Below, one piece after another: positions 1-43,215 of a DNA stretch of 43,215 nt. The position numbers and the translations under genes are program-made. This stretch comes from a virus, in IMG/VR virus record IMGVR_UViG_3300019884_000002, positions 1 through 43,215 of that record. One strand, written 5' to 3'. Under the pieces are notes generated by a model that was given only the letters and a program-made list of their open reading frames with translations, ran no database searches and was not told where the DNA came from. The first letter of the stretch is position 1. Every line of letters starts with the position of its first letter.

Positions 1-1280
1 CTCTTCTTCTCCATGTCCGCAAGCTTCCCTGCGTCGATGGCACGAGCCTTGGCGGCGGCAGCGAGCTGTCCTTGCAACGCCTCCAGCTTCTTCGTGTTCT
101 CTGAGGCGATGTCAAGGGTCTGACTGTGATCCTTCGTCGCGTTCTTGGCGTCGATCATTGCGTCGCGAACCTTGAAGATCGTCCCGCCGAGCTTGTCGAG
201 GGTCTTGTCGAACTCAGACGTCCCCATGACGCCTTTCGCCGCTTCCGCAGTTTGCTCCCCGAGACTCTTCGTCCATTCCCTCATCGCGTCGGTCATGCCA
301 GGGATGAGGGAGACCGTCTCCGAAATCGCAGTCATGACTCCGAGGATGACCGTCTGAAGTCCTGACCACACGGCATGAACGACGCGCGCTGCTTCGACTA
401 GACCTAAGGCGAAGTCCGTTGCGACGATTGCCGTGTTCTCAATGAGGCTGGTCGTCGTCTCGATCGAGGCTTGAGAGTCACCACCGAACGCGTCGTTGAT
501 GGCTTTGCCTACTGCGTCCATCCCGGCTGCGAGAACAGGGGACGCCGCGACCGCTTTCGCGACCTCGTCGACCCAGTTCACGATGAAGGTGCGTGCTGCC
601 TCAAGCCGTTCGCCGAAGTCCTTCTCCTGCACACCCGCTTTTTGGACGGCAGTTTCCAACATCCCCAGGATCGCAATGCGCTTCGCTTCGACCTTGGCAG
701 TGTCGGAAAGCATGCTGGCACTGACGCCCAACTTCTTCGCGTAGTCGGCTTCAGCGTCACCGACATCGACAACACCCAGTGCCATTGCCAGTGCGCGAGT
801 ACGACCCGTGACCATGGCGTCGGAGACGATATCCAACATCTCCTTCGTGCCGCCGAGGCCCCTGTTCTGGAGAACGAACGCTGCTTGAGACAACGTTCCG
901 AAGTCGTCCGCCGTCAGGCGAACACCTGCCGAGAGGAGGTGGGCAGCGTTCTTCGCGAGCTCGAAATCACCGATCGTGTCTTGCGTACCTGACCGGAGCT
1001 CCTCCATCACCTTTGCAGCTTCGCCGACGCCCCCCGCGAAGTCGCGGAGCGTGCCTTCGACGTCGAGGATGTCTGCGCCCCGTTCCCCGAGCTGCTTCGC
1101 GGCCGTGGCAATGCCTACGAACGTGGCGGCGACGAGACCTCCAGCAACGGCAATGCCAGCGAAGTGGGCCTTCGTGCCTTCAGAGAACGTGAACAGCTCC
1201 TTGGCAACGATGCCGAGGACATTCGTGTACTCGTCCTTGAGCTCAATGGCTCCTGATATCGGTGCGAGTTCAACTGCCAT
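1..1280 (-). CDS. tail tape measure protein, N-terminal part (runs off the left edge)
   Basis: Reading frame open from an ATG at 1280 to the window edge, about 426 codons with no stop. The translation is an alanine-rich, charged, helical protein: a hydrophobic Gly/Ala segment near residues 45-65, then long helical stretches, then a Lys/Glu/Ala-rich coiled-coil-like part near the edge. This composition, and the position directly after the frameshifted tail chaperone pair, is the classical setting of the tape measure protein that sets siphovirus tail length. The start overlaps the stop of the upstream chaperone frame (1270-1272). The gene is truncated only because the window ends. Specific domains were not recognised. 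Confidence 0.85.
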   Translation of the reverse strand, partial: MAVELAPISGAIELKDEYTNVLGIVAKELFTFSEGTKAHFAGIAVAGGLVAATFVGIATAAKQLGERGADILDVEGTLRDFAGGVGEAAKVMEELRSGTQDTIGDFELAKNAAHLLSAGVRLTADDFGTLSQAAFVLQNRGLGGTKEMLDIVSDAMVTGRTRALAMALGVVDVGDAEADYAKKLGVSASMLSDTAKVEAKRIAILGMLETAVQKAGVQEKDFGERLEAARTFIVNWVDEVAKAVAASPVLAAGMDAVGKAINDAFGGDSQASIETTTSLIENTAIVATDFALGLVEAARVVHAVWSGLQTVILGVMTAISETVSLIPGMTDAMREWTKSLGEQTAEAAKGVMGTSEFDKTLDKLGGTIFKVRDAMIDAKNATKDHSQTLDIASENTKKLEALQGQLAAAAKARAIDAGKLADMEKK

Positions 1281-1680
1281 TCTGTTTCTCCGACTTCGCG
1301 TTCTCCAACATGATGTTGTGCACGTGACACCACCCGTCGATCAACATCTCCTGGAACTCCAGGCTCTGCTTAGGTGCCATTACCTCCGCCATCCGTTCGA
1401 TCTCATCACCGAACTTGATGACGCAGTCGTCTAACTTGCCTCCCCGTAGCGCGAGTACGATCGACGCGAACCGGTAGTCCATACGTCGTTCGGACATGAT
1501 CTCGAGTTGATCGAACACTCGCCACTCGAGGAACTGGTCCGGCGTCAACTCGGCCAACATCGTGTCGACGTTTGCGTAACCGAGTTGCGCCGCCAGTCTG
1601 TACGCGAACCGACGCTGCTCGCCCCGCGCTAGGCTTTTTTTACTTCCTCCGTCGGCTTCTCTTTGTTCAGCGCGACGCAC
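1270..1680 (-). CDS. tail assembly chaperone, -1 frame extension (GT-like)
   Basis: Frame open from a GTG at 1680, but no good ribosome site precedes it. It overlaps the end of the upstream chaperone gene in the -1 frame and continues without a stop past the A7 slip site at 1635-1641. A -1 slip there gives a fused product of about 240 residues (119 from the upstream frame, 121 from this one, reading on as KKSLARGEQ). This matches the lambda G/GT scheme, in which a minority long chaperone binds the tape measure protein during tail assembly. The gene immediately precedes the tape measure, as expected. The separate GTG start is probably not used. Residue-level similarity to known GT extensions was not recognised; the call rests on position and slip site. 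Confidence 0.75.
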   Translation of the reverse strand: MRRAEQREADGGSKKSLARGEQRRFAYRLAAQLGYANVDTMLAELTPDQFLEWRVFDQLEIMSERRMDYRFASIVLALRGGKLDDCVIKFGDEIERMAEVMAPKQSLEFQEMLIDGWCHVHNIMLENAKSEKQNGS

Positions 1681-1991
1681 ACTCGCTGGATGCGATCCAG
1701 TACGTGCATGCTCTTCTGCCTGAGCATGATCAGGTCGAGCGGGACGCCTTTTTCGTCCACGCGGTCCATCGAGTAGGTGTACTCGTCCGCTTCATTGACC
1801 GCGCTGTAGATCAGGATGATGCACATGCCGTCATCCGGATACTTCCGCAGGTCCGCCAACTGCTTCATTGACTGGCCTGCTGTCATGCTCTTCAGACGGA
1901 TCGCCCCGCCCCATTCTGGAACTTCCACTTCCGCGTACTTCGCGTCGGCGGCAGACTCCACATCCGCCGCCGACAGGAACTTCGTTGCCAT
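1629..1991 (-). CDS. tail assembly chaperone (G-like)
   Basis: 120 residues, ATG at 1991 preceded by a GAGGTG ribosome site. Small acidic protein lying between the tail tube gene and the tape measure gene, the standard place for the short tail assembly chaperone of long-tailed phages. Its last codons read GTA AAA AAA GCC TAG, so the stop lies right behind a run of seven A residues. A GGAGG sequence lies a few nucleotides upstream of the run. Most ribosomes would stop here and give the short form; a minority would shift into the -1 frame. The family was assigned by position and frameshift architecture rather than by a recognised domain. Confidence 0.8.
   Translation of the reverse strand: MATKFLSAADVESAADAKYAEVEVPEWGGAIRLKSMTAGQSMKQLADLRKYPDDGMCIILIYSAVNEADEYTYSMDRVDEKGVPLDLIMLRQKSMHVLDRIQRVCVALNKEKPTEEVKKA
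1635..1641 (-). other. programmed -1 ribosomal frameshift slip site (A AAA AAA)
   Basis: Minus-strand run of seven A residues read in frame 0 as (GT)A AAA AAA, followed by GCC and the TAG stop (1629-1631). All-A heptamers fit the X XXY YYZ rule. A GGAGG Shine-Dalgarno-like element sits just upstream, the type of internal signal that stimulates -1 shifting in dnaX. After the slip the ribosome reads AGC CTA GCG into the downstream frame. No downstream hairpin was analysed. Confidence 0.78.
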
Positions 1992-2027
1992 ACTACACCT
2001 CGTCGGGAGAAAAGGTTTACGTCACCG

Positions 2028-2441
2028 CTACGACTCGACGACCGGGCCCGCCCAGACGATAGCACACATTGCCCCCTGTTTGCCATCCACGGGCGCCGGG
2101 TCGAACTTGAACTGCTGGAGACGAGCGTTGCCCGTACGGAGCTTGCCCGACGGGAACGCGATCTGCCAGTTCGCCTTCGTGTTGTTTGCCATGTCGGAGA
2201 GCAGCGTGATGTGAGTCGCGTTGCCGCCGACATAGTTGATCTTGAACGTCGGGTCCGACTGACGAAGGATACCGAGTACGTGCGACTCGGAACCGTCGTT
2301 GTGGGTCGACGTCTCGATCTTGTTCCGGCTCATTCCCCCCGGGTCAATCTCAGTGATCTCACCGATGGTCACGAACGCGGCTGGGGTTGCGAGATCCGCA
2401 CGCTTGATGAGGATCCCAGTGGTTGTGACGGCGTCAGACAT
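2028..2441 (-). CDS. major tail tube protein
   Basis: 137 residues, ATG at 2441 with a GGGAGGAAACAG ribosome site. The protein starts with a pattern typical of small tail tube proteins (an early GILIKRAD segment, then a GEITEIDPGG turn, a THNDGS segment and an alternating beta pattern ending in a Trp-Ala-Gly-Pro C-terminus). It precedes the tail assembly chaperones in transcription order, exactly where siphoviruses place the tail tube. It would polymerise around the tape measure to form the tail. Likely one of the more abundant virion proteins. Confidence 0.82.
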   Translation of the reverse strand: MSDAVTTTGILIKRADLATPAAFVTIGEITEIDPGGMSRNKIETSTHNDGSESHVLGILRQSDPTFKINYVGGNATHITLLSDMANNTKANWQIAFPSGKLRTGNARLQQFKFDPAPVDGKQGAMCAIVWAGPVVES

Positions 2442-2456
2442 TGTCTGTTTCCTCCC

Positions 2457-2972
2457 TTACGCCGATGCGCCGAGCAGGATGAGGTCGTACGTAACCCCCG
2501 TGCCGGCCGCGCTGTTGGTGAACTTGAGGAGGTCGGTGGCACCGGCGCCAACCGGCCACGCTGTGACGTCAGGTGCGACCAGAGCGAGGATGCCGCCAGG
2601 CCTCACATGAACGGTGTCCGTCGCGGAGCCCAACGGTCCGAGGAACTGGGTACCTGCGGCGGCGCCCATCACGACGTTGTTGGTGTTCGCAGCGAGCGCC
2701 GCGATGATGATCGCTTTGATCCGAGCGAACGTGATCACGGATCCGAAGGCATCGAGGAGCACGCCTGCGAGATCGAGAGTCACGGAGGCCGAAGCTGCGA
2801 GCGTTCGAGTCTCCGAATAGACCCGATCGCACTGGTTTGCCCCGAACCCGTCAGCGAGCGAAATGACCGTCGATCGATCAATCGTCGCCTGTGAGATCGC
2901 GACACCGATTGCGGGATTTGCGAACAGCGCCCGCAGCATGAGCTGAACGCTGGACGTGAGAGTCGTTGCCAT
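2457..2972 (-). CDS. phage virion-associated protein, tail-proximal, unknown role
   Basis: 171 residues, ATG at 2972 after an AAGGAGA ribosome site. Recognisable pattern seen in many phage structural proteins: a DRVYSETRTLAASASVTLDLAG segment followed by DAFGSVITFARIKAI, a VRPGG turn and a C-terminal TYDLILLGAS. The gene lies between the tail terminator-like gene and the tail tube gene. The predicted fold is mostly beta. It may be a tail or decoration component; the exact role cannot be told from sequence. Confidence 0.6.
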   Translation of the reverse strand: MATTLTSSVQLMLRALFANPAIGVAISQATIDRSTVISLADGFGANQCDRVYSETRTLAASASVTLDLAGVLLDAFGSVITFARIKAIIIAALAANTNNVVMGAAAGTQFLGPLGSATDTVHVRPGGILALVAPDVTAWPVGAGATDLLKFTNSAAGTGVTYDLILLGASA

Positions 2973-2986
2973 CTACTTGTTCTCCT

Positions 2987-3415
2987 TTACAGTGTCCCAC
3001 TCGTAGCGGGAGAGTAACGTTTCGCGACGTCGATATTGAACGAGAGTCTAACACGGCCGTTGTCGTCACGACCCAGATCGAGAGGTTCGCTCTGGATGTA
3101 CGTCACCGACCGCCACCAAGTTCCATTCACCATCTGGTTCCTGATGGGATAGAGGAGCTCGTATAAAGCCTTTACACGAGTCTCTGCCACGTCGTAGAGC
3201 TCCGCTCGCACGACGATCTGGGCAGAAGGATGAACGTATGCGGGCAGATGGATCATGTTGTGCGTCCCCTCCGGAGCCGCACCGCCTGTCGCAATGAGGG
3301 TGATGAACGGGCCCGCACCGACAATCTGAACAGTCGCCAACGTCCCCTTGAAGAGGTCGGTGCCGTATGTCCCAAGACCGGCTCGCTCGATCAACCAGAC
3401 GAGGTCGTCTAACAT
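2987..3415 (-). CDS. tail terminator-like / minor capsid family protein
   Basis: 142 residues, ATG at 3415. Begins with a helix typical of tail terminators (LDDLVWLIERAGLGTYGTDLFKG) and continues with a beta-rich region ending in a strand pair around SFNIDVAKRY. Length and position (after the tail-completion-like protein, before tail tube) fit the protein that caps the tail tube at the head-tail junction. Assignment is by position and general pattern; a hidden-Markov comparison to the minor capsid and DUF3168-type families would settle it. Confidence 0.6.
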   Translation of the reverse strand: MLDDLVWLIERAGLGTYGTDLFKGTLATVQIVGAGPFITLIATGGAAPEGTHNMIHLPAYVHPSAQIVVRAELYDVAETRVKALYELLYPIRNQMVNGTWWRSVTYIQSEPLDLGRDDNGRVRLSFNIDVAKRYSPATSGTL

Positions 3416-3418
3416 GCC

Positions 3419-3820
3419 TTACGCATCCTTCGCTTTGTTCAGGTTGATCCGTTTGGCGATCCTCGCCGGCAGCTGTGGCGCAACCGCCTTCAACGGACGT
3501 TCGATGTACTTCGCCCCACCCACTGGATGGTTCAGCTCGAGGTCCTCGTGAACGATCGCCGCGTACTCATCGACGGGCGGAGTGTTGCCCGCAGCGATCT
3601 TCACTGCGATGACACGACCCCGTCGGAAGAACCCGAGTACGCGAATGTCGTTCCTCAGATCCCCAGAGAGGATTGGCGTCGCTGGGATGATGTTCTGGTC
3701 AACCACTTCCTCCGCAACCCCGATGAGTGCGTTCCCGAATTCGTCGGGCGCATTCTTCTGGATCTTGGCGAGTTGGCTCATCACCTTCGCCACGCCGCTC
3801 CACGCTGAGAAACTCATCAT
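3419..3820 (-). CDS. HK97 gp10-like tail completion protein
   Basis: 133 residues. Two starts are possible, ATG at 3820 or ATG at 3817 (TGATG overlap with the upstream stop). Layout matches the HK97 gp10 / tail-completion family: an N-terminal amphipathic helix, a VVDQNIIPATPILSGDLRNDI segment (the usual P-hydrophobic-S/T-G-x-L-R motif of this family), a beta hairpin, then YAAIVHEDLELNHPVGGAKYIERPL, the typical HE....H..G.AKF.E.P signature. Acts at the head-tail joint. Neighbours support this. Confidence 0.75.
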   Translation of the reverse strand: MMSFSAWSGVAKVMSQLAKIQKNAPDEFGNALIGVAEEVVDQNIIPATPILSGDLRNDIRVLGFFRRGRVIAVKIAAGNTPPVDEYAAIVHEDLELNHPVGGAKYIERPLKAVAPQLPARIAKRINLNKAKDA

Positions 3821-4185
3821 CCGAGGTACACCTTTGTGAGAATGGGTAGGCCGGTCACGCGATCGACGAACCCTTCCATTGCCAGGATTGGACGGCCGGA
3901 CGAATCCTGCGCGTCCTCCGGAAGACGAATCCGATCCTGAACGTTCACGACGACTTCGGGATCGAGGAAGACAACAGATGCGCTGCTCACGGCGAGCGTG
4001 CCCGTCAGCGTCCTCACCTGCTTCTGCTTCTTCTTGATCAGAGCCGGGTGTGGAGTCGATTCGTACGACCCACCTCCTGATCCTGACTGCGCGAGGAAGC
4101 GTCGGTGCACAGCCATGGGTTGCAGATCAGCCGTCAAGGCCTTCGCCGTCGCGACGCCGCTCCGTACTGTGTCAAGCAAGCCCAT
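3817..4185 (-). CDS. head closure / head-tail adaptor-like protein
   Basis: 122 residues, ATG at 4185. Small beta-rich protein with a central VVFLDPEVVVNVQDRIRLPEDAQ segment, typical of the strands in head-closure (stopper) proteins, and a C-terminal ILTKVYLG. It lies between the connector-like genes and the gp10-like gene, the usual place for the head closure protein. No named domain can be assigned with certainty. Confidence 0.5.
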   Translation of the reverse strand: MGLLDTVRSGVATAKALTADLQPMAVHRRFLAQSGSGGGSYESTPHPALIKKKQKQVRTLTGTLAVSSASVVFLDPEVVVNVQDRIRLPEDAQDSSGRPILAMEGFVDRVTGLPILTKVYLG

Positions 4186-4190
4186 GATTA

Positions 4191-4625
4191 CTACTCCTCG
4201 ATTTCCATCACAACGTCAGCCGCGCTGGTCCCCGTGATGTTGAACAGGACGAGAGTCTCCAGCGGCGGAATCCAAATCTTCTGCAACTGGTTACTGTTGG
4301 GTGGCCACGTCCATCCTGCACCGATTGTCGCAGGAAGGCTGACGCGCCCATGATACACAGCAGGAGCAGTGGGAGAAGTGCCCCACGCCAGAGCGTACCT
4401 GGCGACAGAGACATCTCCCGGCTTCCCCTGCGAGTGAAACGGCACTGGTGTCGTCGGAGTGATTCCAGCAGCTGCTGGTCTCCCGATTCCGAACACTGAC
4501 GCCGTGGCCGCGTTGAGGGTCAGAGACAACGCACGAAGGAAACAACCCTTGGCGCCGGCGATGATTTCAATCGCGGCGTTGTTGATTGTGACATTCGTGG
4601 TCCTTTCAGCACGTGTGAAAATCAT
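4191..4625 (-). CDS. unrecognised virion protein
   Basis: 144 residues from the ATG at 4625, which overlaps the upstream stop as TGATG; a GTG at 4628 is an alternative. Beta-rich, few charged residues, with a GRPAAAGITPTTPVPFHSQGKPGD segment and a WGTSPTAP loop. It looks like a structural protein, perhaps a decoration or tail-associated protein, and is embedded in the head-tail connector genes. Function not recognised. Confidence 0.5.
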   Translation of the reverse strand: MIFTRAERTTNVTINNAAIEIIAGAKGCFLRALSLTLNAATASVFGIGRPAAAGITPTTPVPFHSQGKPGDVSVARYALAWGTSPTAPAVYHGRVSLPATIGAGWTWPPNSNQLQKIWIPPLETLVLFNITGTSAADVVMEIEE

Positions 4626-5155
4626 CACGTCCTCACCGGCACAAGCGGTGCACGCCCTGCCGGATAGCCCCAGTGAGTTGGAATCAGGTAGACCACAGTA
4701 TCAGGAACGGGCTTAGGCTTCACACCATCCTTGAAGATGAGTGTCACCACGTCCGCCGTGATTTGCTTGATCCCCTGCGTTTCTACGTCTGAATTCCCCG
4801 CCATGTCACTGACGAGGAGCTGACGCGCGTACTCAGCGGTCGCATGCTGGACTTCGATCGGAACCGCACTGTCGGGCACGTACTCCCAACCATTCCGCTT
4901 GATCACGCCGGCACGAGGCCAGAGCAACGCTTGCGTCGGAGTGGTGGGATACCCTTCAGACCAGATCCAGTTCGACGGCGAGTCCAAGAGCTTGGTAGCC
5001 CAGAGGATCGCCGCCGTCTTCGAGTCAGACGAAGCGTCCGCCCACGTAGCTCCGACAGCGGGTCGGTCCAAGTGGTACTGGTCAGCGACTGCTAATGTCA
5101 CGTACGCGTTAGCAACCGCCGAACCAGGTGTCGCGTCGATTGGTGTAACGGGCAT
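4625..5155 (-). CDS. DnaT-like / head-tail connector family protein
   Basis: 176 residues, ATG at 5155 after GTAAGGAGAAGG. The N-terminus matches the family annotated as putative DnaT-like ssDNA-binding protein, found at the connector position in many phages: ANAYVTLAVADQYHLDRP, then W..A...K..AILWATKLLD, then W......P..TQALLWPRAGV and a helical VPIEVQHATAEYARQLL. This pattern overlaps the gp6-like adaptor fold. It follows the coat protein and a 156-aa protein, so a role as the adaptor attached to the portal is more likely than a replication role. Confidence 0.75.
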   Translation of the reverse strand: MPVTPIDATPGSAVANAYVTLAVADQYHLDRPAVGATWADASSDSKTAAILWATKLLDSPSNWIWSEGYPTTPTQALLWPRAGVIKRNGWEYVPDSAVPIEVQHATAEYARQLLVSDMAGNSDVETQGIKQITADVVTLIFKDGVKPKPVPDTVVYLIPTHWGYPAGRAPLVPVRT

Positions 5156-5166
5156 CGACCTTCTCC

Positions 5167-5637
5167 TTACGCCGGGTCAGCGACGTATTTGATGATGAAG
5201 TCGATGTGCGTCGCCACGGTGAGCGTTGCGCCTGGTGCCTTGTACCCGACTGGCGTGTTCGCGTCCAGCTGAGTGAAGGAAGCACCGTCCGCAAGGACCA
5301 CCGCGTTCGCAGCGCCGCCTCGTACCACGGCGCTGCGTGTGAGTGCTGCCACGGCCACGACCGCCAACTCCACGACAGCCGCAGCGCGGGTCCCGTAGAT
5401 GTTGATGGAGGTGGAAGTGGTGGCGTTGCCGCCGATCGCGATCATGATGAAGTCGAGCAGGCGCCACCTGACGCCCGGCAGCGCCGGGAGCTCGGTGAAG
5501 AGACCGCCGGTGGTGGTCAGGGCTGCTGCAGCAACGCGCTGTCGTAGCTCCCTGGCCATCCCGAACTGCACGAGGACATCATTGATGTAGCGTTCGGATG
5601 CCGCACCTTTACCCTGTGGGTAGAGTCTTGAATCCAT
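5167..5637 (-). CDS. unrecognised virion protein next to coat protein
   Basis: 156 residues, ATG at 5637 with an AAGGAG ribosome site. Ala/Val/Thr-rich, beta-type sequence with a central LLDFIMIAIGGNATTSTSINIYGT segment and a C-terminal ATHIDFIIKYVADPA. Its place directly after the coat gene suits a decoration or head-completion protein, but no family is recognised. A small 6-bp hairpin lies between it and the coat stop codon. Confidence 0.5.
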   Translation of the reverse strand: MDSRLYPQGKGAASERYINDVLVQFGMARELRQRVAAAALTTTGGLFTELPALPGVRWRLLDFIMIAIGGNATTSTSINIYGTRAAAVVELAVVAVAALTRSAVVRGGAANAVVLADGASFTQLDANTPVGYKAPGATLTVATHIDFIIKYVADPA

Positions 5638-5694
5638 TTGGCTGTTCTCCTTGAATTGGTGAAGGACGGAATCGCTCCCGTCCCGTCACGCAGG

Positions 5695-6864
5695 TTAACC
5701 AGCCAACCGAACCCAGAACTCCGGACGGGGCACCGCGCCACCGTACAGAGCATCCCACGACCACTGCGTCTGCTTGTGCTGACGCGATACTTCGAGGCGC
5801 AGCGAGAGGCCGCTGATCTCGTCGATCGCAACCGCCTGCAGCGTGCCGGGAACCATCAGCGTCTCGAGGAGAGGCGCCATGGCGAACGCGATCGCGTCGC
5901 GGTGGATCAGCGAGTTGAGCACGTGCGTGGTCTTCGCTTCGATGTCCTCGTTGTCCACCACAGCCGCGACGAGGCCGGGTTCGAACGTGATCGAGGTGAT
6001 GGTCGCGCCACCAACGGTCGAGACGACAGTGTACGTCTGCGCATGACCGGTGACGCCGGCGAGACCCTTGAACTTGATGATGTCGCCCTCGGTCATCGTG
6101 CCGAGTGCGCCACCGTCAACCGTGATGGTCTTCGTGCCGATCGGGTAGCCCGCACCGTTGTTGACTTCGTACGGCGTGCCGGTGCCAGCGTACGTGCCGG
6201 CGGTGTGCGAAGCGGTGAGCTGTGACATCAGCCAGAGGGCGCCCAGCTTCTCACCGATGATGCCCTTGGTGATGCCCATCGTGTCGCCACGGAAGCTCGC
6301 GTCCTGGAACGCGCGCAGACCAAGTGCGGACGCTTCAGCGTCGGTGTTGATGATCATGAACCGCGGATCCATGTCCATCAACTGGTTGTTGGCGATGCGG
6401 CGTGCATCGAGGTACGCGGACAGATCCGTCGCGAACGGCGTGGTGCCGGCAACGCCAGCGTAGCCGTAGGACTTCACGTGCAGCGTCCAGAGGAAGGTCT
6501 CGATGGCGTTCGCGACGGCTTTGATACCTTCGCTCGCCTGCGCGGGGAGGATTCCCGCGTTGACCTGGATCAAGCCCTTGTCGTCCATTGCGAACGGGGC
6601 TTCCTTCCACTGCGACAACGTGAGCGCGATGGAAGTCGGGGTGATCGCCGGAACCGCCGGCGGCACAACGTCGGGAACGACGTCTCGTGCGGTGATCGCC
6701 GATGGAATGGCGATGTTGACCGTCGCAAAACGCTTCTGCGACGTGATCTCCTGCTCGTACGAACGGTTCGCGATCAACGCGAGCGCGAGGCGCTGACGCA
6801 GTGCGTCGAGGCCCATTGAAACCGTTGTGCCGAGCAGGGCGGTCGTAACCATTGCTCCAGCCAT
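5695..6864 (-). CDS. major capsid protein, P22 coat-like
   Basis: 389 residues, ATG at 6864, ribosome site CAGGAG nine nucleotides upstream. The sequence resembles the P22 coat protein family (HK97 fold with an inserted domain): an N-terminal arm, PSAITARDVVPDVVPPAVPAITPTSIALTLSQWKEAPFAMDDKG, an inserted beta domain near residues 210-290 with a GDIIKFKGLAGVTGHAQTYTVV segment, and the hallmark C-terminal region LSLRLEVSRQHKQTQWSWDALYGGAV. Length is near that of other members. Transcribed after the scaffold gene, as expected. A P22-type coat in a phage with a long non-contractile tail is common. Confidence 0.9.
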   Translation of the reverse strand: MAGAMVTTALLGTTVSMGLDALRQRLALALIANRSYEQEITSQKRFATVNIAIPSAITARDVVPDVVPPAVPAITPTSIALTLSQWKEAPFAMDDKGLIQVNAGILPAQASEGIKAVANAIETFLWTLHVKSYGYAGVAGTTPFATDLSAYLDARRIANNQLMDMDPRFMIINTDAEASALGLRAFQDASFRGDTMGITKGIIGEKLGALWLMSQLTASHTAGTYAGTGTPYEVNNGAGYPIGTKTITVDGGALGTMTEGDIIKFKGLAGVTGHAQTYTVVSTVGGATITSITFEPGLVAAVVDNEDIEAKTTHVLNSLIHRDAIAFAMAPLLETLMVPGTLQAVAIDEISGLSLRLEVSRQHKQTQWSWDALYGGAVPRPEFWVRLAG

Positions 6865-6945
6865 GTTGTCAGACTCCTGAGAAAGAGTGTTTAATTCCCA
6901 GCAGCCCCACCGGAGCTGGACTCGCTACTTCACCGAAGTGCGGTC

Positions 6946-6976
6946 GGGAAGGGGGCCTCGCCGAAGACCCCTTCCC
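6946..6976 (-). other. strong hairpin between scaffold and coat genes
   Basis: Perfect 9-bp inverted repeat GGGAAGGGG / CCCCTTCCC with a 13-nt loop, in the 129-nt gap between scaffold stop and coat start. No U tract follows on either strand, so a plain intrinsic terminator is unlikely. It could act as an mRNA processing or stability element, or a partial attenuator between scaffold and coat. Confidence 0.6.
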
Positions 6977-6993
6977 CTACCTTTGTGTCGATG

Positions 6994-7791
6994 CTACGAC
7001 GTGTACTCGTACCGCAACGTGCCTTCCCGAACTGCCTTCGCGTTCTTCGGATCGCCCAGTTGCTGAGGCGTCGGGTCTTTGATAACGTTCTGACCCGCTG
7101 GACGAACGATTGTTCCCTTCGGACCGGTCTCGGCGCCGCCGCCGGTCGAGAGCTTGAATGCGAAGGGTGATTCCTTCGTCTGCTGTGTGAGCCACTCTTC
7201 CACCGAAAGAGGCTCGCCTGGTTTGTCTGTGGAGAAGACGTTCTGCGCAGCACGGAGAACGCCTCCCTCGATGACGAACTTCCCCGCCGACTTGCTGAGG
7301 ATGAAGTCGAGGGCGGTCGGTTCGCCGCCTGCCGCCGCAAACTTCTCGCCGATGGCTGACCGCTTGACGGCATCATTCGCGCGCTTGTCGGCGTCGGCCG
7401 CTTTGTCCTGGAAGCTCTTGAGCTCGGCTTGGACCGGAGCGAGAGCAGCTTCCACCGACGCCTTGATCTGCGCCGCGATGTCGTCCGGCTTCGTGATGCC
7501 CTTGTTCTCCAAGTCCTTCACCTTCGTGAGAGCTGCCTTCGCTGCGTCGATGTCAACTCCATCGAGCTTGACTTTCAGTGGACGCAACTCCCCGAGCTCC
7601 TGGAGATGCTTGATGTTGTTGTCCCGGAACTCCACGACCTTCGCGTTGGAGGCCTCGAGATCCGCTTTCGGCACAAAGCCGATTGGCGCCGCCGTCAGCG
7701 TGAGATGGAACTTCCCATCCTTCGCTTCGTAGTGCGGTCGTATGTCAGCCGCAAGGCTGTCGAGCGTGTCAACTACGGGAGATAGTGCCAT
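6994..7791 (-). CDS. capsid scaffold protein
   Basis: 265 residues, ATG at 7791. Charged, helical and Lys/Ala/Asp-rich: residues 45-70 and 95-150 look like coiled coil, with ALAPVQAELKSFQDKAADADKRANDAVKRSAIGEKF. The C-terminal part is disordered with a QNVIKDPTPQQLGDPKNAKAVREG segment, common near the end of phage scaffolds. Located just upstream of the coat gene. It would guide procapsid assembly and then leave or be degraded; no protease domain is seen in the protein or next to it. Confidence 0.8.
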   Translation of the reverse strand: MALSPVVDTLDSLAADIRPHYEAKDGKFHLTLTAAPIGFVPKADLEASNAKVVEFRDNNIKHLQELGELRPLKVKLDGVDIDAAKAALTKVKDLENKGITKPDDIAAQIKASVEAALAPVQAELKSFQDKAADADKRANDAVKRSAIGEKFAAAGGEPTALDFILSKSAGKFVIEGGVLRAAQNVFSTDKPGEPLSVEEWLTQQTKESPFAFKLSTGGGAETGPKGTIVRPAGQNVIKDPTPQQLGDPKNAKAVREGTLRYEYTS

Positions 7792-7805
7792 GCCTGTAAC
7801 CCTTC

Positions 7806-8306
7806 CTATGCTGCGTCGAGAAGCACTAGCAGATCGAGCAGCTCTTCGTCTGCTAGACGTTGTTCATTCACTCGACCCACAGCGCGCACTCGCATGAGTG
7901 ACGTGTGCATCAAGATGGGAGCTGCCCCGACCGCACCCGCTGCGCGCCCCGTCACAACGGTGGAGAGAACCTCAAACGAGAGAAGGCTCGTCGCTACGCG
8001 CGCCCGCGCTCGAACCGTCGCACGTCCGATGAAGAGTTCGAGGGACAGAACCGTGGCCGCCGCAATCGAACGTCCCCGAACAGAGACGGCGTTGACAGTC
8101 AGTGTCAGGTTCGCCGTCGTCGTGCCGATGCTTGCTTTTGCTCGAGCGACGACTGAGAACGGACGTAGCCAGTCACCTTGAGTGGGCGTCGTGAGAATCG
8201 CACCAGGGATACGTCTGCGCACGAAGCGACGCGAGAAGTCGTCATCGACGACAACAGGCGCCGTTCCGGTGGCGTAGAAGTACGTGACCTGGACGGATAC
8301 CTTCAT
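7806..8306 (-). CDS. unrecognised beta-rich virion protein
   Basis: 166 residues, ATG at 8306. Beta-strand-rich sequence with many Val/Thr/Ala and Arg residues and no Cys. It follows the small membrane protein and precedes the scaffold. Repeating strand patterns (ASIGTTTANLTLTVNAVSVRGR, then VRARARVATSLLSFEV) suggest an Ig-like or jelly-roll fold, an inference only. Function unknown. Confidence 0.5.
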   Translation of the reverse strand: MKVSVQVTYFYATGTAPVVVDDDFSRRFVRRRIPGAILTTPTQGDWLRPFSVVARAKASIGTTTANLTLTVNAVSVRGRSIAAATVLSLELFIGRATVRARARVATSLLSFEVLSTVVTGRAAGAVGAAPILMHTSLMRVRAVGRVNEQRLADEELLDLLVLLDAA

Positions 8307-8310
8307 CGGT

Positions 8311-8439
8311 CTACTTCAGGTATCCGAGGTTGCTGCCTGCGAGCATTAGAATGACCACGAGTACCGCCGGCCAGCACGGCAGCTTGCCGACGGCGTTGAG
8401 GATCACGAAGATGAGCGCGAGCAGTAAGAGAATGGACAT
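8311..8439 (-). CDS. 42-residue hydrophobic membrane protein
   Basis: ATG at 8439 preceded by AGGAGACTCAC, stop TAG at 8311-8313; 42 codons plus stop. Two hydrophobic stretches (residues 3-15, ILLLLALIFVILN, and 24-35) are separated by a short GKLPCWP turn. It resembles small bacterial DUF3309-like hydrophobic proteins in layout. A small two-helix protein could be a holin-like pore, but no endolysin lies nearby, so this is a guess. It sits next to two other exported proteins. Confidence 0.6.
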   Translation of the reverse strand: MSILLLLALIFVILNAVGKLPCWPAVLVVILMLAGSNLGYLK

Positions 8440-8449
8440 GTGAGTCTCC

Positions 8450-11400
8450 TTACCGAATAGACATTGTAATGCCTGCACTACGTTGCTGTGCGGTGGTTGC
8501 GGCTTGCATCAGCAAGATAACTATCTGCTCCGTTGAAGACAGCTGTCCTGCGTCGTAGAACGTCGTCTGGTCGAGCACAGCCGCAGGTCCGAGTGAGTCG
8601 AGCAGCGGCGTGAACCCGTAGAATGTCACCACACCAGTCGTCGCCGCGCTGTCTGTCGCCGCCGTGACAGCACGCACACCGGAGTCAGCCGTAGGTCCTG
8701 CCGCCGTCGCGAGTGGGAACTCGTAGCAGTTTCCAACTGGAGTAGCGGATGCAAACACAACGCCGACAGTCGCCTGGCTGTTTCCAAGTTCATCCGTGTA
8801 GGTCGGCGTGATGGTGTCCGCTGTCGCCGAGAACACAGTAGTAACACAACCGATGAGTCGACCGTAGAAGCGCGGGGACGCTACTGAGTTCGTCGCCGCG
8901 AAGGCATTCGTGCCGACGTTCAGCGTGCCGAGGCTATTGATGATGCCAATCATCGTGCGACTGGCGGCTGTCGTGACTGCGGCCCATGCACGAGTAGGAA
9001 CAGCAACTGCCGATGCCGGGAGTGCCCACTGCCGTTTGATGTACCAGACGGCGGCAGTCGGAGCCGCGACACTCTCGGACGAGTTGATCGTAGCTGTGTT
9101 CGCCGTCGCTGCTGCCGCGCAGCCTACAACACAATCGACTTGAAGATTTCCTGCTGCCGATACTAGTGCGGTATCCGTTCCGTCGTGGATCAGTGCCGCA
9201 ACTCGCTGTGCTCCAGTGCCAGACGCACCGACGCCCATCAGTGGCGTGACTCCGTTAATCTGCGCGACGTTGATCGGCTCGTTATCCGGAAACGTGCCGA
9301 CGTTCATGGTCGGCGTCGCGCCAAAGGCAGGTAGCGTCCCGGTCAGGGCGACCACTCCTGTCGAGTCGTTCGCAAGGGTGACTCGCTGCACACCGGTCCC
9401 CGAGGGACCATTCCCCATTGTCACCGCGACGCCGTTCATCTGCGCGATATTAAACGGTTCATTATCAGGGAAGGTGAGCACGTCGACGTCCCCGATATTC
9501 GCCGTGCCCGCGACGAGCGCGGGCAGGGTCGCCAGGGAGACGGGCAACGTCGCAATCGCCGCCAGTCCATCCGAGAGACGCACGAAGACCGGCGTGCCGA
9601 CAGGCGCATCGACGGTCAGCGAGCCCCCGTTGTCCGTCACGGGTACGGCGGCCGCGATGGAGACAGGCTGCGTCACCGCCGACCCGTCGACCATTAGCGC
9701 ATTTCCAGCAGTCACGTTCGCACCGCGCTCATTTCCCGCCGCGTCGCGAATCGTTCCGTATAAGTTCCGATTGGCCGACATGCGCGGAGTGCCTGCACTG
9801 TTCTCGGCAACGGCGTTCGGTGCTGCGTCATCGACGACCGCTCCGATGTTTCCTATTGGTGTCGTGCCAAACGTGAAGGCGGAATTGTCTGCGAAGGTGG
9901 CCGCACCACCACAACCGCCTGTGCAATTCACGTCGAGGGATGTGCCCGTTGCGTTAACAACAGCACCACCCGAATCGACGATCTGTGTTTTCTGTGTTCC
10001 GTCAGTCTGAGGGGCCGACAGGGCTAAGGCACTTGTGTTGAGATTGGTGCCCGCATTAGCGGTGACGGTTCCAGTCACTGCAGGAAGCGTAAGCACGTCT
10101 ATCTGCAGCTCACCAGCCGCGTCGGTAACGACGTCTTGTGTATTGCCGCTTCCGTCCTTCCCGGCGATACGCACTGGCCTACCATCTACAGCTGTACCGT
10201 CAGCAGCAGAGCCTTGAACGCTCAGTGAATTAGAACCAGCACTACTCGTGACGGCGACTTGTTGAGTGATACTCTCGATCACTGAGTTTGGAGCAGTTCG
10301 AACAACTACTCCATAATCGCCAGCAGCAGGTGGTGCGTTCCTGAGTTGAGTTGTTCGCACGGCCCCGAACTCATCTAAGCCGGCAACCGTAGCTAATGCA
10401 AATGGCGCCCCTCCCTCCGCAGAATTGGTTGCATCATGGGCCGACTGCAAAGTGGACGCATTCAAAGTGACGTCAACGGAACCACTCGTGTAGGCTTGAA
10501 CACGTACACGATACTGCTTCTCGTAACCTCCTATGTAAGCCGCGAATGAAGCACCACTGATAGCCGGATTGATAATGAGCGCAGTCCATCCCGCACCGGT
10601 CGACGAATCCCACGCGACTGTGTTATACCAGTCGGTGCCATTAGGCGTCTGCTCGAGAAAAAGTGTTCCGACAAAGGCAGACGGATTGAGCGTGAACCCG
10701 GCTCCGGCGAAACCCTCGAGCGATACCGTAACAGCTTCGTCCAGCACGTTGAGTGTGTCAGAAGCCGTGGCCGTCGCCGGGCCACTGATTGGTTTATTAT
10801 AGAGGATGCGATCGGGCGTCATCCTGAATGCACCCTTACTGTCCTCATTCACTTGGTTTGTTGCGACGTCGTCAACAACCGCACCTGCTATGACGATCGC
10901 CGATGACCCAGCTGTAAAAGCTCCGCCATCAATGGTGGCATCGCTGCATCCTGTGAAACAGGAAACACTTCCATCCCATCGAAACCACTGAGCGCCGCTC
11001 CACACCATGGTGAACCCACCAACCGGTACCGTCGTCGGGTTGGCAAAGGCGTCTGAGAGTGCGCTTGGTGCAGGAAATAGTTCGGTCCCGTTGTTGCTTC
11101 GTAGATTAACGTGCACTCCGCGCTTCGGCGTAATGCGCGCCGCTGCCGCGTTCCCATCCACTACATCCGCAGGCGCGTCGAGGCGGACACCTGCGATCGG
11201 TTGGACGGCAGTCGTGCCCACTGTGAACGTCGCGTTGTCAAGGAACGACCCACCCGGCGTGCAACCAGAATCACAGATCACATGCTGGGGAGCCCCGAAA
11301 ACGAAGCTCCCGGTCACGAACCACGGCTCGGTCGACTCGCCTGGAGGCCCTTGTGCAACAGTCGTCTGAGCATACGCCGGTGGCGCCAAGAGCACAAGCA

Positions 11401-11470
11401 GGAGGAAAGCGGTCGCGTAGTAGCGACCACCCTTCTTCTTTCCGCCGGACTTCTTTCCGCCCTTCTTCAT
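8450..11470 (-). CDS. 1006-residue exported repeat protein (adhesin- or fibre-like)
   Basis: ATG at 11470, ribosome site AGGAGGG. Residues 1-16 are Lys/Gly-rich, followed by a hydrophobic segment (about 19-31) ending in a signal-peptidase-like AYA/Q site at 34-35, so Sec export is predicted. The mature part is Ala/Thr/Val/Gly-rich and beta-type. At least four CxxGC pairs occur (near residues 66, 171, 517, 781). Three are followed by a roughly 50-residue module (D-x3-F-T-x-G ... IGAVVDD ... R-M-x3-R-x-LY, partly degenerate in the first copy). Near residues 664 and 725 come two copies of FPDNEP-x-N-x-AQ-x-NGV ... GTG-x-QRV, a motif common in phage appendage and virion proteins. Located among virion genes. 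A signal peptide is odd for a virion protein; it may be displayed on the cell surface. Function inferred only. Confidence 0.72.
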   Translation of the reverse strand: MKKGGKKSGGKKKGGRYYATAFLLLVLLAPPAYAQTTVAQGPPGESTEPWFVTGSFVFGAPQHVICDSGCTPGGSFLDNATFTVGTTAVQPIAGVRLDAPADVVDGNAAAARITPKRGVHVNLRSNNGTELFPAPSALSDAFANPTTVPVGGFTMVWSGAQWFRWDGSVSCFTGCSDATIDGGAFTAGSSAIVIAGAVVDDVATNQVNEDSKGAFRMTPDRILYNKPISGPATATASDTLNVLDEAVTVSLEGFAGAGFTLNPSAFVGTLFLEQTPNGTDWYNTVAWDSSTGAGWTALIINPAISGASFAAYIGGYEKQYRVRVQAYTSGSVDVTLNASTLQSAHDATNSAEGGAPFALATVAGLDEFGAVRTTQLRNAPPAAGDYGVVVRTAPNSVIESITQQVAVTSSAGSNSLSVQGSAADGTAVDGRPVRIAGKDGSGNTQDVVTDAAGELQIDVLTLPAVTGTVTANAGTNLNTSALALSAPQTDGTQKTQIVDSGGAVVNATGTSLDVNCTGGCGGAATFADNSAFTFGTTPIGNIGAVVDDAAPNAVAENSAGTPRMSANRNLYGTIRDAAGNERGANVTAGNALMVDGSAVTQPVSIAAAVPVTDNGGSLTVDAPVGTPVFVRLSDGLAAIATLPVSLATLPALVAGTANIGDVDVLTFPDNEPFNIAQMNGVAVTMGNGPSGTGVQRVTLANDSTGVVALTGTLPAFGATPTMNVGTFPDNEPINVAQINGVTPLMGVGASGTGAQRVAALIHDGTDTALVSAAGNLQVDCVVGCAAAATANTATINSSESVAAPTAAVWYIKRQWALPASAVAVPTRAWAAVTTAASRTMIGIINSLGTLNVGTNAFAATNSVASPRFYGRLIGCVTTVFSATADTITPTYTDELGNSQATVGVVFASATPVGNCYEFPLATAAGPTADSGVRAVTAATDSAATTGVVTFYGFTPLLDSLGPAAVLDQTTFYDAGQLSSTEQIVILLMQAATTAQQRSAGITMSIR

Positions 11471-11479
11471 GGCGCCCTC

Positions 11480-11896
11480 CTACTCAACCACGATCTGGGA
11501 TCTGATTTCCCGGACGACGGCGAGCGACTGCGCGCGGAGTTCCGTCATCGTCGCGACTTGCGACTCCGTAAAGCCACTGATGTCAGCGGTCAGCACGACA
11601 ATTGACAAAGCGCGTCGCAGAGCACGGACCTTTTCGTACTCCTCGATCGTCGTACTTCCGTTCTCGACATCCGTGACCACGTCGGCGATCACGTCATAGA
11701 ACAGTGTGAACAGCGCGCTCTCGATCGACGCGACTTGCACCTTCTGCGTCTCGGAGAACCCGGACTTGTCCGAGAGCATTTGCAGCCCGTTCACCACTTG
11801 TTCGACTGCACGCGCCCTTCGATACTGCACGTCGCTCATAGACGACGCCGGAGTCGCGATGACGAACGCCAGCACCACTGCGAAAAGAATCTTCAT
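11480..11896 (-). CDS. small secreted helical protein
   Basis: 138 residues from the ATG at 11896, which overlaps the previous stop as TAATG; an in-frame upstream ATG exists but lies inside the preceding gene. Residues 1-20 (MKILFAVVLAFVIATPASSM) form a clear Sec signal peptide with a probable cleavage after the Ala-Ser-Ser region. The rest is helical and charged with two similar SGF(S/T)E(T/S)Q turns (about residues 48 and 113), hinting at an internal duplication. Directly upstream of the 1006-residue exported protein, so the two may work together. Function unknown. Confidence 0.68.
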   Translation of the reverse strand: MKILFAVVLAFVIATPASSMSDVQYRRARAVEQVVNGLQMLSDKSGFSETQKVQVASIESALFTLFYDVIADVVTDVENGSTTIEEYEKVRALRRALSIVVLTADISGFTESQVATMTELRAQSLAVVREIRSQIVVE

Positions 11897-12201
11897 TACT
11901 CGTACCCCCAAATATGACCTTTTAGGCCAACTGCCGATGCGACCCACTTGACGCCGAGCGCGGGGCGAAATGCCCATTCATACGGAAGCTCTCCGCCCGG
12001 CGGCACCTTGAACTTGTTGAGTACGGCGCCCGCTGTGTTCGTCACAGTCACAACGATGTGATTCGTCGCGTGAGTGTTCGAAAAGTGCGCCCCGGTCAAC
12101 CACGCCTGATTCGCGGTCACGGCCGTTGAGACCAGAGGGACGTCGACTCCTGGACCTGTGTCTAGGTTCGGCGCTCCGACTGATGAAAACGGCCATGCCA
12201 C
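11896..12201 (-). CDS. small virion-like protein
   Basis: 101 residues, GTG start at 12201 after AGAAGGGGATAAA. Beta-rich: TGAHFSNTHATNHIVVTVTNTAGAVLNKFKVPPGGELPYEWAFRP reads like a small beta-sandwich with a PPGG turn, a pattern seen in phage head- or tail-associated proteins. It ends in HIWGYE. Its stop overlaps the next start by one base. Role unknown. Confidence 0.6.
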   Translation of the reverse strand: MAWPFSSVGAPNLDTGPGVDVPLVSTAVTANQAWLTGAHFSNTHATNHIVVTVTNTAGAVLNKFKVPPGGELPYEWAFRPALGVKWVASAVGLKGHIWGYE

Positions 12202-12202
12202 T

Positions 12203-12412
12203 TTATCCCCTTCTGCCGAACTGAAGCGTTGTCAGCCCGTCCGCTTCGACGATCTGCTTTTTCTGCGCCTGCGACCGCTCCCGAGCGATGTCCTTCGCGA
12301 GCTCGCAGAGCCCGTGGACCATCATGATATTGTCGATGCAGCCAGTGGCAACAACTTGCCCGGCGGCATTCAACGTGATTTTCAACTCCGCTACGATCGC
12401 CGGTGGTTCCAT
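12203..12412 (-). CDS. small conserved phage protein
   Basis: 69 residues, ATG at 12412 with GAGGAACA just upstream. The core KITLNAAGQVVATGCIDNIMMVHGLCELAKDIARE is a pattern met in many phages near the portal and neck genes. Likely a helix-containing small virion or assembly protein. Function unknown. Confidence 0.6.
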   Translation of the reverse strand: MEPPAIVAELKITLNAAGQVVATGCIDNIMMVHGLCELAKDIARERSQAQKKQIVEADGLTTLQFGRRG

Positions 12413-12426
12413 TGTTCCTCGCCCCG

Positions 12427-12825
12427 TTAAAAGCCAACGACCCCGAATTCGGAGAGTCCGACTTCGAATTCGTGGTCCGTGCTCGTGATGTCCTTGCCGA
12501 AGTCGAGGACGACGACGGCGGAGTTACCTCGCGACGCGTTGTAGATCAACGCTCCTCGCGCTGTTATCACACTGTCGGGCCAGAGGACGGGAGAGTCCCA
12601 GGTGATTGCGACAGTGCGTTCAGTTGGACGCAGGATTTTGAAGCCCTTCAGGGCCTGACCTCCTGCGGAGTAGCCTTTTGCAACGACCTCACCACGCGTC
12701 GTGTAGCCGGGAGTCGCTGCGTTGAGCTCGGCACCGACCGTGAACAACGCCATGCGGAAGATGTCCTTCGCCATCCCCTCAGCGATGGAGACCTTGAACG
12801 CGGTGGGAACGGCTTGGGCGATCAT
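12427..12825 (-). CDS. phage structural protein next to portal
   Basis: 132 residues, ATG at 12825 overlapping the portal stop as ATGA. The pattern (FKVSIAEGMAKDIFRMALFTVGAELNAATPGYTTRGEVVAKGYSAGGQAL, a W..PVLWP.S..TARGALIYNAS turn and AVVVLDFGKDI) is common to a widespread family of phage virion-associated proteins usually found beside portal or head genes. Mixed fold with a jelly-roll-like core is inferred. Exact role unknown. Confidence 0.68.
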   Translation of the reverse strand: MIAQAVPTAFKVSIAEGMAKDIFRMALFTVGAELNAATPGYTTRGEVVAKGYSAGGQALKGFKILRPTERTVAITWDSPVLWPDSVITARGALIYNASRGNSAVVVLDFGKDITSTDHEFEVGLSEFGVVGF

Positions 12826-14321
12826 GCTGCAGCCACCGGGACGTCTTCGTCCTCAATCTGATACTTGATGTTGCCTGCCGCGTCCTTCACGGTGCGAACT
12901 TTCTTCCCGGGAGGAGGCGTAGGAGGAACGACGGCGGGTTCCGGCTCGCGTTCCTCACGAAGCTTCATGTCTTTTTCGATGGCGGCGAGCTCTTCGTCAG
13001 CGGAAACGTTCTCGCGAGTCCAACCACCACGGCGGAGGAAGTCATACCACGTCTCGAAGGAGATGCGCTCGTCTTGGAGAGCTTCCAACGCAGCCTTGAC
13101 GTCTGTGGAAGACGCCTTGATGACGAGGAACTCCTTGTTGATTTCGACGGACACGGAGGAGACGTCAGAGGGTTTTGCGTCAACCCCGACCCACCAGGTG
13201 ACGATTTGCAGAACTCGCTTGAGACCGAGTTCAAGTGCTTGCGCCATGCTCTGGAGGGTGGAGTGTTCGCCTGCATGACGAGCGCGGACGGCGGTGGCGG
13301 TCTCATCCGCCTGCGCCTGGTCCTCGAGAAGACGCGCACCGAGCGTCGCCATCTGCTTCTTCTTCTCGTCCATTGCAGTGACGAGCGAGCCGAGGCCTTC
13401 CCCAGTGAACTCGAGCATGCCGGCTTTGCCTTGCACGTCGATGTCCCAGACGGTGGCAGGGCCCATTTTGACCTTGCCGTCGGCGGGGACAGACTTGAGC
13501 CCTGCGACCCAGGGAGTGGGGAGAGCAACGAGGTGGAGGCCGTGCTCATGATCGACGGAGTTCCGCCAGTGAGCGAGGTTGACGTCGGCAAGATCGAGGA
13601 GCGACGGGTCTTCGAGGTCAAGCCCCGGGATCATGACGAAGGGGATGTAGTCGAGAGGTGTGCCACGGCGAGAGACGGTGACGGTTGCTCCCGGAACGTA
13701 CTCCTTCTTGTCGTTCATCGTGTAGATTGTCTGCGTGCACGCCCCGTCGATGAGTTCGATGACGCGGAAGCGGTTGCGTGTCACCCACTGGAACTTGTCG
13801 TTCGGGTCGATGATCGTTTCGATCTCGCGAAGCACGAGCATCCGGAGGAGCTTGTCACCGTCCTTCGAGTACGTCTGCCAGTTGATGATGTCTTCGGCGG
13901 TGTAGAATACACAGTACGGGCGTGCCGGCGGCACTCCAACCGGGGTGGCGGGGAGATCAATGAGGACGCCACAGCGGTTCAGGAGGACGACCTCCCGCCC
14001 GACCTGATTCGAGAACGTCTCGAACGTGACGTCGGAGTTGGAAATGTCATCCAGGTACGGCTTCACCGCCGCTGCCGTCTTCACATCGGGCGCAAGACGG
14101 AAAAGCGACCCGACCATCCCGTTGACGGTCCGCTTCGTCGCGTTGTAATAGTTCCCGCGTAGCCGATACGCCGCGTTCGCTCCACCATCTGCTCCCGGCA
14201 AATCCGGACAGTACGCCGCGCCCGCAGCGAGGACGGTGTCCTTGCCCCCGTCACAGTCCCGTAGCCTCTGCCACTTGGAGGAGTACGCTTTGTAGTCGCT
14301 GCAGGGAGTGTTTACGGGCAT
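12822..14321 (-). CDS. portal protein, DUF4055 type
   Basis: 499 residues from the ATG at 14321, which has a GAAGGA site six nucleotides upstream; a GTG at 14339 would add six residues. DUF4055-type features: N-terminal YRLRGNYYNATKRTVNGMVGSLFRLAP, then the HWRNSVDHEHGLHLVALPTPWVAG segment near the middle, a long helix (DEKKKQMATLGARLLED...TATAVRARHAGEHSTLQSMAQALE) as in portal stem/wing regions, and a Pro/Glu-rich tail. Forms the dodecameric ring at the capsid vertex through which TerL pumps DNA. Placed directly after the large terminase. Confidence 0.85.
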   Translation of the reverse strand: MPVNTPCSDYKAYSSKWQRLRDCDGGKDTVLAAGAAYCPDLPGADGGANAAYRLRGNYYNATKRTVNGMVGSLFRLAPDVKTAAAVKPYLDDISNSDVTFETFSNQVGREVVLLNRCGVLIDLPATPVGVPPARPYCVFYTAEDIINWQTYSKDGDKLLRMLVLREIETIIDPNDKFQWVTRNRFRVIELIDGACTQTIYTMNDKKEYVPGATVTVSRRGTPLDYIPFVMIPGLDLEDPSLLDLADVNLAHWRNSVDHEHGLHLVALPTPWVAGLKSVPADGKVKMGPATVWDIDVQGKAGMLEFTGEGLGSLVTAMDEKKKQMATLGARLLEDQAQADETATAVRARHAGEHSTLQSMAQALELGLKRVLQIVTWWVGVDAKPSDVSSVSVEINKEFLVIKASSTDVKAALEALQDERISFETWYDFLRRGGWTRENVSADEELAAIEKDMKLREEREPEPAVVPPTPPPGKKVRTVKDAAGNIKYQIEDEDVPVAAA

Positions 14322-14331
14322 ACGCGATCCT

Positions 14332-15909
14332 TCATGCACCCCAGGCAGATTCGTATATGGCCATTGGGCCTCCCGTTAACCGCACAGGAGCGATCGAGAG
14401 CATGACGGCTTCCGCTTTGTTCGGAGATGGGACGCCGCGCCGCTTCATCTCGTCCTTGGACTCGATCTGGATCTGGCCTTTCGACGTGCGCTTGTACCGG
14501 AGCTCCACGAGTTCGGCGGCGAGGTCGTCGTCCAGAGGATCGAGGTCGATTTCACCACGTTCGAACTTCTCACGGAGCTCCCAGTAGCGCTGGGCACGGA
14601 GATTGAGATAGGCTTCCGGGTCGTCCGAGGCTTCCCCGACGTTCACTGGGAAGACTGGTTGCTTAAGTTCGGCGGCACGATCACAAACGCCCTTGCCAAT
14701 ACCAATGGAGTCGACCTTGGCTTTCTCGGACTTCGTCTCCTTGAGCTTCGCAATGACGTTCCCGCAAGTCTGCATGGTGTCCGGGTTGCGGTCTTCATGG
14801 ATGATCCGGACGCGTCCACCCTTGTTGTGAGCGATCGTGGAGGAGTCGCCGCCAGCACCGACGTCGACTCCGAGTTCGCCCGGGACGCTTTCAGCGACGG
14901 ACAGCTCACGGTTCTGCGCCGCCTTGATCCAGTGGATTGGAATCAACCCGCCGCTCTCGGGGAGGTCAGGGAAGCGACCAAGGATCTTCGAGATCCAGAG
15001 GGGGTTGGCCTTTTCGCCGTCGGGATCGCCGGGAGGAGGTTCGACGCATGTGCCTTCGGCATTCCACTTCCAGTTCGGTGCCCACTTCCGCCGCTTTTCT
15101 TCGACGTAGATCTTGCCGATCAGTTGCTTCGCGATCCACTCGGGGCAGGGTTCACCCGTGAAGTTCGGGGAGTCGAAGGCGGAGATGTGAATGACGTGCC
15201 AGCCGCTGCCCGGCTTGCAGATGTCGGCGAAGTGCGACGTCGGGTCGTCGGGGTTGCCTATGGCGAGGAACTTCCCGTCGTCATTCGCGATGAGTGAGTC
15301 GCCGGCTTCCCAGAGAGGAATGGGCATGCCGCATGCTTCGTCGAAGAGCACGAGTACGCGCCTTGCGTGGATGCCTTGGAAGGCCGTCGGGGAGTAGTCG
15401 TCAGGCTTTCGACCGACGGCGACCTGCTCTTCATTCCCGTCGATGCCCTTCATCAACCATTCGACCTGGTTGACGCGGCCACGGAGCTCTCCTCGTGCGT
15501 GAACACGTCCGATCTCGCGCCAGAGGATTGTCCGGACCTGCGGAGCGGAGGGTGCCGACGTCACAACGAAGGCTTCGCCGGTCGGCCAGATGTCCAACCA
15601 CCACCCAGTGATCTCGGCGGCGATGTAGGATTTGCCAATTTCATGACACGACGCCACGGCAACGCGGCGGTACTTCTGCACCGCCTCCATGATCTCGCGT
15701 TGCCGCGACCAGAGATGGTCACGAAGTCGTTCCTCGGCCCACAACGCAGGCTTTGTGGTGTATACTCTACGTCGTAACTCTCTGCTCACCGCTGCAAGAC
15801 GTGTCGCGGCTTCCTCCCTCGTCACTCGAACCGTCTCCTCCACGAGAAGTTCGCGCTCGGCGACCTCCTCCGGGGACAGCTCGCGTGTGACGTCGAGAGG
15901 AATCGTCAT
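14332..15909 (-). CDS. terL: terminase large subunit
   Basis: 525 residues, ATG at 15909 overlapping the small-subunit stop (ATGA). ATPase domain: Walker A near residues 87-94 (SCHEIGKS), Walker B VLVLFDEA near 185-192 with D190/E191. Nuclease domain: acidic residues in GVDVGAGGDSSTI, then DSIGIGKGVCDRA, and SPNKAEAVML near the C-terminus, the RNase-H-like three-site layout. It cuts concatemeric DNA and pumps it into the prohead through the portal. The length is normal and all key residues are present. The motor would have to handle DNA carrying modified guanine if the modification pathway further right acts on the genome. Confidence 0.92.
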   Translation of the reverse strand: MTIPLDVTRELSPEEVAERELLVEETVRVTREEAATRLAAVSRELRRRVYTTKPALWAEERLRDHLWSRQREIMEAVQKYRRVAVASCHEIGKSYIAAEITGWWLDIWPTGEAFVVTSAPSAPQVRTILWREIGRVHARGELRGRVNQVEWLMKGIDGNEEQVAVGRKPDDYSPTAFQGIHARRVLVLFDEACGMPIPLWEAGDSLIANDDGKFLAIGNPDDPTSHFADICKPGSGWHVIHISAFDSPNFTGEPCPEWIAKQLIGKIYVEEKRRKWAPNWKWNAEGTCVEPPPGDPDGEKANPLWISKILGRFPDLPESGGLIPIHWIKAAQNRELSVAESVPGELGVDVGAGGDSSTIAHNKGGRVRIIHEDRNPDTMQTCGNVIAKLKETKSEKAKVDSIGIGKGVCDRAAELKQPVFPVNVGEASDDPEAYLNLRAQRYWELREKFERGEIDLDPLDDDLAAELVELRYKRTSKGQIQIESKDEMKRRGVPSPNKAEAVMLSIAPVRLTGGPMAIYESAWGA

Positions 15910-16301
15910 TGCACGCTCCCTATCGGCTTCGCCGTTTCCAGGTTGACGTCTGGGGCGTTCGCCTTTTCCTGTGCGTCTGTCTCACGCAACGCCTGCGCCA
16001 GCAGCTCCGCTTCCGCGGCGAGTTCGTCGTACGGGAGTCCTGCGAGCTCGGCTTCATCGGGCCTCGAGATTTCCAAACGGTCAACGGGCTTGCCGTAGGC
16101 GTAGTGCCAGAGCAACTGTTCGACGGCTGGGGGAAGCGTTCCGTTCTTCGCTCGGGTCTTGACAGACAGCTTATACTCTTCGCTCCGCAAGATGCCAGCC
16201 GAAAAGTCCCGGGCTTCGTTCGGGACCCGGGACCCTCGGGCTCTTCGGTACGTTCGAGTGGCCGTCACAGAGATGGGCGGGGCGAGATCGTCTTCCGCCA
16301 T
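15906..16301 (-). CDS. terminase small subunit-like protein
   Basis: 131 residues from the ATG at 16301 (TGATG overlap with the previous stop); a GTG at 16304 is the alternative. The motif GTLPPAVEQLLWHYAYGKPVDRLEI is typical of proteins that sit just before TerL in many phages and are taken as the DNA-recognition subunit. Basic N-terminus (RTYRRARGSR) and an acidic C-terminus. Directly precedes terL with a 4-nt overlap. No complete helix-turn-helix was verified. Confidence 0.7.
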   Translation of the reverse strand: MAEDDLAPPISVTATRTYRRARGSRVPNEARDFSAGILRSEEYKLSVKTRAKNGTLPPAVEQLLWHYAYGKPVDRLEISRPDEAELAGLPYDELAAEAELLAQALRETDAQEKANAPDVNLETAKPIGSVQ

Positions 16302-16747
16302 CACATACGCTCCACGTGAAGGGAGAAGATCGTCGCCGCGATCGGTTCATTCGGCGAGGTCGTTACAGAGACGGACGGGGCGTGTCGTACGACCGGTCCC
16401 GCCTCCGGGAAGAGCCAGGAGAAGGTCTCGGTTTTCATTCCTTCACCTTGACCCGCGAAGGTGAGACGCGTGGCGTCGTGGCTGAAGACGGTCTGCTGAG
16501 CGCGGAGCCAGAGGAGGAAGCCCTGCGCATGAGTGATCGTGAACGCCTTCGGCGGCATCACAAGGGTCAGCCGTCCACCTCTGGGCAGCTGCCCGAGCTC
16601 CTGAAGCAGCGCACACATCTTCGGGTCGGCAGGGACCTTCAACACGGCCTTCAGGAAGTAGGCGAACGACGCACGGGCATTCGCCCTGGCCGTCGTTCGA
16701 CAATCCTCCGCCCGCGACTCCGCCGCTACTCTCACGGCATCAACCAT
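16301..16747 (-). CDS. unrecognised protein at the head of the late operon
   Basis: 148 residues, ATG at 16747, first gene after the late promoter. The stretch FAYFLKAVLKV...MCALLQELGQLPRGGRLTLVMPPKAFTITHAQGFLLWLRAQ follows the order of residues in the N-terminal part of many large terminases (hydrophobic strand, then PPRHGKS), but with the P-loop lost (PPKAFTITH). It may be a degenerate terminase fragment or coincidence. Its stop overlaps the small-terminase start. No function assigned. Confidence 0.55.
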   Translation of the reverse strand: MVDAVRVAAESRAEDCRTTARANARASFAYFLKAVLKVPADPKMCALLQELGQLPRGGRLTLVMPPKAFTITHAQGFLLWLRAQQTVFSHDATRLTFAGQGEGMKTETFSWLFPEAGPVVRHAPSVSVTTSPNEPIAATIFSLHVERM

Positions 16748-16767
16748 TCGGGATCTTCACTGTGATA

Positions 16768-16797
16768 ATTATATCCCGGACGCCTCGGGCAAGACAA
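16768..16797 (-). promoter_or_regulatory. late operon promoter
   Basis: Minus-strand TTGTCT (16797-16792), 18-bp spacer, perfect TATAAT (16773-16768). Predicted start near 16761, 14 nt before the first late gene. It follows the terminator of the 17-18.8 kb cluster, so it can start terminase-to-tail transcription independently. Between 16798 and 16930 no gene or further element was recognised. Confidence 0.68.
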
Positions 16798-16933
16798 CGG
16801 GCATTGGTGTCGATTCTTTGAAGTTCAAGGACTGCCTGAAAACCTCTCCCGTGGGTAGGACAGGTAGTGCGCGCGGCCGTCACTATCAAAAGGGGGGTGG
16901 CCCGGCGTCGAGGAGGACGTCATGCTGTGCAGG

Positions 16934-16968
16934 AAAAGAAAAGCCGGCGAGGAGGAGTACTCGCCGGC
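16934..16968 (-). terminator. intrinsic terminator for the 17-18.8 kb minus-strand cluster
   Basis: Perfect 9-bp inverted repeat GCCGGCGAG / CTCGCCGGC (16943-16951 and 16960-16968) with an 8-nt loop. On the minus strand it is followed by TTTTCTTTTCC, the U-rich tail of a rho-independent terminator. It lies about 20 nt after the stop at 16988. Confidence 0.8.
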
Positions 16969-16987
16969 CTGAGCTGCGCTCGAAGAA

Positions 16988-17242
16988 CTACGACGCGGAC
17001 GGCTGTGCGGCGGGCGGCGACGCCTTCGTCGTCTTCGCCTGCTTCGCTTCGTGCTCGCGCAGGAGGGCCATCGCTCTCTTCTCGCGCTCGCGACGGGACT
17101 TGTTCGCGGACTTCCGCCACGCGGTGGCCTTGTGTCCCCGAGCCATCAGGGTGAAGGCTCCCTCGGGACCACCGATCTTCTTGAAGGCGTCCTTCGAACC
17201 TTGTTCGAAAGAAGCGTACGGGAATGCGATCGTGTTATCCAT
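16988..17242 (-). CDS. small basic protein, paralogue of the 18493-18792 gene
   Basis: 84 residues; ATG at 17242 chosen for its AAGGAGA site, although the frame is open further upstream. The core FPYAS-F-E-x5-D-x-F-x2-IGGPE-x-AF-x3-A-R-G-H-K-x2-AWR-x2-A-N-K-x-R is shared with the protein at 18493-18792, so the two are duplicates. The C-terminus is Lys/Ala-rich with a REREKRAMALLREHEAKQAKTTKA helix. It could bind nucleic acid, but no domain is recognised. Last gene before the terminator. Confidence 0.65.
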   Translation of the reverse strand: MDNTIAFPYASFEQGSKDAFKKIGGPEGAFTLMARGHKATAWRKSANKSRREREKRAMALLREHEAKQAKTTKASPPAAQPSAS

Positions 17243-17276
17243 CTGTGCTTTCTCCTTGTATGTATTCTCTGACAGT

Positions 17277-17480
17277 CTACGATGTGATGCACTCGACGTC
17301 GAAAGGTTCTTCTTCGGAAACCGGATCCGATGTGAAGATAGTATCTTCGCCATCGGGTAATTTCAAACGGGCGTCCGGGAATTCGAGGAGCGTTTCCCAG
17401 AGGCTCCGGAAGGAGCCGACTGTTCGGTCGGCCCCGTCCGTGACGATGTACCAAGAGCCGATGCGAAGGACGGTGTTCAC
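17277..17480 (-). CDS. small unknown protein
   Basis: 67 residues from the GTG at 17480, which overlaps the upstream stop (GTGA). The N-terminus (NTVLRIGSWYIVTDGADRTVGSF) looks like a short beta sheet, with acidic residues at the C-terminus. Part of the minus-strand early-like cluster. Function not recognised. Confidence 0.6.
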   Translation of the reverse strand: MNTVLRIGSWYIVTDGADRTVGSFRSLWETLLEFPDARLKLPDGEDTIFTSDPVSEEEPFDVECITS

Positions 17481-18151
17481 TTTTCCCCCTCGCGCTCTGC
17501 GATCATGGCGTCGATTTCCCATTCGTCGGGATCGTGGTCAGGGAGTTCGTCTGCGGGCGAGAGGACGGGAAGAGCCGTGAGCTCCGGAACGCCTTGACGT
17601 CCCCAGGGCAGATCGTAGTTGCCGGCGCAGATCGGGCCGTAGCCGACTTCAACGCTGCCCGCGTCCGTGAGAGGGAGATTGCAGAAAGAGCAGCGGCACA
17701 TGAGTGCGCCGTATTCTTTCGCAGCCTTCGCGGGATCGGCAGCGATCGCCGCGAGTGTCGCGAGGACGTCAGCGCGGCCTTGGAGGGAGCCGAGGACGAT
17801 CCCGTTGTGCACGTAGCCGAGGAACTGCTCGGCGAGGACGATGACGGTTGCACCGGGAACGCGACTGCGTGTGCCGGCGATGGAGATGCGCAGCTCGCTG
17901 CGGCCGTCAGGACCGAGGAAGCGCGCTTTCGGGGCTTTCAACCTCCTCGCTGCGCGCGCGATGAAAGAAGTGATCCCGCTGACGTCCGCGTGAACCGGTT
18001 TCGTGGGAGTGACGGGAACCGCGACGCAAGCCGTTGGAAGAGCGTGGCGCGCTCCAACGCCTGACGTCCAGATGATCGGGGTGCCTGCGGGGAACGACGC
18101 TTTGCACTTGGTGCACGTACCCGGGAAGCGTGAGTTCATTGTCTTCGTCAT
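17477..18151 (-). CDS. zinc-binding protein with DUF6011-like domain
   Basis: 224 residues; ATG at 18151 with GAGGAGATCGAA upstream. The N-terminus carries a CTKCKASFPAG zinc knuckle (PGTCTKCKASFPAGTPI) typical of small DNA-linked zinc ribbons. The C-terminal half has CRCSFCNLPLTDAGSVEVGYGPICAGN, which fits the DUF6011 pattern (CxFCxRPL..SV..GxGPxC). The middle part looks like a mixed alpha/beta domain. Proteins of this kind are common in phages and plasmids, role unknown; a metal-dependent nucleic-acid or modulating role is plausible. It has its own extended -10 promoter. Confidence 0.68.
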   Translation of the reverse strand: MTKTMNSRFPGTCTKCKASFPAGTPIIWTSGVGARHALPTACVAVPVTPTKPVHADVSGITSFIARAARRLKAPKARFLGPDGRSELRISIAGTRSRVPGATVIVLAEQFLGYVHNGIVLGSLQGRADVLATLAAIAADPAKAAKEYGALMCRCSFCNLPLTDAGSVEVGYGPICAGNYDLPWGRQGVPELTALPVLSPADELPDHDPDEWEIDAMIAEREGEK

Positions 18152-18170
18152 TTCGATCTCCTCTACGAGT

Positions 18171-18199
18171 ATTGTATCACAGAGCCGCGAGCGATGCAC
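18171..18199 (-). promoter_or_regulatory. extended -10 promoter before the DUF6011-like gene
   Basis: Minus-strand TGATACAAT: TACAAT at 18176-18171 with TGn directly upstream, and GTGCAT 17 bp further up (18199-18194). The same CTGTGATACAAT block occurs before the 18493-18792 gene. Predicted start near 18164, 13 nt before the ATG. Confidence 0.55.
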
Positions 18200-18211
18200 C
18201 CGGACGTGAAC

Positions 18212-18427
18212 TCAGATGCGCTCGTAGCCTTTACCGTACTTCTCGTTCACCTTCTTGTGGAAGTACTTCACGGCCGCACGGACGTCACCGTCGAACCGGA
18301 ACGACTGCTGAACTTCGGTTTTGCCGATGCGGCCCCACGAGCAGTGGACCGTGCTTCCGAGGACGTGCGCTTTCCAGAACTTGCGGGCGTTGACTGACGG
18401 ATCGATGCAAACCATTGTGATGTCCAT
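18212..18427 (-). CDS. lone WGR-domain protein
   Basis: 71 residues; ATG at 18427 with GAGGAG seven nucleotides upstream. The whole protein is one WGR domain: a first strand pair (MDITMVCIDPSVNARKFWKAHVL), then HCSWGRIGKTEVQQSFRF with the name-giving W-G-R, and a C-terminal helix AAVKYFHKKVNEKYGKGYERI. WGR domains bind DNA ends or nicks and are known from PARPs and from bacterial proteins, where they usually accompany other domains. Standing alone it may bind nicked phage or host DNA, or block a host WGR protein; both are guesses. Confidence 0.8.
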   Translation of the reverse strand: MDITMVCIDPSVNARKFWKAHVLGSTVHCSWGRIGKTEVQQSFRFDGDVRAAVKYFHKKVNEKYGKGYERI

Positions 18428-18442
18428 GACGTGCTCCTCTGA

Positions 18443-18476
18443 CACCGAAAGCCCGCGCGATGCGGGCTAGTCGGTG
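18443..18476 (-). terminator. hairpin after the 18493-18792 gene
   Basis: Two-part stem: CACCGA/TCGGTG outside and AGCCCGC/GCGGGCT inside with a 5-nt loop, in the 65-nt gap between the stop at 18493 and the WGR start. The U-run is weak (TTT within the stem). It may be a partial terminator or mRNA-stability element. Confidence 0.55.
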
Positions 18477-18492
18477 CGCGAAGGCGACGAAG

Positions 18493-18792
18493 CTACTTCG
18501 CTTCGGTGGTGTCGTTCAGGCCGGCGAGCTCGTCGCGGACCGAACGGTTCTTGTCGGCGCGCTGACGCCATGCGACCGTCTTGTAGCCCTTGGCGAGGAA
18601 GCCGAACGCGACTTCGGGGCCACCGATCAGGAGGAAGCCGTCGCGGGCCGCGGCTTCGATCGACGCGTACGGGAAGTCGACGGGTTCGGCCTTCGGCGCC
18701 GGAACGGCTTCGAGGACGCGAACGTACTTCTCACGGCGGTCGACGAGGATCTTCGCGGCGGTTTCGATCTTGGCGATTTGGTTGCTGGTCAT
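18493..18792 (-). CDS. small protein, paralogue of the 16988-17242 gene
   Basis: 99 residues; ATG at 18792 preceded by GAGGAGAAGAG. Residues about 40-92 (FPYASIEAAARDGFLLIGGPEVAFGFLAKGYKTVAWRQRADKNRSVRD) match the second paralogue almost motif for motif. N-terminal extension: a helical SNQIAKIETAAKILVDRREKYVRVLEAV segment. First gene of the minus-strand cluster and closest to the divergent control region, so probably early. No known domain. Confidence 0.68.
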   Translation of the reverse strand: MTSNQIAKIETAAKILVDRREKYVRVLEAVPAPKAEPVDFPYASIEAAARDGFLLIGGPEVAFGFLAKGYKTVAWRQRADKNRSVRDELAGLNDTTEAK

Positions 18793-18809
18793 TTTCTCTT
18801 CTCCTCTTG

Positions 18810-18826
18810 GACCGCGGTATGCGGTC
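18810..18826 (-). other. small leader hairpin before the 18493-18792 gene
   Basis: GACCGC / GCGGTC, 6 bp, 5-nt loop, in the 5' leader between the predicted promoter and the ribosome site. Could stabilise the leader; no riboswitch-like structure is seen. Confidence 0.4.
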
Positions 18827-18841
18827 GCTCTCAATATGTAC

Positions 18842-18870
18842 ATTGTATCACAGGCGCTAAAGCCGGGCAC
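18842..18870 (-). promoter_or_regulatory. extended -10 promoter of the minus-strand early-like cluster
   Basis: Minus-strand TGATACAAT (TACAAT at 18847-18842) with GTGCCC 17 bp upstream (18870-18865). It shares CTGTGATACAAT with the promoter at 18171. Predicted start near 18835, giving a 43-nt leader. Confidence 0.55.
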
Positions 18871-19120
18871 GCGAAAAGCGCACGCGTCGCGAATTATTTT
18901 TAGGGGACAAAGACGACCATGGGCGAAGCGCTTTGTCGTATATATAACGGGGGGCGGAAAAGCGCGGACGAGAATCGTCTACCCGGGCTGCGCCGGTTGG
19001 ACGTCCGTGTTTCTAAATGGGGAGTTAGGAATCCTGGGTAGGGCAATGTTGCCACAGGCACCGGGAAAGATTCCCAGTCGACGTTCGACGGCACAAGTTC
19101 GTGCGAAACGGCGCAAATCA

Positions 19121-19149
19121 TTGAACGAAAACCGCATTCTCTCTACGAT
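19121..19149 (+). promoter_or_regulatory. candidate upstream plus-strand promoter
   Basis: TTGAAC, 17-bp spacer, TACGAT. Would give a leader of about 230 nt before the topoisomerase gene. Fair match, but the -10 box differs from consensus. Confidence 0.35.
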
Positions 19150-19352
19150 GCGATTTAACGCGAGATCGCGCGCGCCTGCGAGGGTTACTACGCAGCGAAA
19201 AAGAATGCGTTAGATCGCAGCTACGTGCGAAATACGCTATGCGAGTCCGACACTCACCCTCCCCCCTATAGTGTGAACGCGATGGCACGGGAAAAGCGCT
19301 TCGCATTCGTTCTTTCGATCGATGGCGTGGAATCGATTTCGGTCGCACGTCG

Positions 19353-19381
19353 TTGCCATTGCCCTTGTGCTGTGGGATAAT
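19353..19381 (+). promoter_or_regulatory. promoter directly before the topoisomerase start
   Basis: TTGCCA (19353-19358), exactly 17 bp, GATAAT (19376-19381) with TGn before it. The predicted start falls at 19388, the A of the topoisomerase ATG, so the transcript would be leaderless. Confidence 0.65.
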
Positions 19382-19387
19382 AAGGTC

Positions 19388-20152
19388 ATGAAAGCAACAC
19401 GAGGAGCGATGCGGAGTGCGACCGCTGCCGAGCGTAAGGCTCGAGCGATCCCACCCGCGTATACGAACGTTCTAATAGCGGTCGATCCGAAAGTGGACCT
19501 GCAGGCGACTGCGGTATGCCCCTCCGGGAAGACTGCCTACTTCTACTCCGTCGACTATGTCCGTCGGCAGGTGAACGAAAAGTGGGCGCGCGTCCGCAAG
19601 GTGACGAAGCGGATCGATGACATCGCCGAGCGCGTCGAGAAGGACAGCAAGTCCGGCATCGGCGAAGCGATGACGATCCGGTTGATCCTGCAGACGGGGC
19701 TCCGCAACGGTGGCAAGATGCAGGGCAAGAAGGAAGCCTACGGCGCGTCCTCGCTCCGCATGGAGCATGTCGTCCTGAAGGGCGACGAGATCCTCCTCAC
19801 CTTCCCCGGGAAGAAGGGAGTCGCGCAGGCGCACTCGTTGACGGATCCGATCCTCGCGACGTGGATCCGATCGCAGCGTAAGGCGGGGAGCATGACGCTC
19901 TTCAACCACGAAGCGAACGACACCCTGAAGTACCTCCGCAGCATCGCCGGAGTGAAGATCAAGGTGCACGACCTGCGCACGTGGTACGCGAACGTCCTCG
20001 CAGCGGCGCTCGTCGCTCGCCTCGTTGCGGAAGCGACGACGCTGAAGAAACTCCGGAAGGCAGTTGGCACCGAAGTCGGTGCGAAGCTCGGGAACACTGC
20101 GAGCGTGGCTTTGAAATCGTACATCCACCCGTCAGTCTTCGGAGAGGAGTAA
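19388..20152 (+). CDS. type IB DNA topoisomerase
   Basis: 254 residues from the ATG at 19388; the frame is open upstream but that stretch contains the promoter. N-terminal domain: IPPAYTNVLIAVDPKVDLQATAVCPSGKTAYFYS, the classic bacterial/viral topoisomerase IB start. Catalytic domain: RLILQTGLRNGGK (R106), YGASSLRMEHVV, FPGKKGV (K142/143), VHDLRTWYANVLAA (R197) and LGNTASVALKSYIHP with the nucleophile Y245. The enzyme relaxes supercoils of both signs by a 3'-phosphotyrosyl intermediate. The catalytic R-K-R-Y set is present; the fifth residue is probably the H194 or H247 region. It differs from tyrosine integrases by this N-terminal domain and the LGNT..V...YIHP signature. It is the first gene of the rightward region. 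Confidence 0.88.
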   Translation: MKATRGAMRSATAAERKARAIPPAYTNVLIAVDPKVDLQATAVCPSGKTAYFYSVDYVRRQVNEKWARVRKVTKRIDDIAERVEKDSKSGIGEAMTIRLILQTGLRNGGKMQGKKEAYGASSLRMEHVVLKGDEILLTFPGKKGVAQAHSLTDPILATWIRSQRKAGSMTLFNHEANDTLKYLRSIAGVKIKVHDLRTWYANVLAAALVARLVAEATTLKKLRKAVGTEVGAKLGNTASVALKSYIHPSVFGEE

Positions 20153-20155
20153 GAG

Positions 20156-20389
20156 ATGATCCAACCTCCGCGTCCAGTCGAAGTTCTTTCCCTCTACGAG
20201 CGCCGCGCCGAGCTTCTTGGCCGGCGCTACGACGTCCAGCTCCATGGTCAACGGATGGACGTCATGATCTCCGGCTACGATGATCGCTGCGTGCGCATCG
20301 TTCCGGTGAAAGTCGGCATCCGGTTCCTCAACAACTCCTTGACGTGGGAGGACTTCGCTCTGCTCATGCGGACGGCCCGCGACGCTTGA
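20156..20389 (+). CDS. small unknown protein after topoisomerase
   Basis: 77 residues, ATG at 20156, three nucleotides after the topoisomerase stop, with GGAGAGGAGTAAGAG upstream. Mixed helix/strand with an LYERRAELLGRRYDVQLHGQRMDVMISGYD stretch. Co-transcribed with the topoisomerase; no domain recognised. Confidence 0.6.
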   Translation: MIQPPRPVEVLSLYERRAELLGRRYDVQLHGQRMDVMISGYDDRCVRIVPVKVGIRFLNNSLTWEDFALLMRTARDA

Positions 20390-20873
20390 CGTCAAGGACA
20401 GTGTTCCCACGGCTCTCTCAGCATCGAGAACTCGCGAACGATGTTGTCTAACCTCAAGAAACGAAAGGACTTCCTCTGTTCTCGCACGATAACGACGCCG
20501 ACGCTTGTTATAATATGTATACCGTCCTCTTATCACACACAAGCGCACCCATTTTTGAACATCTGTAAACACGTAGGAGGAAGGAGGGACGTAGGAGGAA
20601 AGAAGTAGGAAGAAGATATAGAGTATAGGAGAGTGAAAAAAGCTTGAATATAGAGAGAGAGATGTTATCTTTCCACGCTCCGCGGGAGGGGTACGTCTTA
20701 TCGCGGTTGGCGACGTAGGGTGAGTGAGAGATGGATAGTGACCCTCTCTGGTTATGGATATGTATAAGGGGCAGAATCGTTATCGAGCGAGAACGGTGAT
20801 CTCGTTGAAAGCATTGAGGTTCTTCAACGTCGGTCTCTCGTTATCGACAATCATGACGTCGAGAACACTGACG
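20390..20873 (+). other. noncoding region with purine-rich tandem repeats and direct repeats
   Basis: About 500 bases with no gene. From 20571 a two-copy 18-bp tandem repeat (ACGTAGGAGGAA...; copies at 20571-20588 and 20589-20606) continues into a purine-rich tract to about 20660, with several perfect GGAGG cores but no start codon at a usable distance. From 20777 a longer unit is repeated twice: TCGTTATCGA (20777, 20838), GAGAAC (20789, 20861), CGTTGAAA (20803, 20872). CGTTGAA / TTCAACG also forms a 7-bp inverted repeat (20803-20829). Candidate operator, origin or transcribed leader. Confidence 0.5.
20506..20514 (+). promoter_or_regulatory. extended -10 promoter candidate
   Basis: TGTTATAAT, a TGn-TATAAT box at 20509-20514. 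No clear -35 box at 17 bp. It would transcribe the purine-rich repeats into the next gene. Confidence 0.4.
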
Positions 20874-20903
20874 TTGAAAATCACAATCATTCCGATGTAT
20901 AAT
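20874..20903 (+). promoter_or_regulatory. promoter before the 20912 gene
   Basis: TTGAAA (20874-20879), 18-bp spacer, TATAAT (20898-20903) with TG upstream. Only eight nucleotides (AGAGGATC) lie between the -10 box and the ATG, so the transcript has at most a 1-2 nt leader, although AGAGGA looks like a ribosome site. The -35 box overlaps the second direct-repeat copy, which suits a repressor or activator site. Confidence 0.7.
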
Positions 20904-20911
20904 AGAGGATC

Positions 20912-21637
20912 ATGGGTTTGACAGAGGACCTGAACAGGCTAGGCGCCGACGAGGCGATCACAAAACGCATTGCAGGAGCAGCGATGGACGGGACGACATC
21001 AGAACCACCTCTTGAGAGTGTCTACGAGAACGGGATGGAGGCGTTGCCGGATGTGGTGTTCAGGACGTCAGGCTACGTGATGGACCTACAGAAGGGTGGG
21101 TTCCTCATGCCGCTGACGCGAGGGCGCAGTCGGTTTATGAAGAGTCGACTTGTCGTCCTGGACGGCGGGAAGAGCATGCCTGTGCTGCTTGTCCTTGCGG
21201 AGGCGAAGTTCCGGAAGTGGGACGAGTTGATCGAGTACCCGTACTGGGCCGACGGCGACTGGACCAACGAGACCCTCGCGAATGTCTCGATCGCGAAGAA
21301 GTCGGCGAGCGGCGTAGGGCGGGCTCGCACCTCGTCTCTCGGGGTTCCTTCCGGAACGACGGCGTACATGAAGGCATGGAGGCTGAAAAACCCGGATCGC
21401 GTACGCGCTGCGCAGAAGAGGTACATCGCGAAGAGGCGAGAGCTGCTGGCTTCGCTGAAGGACGTACGCAGCGCTCTCCCCGTTGTGCGTCAGGCTCCTA
21501 ACGACGACGTCGCCTTCGACACGCTCTTCGGCAAACTCGATGCAGCGATCAAAGGTGTGGAGGATCCGGTGCTCGATGACTCGGATCCAGCCACACTGAC
21601 GTCGGGTGAGAAATCTTCGCAAGGCGATGTAGAATAG
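20912..21637 (+). CDS. unknown protein with basic helical repeat-like segment
   Basis: 241 residues, ATG at 20912 under its own promoter. The N-terminal half is mixed; the middle shows AYMKAWRLKNPDRVRAAQKRYIAKRRELL, a basic helix pattern often found next to HNH or DNA-binding domains in phage proteins, but no HNH residues are present. The C-terminus is acidic. First gene of the accessory block; perhaps a DNA-binding regulator. Function not recognised. Confidence 0.65.
   Translation: MGLTEDLNRLGADEAITKRIAGAAMDGTTSEPPLESVYENGMEALPDVVFRTSGYVMDLQKGGFLMPLTRGRSRFMKSRLVVLDGGKSMPVLLVLAEAKFRKWDELIEYPYWADGDWTNETLANVSIAKKSASGVGRARTSSLGVPSGTTAYMKAWRLKNPDRVRAAQKRYIAKRRELLASLKDVRSALPVVRQAPNDDVAFDTLFGKLDAAIKGVEDPVLDDSDPATLTSGEKSSQGDVE
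21607..21635 (+). promoter_or_regulatory. promoter before the 21659 gene
   Basis: TAGAAT (21630-21635) preceded by TG; a weak -35 (TGAGAA) lies 17 bp upstream. The block CTTCGCAA-GGC-GAT before the -10 box also occurs before the 27226 gene. Confidence 0.5.
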
Positions 21638-21658
21638 ACATACTGAAAGGAGACAGTC

Positions 21659-21814
21659 ATGAACCTCGATGAGGAAATCAGGGAGATCGTCGTGGAACCA
21701 ATCGCGCAGCCCGTGCCGGGACAAGAACCGGTACCGGCGGCTCAGCCGATGGAATCGCCCGCCGCACCGGAGAAGCCGGTTGAGCAGCCCGTCCACGCAG
21801 TCGTTCGTCGATAG
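21659..21814 (+). CDS. 51-residue Pro/Glu-rich protein
   Basis: ATG at 21659 after AAAGGAGACAG, stop TAG at 21812-21814. Acidic N-terminus (NLDEEIREIVVEPIAQ), then low-complexity Pro/Ala/Gln/Val repeats and a short basic end. Probably disordered. The strong ribosome site and own promoter support expression. Confidence 0.55.
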   Translation: MNLDEEIREIVVEPIAQPVPGQEPVPAAQPMESPAAPEKPVEQPVHAVVRR

Positions 21815-21835
21815 AGAGGAGACAAGAGCCGGACA

Positions 21836-22420
21836 ATGGCCCCCAAGCCACTCGTTATACCTGACTACTTCGAACCTCTGCTCGCGTATCGGACTTGGCA
21901 ATGCCTTGATCCATTCACCGAGCTCCGTCCGCTCGCGAACCAGGACCACGCTGTGTGGACTCCCGGGGCGCGAGCGGAGGCGAAGTGCACGTCGTATCGT
22001 GGTGAGCGTGACACTGCGTGCACGTGCCCGAACTGTGGGCACCGCTACAACACCCACGTCGCTCCCGTCAAAGGCTGCTCGTGCGGATTCTACGGGTTCA
22101 AGGATCCTGTCGCCATGATGCGGCAGATGACTTCCCAACAGCTCCGATGGAACCGATACTCCACACAGATATTCGGTGCCGTCCATCTATGGGGCAAGGT
22201 CATCGAGCACAAGAGTGGGTATCGAGCGCAGTATGCCTACCCCGCCCTTCTCTGCGTCCCGAACGACAAGGCAGCGGCGTCGCTCCGCGCTTCATACAAG
22301 TGCGAGGTCTTCGTCGGAACATTCACGGAGCTGCTGCAGAAGGACGCTCCGCCGGAGATCAAGCCGGCCCCCATCACCTCCTTCGGCAACGGCTTCACGT
22401 CGGAGGATATTCCATTTTGA
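21836..22420 (+). CDS. zinc-ribbon protein of unknown function
   Basis: 194 residues, ATG at 21836. Pattern seen in a family of phage and actinobacterial unknowns: YRTWQCL near residue 18, W-x-PG-x2-AEAKC, then CTCPNCGHRY...KGCSCGFYGF (a zinc ribbon with several Cys), then FGAVHLWGKVIEHKSGYRAQYAYPALL. The last motif is the family signature. It may bind nucleic acid or metal; no enzymatic motif is seen. Ends four nucleotides into the following frame. Confidence 0.65.
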   Translation: MAPKPLVIPDYFEPLLAYRTWQCLDPFTELRPLANQDHAVWTPGARAEAKCTSYRGERDTACTCPNCGHRYNTHVAPVKGCSCGFYGFKDPVAMMRQMTSQQLRWNRYSTQIFGAVHLWGKVIEHKSGYRAQYAYPALLCVPNDKAAASLRASYKCEVFVGTFTELLQKDAPPEIKPAPITSFGNGFTSEDIPF

Positions 22421-22632
22421 CGAACCACCAAACTAACCACGGGCCAATGGCAGTCCGGCGGCCCGATGGCCTTTTGAGGGTACCATCCGGCTCCCTCATT
22501 GATGACGGTCGCGATGGCGCAACGCCTCCACCGTCGTTCCCGGAGACCGTCAGGGTGCTGGGGGGCTTCCCTGACGTCTCCACCTTCTTGCAGTGGCGAT
22601 CGGGTCTATCAGGAGGGAGCTCCAAGTGGTAA
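22417..22632 (+). CDS. possible small protein, TTG start
   Basis: 71 residues if started at the TTG at 22417 (overlapping the TGA of the previous gene, with GGAGG ten nucleotides upstream), or 61 residues from ATG 22447. Pro/Ser/Gly-rich with a FPETVRVLGGFPDVSTFLQWRSG end. Included because it fills the gap and keeps the stop/start overlap habit of the region. Weak coding evidence. Confidence 0.4.
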   Translation: MTNHQTNHGPMAVRRPDGLLRVPSGSLIDDGRDGATPPPSFPETVRVLGGFPDVSTFLQWRSGLSGGSSKW

Positions 22633-22778
22633 TCCTCGCACTCGCGTGGGCAGCGGGCGTGTTGTTCATCATCACTCGCGAAGAACGCGAGCAGTACGTC
22701 GATCTAACTGACTACGACACCGACGCCTTGTCGCAGTTGGCGACACTGGACTTGTTGAACGGGAGGATACTGTCATGA
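22626..22778 (+). CDS. 50-residue single-span membrane protein
   Basis: GTG start at 22626 after AGGAGGGAGC; overlaps the previous stop. Residues 2-17 (VILALAWAAGVLFIIT) form one membrane helix, followed by a charged EEREQYVDLTDYDTD cytoplasmic or periplasmic tail. The next gene overlaps by four nucleotides and encodes a secreted protein, so the pair may cooperate. Function unknown. Confidence 0.55.
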   Translation: MVILALAWAAGVLFIITREEREQYVDLTDYDTDALSQLATLDLLNGRILS

Positions 22779-23149
22779 ACCGCTTCCTCGTTGCAGTGAC
22801 GTTCGGGGCTTCCTTCCTCACCTCCTCTCTCGAGGCGTCCACGCGGTGCTGGAACGTGACGGCGACAGCGATTCAATGTGACACGAAGAGCGCGAGCACA
22901 GTGCCGTCCATCGCTGCAAGCGTTCCGCCGTTTATGCTGGTGCCGGCGATTCCATGGGTGCCAGCGCCAGTTGGTCCGGCTCCGCCATTCCCTGCTGCGA
23001 GGGCTTGGCCACCCTCGATCCCAAGAGCGGCGGAGCCGGCCAAGCCGTACGCACCGATGTATTGGAATGGGGTTCATGTGGGACCGTCGCCGAACGGCCA
23101 ATGGCTCTCGGTGATCGGGAAGATCCCGACAGTGAGGGTGATCAGGTGA
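22775..23149 (+). CDS. small secreted Pro-rich protein
   Basis: 124 residues, ATG at 22775 (ATGA overlap). Residues 1-22 (MNRFLVAVTFGASFLTSSLEAS) form a signal peptide; the mature part is Pro/Ala-rich with one Cys pair (CWNVTATAIQC) and ends in GQWLSVIGKIPTVRVIR. Probably periplasmic or extracellular. Together with the upstream membrane protein it might act at the envelope, for instance in superinfection exclusion; this is speculative. Confidence 0.55.
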   Translation: MNRFLVAVTFGASFLTSSLEASTRCWNVTATAIQCDTKSASTVPSIAASVPPFMLVPAIPWVPAPVGPAPPFPAARAWPPSIPRAAEPAKPYAPMYWNGVHVGPSPNGQWLSVIGKIPTVRVIR

Positions 23150-23328
23150 ACGCCGTTCCCGAGCGAGCACGTGACGTGACCTGCCCACAGTGTAAGAGGC
23201 CGTTCGAACTCGTTTGGAACGGCGCCTTGGAGACGCCGGAGACGCTCGTGATTCGGAGTTGCCCGAGTGGCGGGGTTTATGACGTCCGCATTGAATGTCC
23301 TCACTGTGATTACGAGGAGCCGCTGTGA
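23146..23328 (+). CDS. 60-residue zinc-ribbon protein
   Basis: GTG start at 23146 overlapping the previous stop (GTGA). CPQC near residue 12 and CPHC near residue 53 form a zinc ribbon around a VWNGALETPETLVIRSCPSGGVYDVRIE beta core. Typical phage zinc microprotein, function unknown. Confidence 0.58.
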   Translation: MNAVPERARDVTCPQCKRPFELVWNGALETPETLVIRSCPSGGVYDVRIECPHCDYEEPL

Positions 23329-23966
23329 GCATCGAAGCCGACTGCCGCACACGTCTGGGCGAACAATGTTTCAACTACGAGACGTGCTGGGTCGAAAACC
23401 GCTGTGCGTTTAACGAAGCCGGTGCCTACATCCCACTCGCTATTCCGATTCCCCTATGGCAGGAGGTTACGTATCCCATGAAGACTGAATTCCGACCGTG
23501 CCCGAGGAAGTGCGAGGGACAGGACAAGGCCTGCCCGACGTGCCTCGGCGAAGGACAAGTGTTGAAGGTAGACGCCGAGCACGAGTTTCCGGGGACGTGG
23601 CCGGTCTTCGTGTTCGGCTCGAACCTACAGGGCGCTCACGGTGCAGGCGCAGCCGAGTTCGCGTTGAACTTCCGTGGCGCCGTCATCGGACAGGGCGAGG
23701 GGCAGTATGGTCACTCCTACGCTCTCCCCACTCGCTCCTACGACGCGCGGGACGGCTTCGTCACCCTCTCGCTCGAAGAAATTCGCTCGCACGTCGAGAA
23801 GTTTCTCGCGCATGCACGACGTCGTACGAAGGAACGGTTCTTCGTCACTGCACTCGGAACCGGCTACGCCGGGTTGAAGCACGAAGACATCGCTCCGATG
23901 TTCGTCGAAGTTCCCCCGAACGTGATCCTTCCCGAAGAGTGGGAGGCGTTGAATGTTCGTCCTTGA
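23325..23966 (+). CDS. macro-like A1S_2505-type protein with Cys-rich N-terminus
   Basis: 213 residues, GTG start at 23325 (overlap with TGA, GAGGAG five nucleotides upstream); an internal ATG at 23478 with AGGAGG upstream could start a shorter form. Residues 1-80 hold many Cys (CFNYETCWVENRC, CPRKCEGQDKACPTC). From about residue 93, VFVFGSNLQGAHGAGAAEFAL ... GQGEGQYGHSYALPTR ... FFVTALGTGYAGLKHEDIAPMF matches A1S_2505-type phage-related proteins, which have a macro-like fold (ADP-ribose or nucleotide binding). A role in ADP-ribose handling or anti-defence is possible but not shown by the sequence. Confidence 0.75.
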   Translation: MSIEADCRTRLGEQCFNYETCWVENRCAFNEAGAYIPLAIPIPLWQEVTYPMKTEFRPCPRKCEGQDKACPTCLGEGQVLKVDAEHEFPGTWPVFVFGSNLQGAHGAGAAEFALNFRGAVIGQGEGQYGHSYALPTRSYDARDGFVTLSLEEIRSHVEKFLAHARRRTKERFFVTALGTGYAGLKHEDIAPMFVEVPPNVILPEEWEALNVRP

Positions 23967-24192
23967 GCACGCTGAGGGGCCCGAGAGGACACTCGTGCTC
24001 TGCATGACCTCGCTCGACGTCGTGCACCTGCAAGAGAGCCTCACCCTCTCCCTCTTCTCGAAGGAAGAGTACCGGGCGAAGAATCTCGTCGTCATCTACG
24101 GCAAGGACAAGAAAGAAGTCCTCGAACTCCTCGACACCGCCGGCTTCCGGATCCCCCTTGAGTGGCGGAACCAGTTCCTGAGGGACAAATGA
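23953..24192 (+). CDS. small unknown protein
   Basis: 79 residues, ATG at 23953, overlapping the macro-like gene end by 14 nt. Alpha/beta pattern (LVLCMTSLDVVHLQ ... NLVVIYGKDKKEVLELLDTAGF). Function not recognised. Confidence 0.6.
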   Translation: MFVLEHAEGPERTLVLCMTSLDVVHLQESLTLSLFSKEEYRAKNLVVIYGKDKKEVLELLDTAGFRIPLEWRNQFLRDK

Positions 24193-24374
24193 CCACGTCA
24201 ACTCTCGCCGTGATCCTCATGTGCGTCTTCGTCGCCATCATCGTCTCCCCGCTCGTGACGATCTGGGCGCTGAACACGTTGTTCGGACTCGGCATCCCAT
24301 CCACCGCCGCGACGTACTTCGCCGCGCTCTGGCTCAACATCTGCATCGCAGCGAAGAGCGGAGGTGGGAAGTGA
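24189..24374 (+). CDS. 61-residue two-span membrane protein
   Basis: ATG at 24189 (ATGA overlap). Hydrophobic residues 5-28 and 37-56 form two spans with FGLGIPSTAATY between them, a layout found in small phage membrane proteins (P.....WALN.LFGLGI). Could be holin- or exclusion-like; no function shown. Confidence 0.62.
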   Translation: MTTSTLAVILMCVFVAIIVSPLVTIWALNTLFGLGIPSTAATYFAALWLNICIAAKSGGGK

Positions 24375-24721
24375 ATCGTAGAGCGTTTCTCCAAATCCTC
24401 TCGTCCGTCGCTGCAACGGCGGTGCTCGATCCGGAGCTCCTCCTCTGGAAGCCTGGGGCGAAGACAATTTTTCTCCCGCCGGCGAAGGAGCTGATTACCA
24501 ACTGCCCGCGGATGCGAAGCCTGCTCATCGTCTCAAACGCATTCAACGTCGGGGACTTCCTCAAGGTTCGAGGAGAAGACCACGTCGTAGAACGAATCAG
24601 CGTAGATGGTCCCCCGAATCCCTTCGGAGACATCGCAGGCCGCTTCATGCCCGGAGTACGGATCGAGGTGGTCGAAGACCCGTTCGTGACGGCAATTGAA
24701 AAGCACGCTCGAAGAAGGTAG
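24371..24721 (+). CDS. small protein with Tat-like signal
   Basis: 116 residues, GTG at 24371 (GTGA overlap). The N-terminus NRRAFLQILSSVAATAV carries a twin-arginine motif and hydrophobic stretch, followed by DPELLLWKPGAKTIFLPPA, a block shared with many phage small proteins. The rest is a beta-type domain. Whether it is exported by Tat depends on the host. Confidence 0.62.
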   Translation: MNRRAFLQILSSVAATAVLDPELLLWKPGAKTIFLPPAKELITNCPRMRSLLIVSNAFNVGDFLKVRGEDHVVERISVDGPPNPFGDIAGRFMPGVRIEVVEDPFVTAIEKHARRR

Positions 24722-24724
24722 AAT
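24696..24724 (+). promoter_or_regulatory. promoter before the 24731 gene
   Basis: TTGAAA (24696-24701), exactly 17 bp, TAGAAT (24719-24724). The ATG at 24731 lies seven nucleotides after the -10 box, so a leaderless transcript is predicted. The promoter sits inside the end of the preceding gene. Confidence 0.65.
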
Positions 24725-24730
24725 ATCACC

Positions 24731-24898
24731 ATGGAGAAACATTACCTCGGTGATGGTGTGTATGTCGAGCATGACGAGTTCGGGAACGTCATCCTCACAA
24801 CGGAGGATGGGATCCGGAAGACCAACGAGATCGTCTTGGAGCCCAGCGTCATGGCTGCGTTCCAAGAGTGGATCGCACGGTTGCTGCGGAAGGGGTAA
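24731..24898 (+). CDS. 55-residue conserved phage protein
   Basis: ATG at 24731, stop TAA at 24896-24898. Begins EKHYLGDGVYVEHDEFGNVILTTEDG, the signature of a very common small phage protein (YLGDGVY...LTT..G..T..I.L.P.V), which has an unknown role. The recognisable motif and the promoter make it a real gene. Confidence 0.75.
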   Translation: MEKHYLGDGVYVEHDEFGNVILTTEDGIRKTNEIVLEPSVMAAFQEWIARLLRKG

Positions 24899-24900
24899 CC

Positions 24901-25152
24901 ATGGCATTCGTAGTAGTCGGAATCTGGGGAACCAGTCGGGGCGACAAGATCATCCACCAGGAAACGGTCCATGACGACTCGCGGCGGGCGTCGTACGATG
25001 CAATCAAGTGCATTCGGTACACGGACGGGACAGTCCTCTACGTCTCCACGTATCCTCTCCTCGAGCCTCCACAGCGGCTGGGATACAAGGAACTGCTCGA
25101 CAAGGCAATCGCCAAGGGCCTCACCGGCACTTTCAGTGTGATGGACGTATGA
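24901..25152 (+). CDS. small unknown protein
   Basis: 83 residues, ATG at 24901, two nucleotides after the previous stop. Beta-type N-terminus (MAFVVVGIWGTSRGDKIIHQE), then a helix. Likely expressed from the promoter at 24696. Function unknown. Confidence 0.55.
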   Translation: MAFVVVGIWGTSRGDKIIHQETVHDDSRRASYDAIKCIRYTDGTVLYVSTYPLLEPPQRLGYKELLDKAIAKGLTGTFSVMDV

Positions 25153-26360
25153 ACGCCGCGCAAGAGCTCTACGAATCGGTCTTCGCTCGAGCGAAGCAGT
25201 ACGTCCACGCCCTGCACACGCAGGACGACCTCTCCCTCGCCGAGCTCACGAAGAACGAGGAGTACGCCCAGTTCCGCCAGGACCTCGACGAGTTCTCAGC
25301 TCGCCTCGATCGGAAGGAGTACACCGAGCAGCAGGCGCGTGCGCTCCTCGACGTCGTGAAGACCGTCCGCTATCTCTTCAAATCGAAGGCGGAGTCGATC
25401 ACGGAGAGCGTCAACCAGCTCGAGATATCGATCTCCAACTACACGAAGCAGTCCCCCACCATCACCGCGATGGAGATGCAGTTTGAGACTTACCACCACT
25501 ACGACGCGATCATGAAGAGAGCGGGGACGCCTGGGGGATGGTCTGAGATCATTGTCGACACCCACGACTTCCGGGAGATCATGATCGAGCAGAAGCACGC
25601 GCTGGGGCGAGCAGGAACGTACGTCTGGGCTCCTGAAACGACTCGAGGTGTGGCGGCTGCATCAGCAGGGCTCCTCGACGAGTTCGAGTTCAATGAAACA
25701 TCGCTCGCGGACCTCGGGCGCCCCGGAGCCTCGTCCTGGTGGTGGTTCCAGGAGCCGATCAAAGTCGCTCCGTTCTCTATGGAATTCTGTTCGATCCTCA
25801 TCTGGCGCTACGGCACGACGCTCGTGTGTCAGCTCTTCGAGTCGACAGTCGTCCGCGTTAGCGGCCACCACAAGGTCATTCCGGTTCCGACGTACGCGTT
25901 CACGGTCAACATCCAGGGGAAGGAATCCGTCGCCACGTTCCGACGGAAGCTCCGGGGTGACCCCGAGACCGTCGGCATCTCCCAGTGGTTCGGATGCTTC
26001 GTCCTTGCAGCGGCGACGTGGCTCCGCTCCAAGGTGGTCGTCGACTACCACGCCGAAGGGACCCGCCAGGTCGCTCGACAGATCCAACGCAAAGCGCAGC
26101 TCTCCGCTCGCCCGGACGTTCGCATCGTCGAGCTCCGCCGGCGCGAGATCGTTCGCCGTCAGGATGTGGAAGATGTGCACGCCCCGTCTGACGCTGCGAA
26201 GCGTGAGTGGAAGACCCGTTGGATCGTTCACGGCTTCATGCGGAATCAGTGGTACCCGTCGAAGCGGCAGCATGCCCCGATCTGGATTGACGACTTCGTC
26301 AAGGGCCCGGCGGATAAGCCGCTGAAGGTGTCACCAACCGTCTTCGCGGTGAGGAGATAG
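25149..26360 (+). CDS. conserved phage/plasmid protein of unknown function
   Basis: 403 residues, ATG at 25149 (ATGA overlap). Residues 1-110 form a coiled-coil-like helical region (KNEEYAQFRQDLDEFSARLDRKEYTEQQ...). The C-terminal block KREWKTRWIVHGFMRNQWYPSKRQHAPIWIDDFVKGPADKPLK matches a signature seen on actinobacterial plasmids and phages (W..RW.V.GH.R.QWYPS...H.P.WI..YVKGP). Activity unknown. It has no Walker box or nuclease motif I can see. The basic, Trp-rich end could bind DNA. Confidence 0.65.
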   Translation: MNAAQELYESVFARAKQYVHALHTQDDLSLAELTKNEEYAQFRQDLDEFSARLDRKEYTEQQARALLDVVKTVRYLFKSKAESITESVNQLEISISNYTKQSPTITAMEMQFETYHHYDAIMKRAGTPGGWSEIIVDTHDFREIMIEQKHALGRAGTYVWAPETTRGVAAASAGLLDEFEFNETSLADLGRPGASSWWWFQEPIKVAPFSMEFCSILIWRYGTTLVCQLFESTVVRVSGHHKVIPVPTYAFTVNIQGKESVATFRRKLRGDPETVGISQWFGCFVLAAATWLRSKVVVDYHAEGTRQVARQIQRKAQLSARPDVRIVELRRREIVRRQDVEDVHAPSDAAKREWKTRWIVHGFMRNQWYPSKRQHAPIWIDDFVKGPADKPLKVSPTVFAVRR

Positions 26361-26362
26361 TC

Positions 26363-26533
26363 ATGCACATCATTCGATGCATCATGTGTCTAGTTCTTCG
26401 CCATTACTGGATAACAAGGTTCATTACCCAGATGAGTATCGAACATCGAGTTTGCTTGAGATGTGGAGTACGTCAATACCGCACCTTCGAGCGTGGCCCA
26501 GACCAATACTCCGCGTGGTGGAGGCAAAATTGA
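26363..26533 (+). CDS. 56-residue zinc-knuckle protein, DUF1660-like
   Basis: ATG at 26363 after GAGGAGATAGTC; stop TGA at 26531-26533. C-x2-C (RCIMC), H-x-W near HYWI, then CLRCG and a YSAWWRQN end, the layout of DUF1660-type phage zinc microproteins. Role unknown. Confidence 0.6.
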   Translation: MHIIRCIMCLVLRHYWITRFITQMSIEHRVCLRCGVRQYRTFERGPDQYSAWWRQN

Positions 26534-26727
26534 GACGTAAGCACCCGTTCTTCAAGGACTCGTTCGTGGAGACGCCTCCAGACTCTCGAGACAAGCCCTG
26601 CGATCTCGATCACGCACCGCTGATCCGAGAGCTCACGGAGAAGTCTCTCCCCGCTTGTCCGTGTCCGTCCTGCGGGGCATGGCTCGCTCCCGACGTCAAG
26701 GAAAAATCTTCGAGGCTAATGCGATGA
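26530..26727 (+). CDS. small Cys-motif protein, TTG start
   Basis: 65 residues from the TTG at 26530, overlapping the previous TGA, with GGTGGAGG five nucleotides upstream. CPCPSCGAWL zinc-knuckle near residue 47. Acidic and charged otherwise. Function unknown. Confidence 0.5.
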   Translation: MRRKHPFFKDSFVETPPDSRDKPCDLDHAPLIRELTEKSLPACPCPSCGAWLAPDVKEKSSRLMR

Positions 26728-26987
26728 GTGCTTTCACACGTCCCCGTTGCGGTCTCTGTGGTCACCGCGTCCACGGTCCTGGCGGCTGTATCGTGCAGGC
26801 TGGGATCAAGACTCCCGCAGAGTCTCACAAGTTCGTCCTCGACGCTCTTGACGCCGAGATCGATGAGCTCCGCCTCGCGATCATCCAAGTCCTCGAGCTC
26901 GGGCGAAAAGACACGTCCAACGAGAAGTACAATTCGTACTACGCCCACCTCGCTCAAGTCCTCCGCGACACGGATCCATCCCGATGA
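26724..26987 (+). CDS. small zinc-knuckle helical protein
   Basis: 87 residues, ATG at 26724 (ATGA overlap). CGLCGHRVHGPGGC near residues 9-22 binds zinc by pattern; then a long helix (ESHKFVLDALDAEIDELRLAIIQVLELGRK). Function unknown. Confidence 0.58.
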   Translation: MSAFTRPRCGLCGHRVHGPGGCIVQAGIKTPAESHKFVLDALDAEIDELRLAIIQVLELGRKDTSNEKYNSYYAHLAQVLRDTDPSR

Positions 26988-27196
26988 GCCTTTGGACGTC
27001 GCTCCGCCACTTCTACCGGTACATGACCGACCGCTGCCAGCTCTGTGGCACGAAGCGGATCCCGGTGAGCCCGAAGGATCTTCACTCCATCGGGCCGTAC
27101 TGTCGTCCTTGCAACAAGAGGTTCAACCACAGCCTAGCCTACGGAATGTCTCCGGAGCGGTTCCAGACGTCAGGTGAAAGTGCTTCGCAAAGCTGA
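26984..27196 (+). CDS. small zinc-ribbon protein
   Basis: 70 residues, ATG at 26984 (ATGA overlap). DRCQLCGTKRIP...YCRPCNKRF: two CxxC pairs with a His. Aromatic N-terminus. Role unknown, resembles phage zinc-ribbon microproteins. Confidence 0.58.
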   Translation: MSLWTSLRHFYRYMTDRCQLCGTKRIPVSPKDLHSIGPYCRPCNKRFNHSLAYGMSPERFQTSGESASQS

Positions 27197-27202
27197 TAGA
27201 AT
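27174..27202 (+). promoter_or_regulatory. promoter before the 27226 gene
   Basis: GTGAAA (27174-27179), 17 bp, TAGAAT (27197-27202). Shares the block CTTCGCAA-GC-GAT before the -10 box with the promoter at 21607. Predicted start near 27209, then AGGAGG before the ATG. Confidence 0.62.
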
Positions 27203-27225
27203 TACCACATAGGAGGACAGTGCAG

Positions 27226-27417
27226 ATGGAGAAGATCACGTTCACGATGGGATCCCCCGATCCCAAGAAGCACTCCACCCGGTTCGACCTCGACAAGATC
27301 GAGTCGGTGGAAGGCGTCGAGGTCGACGCGGCGAAGTTCAAACCATCGTTCTACGTTCCGCTTCCGGTCGCGAAGGCGGCGCAGAAGATCCGGGTCACCA
27401 TCGAGGTCATCGGGTGA
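27226..27417 (+). CDS. small unknown protein
   Basis: 63 residues, ATG at 27226, AGGAGG nine nucleotides upstream; a GTG at 27220 is possible but too close to the ribosome site. Beta-rich with a FYVPLPVAKAAQKIRVTIEVIG end. First gene behind its promoter. Function unknown. Confidence 0.6.
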   Translation: MEKITFTMGSPDPKKHSTRFDLDKIESVEGVEVDAAKFKPSFYVPLPVAKAAQKIRVTIEVIG

Positions 27418-27620
27418 CGAAGAACGAAGCGACTGAACGGGCGAAGCTGCTCTGGCCCGGGAAGCGTCCTGACGTGACCGCTGCAATCGGGAAAGGGGTT
27501 CCTGCCCCGGGCGACACCCAGTGGTGGATCGACCTCGGGAACGAGAGCCACGGACTCGATGTGAACGGTCACGTCACGTGCCACGAGTCGTGCAAGCGGA
27601 AGGAGGAGTCCCTGAAATGA
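27414..27620 (+). CDS. small unknown protein
   Basis: 68 residues, GTG at 27414 (GTGA overlap). Lys/Glu-rich N-terminal helix, then GDTQWWIDLGNESHGLDVNGHVTCHESC with His and Cys residues. Function not recognised. Confidence 0.55.
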   Translation: MTKNEATERAKLLWPGKRPDVTAAIGKGVPAPGDTQWWIDLGNESHGLDVNGHVTCHESCKRKEESLK

Positions 27621-27820
27621 TCGAAGTGACGGTAGGAGGCCACGCCCACTGCGCGATCTGCCAACGCGATATTGAGGTCGGGGAAGAGCTCGTCATTCTT
27701 CACCTCGGTAAGACGGAGTGGGATCCCTCGAAACAGGAACAGGTCATCCTCGACGTCCGCACGCGCATCGCGCACAAGATGTGCTTCGAGGAAGTCGATC
27801 CGGAGTTGATACTCACGTGA
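27617..27820 (+). CDS. small zinc-binding protein
   Basis: 67 residues, ATG at 27617 (ATGA overlap). HAHCAICQRDIEVGEELVILHL and a later C in HKMC fit a zinc site of LIM/PARP-finger-like layout (CxxC...HxxC). Role unknown. Confidence 0.58.
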   Translation: MIEVTVGGHAHCAICQRDIEVGEELVILHLGKTEWDPSKQEQVILDVRTRIAHKMCFEEVDPELILT

Positions 27821-28284
27821 TCCGACGCCCACAGAAAATCATCTCCGGAGGACAAACCGGAGCCGACCAGGGTGGCATCTGGGGTGCCGCTGAGTGCGGG
27901 ATCCCTACTGGCGGCGTCATGCCGAAAGGCTTCCGGACGGAGGACGGGCCGAACCCCGAGTTCGCCCGGATCTTCGGGTTGACCGAGCACTCGTCGTCGG
28001 AGTACCCTCCGCGCACAAGCGTCAACGTGCAGACGTCCGATGGCACCGTCGTCTTCGGGCGAACACATGAACGCGGTTCGCAACTCACGATTCGCCTGTG
28101 CGAACAGTACGGGCGTCCCTACATCCTGAACCCCGATGCGGAGCGCCTCCGTGCATTCATCATCCGCGAGAGCATCAAGACCCTGAACATCGCCGGGAAC
28201 CGGGAGTCGAAGAACCCCGGAATCGGGAAACACGTCCAGCAAACCATCATGGAAGCTTTCACGGAGCCGCAGCATGACGCCTGA
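27817..28284 (+). CDS. SLOG-type putative molybdenum-carrier (YpsA-like) protein
   Basis: 155 residues, GTG at 27817 (overlap with TGA). KIISGGQTGADQGGIWGAAECGIPTGGVMPKGFRTEDG is the diagnostic start of the putative molybdenum carrier / YpsA-like group of the SLOG superfamily; later RTSVNVQTSDGTVVFGR and SQLTIRLC complete the Rossmann-like pocket. The family is named after an MPT-cofactor carrier, but SLOG proteins bind nucleotide-derived ligands and occur in conflict systems; the function in phages is unsettled. It is the best-defined enzyme-like gene in this stretch of microproteins. Confidence 0.82.
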   Translation: MIRRPQKIISGGQTGADQGGIWGAAECGIPTGGVMPKGFRTEDGPNPEFARIFGLTEHSSSEYPPRTSVNVQTSDGTVVFGRTHERGSQLTIRLCEQYGRPYILNPDAERLRAFIIRESIKTLNIAGNRESKNPGIGKHVQQTIMEAFTEPQHDA

Positions 28285-28492
28285 GAAACTCGAGCAGATC
28301 CGGGATCTTCTCTCGACCGCCCTCGCGGGGCTGGAGGAAGGAATCCCGCAGATCCCGATGCCGACTGCGTGGTGTCACCATGGAATCACGACGCCGGACA
28401 AGTGCCTCCACTGCTGCAGGGTCATCCGTGCCCGGAACTCCCTTGCGAAGCTCCACGAGCTCGAAGACATTCTCGCGAAGGTGACGCCGTGA
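28274..28492 (+). CDS. small zinc-knuckle protein
   Basis: 72 residues, ATG at 28274 (11-nt overlap). WCHHGITTPDKCLHCC is a His/Cys metal-binding pattern flanked by helices. Function unknown. Confidence 0.55.
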   Translation: MTPEKLEQIRDLLSTALAGLEEGIPQIPMPTAWCHHGITTPDKCLHCCRVIRARNSLAKLHELEDILAKVTP

Positions 28493-28677
28493 GATACCCA
28501 CGTCCGCGCAACGGCTTCTGCTACCTGGACTTCCTGGACCACTGGCTCCTCGATGCGATCTTCCACCGCAACGTCGAAGCCGCTGTGAAGTATGCCCGCG
28601 AGAGTGCCCGTTGGGCGTTGAAGATGCACCCTGAGCTCGCGTACGACCCACACAACGTGGTAAGGGGGTCCGAGTGA
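28489..28677 (+). CDS. small unknown helical protein
   Basis: 62 residues, GTG at 28489 (overlap with TGA). Aromatic N-terminus (RYPRPRNGFCYLDFLDHWLLDAIFH) and a helical EAAVKYARESARWALKMHPEL. Function unknown. Confidence 0.52.
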   Translation: MRYPRPRNGFCYLDFLDHWLLDAIFHRNVEAAVKYARESARWALKMHPELAYDPHNVVRGSE

Positions 28678-28865
28678 GATACCGTGTCCTCCTCCACGAC
28701 GACGACGTCTGGATCATCCGAGCTGCGATCAAGTACGCCGCTGAAGCGTACAAGAACGAGCCAACAACGACTCGACGTCAGCAGCGAGCGGAAGAACTCC
28801 TAGCGCGACTTCCTGGACGTCCCGACTACATCTACGGCAGCGCGAAGGATTCGGAGCGGGCATGA
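28674..28865 (+). CDS. small unknown protein
   Basis: 63 residues, GTG at 28674 (GTGA overlap). Short beta start and an AAIKYAAEAYKNEPTTTRRQQRAEELLARL helix pair. Function unknown. Confidence 0.52.
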   Translation: MRYRVLLHDDDVWIIRAAIKYAAEAYKNEPTTTRRQQRAEELLARLPGRPDYIYGSAKDSERA

Positions 28866-29068
28866 ACCCGAAGGACCTCAAGTTCGATCCCCTCGCCTTC
28901 GCGTTTATCTTCGGGGAGCTCGGACGTCAGGAGAACTTCCACGGGCGGATCATCGACTACGTATTTTACGACGAAGAATTGTCCGACGTCATCGAAATGG
29001 TTCTGGTGGACGGCGTGTACATCTCACGGCTCGAACACGATCAGATCACGCTCGGGGAAAATCGATGA
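28862..29068 (+). CDS. small acidic unknown protein
   Basis: 68 residues, ATG at 28862 (ATGA overlap). Beta/alpha mix with FAFIFGELGRQENFHGRIIDYVFYDEELSDVIEMVLVDGVYISRL. Last gene of the microprotein block. Function unknown. Confidence 0.52.
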   Translation: MNPKDLKFDPLAFAFIFGELGRQENFHGRIIDYVFYDEELSDVIEMVLVDGVYISRLEHDQITLGENR

Positions 29069-29085
29069 GGACCGATCAGTCCCCG

Positions 29086-29114
29086 TTGATTTTCATTTTT
29101 GAGTGTGGTATAAT
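29086..29114 (+). promoter_or_regulatory. strong promoter before the 29180 gene
   Basis: TTGATT (29086-29091), exactly 17 bp, TATAAT (29109-29114). Start near 29121, giving a leader of about 59 nt with CAGGAGACAG before the ATG. Best promoter match in the right half. Confidence 0.7.
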
Positions 29115-29179
29115 TGTATTCAAGCTCAGATACAAACTGAGTTCGGGGCACAGTTCAGACACACACAGGAGACAGACAC

Positions 29180-29524
29180 ATGGGTATCTTGGAACAGATC
29201 AAGGCGCAGGTCGCGGCCCTTCCGGCCGACGAAGTCCGTGCGCAGCTCGCCAAGCTGCAGGAGCAGAAGGCGAAGCAGAAGGAACGTCAGGCCGAGCGCG
29301 TGATGTCGCCCGAGGCGAAGGAAAAGCGCAAGGACTACAACAAGACCCGGGCGGCGCGCCCCGAGGTCAAGGAGAAGATGAAGGCGTACCACGCCAAGCC
29401 GGAAGTCAAGGAGCGCATGAAGGCGTACCGGCAGAAGCGCTACGCTCACAACAAGGCGTTGATCGAGCGCGCGAAGGAGCTGGGGCTCATCACGCCGCCG
29501 GCGCCCGAACAGCCGACCGCTTAG
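29180..29524 (+). CDS. lysine-rich helical phage protein in its own transcription unit
   Basis: 114 residues, ATG at 29180. Start GILEQIKAQVAALPADEVRAQLAKLQEQKAKQKERQ, then two short repeats (PEVKEKMKAYHAK / PEVKERMKAYRQK) and a KALIERAKELGL end. Highly charged, Lys/Glu/Ala-rich, probably a helical bundle that could bind nucleic acid. It stands alone between a consensus promoter and an intrinsic terminator, so it is probably made in quantity. Similar small phage proteins have no known function. Confidence 0.72.
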   Translation: MGILEQIKAQVAALPADEVRAQLAKLQEQKAKQKERQAERVMSPEAKEKRKDYNKTRAARPEVKEKMKAYHAKPEVKERMKAYRQKRYAHNKALIERAKELGLITPPAPEQPTA

Positions 29525-29539
29525 GTCGGCGCCAGACGG

Positions 29540-29577
29540 AAAATCGGGGGTGCTTGACGTGGCCCCCGATTTTCTTG
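29540..29577 (+). terminator. intrinsic terminator after the 29180 gene
   Basis: Perfect 11-bp stem AAAATCGGGGG / CCCCCGATTTT (29540-29550, 29563-29573) with a 12-nt loop; the 3' arm ends in a short T run. It separates this unit from queC. Confidence 0.82.
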
Positions 29578-29591
29578 GGCTGTGTTCGACC

Positions 29592-29597
29592 TAGAAT
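29592..29597 (+). promoter_or_regulatory. candidate -10 box before queC
   Basis: TAGAAT at 29592-29597, just behind the terminator and 27 nt before the queC ATG. No convincing -35 box at 16-18 bp, so it may need an activator or be weak. The gene could alternatively depend on read-through. Confidence 0.4.
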
Positions 29598-29624
29598 GTC
29601 AACGCGCACATGGAAAGGACGTCG

Positions 29625-30317
29625 ATGAAAACAGTGGTCCTGCTCTCGGGTGGACTGGACTCCACTACTGTTCTTGCACATGCTCTCTATCTCGGGCACA
29701 CCGCTCACGCAGTGATCGTCGACTACGGGCAACGCCACCGCCGCGAGCTTCGTTCGGCCGACGAGATCGCCTGGCACTACAAGGTCCCGACGTCACACGT
29801 CGCGATCGATCCGATGGCGTTCGCCGGCGCCGACTCCTCGCAGGTCGGTCAGATGAAATCCGTTCCTCACGGCCACTACGCCGCTCCCAGCATGAAGACG
29901 ACAGTCGTCCCCAACCGGAACATGATCCTGATCGCACTCGCCGGAGCGGTCGCGGAGTCGGTCGGCGGCGACGAAGTCTGGTACGCTGCTCACGCTGGTG
30001 ATCATCCAATCTACCCCGACTGCCGTCCGGAGTTCGCGCTCGCGGCAGGCCTCGCGCTCTTCCTCGGCACAGTCAAAGGGATCCGGATGGAGGCTCCCTT
30101 CGTTCGCCTGACGAAGACCGATATCGCTCGCCGTGCAATCCAACTCCACGTGCCGGTCGAACTCACATGGTCGTGCTACGACCCGCAGCTGGACGAACAC
30201 CCGGTCGATGATCATCCCACCGACGTCATTCACTGTGGCCTCTGCGGGACATGCGTTGAACGCCGCGAAGCCTTCCGGGAAGCTGGACTCACCGACCCCA
30301 CGGAGTACGCGCGGTGA
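29625..30317 (+). CDS. queC: QueC, 7-cyano-7-deazaguanine (preQ0) synthase
   Basis: 230 residues; ATG at 29625 chosen for the AAAGGA site five nucleotides upstream (an ATG 15 nt earlier exists). PP-loop SGGLDS at residues 8-13, VDYGQRHRREL, VPNRNMILIALAGAVAES, then the zinc site C184...C204-x2-C207-x2-C210 at the C-terminus (CYDP...HCGLCGTC). It converts 7-carboxy-7-deazaguanine with ammonia and two ATP to preQ0, in the cytoplasm. The length is normal and all motifs are intact. First of five 7-deazaguanine genes here; preQ0 would be the base inserted into DNA unless another enzyme changes it. Confidence 0.93.
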   Translation: MKTVVLLSGGLDSTTVLAHALYLGHTAHAVIVDYGQRHRRELRSADEIAWHYKVPTSHVAIDPMAFAGADSSQVGQMKSVPHGHYAAPSMKTTVVPNRNMILIALAGAVAESVGGDEVWYAAHAGDHPIYPDCRPEFALAAGLALFLGTVKGIRMEAPFVRLTKTDIARRAIQLHVPVELTWSCYDPQLDEHPVDDHPTDVIHCGLCGTCVERREAFREAGLTDPTEYAR

Positions 30318-31006
30318 TCTCCCTCACCTGGTGGGAATATGACGAGCTCCTCGAGCATCTCCACAACCGTGAAGACATCTGGACGCAGTCGGAAGAGAAC
30401 CCCCTTCTCTGGATGCGTAGCATGGGCGACGAAGCGTGCTGCGCGGTGCTCGTCACTCCTCCAGCGAATCCAGATGCCCCGTACCGACAATACCAGGCGT
30501 CATCGATTCCCATGGCATGGGACGAAGAGAAGTCTGGGAAGTACCTCATCGACCTGGCTTCTCACTGGACTACCTACGGTCATCGCATGGCCGTCGAGAA
30601 GCTCCTGCTCGAAGAGCTCAAGCTTGACGGCGAGACGGCAGCGTTGATGGCGATCGCAATCGAATCCTTCGACTGGATCGACGTCGCGGAGCCCGAGGAG
30701 AAGACGGACATGCATCCGGTCTTCGTCGACCCGCTCGAACGGAAGACGCACATCGGAACGTATCTCCTCTCCGGCGGCGGGTGGGCTAAGCTCACTCTTC
30801 TCGGCGGAATGATCCGCGTCGCGATGTCGCTCCCGAACAAGGACTCCGGAGGCTTCGCTCACCCGTTCGAAGGCTTCGTCCGACCGAAGCACGGACGGGT
30901 CGAGGAAGCTGCCGCCGCCCTTGCCGGATGGGAAGTCAAGTGGCGCCCGCGCGAGATCCCCGACGGACCCCAACAACTCAAGCTCCCGAAGGAAGGTGTG
31001 GCGTGA
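30314..31006 (+). CDS. unrecognised protein between queC and nuclease
   Basis: 230 residues, GTG at 30314 overlapping the queC stop. Mixed alpha/beta, Trp-rich start (ISLTWWEYDELLEHLHNREDIWTQSEENPLLWMRSMG) and an acidic middle, with a C-terminal KWRPREIPDGPQQLKLPKEG. No known motif. By context it belongs to the replication/modification operon. Confidence 0.6.
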   Translation: MISLTWWEYDELLEHLHNREDIWTQSEENPLLWMRSMGDEACCAVLVTPPANPDAPYRQYQASSIPMAWDEEKSGKYLIDLASHWTTYGHRMAVEKLLLEELKLDGETAALMAIAIESFDWIDVAEPEEKTDMHPVFVDPLERKTHIGTYLLSGGGWAKLTLLGGMIRVAMSLPNKDSGGFAHPFEGFVRPKHGRVEEAAAALAGWEVKWRPREIPDGPQQLKLPKEGVA

Positions 31007-32040
31007 ATCCGAATATGATCCTTCCGGCGTGGGCGCTCGACATCGCACAGAAGTGGGCGGACATCCTCCACGTCTCGAAGCAGTGGCCCATCATCCTGAA
31101 CCAGTCGTCGTTCAAGGACTTCATGAACTGCCAACGGCTCTACGCCTGGAAGCGGTTGCAGCAATTGGAACCCGTCGGCAAGCGCAGCGCGCTGGAGATC
31201 GGAACTGCGACGCACGCAGGGCTCGCTCACATCCACTCCGGGAACTCCGTTGAGAGTGGTGTCGCCGTCGCTGTCAAGAAGCTCACAGAGCGTGCAGGAC
31301 CCAAGCTCGCGTTCGAGGACAAGGCCCTTCCGGAAGCACAGCTCATTGTCGAGACCCTCATTCCCGCCTACGTCGCCAACTACGAGAAGACGGGAGAGAT
31401 ATGGACGCCCCTCAACCAGGAGATCGAGTTCATGGTTGAAGTCGGGGAAGACAGCAACGTCTACCTCCGAGGCAAGGCCGATAACCTCTCCACAGCGAAG
31501 GGCGGGTTGTACCTCGTCGACTACAAAACCGCAGGCAAGCTCGATCCTCGGGACCTCCTGAAGTATGAACTCGACGTGCAGCTGTCGGCGTACATCTACG
31601 GGTTAACCAAACACCTGACGGAAGAGTCCATCCGTCGTGGCGGCGAACCAGTCTTCATCCGGGGAGCCATCATCGACGTCCTCGTGAAGACGAAGGTCCC
31701 GCAGTTCGCGAGGGACTTCTTCACCCGGACCCTCGACGAGCTCCAGGAGTTCGAGGACGAGTGGATCGAAGTCAACAACCGGATCCGCGTCCAGCACGCT
31801 CGCGTCGCCGCAGGCGAAGACTGGAAGATTGTCTTCCCACGGAACACGGAACACTGCTTCCGGTACGGGACATGCCCCTTCCGTGACGTCTGCATGAAGG
31901 ACACACCCGTACGACGCGCCCTCTACAACAAGCGGAAGCCCGACTACGTTGACGAGGCCTACGCTCTACTCTCTGGGGAGGCTACGCCGTCGGCTCCTCA
32001 GTCGAAACCCGTTGACGGCACAGGAGAAGTGAAACCATGA
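31003..32040 (+). CDS. PD-(D/E)XK nuclease, Cas4/RecB-like with Cys cluster
   Basis: 345 residues, GTG at 31003 (overlap); ATG at 31015 is an alternative. RecB-type motifs: GTATHAG (H71), RGKAD (D160), LVDYKTA (D173, K175), then Q193...Y197. Four Cys suited to a 4Fe-4S cluster: C43 (NCQRLYAWK), and C285, C291, C297 (HCFRYGTCPFRDVC), as in Cas4 and AddB-type nucleases. Likely a DNA exonuclease acting with the recombination genes after it (an ATPase and a DUF669-like protein). A Cas4 role in CRISPR is unlikely since no array or Cas1/2 is present. Confidence 0.82.
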   Translation: MNPNMILPAWALDIAQKWADILHVSKQWPIILNQSSFKDFMNCQRLYAWKRLQQLEPVGKRSALEIGTATHAGLAHIHSGNSVESGVAVAVKKLTERAGPKLAFEDKALPEAQLIVETLIPAYVANYEKTGEIWTPLNQEIEFMVEVGEDSNVYLRGKADNLSTAKGGLYLVDYKTAGKLDPRDLLKYELDVQLSAYIYGLTKHLTEESIRRGGEPVFIRGAIIDVLVKTKVPQFARDFFTRTLDELQEFEDEWIEVNNRIRVQHARVAAGEDWKIVFPRNTEHCFRYGTCPFRDVCMKDTPVRRALYNKRKPDYVDEAYALLSGEATPSAPQSKPVDGTGEVKP

Positions 32041-32204
32041 ACCGTGAAGAGCTCGCCAAGGAAGTGTCGGAGTTCATCCTCAACAAGGAGGATGGTCTGG
32101 AAGTCGATGACGAGAGCGACATCGACCTCGAGGAAGCCGCGCCGAAGATCAGCAACTTCGTCGAGGAACTCCAGAACGCGAACGACGACGAACCCGAGAG
32201 CTAG
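32037..32204 (+). CDS. 55-residue acidic protein
   Basis: ATG at 32037 (ATGA overlap), stop TAG at 32202-32204. Asp/Glu-rich (DDESDIDLEEAAPKISNFVEELQ), helical, basic residues only near the N-terminus. May mimic DNA or act as an adaptor for the nuclease before it; function not known. Confidence 0.55.
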   Translation: MNREELAKEVSEFILNKEDGLEVDDESDIDLEEAAPKISNFVEELQNANDDEPES

Positions 32205-33041
32205 ATGGCAACCGCGCCCACTCTCCCGAAGCTTTCCCGCACCACCGAGCTCAAGGCCTCGTTCGGCACTGTGCTCGGCTACGGTCCTGCCGGTGCGGGA
32301 AAGACTCGGTCTATCCGCACGTTGAAACTCGGCGGAATGGAGCCGCTCATACTCGCTTGTGAACTCGGCGAGACGCACGGGCTCCTATCGCTGGCTTCCG
32401 ACGACATCCCGTACATCCCGTTCAAGACCCACCAGGACTTGATCGAGATATGTCGGGCTCTGAAATCGAAGCCGAAGAAAATCGAATACGACGGTACGGA
32501 GTTCGGTTCCGTCGTGCTCGACTCGATCACCCAGTGGGGCGAGATGCCACTTGAACGGTTCATGGCAATCAAGGGCTGGACCGACCTCCACGATCCCACA
32601 TCGAAGGGCGACGGGAAAGACCCTCGCGGTGCGTACGGATTCCTCGCTGAGAAAGGCCGTCAGGTCTACAAAGAGCTCTTCGAGCTGCACGGCCACTTGT
32701 ACATCATCGCAAGGGAAGGACTCTTCGGAGGACAAGACGGGGAACCGATCTTTGCAGCCCCCGAGCTCCCAGGCCAGAAGCTCCCTCGCGAACTCCCAGG
32801 ATGGCCGGATGCGACAATCCGTCTCCGCGTCATCGCCGGGAAGTATCGGATGATCACGAAGGGAGAGGGCGGAAGCCCTGCTCGCGTTCGTCTTCCCGAA
32901 GCTTTCCCGACGTTGCCGCTCCGGTGCAATCCCGACATCGCTGCCTTGATTCGCTACATGCTCGGCGACAAGTCGCAGCTCGCGATTCTCGACCCGAAGG
33001 ACCCGGCGCAGGCTAGCTCGGCCGAACCGGCGAAGAAGTAA
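32205..33041 (+). CDS. Sak4-like / RecA-type P-loop ATPase
   Basis: 278 residues, ATG at 32205 directly after the previous TAG. Walker A GPAGAGKT at 27-34, Walker B FGSVVLDSITQ near 103, sensor region further on; C-terminal tail rich in Ala/Pro/Lys. Family of phage ATPases annotated as nucleotide-binding or Sak4-like single-strand annealing proteins, often followed by an SSB- or DUF669-type gene, as here. Likely recombination or replication loading. The pairing with the preceding nuclease resembles exo/annealase modules. Confidence 0.8.
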   Translation: MATAPTLPKLSRTTELKASFGTVLGYGPAGAGKTRSIRTLKLGGMEPLILACELGETHGLLSLASDDIPYIPFKTHQDLIEICRALKSKPKKIEYDGTEFGSVVLDSITQWGEMPLERFMAIKGWTDLHDPTSKGDGKDPRGAYGFLAEKGRQVYKELFELHGHLYIIAREGLFGGQDGEPIFAAPELPGQKLPRELPGWPDATIRLRVIAGKYRMITKGEGGSPARVRLPEAFPTLPLRCNPDIAALIRYMLGDKSQLAILDPKDPAQASSAEPAKK

Positions 33042-33068
33042 CCCGTACGTTCGATAGGAGACAGTCAC

Positions 33069-33491
33069 ATGGTTCAGATCCCGAATGCGCACCGCGTTGG
33101 CGACATGCCAGCGGGCGGAACAGTCATCCCCGAAGGCGTGTACCACGTGCGCCTCGACAAGGCCGTCTACAAAGAGGCCAAGAAGACGAAGACCCCGATG
33201 GCCGAGGTCACGTTCACCATCTTCGGTCCGGAAGAAGCCGAGGAGTTCCACGGTCGGAAGCTCTTCGACAACCTCATGCTCGCCGGCGACGGTGAGTTCC
33301 GCACGCGGCAGCTCCTGGAAGCCTCCGGTGAGAACGAGGACTTCATCCTCGAAGACACCGAGCAGCTCCTGCTGCGCGAGGTCAAGGTGGTCGTGACGAC
33401 CGAGAAGGAACGGATCGATCCCGACACCAAGCAGACGTACCCGGAGCGGAGCAAGATCACCCGCTACATGTCGCTCGAAGAAGCGGTTTAG
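33069..33491 (+). CDS. DUF669-like protein, probable ssDNA-binding partner
   Basis: 140 residues, ATG at 33069 after ATAGGAGACAG. IPEGVYHVRLDKAVYKEAKKTKTPMAEVTFTIFGPEEAEEFHGRKLFDNLML fits the DUF669 pattern (G.Y...I......G...L...F.I..G...GR.L....), an OB-fold-like family linked to phage recombination ATPases. Acidic C-terminus as in ssDNA-binding proteins. Followed by a strong hairpin, so a transcript end may lie here. Confidence 0.65.
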   Translation: MVQIPNAHRVGDMPAGGTVIPEGVYHVRLDKAVYKEAKKTKTPMAEVTFTIFGPEEAEEFHGRKLFDNLMLAGDGEFRTRQLLEASGENEDFILEDTEQLLLREVKVVVTTEKERIDPDTKQTYPERSKITRYMSLEEAV

Positions 33492-33496
33492 TCGAC

Positions 33497-33537
33497 TGGA
33501 CGGAAGGGCGGCACTCCCAGCTTCGCCCTTCCGTCCA
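33497..33537 (+). terminator. long perfect hairpin, terminator-like
   Basis: 14-bp perfect stem TGGACGGAAGGGCG / CGCCCTTCCGTCCA with a 13-nt loop, six nucleotides after the stop. There is no U-rich tail, so termination would be partial or factor-dependent; it may also protect the 3' end of the upstream message. Confidence 0.55.
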
Positions 33538-33559
33538 CCATTCAGATTGGAGACTCGAC

Positions 33560-33907
33560 ATGGCTGCACAGAACAAGAAACACCGTCTCGCCTCAGGCGT
33601 GACCCGCTCGGAGCAGGCTCCGGCGTACCACCTCGTTCCGACGTCAGGACTTCGTCGGACGGCCAAGCGCTTTGGTCTTGGCGCTGAAGTCCACGGCGCG
33701 GAGAACTGGCTCAAGGGCCTGCGCACGGAAAAGGACGCTCGCGTCTTCTGCGAGGAGGCCTTCAACCACATGCAGGAGCACATCCAGAAGATGTCGGCCG
33801 GCCACGAACCGGAAGACGATCACCTCGGCGCCATCGGCTGGGCGCAGAGCGTCCTTGCCCACGCCGAGGAACTCTTCGAGAAGCCCTGGCGGGAGATCGG
33901 TCGATGA
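33560..33907 (+). CDS. dATP/dGTP diphosphohydrolase-like protein
   Basis: 115 residues, ATG at 33560 with TTGGAGAC upstream. LVPTSGLRRTAKRFGLGAEVHGAENWLKG, HMQEHIQKMSAG and EPEDDHLGAIGWAQSVLAHAEELF match the pattern of the dATP/dGTP diphosphohydrolase N-terminal family (DUF5664 / PF18909): GA.KY....NW.KG ... H...H......G...DDHL.A..W....L.H.E. Related proteins are thought to adjust dNTP pools in phages with unusual bases. Substrate choice cannot be read from the sequence. Confidence 0.68.
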   Translation: MAAQNKKHRLASGVTRSEQAPAYHLVPTSGLRRTAKRFGLGAEVHGAENWLKGLRTEKDARVFCEEAFNHMQEHIQKMSAGHEPEDDHLGAIGWAQSVLAHAEELFEKPWREIGR

Positions 33908-34098
33908 TCATCATCAAGACGAACGAGGGTAAGCACGTACTCCTCGAGGCTCGTCTCTGTACGAGAAGCACTGAAGCTCACTCCGCAGCGACGGAGAAGA
34001 AGTTCGACCTCGAACAGATCCTGGCGAAGGCAATTGCCGACGTCGCCGCGAAGATTGACTTCGACGCCATGGTCGAAGCCCACATGAAGGGGAAGTGA
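33904..34098 (+). CDS. small unknown protein
   Basis: 64 residues, ATG at 33904 (ATGA overlap). Helical, basic N-terminus and a C-terminal DLEQILAKAIADVAAKIDFDAMVEAHMKGK. Sits between the diphosphohydrolase-like gene and queD. Confidence 0.55.
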   Translation: MIIIKTNEGKHVLLEARLCTRSTEAHSAATEKKFDLEQILAKAIADVAAKIDFDAMVEAHMKGK

Positions 34099-34532
34099 TG
34101 GTCACGATCACGACGAAGAGAGAAGTTCCGATCGGCCACCGCCTTCTCGGTCACAACGGCCGCTGCGCGTACCTTCACGGTCACAACTACACGTTCGAGG
34201 TGTCAGTCATCGGCACACCGAACGAGATCGGGTTGGTCATCGACTTCAAAGACGTCAAGAAGGTCTTGGACGATCTACTGGACATCTTCGACCACGCGAT
34301 GATCCTGAACAAGGAGGACCCGTCGATCGAGGTGCTTCGTCTCGAACGCCTCGTCGTCCTGTCGGTCAACCCGAGCGCCGAGAACCTGGCGTCGCTGGTG
34401 TTCAACCATCTCACGGAAAAGCTGAACTCGCCGTCGGCGAAGATCGCGCGAGTCCTCTGCCGCGAGACCGAAGACGGTTGGGCCGCTGCGATCAAACCGG
34501 ATCCGTCGGTGTTCATCCTGCACACGCACTGA
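34098..34532 (+). CDS. queD: QueD, 6-carboxytetrahydropterin synthase
   Basis: 144 residues; ATG at 34098 (TGATG overlap; GTG at 34095 is possible). Zinc ligands H14, H27 and H29 and the catalytic Cys C23 within GHNGRCAYLHGHNY, D65-H66 in FDHAMILN, and Glu in PSAENLA. It converts dihydroneopterin triphosphate to 6-carboxy-5,6,7,8-tetrahydropterin. The catalytic Cys in this position separates QueD from 6-pyruvoyl-tetrahydropterin synthase. Full-length and intact. Second step of 7-deazaguanine synthesis. Confidence 0.92.
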   Translation: MVTITTKREVPIGHRLLGHNGRCAYLHGHNYTFEVSVIGTPNEIGLVIDFKDVKKVLDDLLDIFDHAMILNKEDPSIEVLRLERLVVLSVNPSAENLASLVFNHLTEKLNSPSAKIARVLCRETEDGWAAAIKPDPSVFILHTH

Positions 34533-34533
34533 C

Positions 34534-34860
34534 ATGGTCGAATCAAACGCTCTCATGTGCGAACACGCGAACGAGGTGCCTGTCGTCTGTACGTGTCCGC
34601 AGGACTGCTACTGTCGGACGCACACGTGCAAGCTTCGTTCGCGTGAAGGCGACCAACCGCTCCCAACGGTGAACACCCATCCTGCAATCCAGGATCTGGT
34701 CATCCGCGACATGGAGGAGAGGAAAGCCGTAGGCCTCGAACGCTACGGCACTCTCCTCCAACCTCACAACGGACGCGACGTGCTCGTCGATCTCTACCAA
34801 GAGCTCCTCGACGCGTGCATGTACATCCGCCAGACCCTCTACGAGCGAGATGGGAAATGA
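34534..34860 (+). CDS. phage protein with MazG-like C-terminal part
   Basis: 108 residues, ATG at 34534, one base after the queD stop. A Cys/His-rich start (MCEHANEVPVVCTCPQDCYCRTHTC) suggests a zinc ribbon. The second half HPAIQDLVIRDMEERKAVGLERYGTLLQPHNGRDVLVDLYQELLDACMYIRQTLYERDG is common in phages and resembles all-alpha NTP pyrophosphatases (E..D....). Possible nucleotide-pool enzyme; not shown by sequence alone. Confidence 0.62.
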   Translation: MVESNALMCEHANEVPVVCTCPQDCYCRTHTCKLRSREGDQPLPTVNTHPAIQDLVIRDMEERKAVGLERYGTLLQPHNGRDVLVDLYQELLDACMYIRQTLYERDGK

Positions 34861-35231
34861 ATACCGACGCCAGTCCCGGCCCCGTCTTCACCGCAATCAT
34901 CCAGCAGGTGCGCGGCTCCAAGATCATTATGGAAGCGCTTCCCCACGAGATCGCACGGCTCGGGATCGTGGACGGTGACTCCGTGGCCGCCGCGAAGGCG
35001 ATGCTGAGTAATCCCTTTCCACTCGGGCCTCTGTCATACGATCCGAGGTACACCCTCTACAACGCAAGCGGTGTTCCCGTCGCCATGCTTCGGAGTTATG
35101 GTTGCGACTCGACGCCGATCGACGTGACGACTCACGGTGATCCAAATCCTAGATACATTCTAGGCGTCCCTCGTATTCGGGCGATGGAAGTGTCGCCTCT
35201 CCCAGGAGCAACACATTGGTTGACACGATGA
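34857..35231 (+). CDS. unknown protein before queE
   Basis: 124 residues, ATG at 34857 (overlap). N-terminal alpha/beta segment (SPGPVFTAIIQQVRGSKIIMEALPHEIARLGIVDGDSVAAAKAML), then an extended C-terminal half. No motif recognised. Confidence 0.55.
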   Translation: MNTDASPGPVFTAIIQQVRGSKIIMEALPHEIARLGIVDGDSVAAAKAMLSNPFPLGPLSYDPRYTLYNASGVPVAMLRSYGCDSTPIDVTTHGDPNPRYILGVPRIRAMEVSPLPGATHWLTR

Positions 35232-35941
35232 AATACCAGATCGCGGAACGGTTCAAGTCTCTCCAAGGCGAGGGCGTCTTCGCCGGCACACCGATGGCCT
35301 TCATCCGATTCGTCGGGTGCTCCGTCGGAAAGAAAATCTGTCAGCACTGCGACACGACGTTCGAGCGGGTGCTCCCGTGGCAGGGCGGTGGAGAGTACAC
35401 ACCCGAGGAACTCGCAGACTGGTCCCGCCCGTACGAACACATCTGCCTCACAGGTGGTGAGCCGATGGATCAGAATCTCGAGCCGCTCATCGCTGCAATG
35501 AGACCACCTGACGGGCATGGTCCCGGACCAATGATCCACGTTGAGACCTCCGGGACGAAGCCTTTCGACTTCCCCGAAGGCTCCTTCTGGATCTGTGTTA
35601 GTCCGAAGCCGGGATTCCGCGAGGACATGGTTGCAGCGGCAGACGAGGTCAAGGTCATCGTGCCTGGTCTCGGCGAACTAAACTCCAAGGTCGAAGAGGC
35701 GAAGCTCGCGGAGCTGCCTTCGGAAGAGGGGGTACGAATCATCAAGGCGGGCGGCCTCCGCTGGCCTGACGTCCACGACGCAATCCGTTGGGCGAAGGCA
35801 GGGAAGACCGTCTTCCTGCAGCCGCGCAACGGTCGAGTGGAGATCGACAAAGTCAACCTGATGATCGTGATGGACCTCCTTAAGGACCATCCCCAGCTGC
35901 GTCTTTCCACGCAGCTGCATAAGATCCTGAAGGTGCAGTGA
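35228..35941 (+). CDS. queE: QueE, 7-carboxy-7-deazaguanine synthase (radical SAM)
   Basis: 237 residues from the ATG at 35228 (overlaps the previous stop; a TTG at 35216 would add four residues). SLQGEGVFAGTPMAFIRFVGC with C31, then C38 and C41 (C-x6-C-x2-C, the 4Fe-4S site), DTTF, and CLTGGEPMDQN (the GGEP SAM motif). HVETSGTK and SPKPG follow, typical of QueE. It converts carboxytetrahydropterin to 7-carboxy-7-deazaguanine. The family shows several Cys spacings; this one is within that range. Third step of the pathway. Confidence 0.92.
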   Translation: MKYQIAERFKSLQGEGVFAGTPMAFIRFVGCSVGKKICQHCDTTFERVLPWQGGGEYTPEELADWSRPYEHICLTGGEPMDQNLEPLIAAMRPPDGHGPGPMIHVETSGTKPFDFPEGSFWICVSPKPGFREDMVAAADEVKVIVPGLGELNSKVEEAKLAELPSEEGVRIIKAGGLRWPDVHDAIRWAKAGKTVFLQPRNGRVEIDKVNLMIVMDLLKDHPQLRLSTQLHKILKVQ

Positions 35942-36258
35942 TGGACCAGCCTCTCATCGAGCCCTCACACATGTGTCAGTTGCACCAACGTCTCCTCGTG
36001 CAGCAGGCGGGGTACTCGGAGCAGGATACGTGGCGAGCACTGATCATCGTTTCACAAATCGTGCTCTTCCAGGGCGCGACGTGTGATCCCGCTACCCACG
36101 AGAAGCTCGGAGGAGACATTACACGCATCCGTGAACTCGGCTGCCTCGCTTGCTACAAACCGGATAGATTCGGTGAGATCGTCGAAGCGGCGAAGACGCA
36201 TGACCTCGGTGTGATCAAAGCTCTCGGCTTACGCTGGATCGCTGAAGCGGAGAAGTAG
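35941..36258 (+). CDS. small helical phage protein
   Basis: 105 residues, ATG at 35941 (TGATG overlap with queE). Helical with HMCQLHQRLLVQQAGYSEQDTWRALIIVSQIVLFQGATCDPATHEKLGGD and a CLAC pair; common in phages, function unknown. Confidence 0.6.
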   Translation: MDQPLIEPSHMCQLHQRLLVQQAGYSEQDTWRALIIVSQIVLFQGATCDPATHEKLGGDITRIRELGCLACYKPDRFGEIVEAAKTHDLGVIKALGLRWIAEAEK

Positions 36259-36260
36259 CG

Positions 36261-36521
36261 ATGACAAAGATCCCTACTCCTCTCACGATGAAGTCGGATG
36301 ACGACGACAACGTCGACGCCTTCATCGCCGAGATCGAAGAGATGTTTGGGGATCCTCGCTACGAGTGGGCAAGGAAGACTTTGGACCCCATCTACGATTG
36401 GACTGTCGGGAACCGTCGGTTCACTCCAAACATGAAGCAAGCGATTAAGAACATCCGCGAGCGTGTCGAAGGAACGTCGGAGAAGAAAACCTGGAAGCGT
36501 CGATACGAAGGGCACTTATGA
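36261..36521 (+). CDS. small unknown protein
   Basis: 86 residues, ATG at 36261. Acidic N-terminus (KSDDDDNVDAFIAEIEEMFGDPRYEWARKTLDPIYDWTVG), then basic KQAIKNIRERVEGTSEKKTWKRRYEGHL. Contains aromatic and charged helices; a possible DNA- or protein-binding role is not proven. Confidence 0.55.
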   Translation: MTKIPTPLTMKSDDDDNVDAFIAEIEEMFGDPRYEWARKTLDPIYDWTVGNRRFTPNMKQAIKNIRERVEGTSEKKTWKRRYEGHL

Positions 36522-36934
36522 AGATCATCGACCCCGGTCACGTCTACGACCTCAACTGGCTCGATGGCAAGCCGAACGACTACGGCGACGCGGAGATTTT
36601 CGCACAAGAGAAGATCGATCCGCAGAACCGGTTGACGTTCGTCAAGCGCAAAGGACCGAAGTACCCCGGCAACACCGATGCTCATCTTGGAACGACAATG
36701 CAGGAAGTCCTCCGCGCCGTCATCGACCGACTGAAGTACGTCAACAAACAAGAGCCGCACGGATCAAACGATGTGACTCTCAAGCACCTACGGTCTGCCA
36801 TCTACTCCCTCGAACTCCGTGCAGCGCTGCGGGCAGGTCGCGACGCAGCTCCGCTCGGTCACTACTCTTGCATCGAGCGCGCCGCCACCTGCTCCACATG
36901 CGGCCACATCAACTGCTCCGGCCATGGCAAGTGA
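36518..36934 (+). CDS. conserved phage protein with C-terminal zinc knuckle
   Basis: 138 residues, ATG at 36518 (ATGA overlap). MKIIDPGHVYDLNWLDG ... LTFVKRKGPKYPGN ... GTTMQEVLRAVIDRLKYVNKQ is a signature met in many phages; the C-terminus CIERAATCSTCGHINCSGHG is a zinc knuckle. Function unknown. Confidence 0.62.
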   Translation: MKIIDPGHVYDLNWLDGKPNDYGDAEIFAQEKIDPQNRLTFVKRKGPKYPGNTDAHLGTTMQEVLRAVIDRLKYVNKQEPHGSNDVTLKHLRSAIYSLELRAALRAGRDAAPLGHYSCIERAATCSTCGHINCSGHGK

Positions 36935-37283
36935 GACCGCTCGTGAAATCCGCCGCGCCAACGAACAGTGTGCGAGGTGTGGAACGGCGTCACCCTTCTA
37001 TCGCTGCGACACATGCAAGACAACCCACAACGAACGAGAGAGACGACGTTATGCACTGGGACTTCGAATGCACCTCCCCCGATTGCGACTTCGTGGAAGA
37101 CCGGTCCTTCCCGTCATACGCCGTGATGAAGGAGACCGTCCTGCGGTGCCCTCATCACGGGACGAAGTTGTCAATCAGACACTCTGTACCGGGCGTGCGT
37201 ATCGTCCCGGGTACGTCGAAACGAATCTGGAGAGAGGGCTCGAAGCGGATCGAAGTCACTCTCCCCGACAACACGACCATTGA
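36924..37283 (+). CDS. zinc-finger protein with abnormal read-through frame
   Basis: The ATG at 36924 opens a 119-codon frame. The first 43 residues (RRANEQCARCGTASPFYRCDTCKTTHNERERRRY) look like a real C2-C2 zinc-finger microprotein. The remaining frame runs on through the whole next gene in another frame and looks like random Arg-rich sequence. At the junction (CGTTATGCAC) a single missing A would explain loss of a TAATG stop/start. So the native gene may have ended near 37050; the long form is doubtful. Confidence 0.4.
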   Translation: MASETAREIRRANEQCARCGTASPFYRCDTCKTTHNERERRRYALGLRMHLPRLRLRGRPVLPVIRRDEGDRPAVPSSRDEVVNQTLCTGRAYRPGYVETNLERGLEADRSHSPRQHDH

Positions 37284-37296
37284 CGACTTCGCGTAG
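37051..37296 (+). CDS. small zinc-ribbon protein
   Basis: 81 residues, ATG at 37051. CTSPDC and CPHHG form a zinc ribbon; MHWDFECTSPDCDFVEDRSFPSYAV start and DNTTIDDFA end are those of a compact phage microprotein. Immediately precedes folE. Confidence 0.62.
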   Translation: MHWDFECTSPDCDFVEDRSFPSYAVMKETVLRCPHHGTKLSIRHSVPGVRIVPGTSKRIWREGSKRIEVTLPDNTTIDDFA

Positions 37297-37306
37297 GAGA
37301 TACACA

Positions 37307-37852
37307 GTGAACCGTACTAAGATGACAAAGGCCATCGCCCTTCTCCTTGACGGGATGGGCATCCCAAACTGGCGAGAGGACCCGAACTTCCGCGACACGC
37401 CTGGTCGCGTGGCCAAAATGTTCGAAGAAATGTTGACCCCGGAGAAGAACACCTGGACGGCGTTCCCGGCGAAGTCCGCCGACCTAATCATCGTGAGGGG
37501 CCACGGTGTGATCGCTCTGTGCCCTCACCACCTCCAGCCCGTCGAGATCACAGCGTATGTCGGGTACATCCCGAACAAGATGACGGTGGGGATCTCGAAG
37601 CTCGCCCGCGTCGTCGAAGAACAACTCACCGTTCCGATGATGCAGGAGGATCTCGCATCTCGTGTCGCAGACGCCGTCGAGGCGAAGCTCGAACCCAAGG
37701 GCACCGGTGTCGTCCTCTCTGGCATCCACGGGTGCATGAAGTTCAGGGGCGTCGAGTCTGAATCGGACACCGTCGTCTCCGTGATGAGGGGAGTGCTGCT
37801 CCTCAACCCGACGGCACGAACGGAGTTTCTCCAACTGATAGGGAGGCCGTGA
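37307..37852 (+). CDS. folE: FolE, GTP cyclohydrolase I
   Basis: 181 residues, GTG at 37307 with AGGAGATACACA upstream. FRDTPGRVAKMFEEML, then GHGVIALCPHHLQPVEITAYVGYIPN (C72, H75 zinc ligands), MTVGISKLARVVE, and SGIHGCMKFRGVES (C143 zinc ligand). It opens the guanine ring of GTP to give dihydroneopterin triphosphate, the entry to pterins and to 7-deazaguanines. In this context it supplies QueD. It is type IA (zinc, CPHH), not FolE2. Catalytic residues intact. Confidence 0.93.
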   Translation: MNRTKMTKAIALLLDGMGIPNWREDPNFRDTPGRVAKMFEEMLTPEKNTWTAFPAKSADLIIVRGHGVIALCPHHLQPVEITAYVGYIPNKMTVGISKLARVVEEQLTVPMMQEDLASRVADAVEAKLEPKGTGVVLSGIHGCMKFRGVESESDTVVSVMRGVLLLNPTARTEFLQLIGRP

Positions 37853-38172
37853 TGACACCGGAAAACTACGCTCGGTTCGTTGACGTGATGGGGATTCGTC
37901 CTCGGCTCTCCTATGACCTCGACTGCTCGCTCGCCTCAATGGGAATCGCCGGCGAGATGGGCGAGATGATCGACGTGGTGAAGAAGACTGTCTTCCACCA
38001 GCTCCCTCTCGATCGCGAGAAGTTCATTGAGGAAGCAGGCGACGGTCTCCACTACTTCATCCAGATGCTGAACGCGAACGGCGTCACGCTCCAAGAGGTC
38101 ATCGACGGCAACGTCACGAAGCTCCAGAAGCGTTATCCCAACGGATGGGTCCCTGGCGGCGGCATTCGATGA
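37852..38172 (+). CDS. MazG-like nucleotide pyrophosphohydrolase
   Basis: 106 residues, ATG at 37852 (TGATG overlap). CSLASMGIAGEMGEMIDVVKKTVFHQLPLDREKFIEEAGDGLHYFIQMLNANG follows the MazG/all-alpha NTP-PPase pattern: E-x2-E...K and E-x2-D acid pairs (GEMGEM, EEAGD). It would hydrolyse (d)NTPs to monophosphates plus pyrophosphate. Lies between folE and the polymerase with overlaps on both sides. Substrate unknown. Confidence 0.78.
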   Translation: MTPENYARFVDVMGIRPRLSYDLDCSLASMGIAGEMGEMIDVVKKTVFHQLPLDREKFIEEAGDGLHYFIQMLNANGVTLQEVIDGNVTKLQKRYPNGWVPGGGIR

Positions 38173-40646
38173 ACGAGGAGAACCCATACAACAAGCCAGA
38201 CGAGTGTCTGGTCTGTCCTCTTCTCAAGGAGCCGGGACCCGTCTGGGGAGATGGCAACCGCAATGCGAAGATCATGTACCTCGGCGAAGCTCCTGGAGCC
38301 GAGGAAGTCGACTGGCCACGGCACCGTCCGGAACGCTTCAAGCCGTTCATCGGTGGAGCAGGACGTATTCGCAATGCGCTACTCCAGCACGCCGGGATCG
38401 ATAAGAAGGTTCACCTGTGGACGACGAACTCCGTCAAGTGCCGTCCGCCGAACAACCGCCTCCCGACTGACGGTGAGGTGGCGTGTTGTGCCCAACACCT
38501 AGTCAAGGAGATCGAGGATGTCAACCCGAACGTCATCATCGCGGCGGGTGAGCTCGCGCTCAACGTCCTCACCGACCACAAGAAGATCGGACTCTGGCGA
38601 GGCGTCCCTACCACAGGCCCCAAGCTCGGAGAGCGCACCTACAAAGTCTTCCCGATGTGGCACCCCGCCTTCATCATGCGAGCCCAGCACAACTGGCCGT
38701 TCGCAGTCCATGACTTGGTTCGAGCGAAGGCTCAAGGCGACTTCCCGGACATCCAGCGTGTACCGATCAACATTGTCCGTGATGCGAGCGTCACGACTCA
38801 TGGAGGCGATCTGCTTCGAGCTGCTCGAGAGCGGGGCGCCGCTACGTTCGACTTCGAAACGTCCGGGCTCTCTGCAAGCACAGGTCAGATTCTCATGTGC
38901 GGCTTTGTCGCGAGGCCAGACCAGGGTCTCGTGTTCGATTGGACCGTTGGTGCTCAACAGCTCTTCGAGCAAGTTCTTGCAGATCCTGCCATCGAAGTCG
39001 TCGGTCAGAACATACTCACGTTCGACATCCCGTTCGCGGAAGACAAAGGCCACAAAGTAAGATGGGACCGCATCTTCGATACGATGGTCGTTTTCCATCT
39101 GTGCAACTCGTCGTATGGTCAGACGTCGGTCAGTGCACAGAACGCCGGCAAGTTCCAGGGAGCACGCGGCGCCGAGAAGGATCTCTCGATGATCGCGTCG
39201 TGTCACACCGACATCGAGTATTGGAAGTCGAAGGAGAACTACAAGGGCGACCTCCGTGGCGTCTGCGGTCTCGACTGCATTGCAACTGATCGCTCCGCTC
39301 TCCACCCGCAGGACGGTCTCAAGAAGGAACTCGAGACCTACGGTATGACGTCGCTCTACTACGATCACGTGCTCCCCGTCCACGAGATCATGCATAGGAT
39401 GTCACGCCGTGGGGTGAAGATCGACATCGACAAAGCTCTCCGCTGGGCAGTCGTCCTCGAAGAGAAAGCCAACGAGCTCGAGGCGATCCTGAAGGAAGGT
39501 CTCGGCGACCCGTTCCTCAATCTCGAATCCCCTCAGCAGCTCATGGGACTGCTCTACGACAAGATGCAGTTGCCTGAACAGTTCCTGATGGACAAGAAGC
39601 GGGGACGTCGTCGCACCGCCAACGCCGAGGCGATCGAAAACCTCGCCACGATGTTCCCTGAGCACGCCGTGCTTCGTACGATCGTGGACATCAGGTACTG
39701 CCGAAAGATGAAGTCGACGTTCATCGAACCTGCACTCATGGGCGACGGTCACATCCACCCTCGCTTCGGAGTAAGCAAAGCTAGCAACGGTCGGTTCAAT
39801 TCCTGGAGCCCCAACGCACAGAACGTGCCAGAAGAGATGCGTGACATCTGGATTCCGGATTCCGACGACCACATCCTCATCTCGGCGGACTCCTCGCAGA
39901 TCGAATGGCGCAACGCGATGATCCTTTCCGGCGACGAGGTCGGACTCAAGATGCTTGCTGCCGGCGTCGACAACCACCGTGCGGTCGCTGCGGAGACTCT
40001 CGGCAAACGGATCGAGGACATCACCGACGACGAACGTCATGCCGCGAAGTTCATCATCTACGGTCTCGGCTATGGCCGTGGCGCCGAGAGCATTGCCAAG
40101 GGCCACAACCTGGACTTCAACTTCGTCTCGAAGTTCATCGGATCCTTCTTCTCCCGCTTCCACGAGTTCAGTGAGTGGCGAAACGACCTCGCCCCGTTCG
40201 TGAAGGACAACCACTACCTCGCGAACCCTTGGATGCGACGCCGTTGGTGGTTCACCCGGGAGATCACGGAGATCTATAACTTCCCAGCGAGCTCCTGTGC
40301 CGCCGACATGATGATCGACGAACTGATCCTCATCAACTCGCAGCTACCGAAAGACGCTACGCTCCGCCTGACGGTCCACGACGAAGTCGTCGTCAACGCC
40401 GCGAAGGACGTTGCCCGCGAAGCAGCGACGTGCATCCGCGACTGCATGCAGCGTACGTGGCCAAAGATGGTTGAAGCATCTCGGCGACCGGAGGTCGTCA
40501 AGAAGTACTACCCGAATGGATGGTTCTGCCCAGCAGACGTCCACCTCGGTCTGAACTGGAAGATGTGCAAGTCCAAGGACCCAGCAGATAAAATCGCCCG
40601 CGCTGAACTCGAACAGAGCTTCGGCCTCAAGGGAGGGATATCGTGA
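38169..40646 (+). CDS. uracil-DNA glycosylase / 3'-5' exonuclease / family A DNA polymerase fusion
   Basis: 825 residues, ATG at 38169 (ATGA overlap; an upstream in-frame ATG at 38145 lies in the previous gene). Residues 1-200: UDG family 4 domain with C13-x2-C16, GEAPG (39-43), PFIGGAGR, KCRPPNNRLPT (C91), C106/107 and a WHPAF motif (164-168), so the 4Fe-4S ligands and active-site motifs are intact. About 218-400: exonuclease with FDFET (D228/E230) and GQNILTFDIPF (D286). About 410-820: polymerase with motif A ADSSQIEWRN (near 574), motif B RHAAKFIIYGLGYG, motif C VHDEV (near 737). SPO1-type phage polymerases show the same UDG fusion (conserved-domain group UDG-F4 TTUDGA/SPO1 type). Main replicative polymerase. 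Confidence 0.92.
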   Translation: MNEENPYNKPDECLVCPLLKEPGPVWGDGNRNAKIMYLGEAPGAEEVDWPRHRPERFKPFIGGAGRIRNALLQHAGIDKKVHLWTTNSVKCRPPNNRLPTDGEVACCAQHLVKEIEDVNPNVIIAAGELALNVLTDHKKIGLWRGVPTTGPKLGERTYKVFPMWHPAFIMRAQHNWPFAVHDLVRAKAQGDFPDIQRVPINIVRDASVTTHGGDLLRAARERGAATFDFETSGLSASTGQILMCGFVARPDQGLVFDWTVGAQQLFEQVLADPAIEVVGQNILTFDIPFAEDKGHKVRWDRIFDTMVVFHLCNSSYGQTSVSAQNAGKFQGARGAEKDLSMIASCHTDIEYWKSKENYKGDLRGVCGLDCIATDRSALHPQDGLKKELETYGMTSLYYDHVLPVHEIMHRMSRRGVKIDIDKALRWAVVLEEKANELEAILKEGLGDPFLNLESPQQLMGLLYDKMQLPEQFLMDKKRGRRRTANAEAIENLATMFPEHAVLRTIVDIRYCRKMKSTFIEPALMGDGHIHPRFGVSKASNGRFNSWSPNAQNVPEEMRDIWIPDSDDHILISADSSQIEWRNAMILSGDEVGLKMLAAGVDNHRAVAAETLGKRIEDITDDERHAAKFIIYGLGYGRGAESIAKGHNLDFNFVSKFIGSFFSRFHEFSEWRNDLAPFVKDNHYLANPWMRRRWWFTREITEIYNFPASSCAADMMIDELILINSQLPKDATLRLTVHDEVVVNAAKDVAREAATCIRDCMQRTWPKMVEASRRPEVVKKYYPNGWFCPADVHLGLNWKMCKSKDPADKIARAELEQSFGLKGGIS

Positions 40647-41377
40647 TCAAGCTCGCAATGGAAATTCCAACGTCACACCTTGCTACGTGGTCGCCGCTCA
40701 CTGACTTCGACTTCGCACTCGCGCATAAGGTTCTGGAAGACCCAGCCGTCGCCCGCTTCTACGCGGAGCGGTCCGGAAGCCGTGAACTCATTCTCGACAA
40801 CTCGATGCATGAACTCGGCTACCCGTTGCCCGTGAAGGAGCTCGCACGAGCCGCCGACCTCTGTCGAGCCGACTACGTCATCGCTCCGGATCAACTCAAG
40901 CAGCCAGACCAGAACCTTGCATGGTTCGAGGACACGGTCAACGAGATCGCCGGCCACCACAAAGTCGCTGTTGTGCACTGCGGACCGACTCCTGGGATCC
41001 GACAGAAGTACTTCACCCGTGTCGCTGCTCGCGCCGACATGCTCTGCCTCCCCTTCCGCGAGAACCGAATGCTCTGGTGGGCAGAGATCGATCGTCAGCA
41101 ACTTGACTTCCCCTGTCTCCGTCGCGTACACCTCCTCGGCGTGAACGACCTCGCGGAGCTGTACGTGTTCGCCCGGCTCTCCATGCGCGACGCGGAGTGG
41201 TCTGTCGACACCTCGAAGCCAATCAAGTGGGCGATTGAAGACCGTCACATCGGCGACGGGTTTGACATCCGTGGAGCGAAGACGACGTCCCACGCCCTGC
41301 TCGACGCGAAGCTCACGACGCCACAAGTCGCGTTGATGATCCGGAACCTCGAACACTTACGTGCATACTTGGTATGA
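40643..41377 (+). CDS. dpdA: DpdA-like 7-deazaguanine DNA transglycosylase
   Basis: 244 residues, GTG at 40643 overlapping the polymerase stop, GGGAGG upstream. Features of the phage DpdA branch of the TGT family: LDNSMHELG (51-59), a YVIAPDQL segment (79-85, with D83), VVHCGPTPGI, VHLLGVNDL (162-170), WSVDTSKP (D189). It exchanges guanine in DNA for a 7-deazaguanine base made by FolE/QueD/QueE/QueC. It is shorter than tRNA TGTs, and the C-terminal zinc motif of TGT is not seen, as usual in phage DpdA. The target site or extent of modification cannot be told. Confidence 0.87.
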   Translation: MIKLAMEIPTSHLATWSPLTDFDFALAHKVLEDPAVARFYAERSGSRELILDNSMHELGYPLPVKELARAADLCRADYVIAPDQLKQPDQNLAWFEDTVNEIAGHHKVAVVHCGPTPGIRQKYFTRVAARADMLCLPFRENRMLWWAEIDRQQLDFPCLRRVHLLGVNDLAELYVFARLSMRDAEWSVDTSKPIKWAIEDRHIGDGFDIRGAKTTSHALLDAKLTTPQVALMIRNLEHLRAYLV

Positions 41378-42783
41378 CGAAGATCCCACAAGCATCGGAA
41401 GCGTCTGCCACACGCAAGCAGACGATCGGTCAGCGGATCTCGCAGATCATGACGATGCTTCAACAACTGCCGCGTGAGCGGGCGACGCCAGAACTCTTCC
41501 TAGAGATCATAGGTTGGGTTCAGACTCTGCCTGCGGAACAACGGCCTGACGTACTCGTATCCACCATCGCGCAGGCCTTCGACAAGACCATCGAGGAGAT
41601 GGACATCATCCTGAAGCCGGTCAACCGACGGGTGGAGTTCGATTCCCTCGTTCCGAAGGAAGGTTGGATCCAGGACTACGTCAACTGGACTCGGAACACG
41701 GAGCCTCCAACAGTGTTCCACTTCTTCGTTGCAGCGACGGTCATCGGCGCCGCTCTCGGCCGTAACGTCTACTTCGACAAAGGCGCGTATATGGTCTTCC
41801 CGAATTTGTGCGTCGTGATTGTCGCACCGACGGGGCGCTGTAGGAAGACCTCCGCCTGCAACATCGGAACGTCGCTCTACGCGAAGATAGGCGGAACACT
41901 CCTAGCGGACAAGGCGACGCCGGAAGCGATGTGCGAGGCGTTGAAGACACAGGCGAATGCCACGGGCTTAATATACGCTCCTGAGCTCGCGGTGTTCCTT
42001 GGGAAGCAGAAGTACCAGGAGGGTATGGTTCCTCTTCTCACAGCACTCTTCGATTGTCCAAAGGAATGGACTTCGAAGACGATCGGACGTGGAGAGACTA
42101 CTCTCACGAACGTCGCGCTAAGCAGTCTCATGTGCTCCACCATCGACTGGCTTCAAACCGGTATCCCGCGAGACGCCTTCGGTGGCGGCTTCATGTCGCG
42201 CTTCCTCTTCGTCGTGCAGGAGAACACGTCGCGTGTCTTCCCTCTTCCTCCAGCCCTCGACGCCGAGCGTCGGAAAGACCTCATCTCTCGCCTCGCGAAG
42301 TTCAAGAACCTGAAGGGTCCGATGGTCTTCACCGACGTCGCTCGCGAGTGGTACATCGCGTGGTATAAGACCCGTCCCTCGATGCAGGGTGAGAAGCAGT
42401 ATGCCGGGTACTACGAACGGAAGCCCGACCACCTTATCCGCATCGCGATCATCCTTGTCGTCTCTCGCGGTGACGGAAAAATGGAACTCACCGACGTGGA
42501 CCTCATGCAGGCGGAGAAAATCCTTCACTGGATGGAGATCTGGCTCCCGTCCACGTTCGAAGAAATGACCGCAAGCGCATCGGGTGAAGACCAAACGAGG
42601 ATTCTTCGGCAACTGAAGATGCACGGTGGCAGCATGGAGCACTCAACGCTTCTCCGCCGGAACTCCTCGAAGATGAATGCAGAGTCGTTCAAGCGAGCCA
42701 TCGGCACACTACGTGAAGCAAAGCTTCTTGAGTGGGACGCCGTGACTCGTACATACACATTGACCCCCGACGGATGGAAGTAG
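41374..42783 (+). CDS. DUF3987-like P-loop replication ATPase/primase-helicase-like protein
   Basis: 469 residues, ATG at 41374 (ATGA overlap). PNLCVVIVAPTGRCRKTSACN (P-loop around 151-160; the usual GK is RK, as in part of this family), IYAPELAVFLGKQKYQEGMVPLLTALFD, SSLMCSTIDWLQTGI...GGGFMSRFLFV, and a C-terminal winged-helix-like part. This is the DUF3987 layout, often next to replication genes and thought to act as a helicase or primase-helicase component. Directly downstream of dpdA in the replication operon. Confidence 0.78.
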   Translation: MTKIPQASEASATRKQTIGQRISQIMTMLQQLPRERATPELFLEIIGWVQTLPAEQRPDVLVSTIAQAFDKTIEEMDIILKPVNRRVEFDSLVPKEGWIQDYVNWTRNTEPPTVFHFFVAATVIGAALGRNVYFDKGAYMVFPNLCVVIVAPTGRCRKTSACNIGTSLYAKIGGTLLADKATPEAMCEALKTQANATGLIYAPELAVFLGKQKYQEGMVPLLTALFDCPKEWTSKTIGRGETTLTNVALSSLMCSTIDWLQTGIPRDAFGGGFMSRFLFVVQENTSRVFPLPPALDAERRKDLISRLAKFKNLKGPMVFTDVAREWYIAWYKTRPSMQGEKQYAGYYERKPDHLIRIAIILVVSRGDGKMELTDVDLMQAEKILHWMEIWLPSTFEEMTASASGEDQTRILRQLKMHGGSMEHSTLLRRNSSKMNAESFKRAIGTLREAKLLEWDAVTRTYTLTPDGWK

Positions 42784-42790
42784 GACACCC

Positions 42791-43165
42791 ATGATCGACT
42801 GGCTCTCAACCGCGATGAAGCTCGGGCACGCAGACGAAGAAGCAATGTGGAAGGCTCTCTACGAGAAGAGCTCCATTGCTGAACTGTCAACGCAGCTCGG
42901 CGTCTCACGAAACACGATCCGCCTCCGTCTCGTCAAGTGTGGTGTCGCATTCCGTGGACGCGGCGGGCCGAACAACAAACACACTGACGTCACTGACGAG
43001 CTCTTAGAAAAAGTGAAGCGCGAGGGCATCGCCGCCGTCGCGAAAGAGCTTGGGATCCAGTATTCAACTCTCTACAAGCGCATCTACCGGATCCGCGGGC
43101 TGAAGATCGCGGACCTCAAAGCGCCGACGCCGGAGCCTGAACCCCCGAAGGAAGACGAACCATGA
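42791..43165 (+). CDS. helix-turn-helix protein
   Basis: 124 residues, ATG at 42791. Two HTH-like units: SSIAELSTQLGVSRNTIRLRLVKCG (about 27-51) and GIAAVAKELGIQYSTLYKRIYRIRG (about 79-103), the same fold repeated; then a Pro/Glu-rich tail. Likely a DNA-binding or transcription-related protein, seen in many phages near replication genes. Confidence 0.72.
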   Translation: MIDWLSTAMKLGHADEEAMWKALYEKSSIAELSTQLGVSRNTIRLRLVKCGVAFRGRGGPNNKHTDVTDELLEKVKREGIAAVAKELGIQYSTLYKRIYRIRGLKIADLKAPTPEPEPPKEDEP

Positions 43166-43215
43166 AATGCCGTTCCGGGAAACACGAGTGGACGGACTTC
43201 GAAGATGCCGTCCGA
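43162..43215 (+). CDS. start of a further gene, cut by the window edge
   Basis: ATG at 43162 (ATGA overlap); 18 codons open to the end: MKCRSGKHEWTDFEDAVR. A Cys and His close together suggest another zinc microprotein. Incomplete. Confidence 0.45.
   Translation, partial: MKCRSGKHEWTDFEDAVR

Follow-up and report, generated by a model that had tools for sequence, protein, structure and literature searches.

FolE-QueDEC-DpdA modification of phage DNA has already been published, as the 'second group' of Hutinet 2019. In Mycobacterium phage Rosebush dPreQ0 accounts for about 28% of G and in CAjan for about 32%; in the latter, the loss of dpdA removes dPreQ0 and restores cutting of the DNA (PMC6884629). 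In the Campylobacter phages CP220 and CPt10, 100% of dG is replaced by dADG (PMC8306585, citing its ref. 19); Hutinet et al., having found no DpdA in phages of Campylobacter, suspected the incorporation of modified dGTP (PMC6884629). The conversions of CDG to ADG and of ADG to preQ0 are both performed by QueC (PMC13329287).

The sequence analyzed here (hereafter, the window) is a 43,215-bp IMG/VR virus contig (G000), which has no end repeats and whose left end truncates an ORF. Phage records searched with the window by megablast gave no match, and no close relatives were found in bacterial genomes; the bacterial matches were five distant ones only, all in MAG contigs, and thus no host was inferred. 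The clade related to the window consists of uncultured phages of roughly 45-62 kb. The computation covered the five pathway genes, the fold and conserved residues of DpdA, the gene order, and matches to QueF and class-II amidotransferase models. The window shares FolE, QueD, QueE, QueC and a DpdA homologue (gp056), as well as the absence of a QueF match, with CP220/CPt10, which differ in being T4-like, about 177 kb in size, with a polymerase of family B and pathway genes scattered along about 97 kb. With the Rosebush/CAjan type it shares FolE-QueD-QueE-QueC-DpdA, with no amidotransferase match in the window; these phages, unlike the window, have DpdA of the DpdA1 type, together with partial dPreQ0 (PMC6884629). 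As the preQ0 pathway is complete and a DNA-guanine transglycosylase is present, the reading as 7-deazaguanine DNA modification given in the original prediction was retained; it is highly probable that the phage encodes such a pathway, with DpdA exchanging guanine in DNA and the modified DNA evading restriction.

Genes for preQ0 synthesis and their arrangement

All four preQ0 synthesis enzymes are encoded in the window, on the plus strand. QueC (7-cyano-7-deazaguanine synthase; 29610..30317, 235 aa), with the SGGLDST loop and the C..CxxCxxC zinc site, scored 160.5 bits with TIGR00364, above the equivalog cut-off of 150.3, and E 6.7e-53 with PF06508; its start was placed at 29610, an inner ATG at 29625 being equally possible. 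QueD (6-carboxytetrahydropterin synthase; 34095..34532) matched PF01242 (E 3.7e-29) and phrog_2389 (E 3.8e-30), QueE (radical-SAM 7-carboxy-7-deazaguanine synthase; 35216..35941) matched TIGR04508 (E 8.6e-28) and phrog_2076 (E 1.4e-20), and FolE (GTP cyclohydrolase I; 37280..37852) matched PF01227 (E 7.2e-37) and NF006826 (E 1.1e-37). The scores of QueD, QueE and FolE were below the NCBI equivalog cut-offs, as expected with divergent phage proteins, and these three names therefore rest on the family matches, the context and the motifs. In the alignments with phage homologues, the active-site motifs of all four enzymes were intact, including the conserved Cys and HGH motif of QueD and the CPHH and HGCMxFRG motifs of FolE; the HMM matches and these alignments agree with what had been claimed for the four genes from the sequence. 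In the proposed pathway, FolE would convert GTP to H2NTP, from which QueD would form CPH4 and QueE CDG, and QueC would then convert CDG to ADG and further to preQ0.

The cluster motif of QueE in the window and in 17 clade relatives was GCSVGKK-I-C-xx-C, namely C-x6-C-x2-C and not C-x3-C-x2-C, and another cluster spacing (GCNLxCxWCDQPDT) was observed in L034, L035 and L038. A C-x14-C-x2-C spacing is a known QueE variant (PMC4389238), and no description of the C-x6 spacing was found in the literature.

The five pathway genes span about 11.8 kb and are interleaved with replication genes, all on the plus strand. QueC is overlapped by 4 bp by a gene for an unknown protein (30314..31006; no family match), which is kept in L008, L027 and L028. 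Then follow genes for a Cas4-like PD-(D/E)XK exonuclease (30928..32040; phrog_1218, E 5.3e-23), a Sak4-like AAA ATPase (recombinase/annealing; 32205..33041; phrog_124, E 4.3e-22; PF13479) and a DUF669 single-strand DNA-binding-like protein (33069..33491; PF05037, E 8.7e-5; phrog_378). Downstream of QueD and QueE, FolE is overlapped by 4 bp by the gene for a MazG-like pyrophosphatase (37849..38172; phrog_229, E 5.1e-25), and next comes a family-4 uracil-DNA glycosylase fused to a family-A DNA polymerase (UDG-PolA; 38145..40646), identified with HMMs (TIGR00758, E 7.6e-32, residues 23-193; NF004397, E 3.4e-65, residues 221-772). Beyond dpdA are the genes for a DUF3987 replication protein (primase/helicase-like; 41374..42783; PF13148, E 3.9e-14; phrog_14296, E 1.4e-38) and for a helix-turn-helix-like (HTH) protein (42791..43165; weak phrog matches), which adjoins the DUF3987 gene across the clade. 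At its start dpdA shares 4 bp with the end of the polymerase gene, and at its end 4 bp with the start of the DUF3987 gene; these overlaps suggest that dpdA may be translationally coupled with the replication proteins.

The order QueC - PD-(D/E)XK - Sak4 - DUF669 - QueD - QueE - FolE - UDG-PolA - DpdA - DUF3987 - HTH was found in 27 of the 28 loci with both UDG-PolA and DpdA (some of them near-duplicates, with 21 distinct DpdA sequences in the tree), when scored on whatever part of the gene order each locus holds. In the exception, L004, the listed ORFs depart from this order at FolE and DpdA, where the two stop-to-stop frames overlap. Of the 18 relatives' records, 16 contain QueC, and the other two are truncated some 7 kb upstream of dpdA. 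Because a whole phage clade has these five genes in one and the same order, the layout is more than chance. The scattering over about 12 kb described previously thus stands as to the span and the interleaving with replication genes, but the arrangement is neither random nor unique to the window: it is conserved in the uncultured clade, and the neighbourhood in Weizmannia phage Youna2 is comparable. Youna2 has PD-(D/E)XK, Sak4-like, DUF669, QueC, QueD, QueE, FolE, DpdA-like and PolA genes within 14 kb; it differs from the window in that QueC comes after the primase and the DpdA is distant, on a long branch, and for its polymerase the UDG-PolA model of the window was not the best match. In Mycobacterium phage CRB2, unlike the window, the genes form one compact block beside the terminase. 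The UDG-PolA fusion is retained throughout the clade, in its most distant members only as matches in pieces, and matches spanning both the UDG and PolA domains were obtained with the phages SBSphiC, Lebethron and Mel-JY34 (a Microcystis phage).

Identification and type of DpdA

The ORF at 40643..41377 (plus strand, GTG start, 244 aa) is predicted to encode DpdA, a DNA-guanine transglycosylase of the CP220 ('DpdA3') type. The ORF gave no match with the TGT models of Pfam and NCBIfam, and PF01702 (Pfam TGT), which detects 14 of 14 controls, had no match in the window; however, this model also misses the CP220 homologue and the Flavobacterium phage (immuto) homologue annotated as DpdA, and its miss is therefore uninformative. 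The sole family match of the ORF was phrog_19058 (unknown function; E 1.1e-6). With tblastn, homologues were found in CP220/CPt10 of Campylobacter (98% of the ORF covered), in the immuto phages of Flavobacterium, where the protein is annotated as a DNA guanine transglycosylase (80%), and in Youna2 (75%). A first profile, in which the window was joined by seven relatives from IMG/VR and three isolates, was compared with all PDB sequences, and the top match was a DNA-guanine transglycosylase, 7ui4, at a weak E of 0.03. The AlphaFold2 model built from a 52-row alignment (the window and IMG/VR relatives) had a pLDDT of 95.8 and the TGT/DpdA fold; a single-sequence model (pLDDT 37) was discarded. 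The top Foldseek match of the model was again 7ui4 ('DNA preQ0 insertase DpdA'; E 1.1e-6), and in the VIA structural alignment the 50 matches listed were all TGT, archaeosine TGT or DpdA (Z 16.4-17.1, approximately 220 residues; 16.5 for 7ui4). The 7ui4 protein, which we take to be the Salmonella DpdA, a bacterial enzyme of a restriction-modification island, has the same fold, and its HLLG and S-x-D segments align with the window DpdA, although it has 413-436 aa as against 244 aa and only 15-16% identity. On the basis of the relatives, the profile and the predicted fold, the window encodes a TGT-fold DpdA; the DpdA-like transglycosylase of the original prediction is thus supported, despite the lack of a TGT-model match, by the relatives, the CP220 profile, the AlphaFold fold and the Foldseek match.

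Eleven residues (E7, D52, N53, E57, P82, D83, H163, G166, E172, D189 and T190) were invariant in the 52 DpdA sequences. Read by motif order, D52 is the presumed general acid/base and D189 the presumed counterpart of the TGT nucleophile, which is Asp280 in Z. mobilis Tgt (PMC3660597). DpdA, a minimal 244-aa TGT-fold enzyme, would accordingly act on newly synthesized phage DNA, putting the deazaguanine base in the place of guanine through nucleophilic base exchange, with Asp189 as presumed nucleophile and Asp52 as general acid/base, and the modified DNA would escape host restriction; we infer the activity on DNA, the base exchange and the anti-restriction role. At residue 113, most CP220/immuto-type DpdAs have Gln (VVQG), and Cys is found in 9 of the 52 aligned sequences in all, the window among them; this change from Gln to Cys possibly alters base recognition.

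The fold is common to tRNA transglycosylases (Z about 17), and the substrate of the enzyme might be tRNA, which would boost the Q-tRNA of the host, or a protein, as for Cap10, a CBASS protein of the TGT family. We consider this highly improbable: the CxC..C zinc motif of tRNA TGTs is not visible in the window DpdA sequence, dpdA lies among replication genes clade-wide, no tRNA gene was found in the window, and the relative CP220 has modified DNA. PADLOC found no CBASS or defence partners among the ten proteins scanned, only QueC/QatC cross-matches. Action on DNA, the preferred reading, is also challenged by the possibility that modified dGTP is used by the phage polymerase, the TGT-like protein acting on a mononucleotide or something else. 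This route was proposed for Campylobacter phages (PMC6884629) when none of their DpdAs had been found, and the window dpdA does overlap the polymerase gene; it is nevertheless highly improbable, as CP220 encodes a homologue of the TGT-fold DpdA of the window, among solved structures a DNA transglycosylase is the nearest, and neither a kinase nor a phosphoribosyltransferase was found among the neighbours examined.

The 52-row profile aligned with CP220 gp056 (NC_027997, 54675-55451; labelled only as a hypothetical protein in RefSeq) over its full length in hhalign (prob 100, E 1.6e-47, 233 columns), the two DpdAs having 25% identity, and gp056 is clearly, judged from this alignment, a member of the DpdA family of the window. 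No homology was found by hhalign with the 9g DpdA1 (prob 1.1) or with the VH7D homologue (nt-1-type DpdA2; prob 0.4), and the profile of DpdA1 (9g, CRB2 and Iggy) gave bit scores of -0.4 to 8.0. The HVTV-1 candidate, which we take to be a DpdA4 (archaeal virus type), gave a prob of 6.8, and the local alignment, a weak one, takes in HLLG and S-x-D. By sequence, then, the window DpdA is of the CP220 type, and not of the DpdA1, DpdA2 or HVTV-1 type. The CP220 DpdA presumably belongs to the class 'DpdA3', a name from the study of Cui et al. 2023, in which this class was reportedly linked to complete guanine replacement.

In the tree of 55 DpdA sequences (no outgroup), the 21 from UDG-PolA loci, including the window, formed one group (100/100) on a long branch. 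The CP220 DpdA grouped with the sequences from QueF/formyltransferase loci (98/97), and a deep branch (100/100) parts the window clade from CP220; the branches of the Youna2 and Ahp1 DpdAs were very long and their placement is unsure. What is new here is an uncultured clade whose CP220-type DpdAs form a deep branch of their own, the conserved polymerase-DpdA-DUF3987 arrangement and the QueE motif variant.

Predicted base and extent of replacement

The models of QueF (PF14489), class-II amidotransferase (PF13522) and formyltransferase had no match in the window, in agreement with the earlier remark that no QueF or amidotransferase-fused QueC is visible; since the window is a fragment, a gene for tailoring may be located beyond its ends. 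QueF and formyltransferase were found in 0 of the 28 UDG-PolA/DpdA loci, and PF13522 (GATase_6) in none of the 18 relatives' records; among the other DpdA loci, QueF was found in 49 of 58 and a formyltransferase-like gene in 51 of 58. Sub-cutoff PF14489 scores in 2 of the 18 relatives were not taken as QueF, as they fall at FolE positions (same T-fold family), and the QueF-model match in Youna2 likewise falls on FolE; the QueF-model search of CP220 gave no match. The Flavobacterium phage immuto group has a dpdA near PolA whose product falls into the broad family of the window DpdA, and differs from the window in the QueF and formyltransferase-like genes near dpdA. In the uncultured immuto-like phages (L039-L093), dpdA is likewise near a formyltransferase-like gene and QueF, a gene content pointing to a preQ1-derived, possibly formylated, base.

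The bare gene set with the Rosebush/CAjan precedent predicts dPreQ0, and the CP220 precedent predicts dADG; we slightly favour dPreQ0 as the base. The inserted or final base may instead be ADG, if the QueC intermediate ADG is itself a substrate of DpdA, or if preQ0 is hydrated by an unrecognised enzyme, and to this we give roughly one chance in three. CP220, the nearest relative of the window DpdA with a measured base, has 100% dADG (PMC8306585), and convincing protein matches of the window or its clade with CP220 (the last 11.5 kb of which was covered by annotation only) were limited to FolE, QueD, QueE, QueC, DpdA and a PD-(D/E)XK nuclease. However, the window QueC is closer to the QueC of Mycobacterium phages (46-51% identity) than to that of CP220 (32%), and Rosebush, a Mycobacterium phage, carries dPreQ0 (PMC6884629). 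The plain preQ0 form had been called the simplest prediction. It stands insofar as dPreQ0 is slightly favoured, but the CP220-type DpdA brings dADG and complete replacement into consideration beside it; the rule behind that prediction rests on another DpdA type, that of 9g, Rosebush and CAjan.

As to the extent, dPreQ0 makes up about 28-32% of G in the known phages that carry the bare FolE-QueDEC-DpdA set (PMC6884629), and that dPreQ0 is here likewise partial and site-selective, in the manner of Rosebush or CAjan, has slightly less than an even chance; Rosebush and CAjan use DpdA1, with almost no sequence similarity to the window DpdA, and complete replacement is found in the CP220-type relative. 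Complete or near-complete guanine replacement was judged about as likely as partial replacement, that is, at about one half, because the deep split between the window clade and CP220 makes it an uncertain extrapolation. A broader proposal is that, immediately behind the replication fork, preQ0 or ADG takes the place of every guanine in the genomes of the clade, DpdA working alongside the UDG-PolA and DUF3987 products of the overlapping genes, with the residue-113 change and the C-x6-C-x2-C motif of QueE as marks of a distinct pathway variant; this combination is speculative and rather unlikely as a whole.

Wider occurrence and other genes of the window

The range of CP220-type DpdA is extended from large Campylobacter and Flavobacterium phages to a clade of uncultured phages of about 45-62 kb, and its very short DpdAs offer material for the questions of replacement density (about 30% vs 100%) and of the choice between preQ0 and ADG. 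If the replacement is complete, the phage DNA would resist many restriction enzymes, and methods relying on DNA cutting or enzymatic handling may under-sample such phages.

Elsewhere in the window, we observed the catalytic core of a type IB topoisomerase (19322-20152; PF01028, E 2.5e-14), which is unusual in a phage, a circularly permuted YpsA (SLOG) protein (27718-28284; PF12694, E 1.1e-34) and an A1S_2505-family phage protein (23325-23966; E 1e-37). A stand-alone WGR-domain protein (18212-18445) is encoded beside a DUF6011 zinc-ribbon-like protein (17477-18199).
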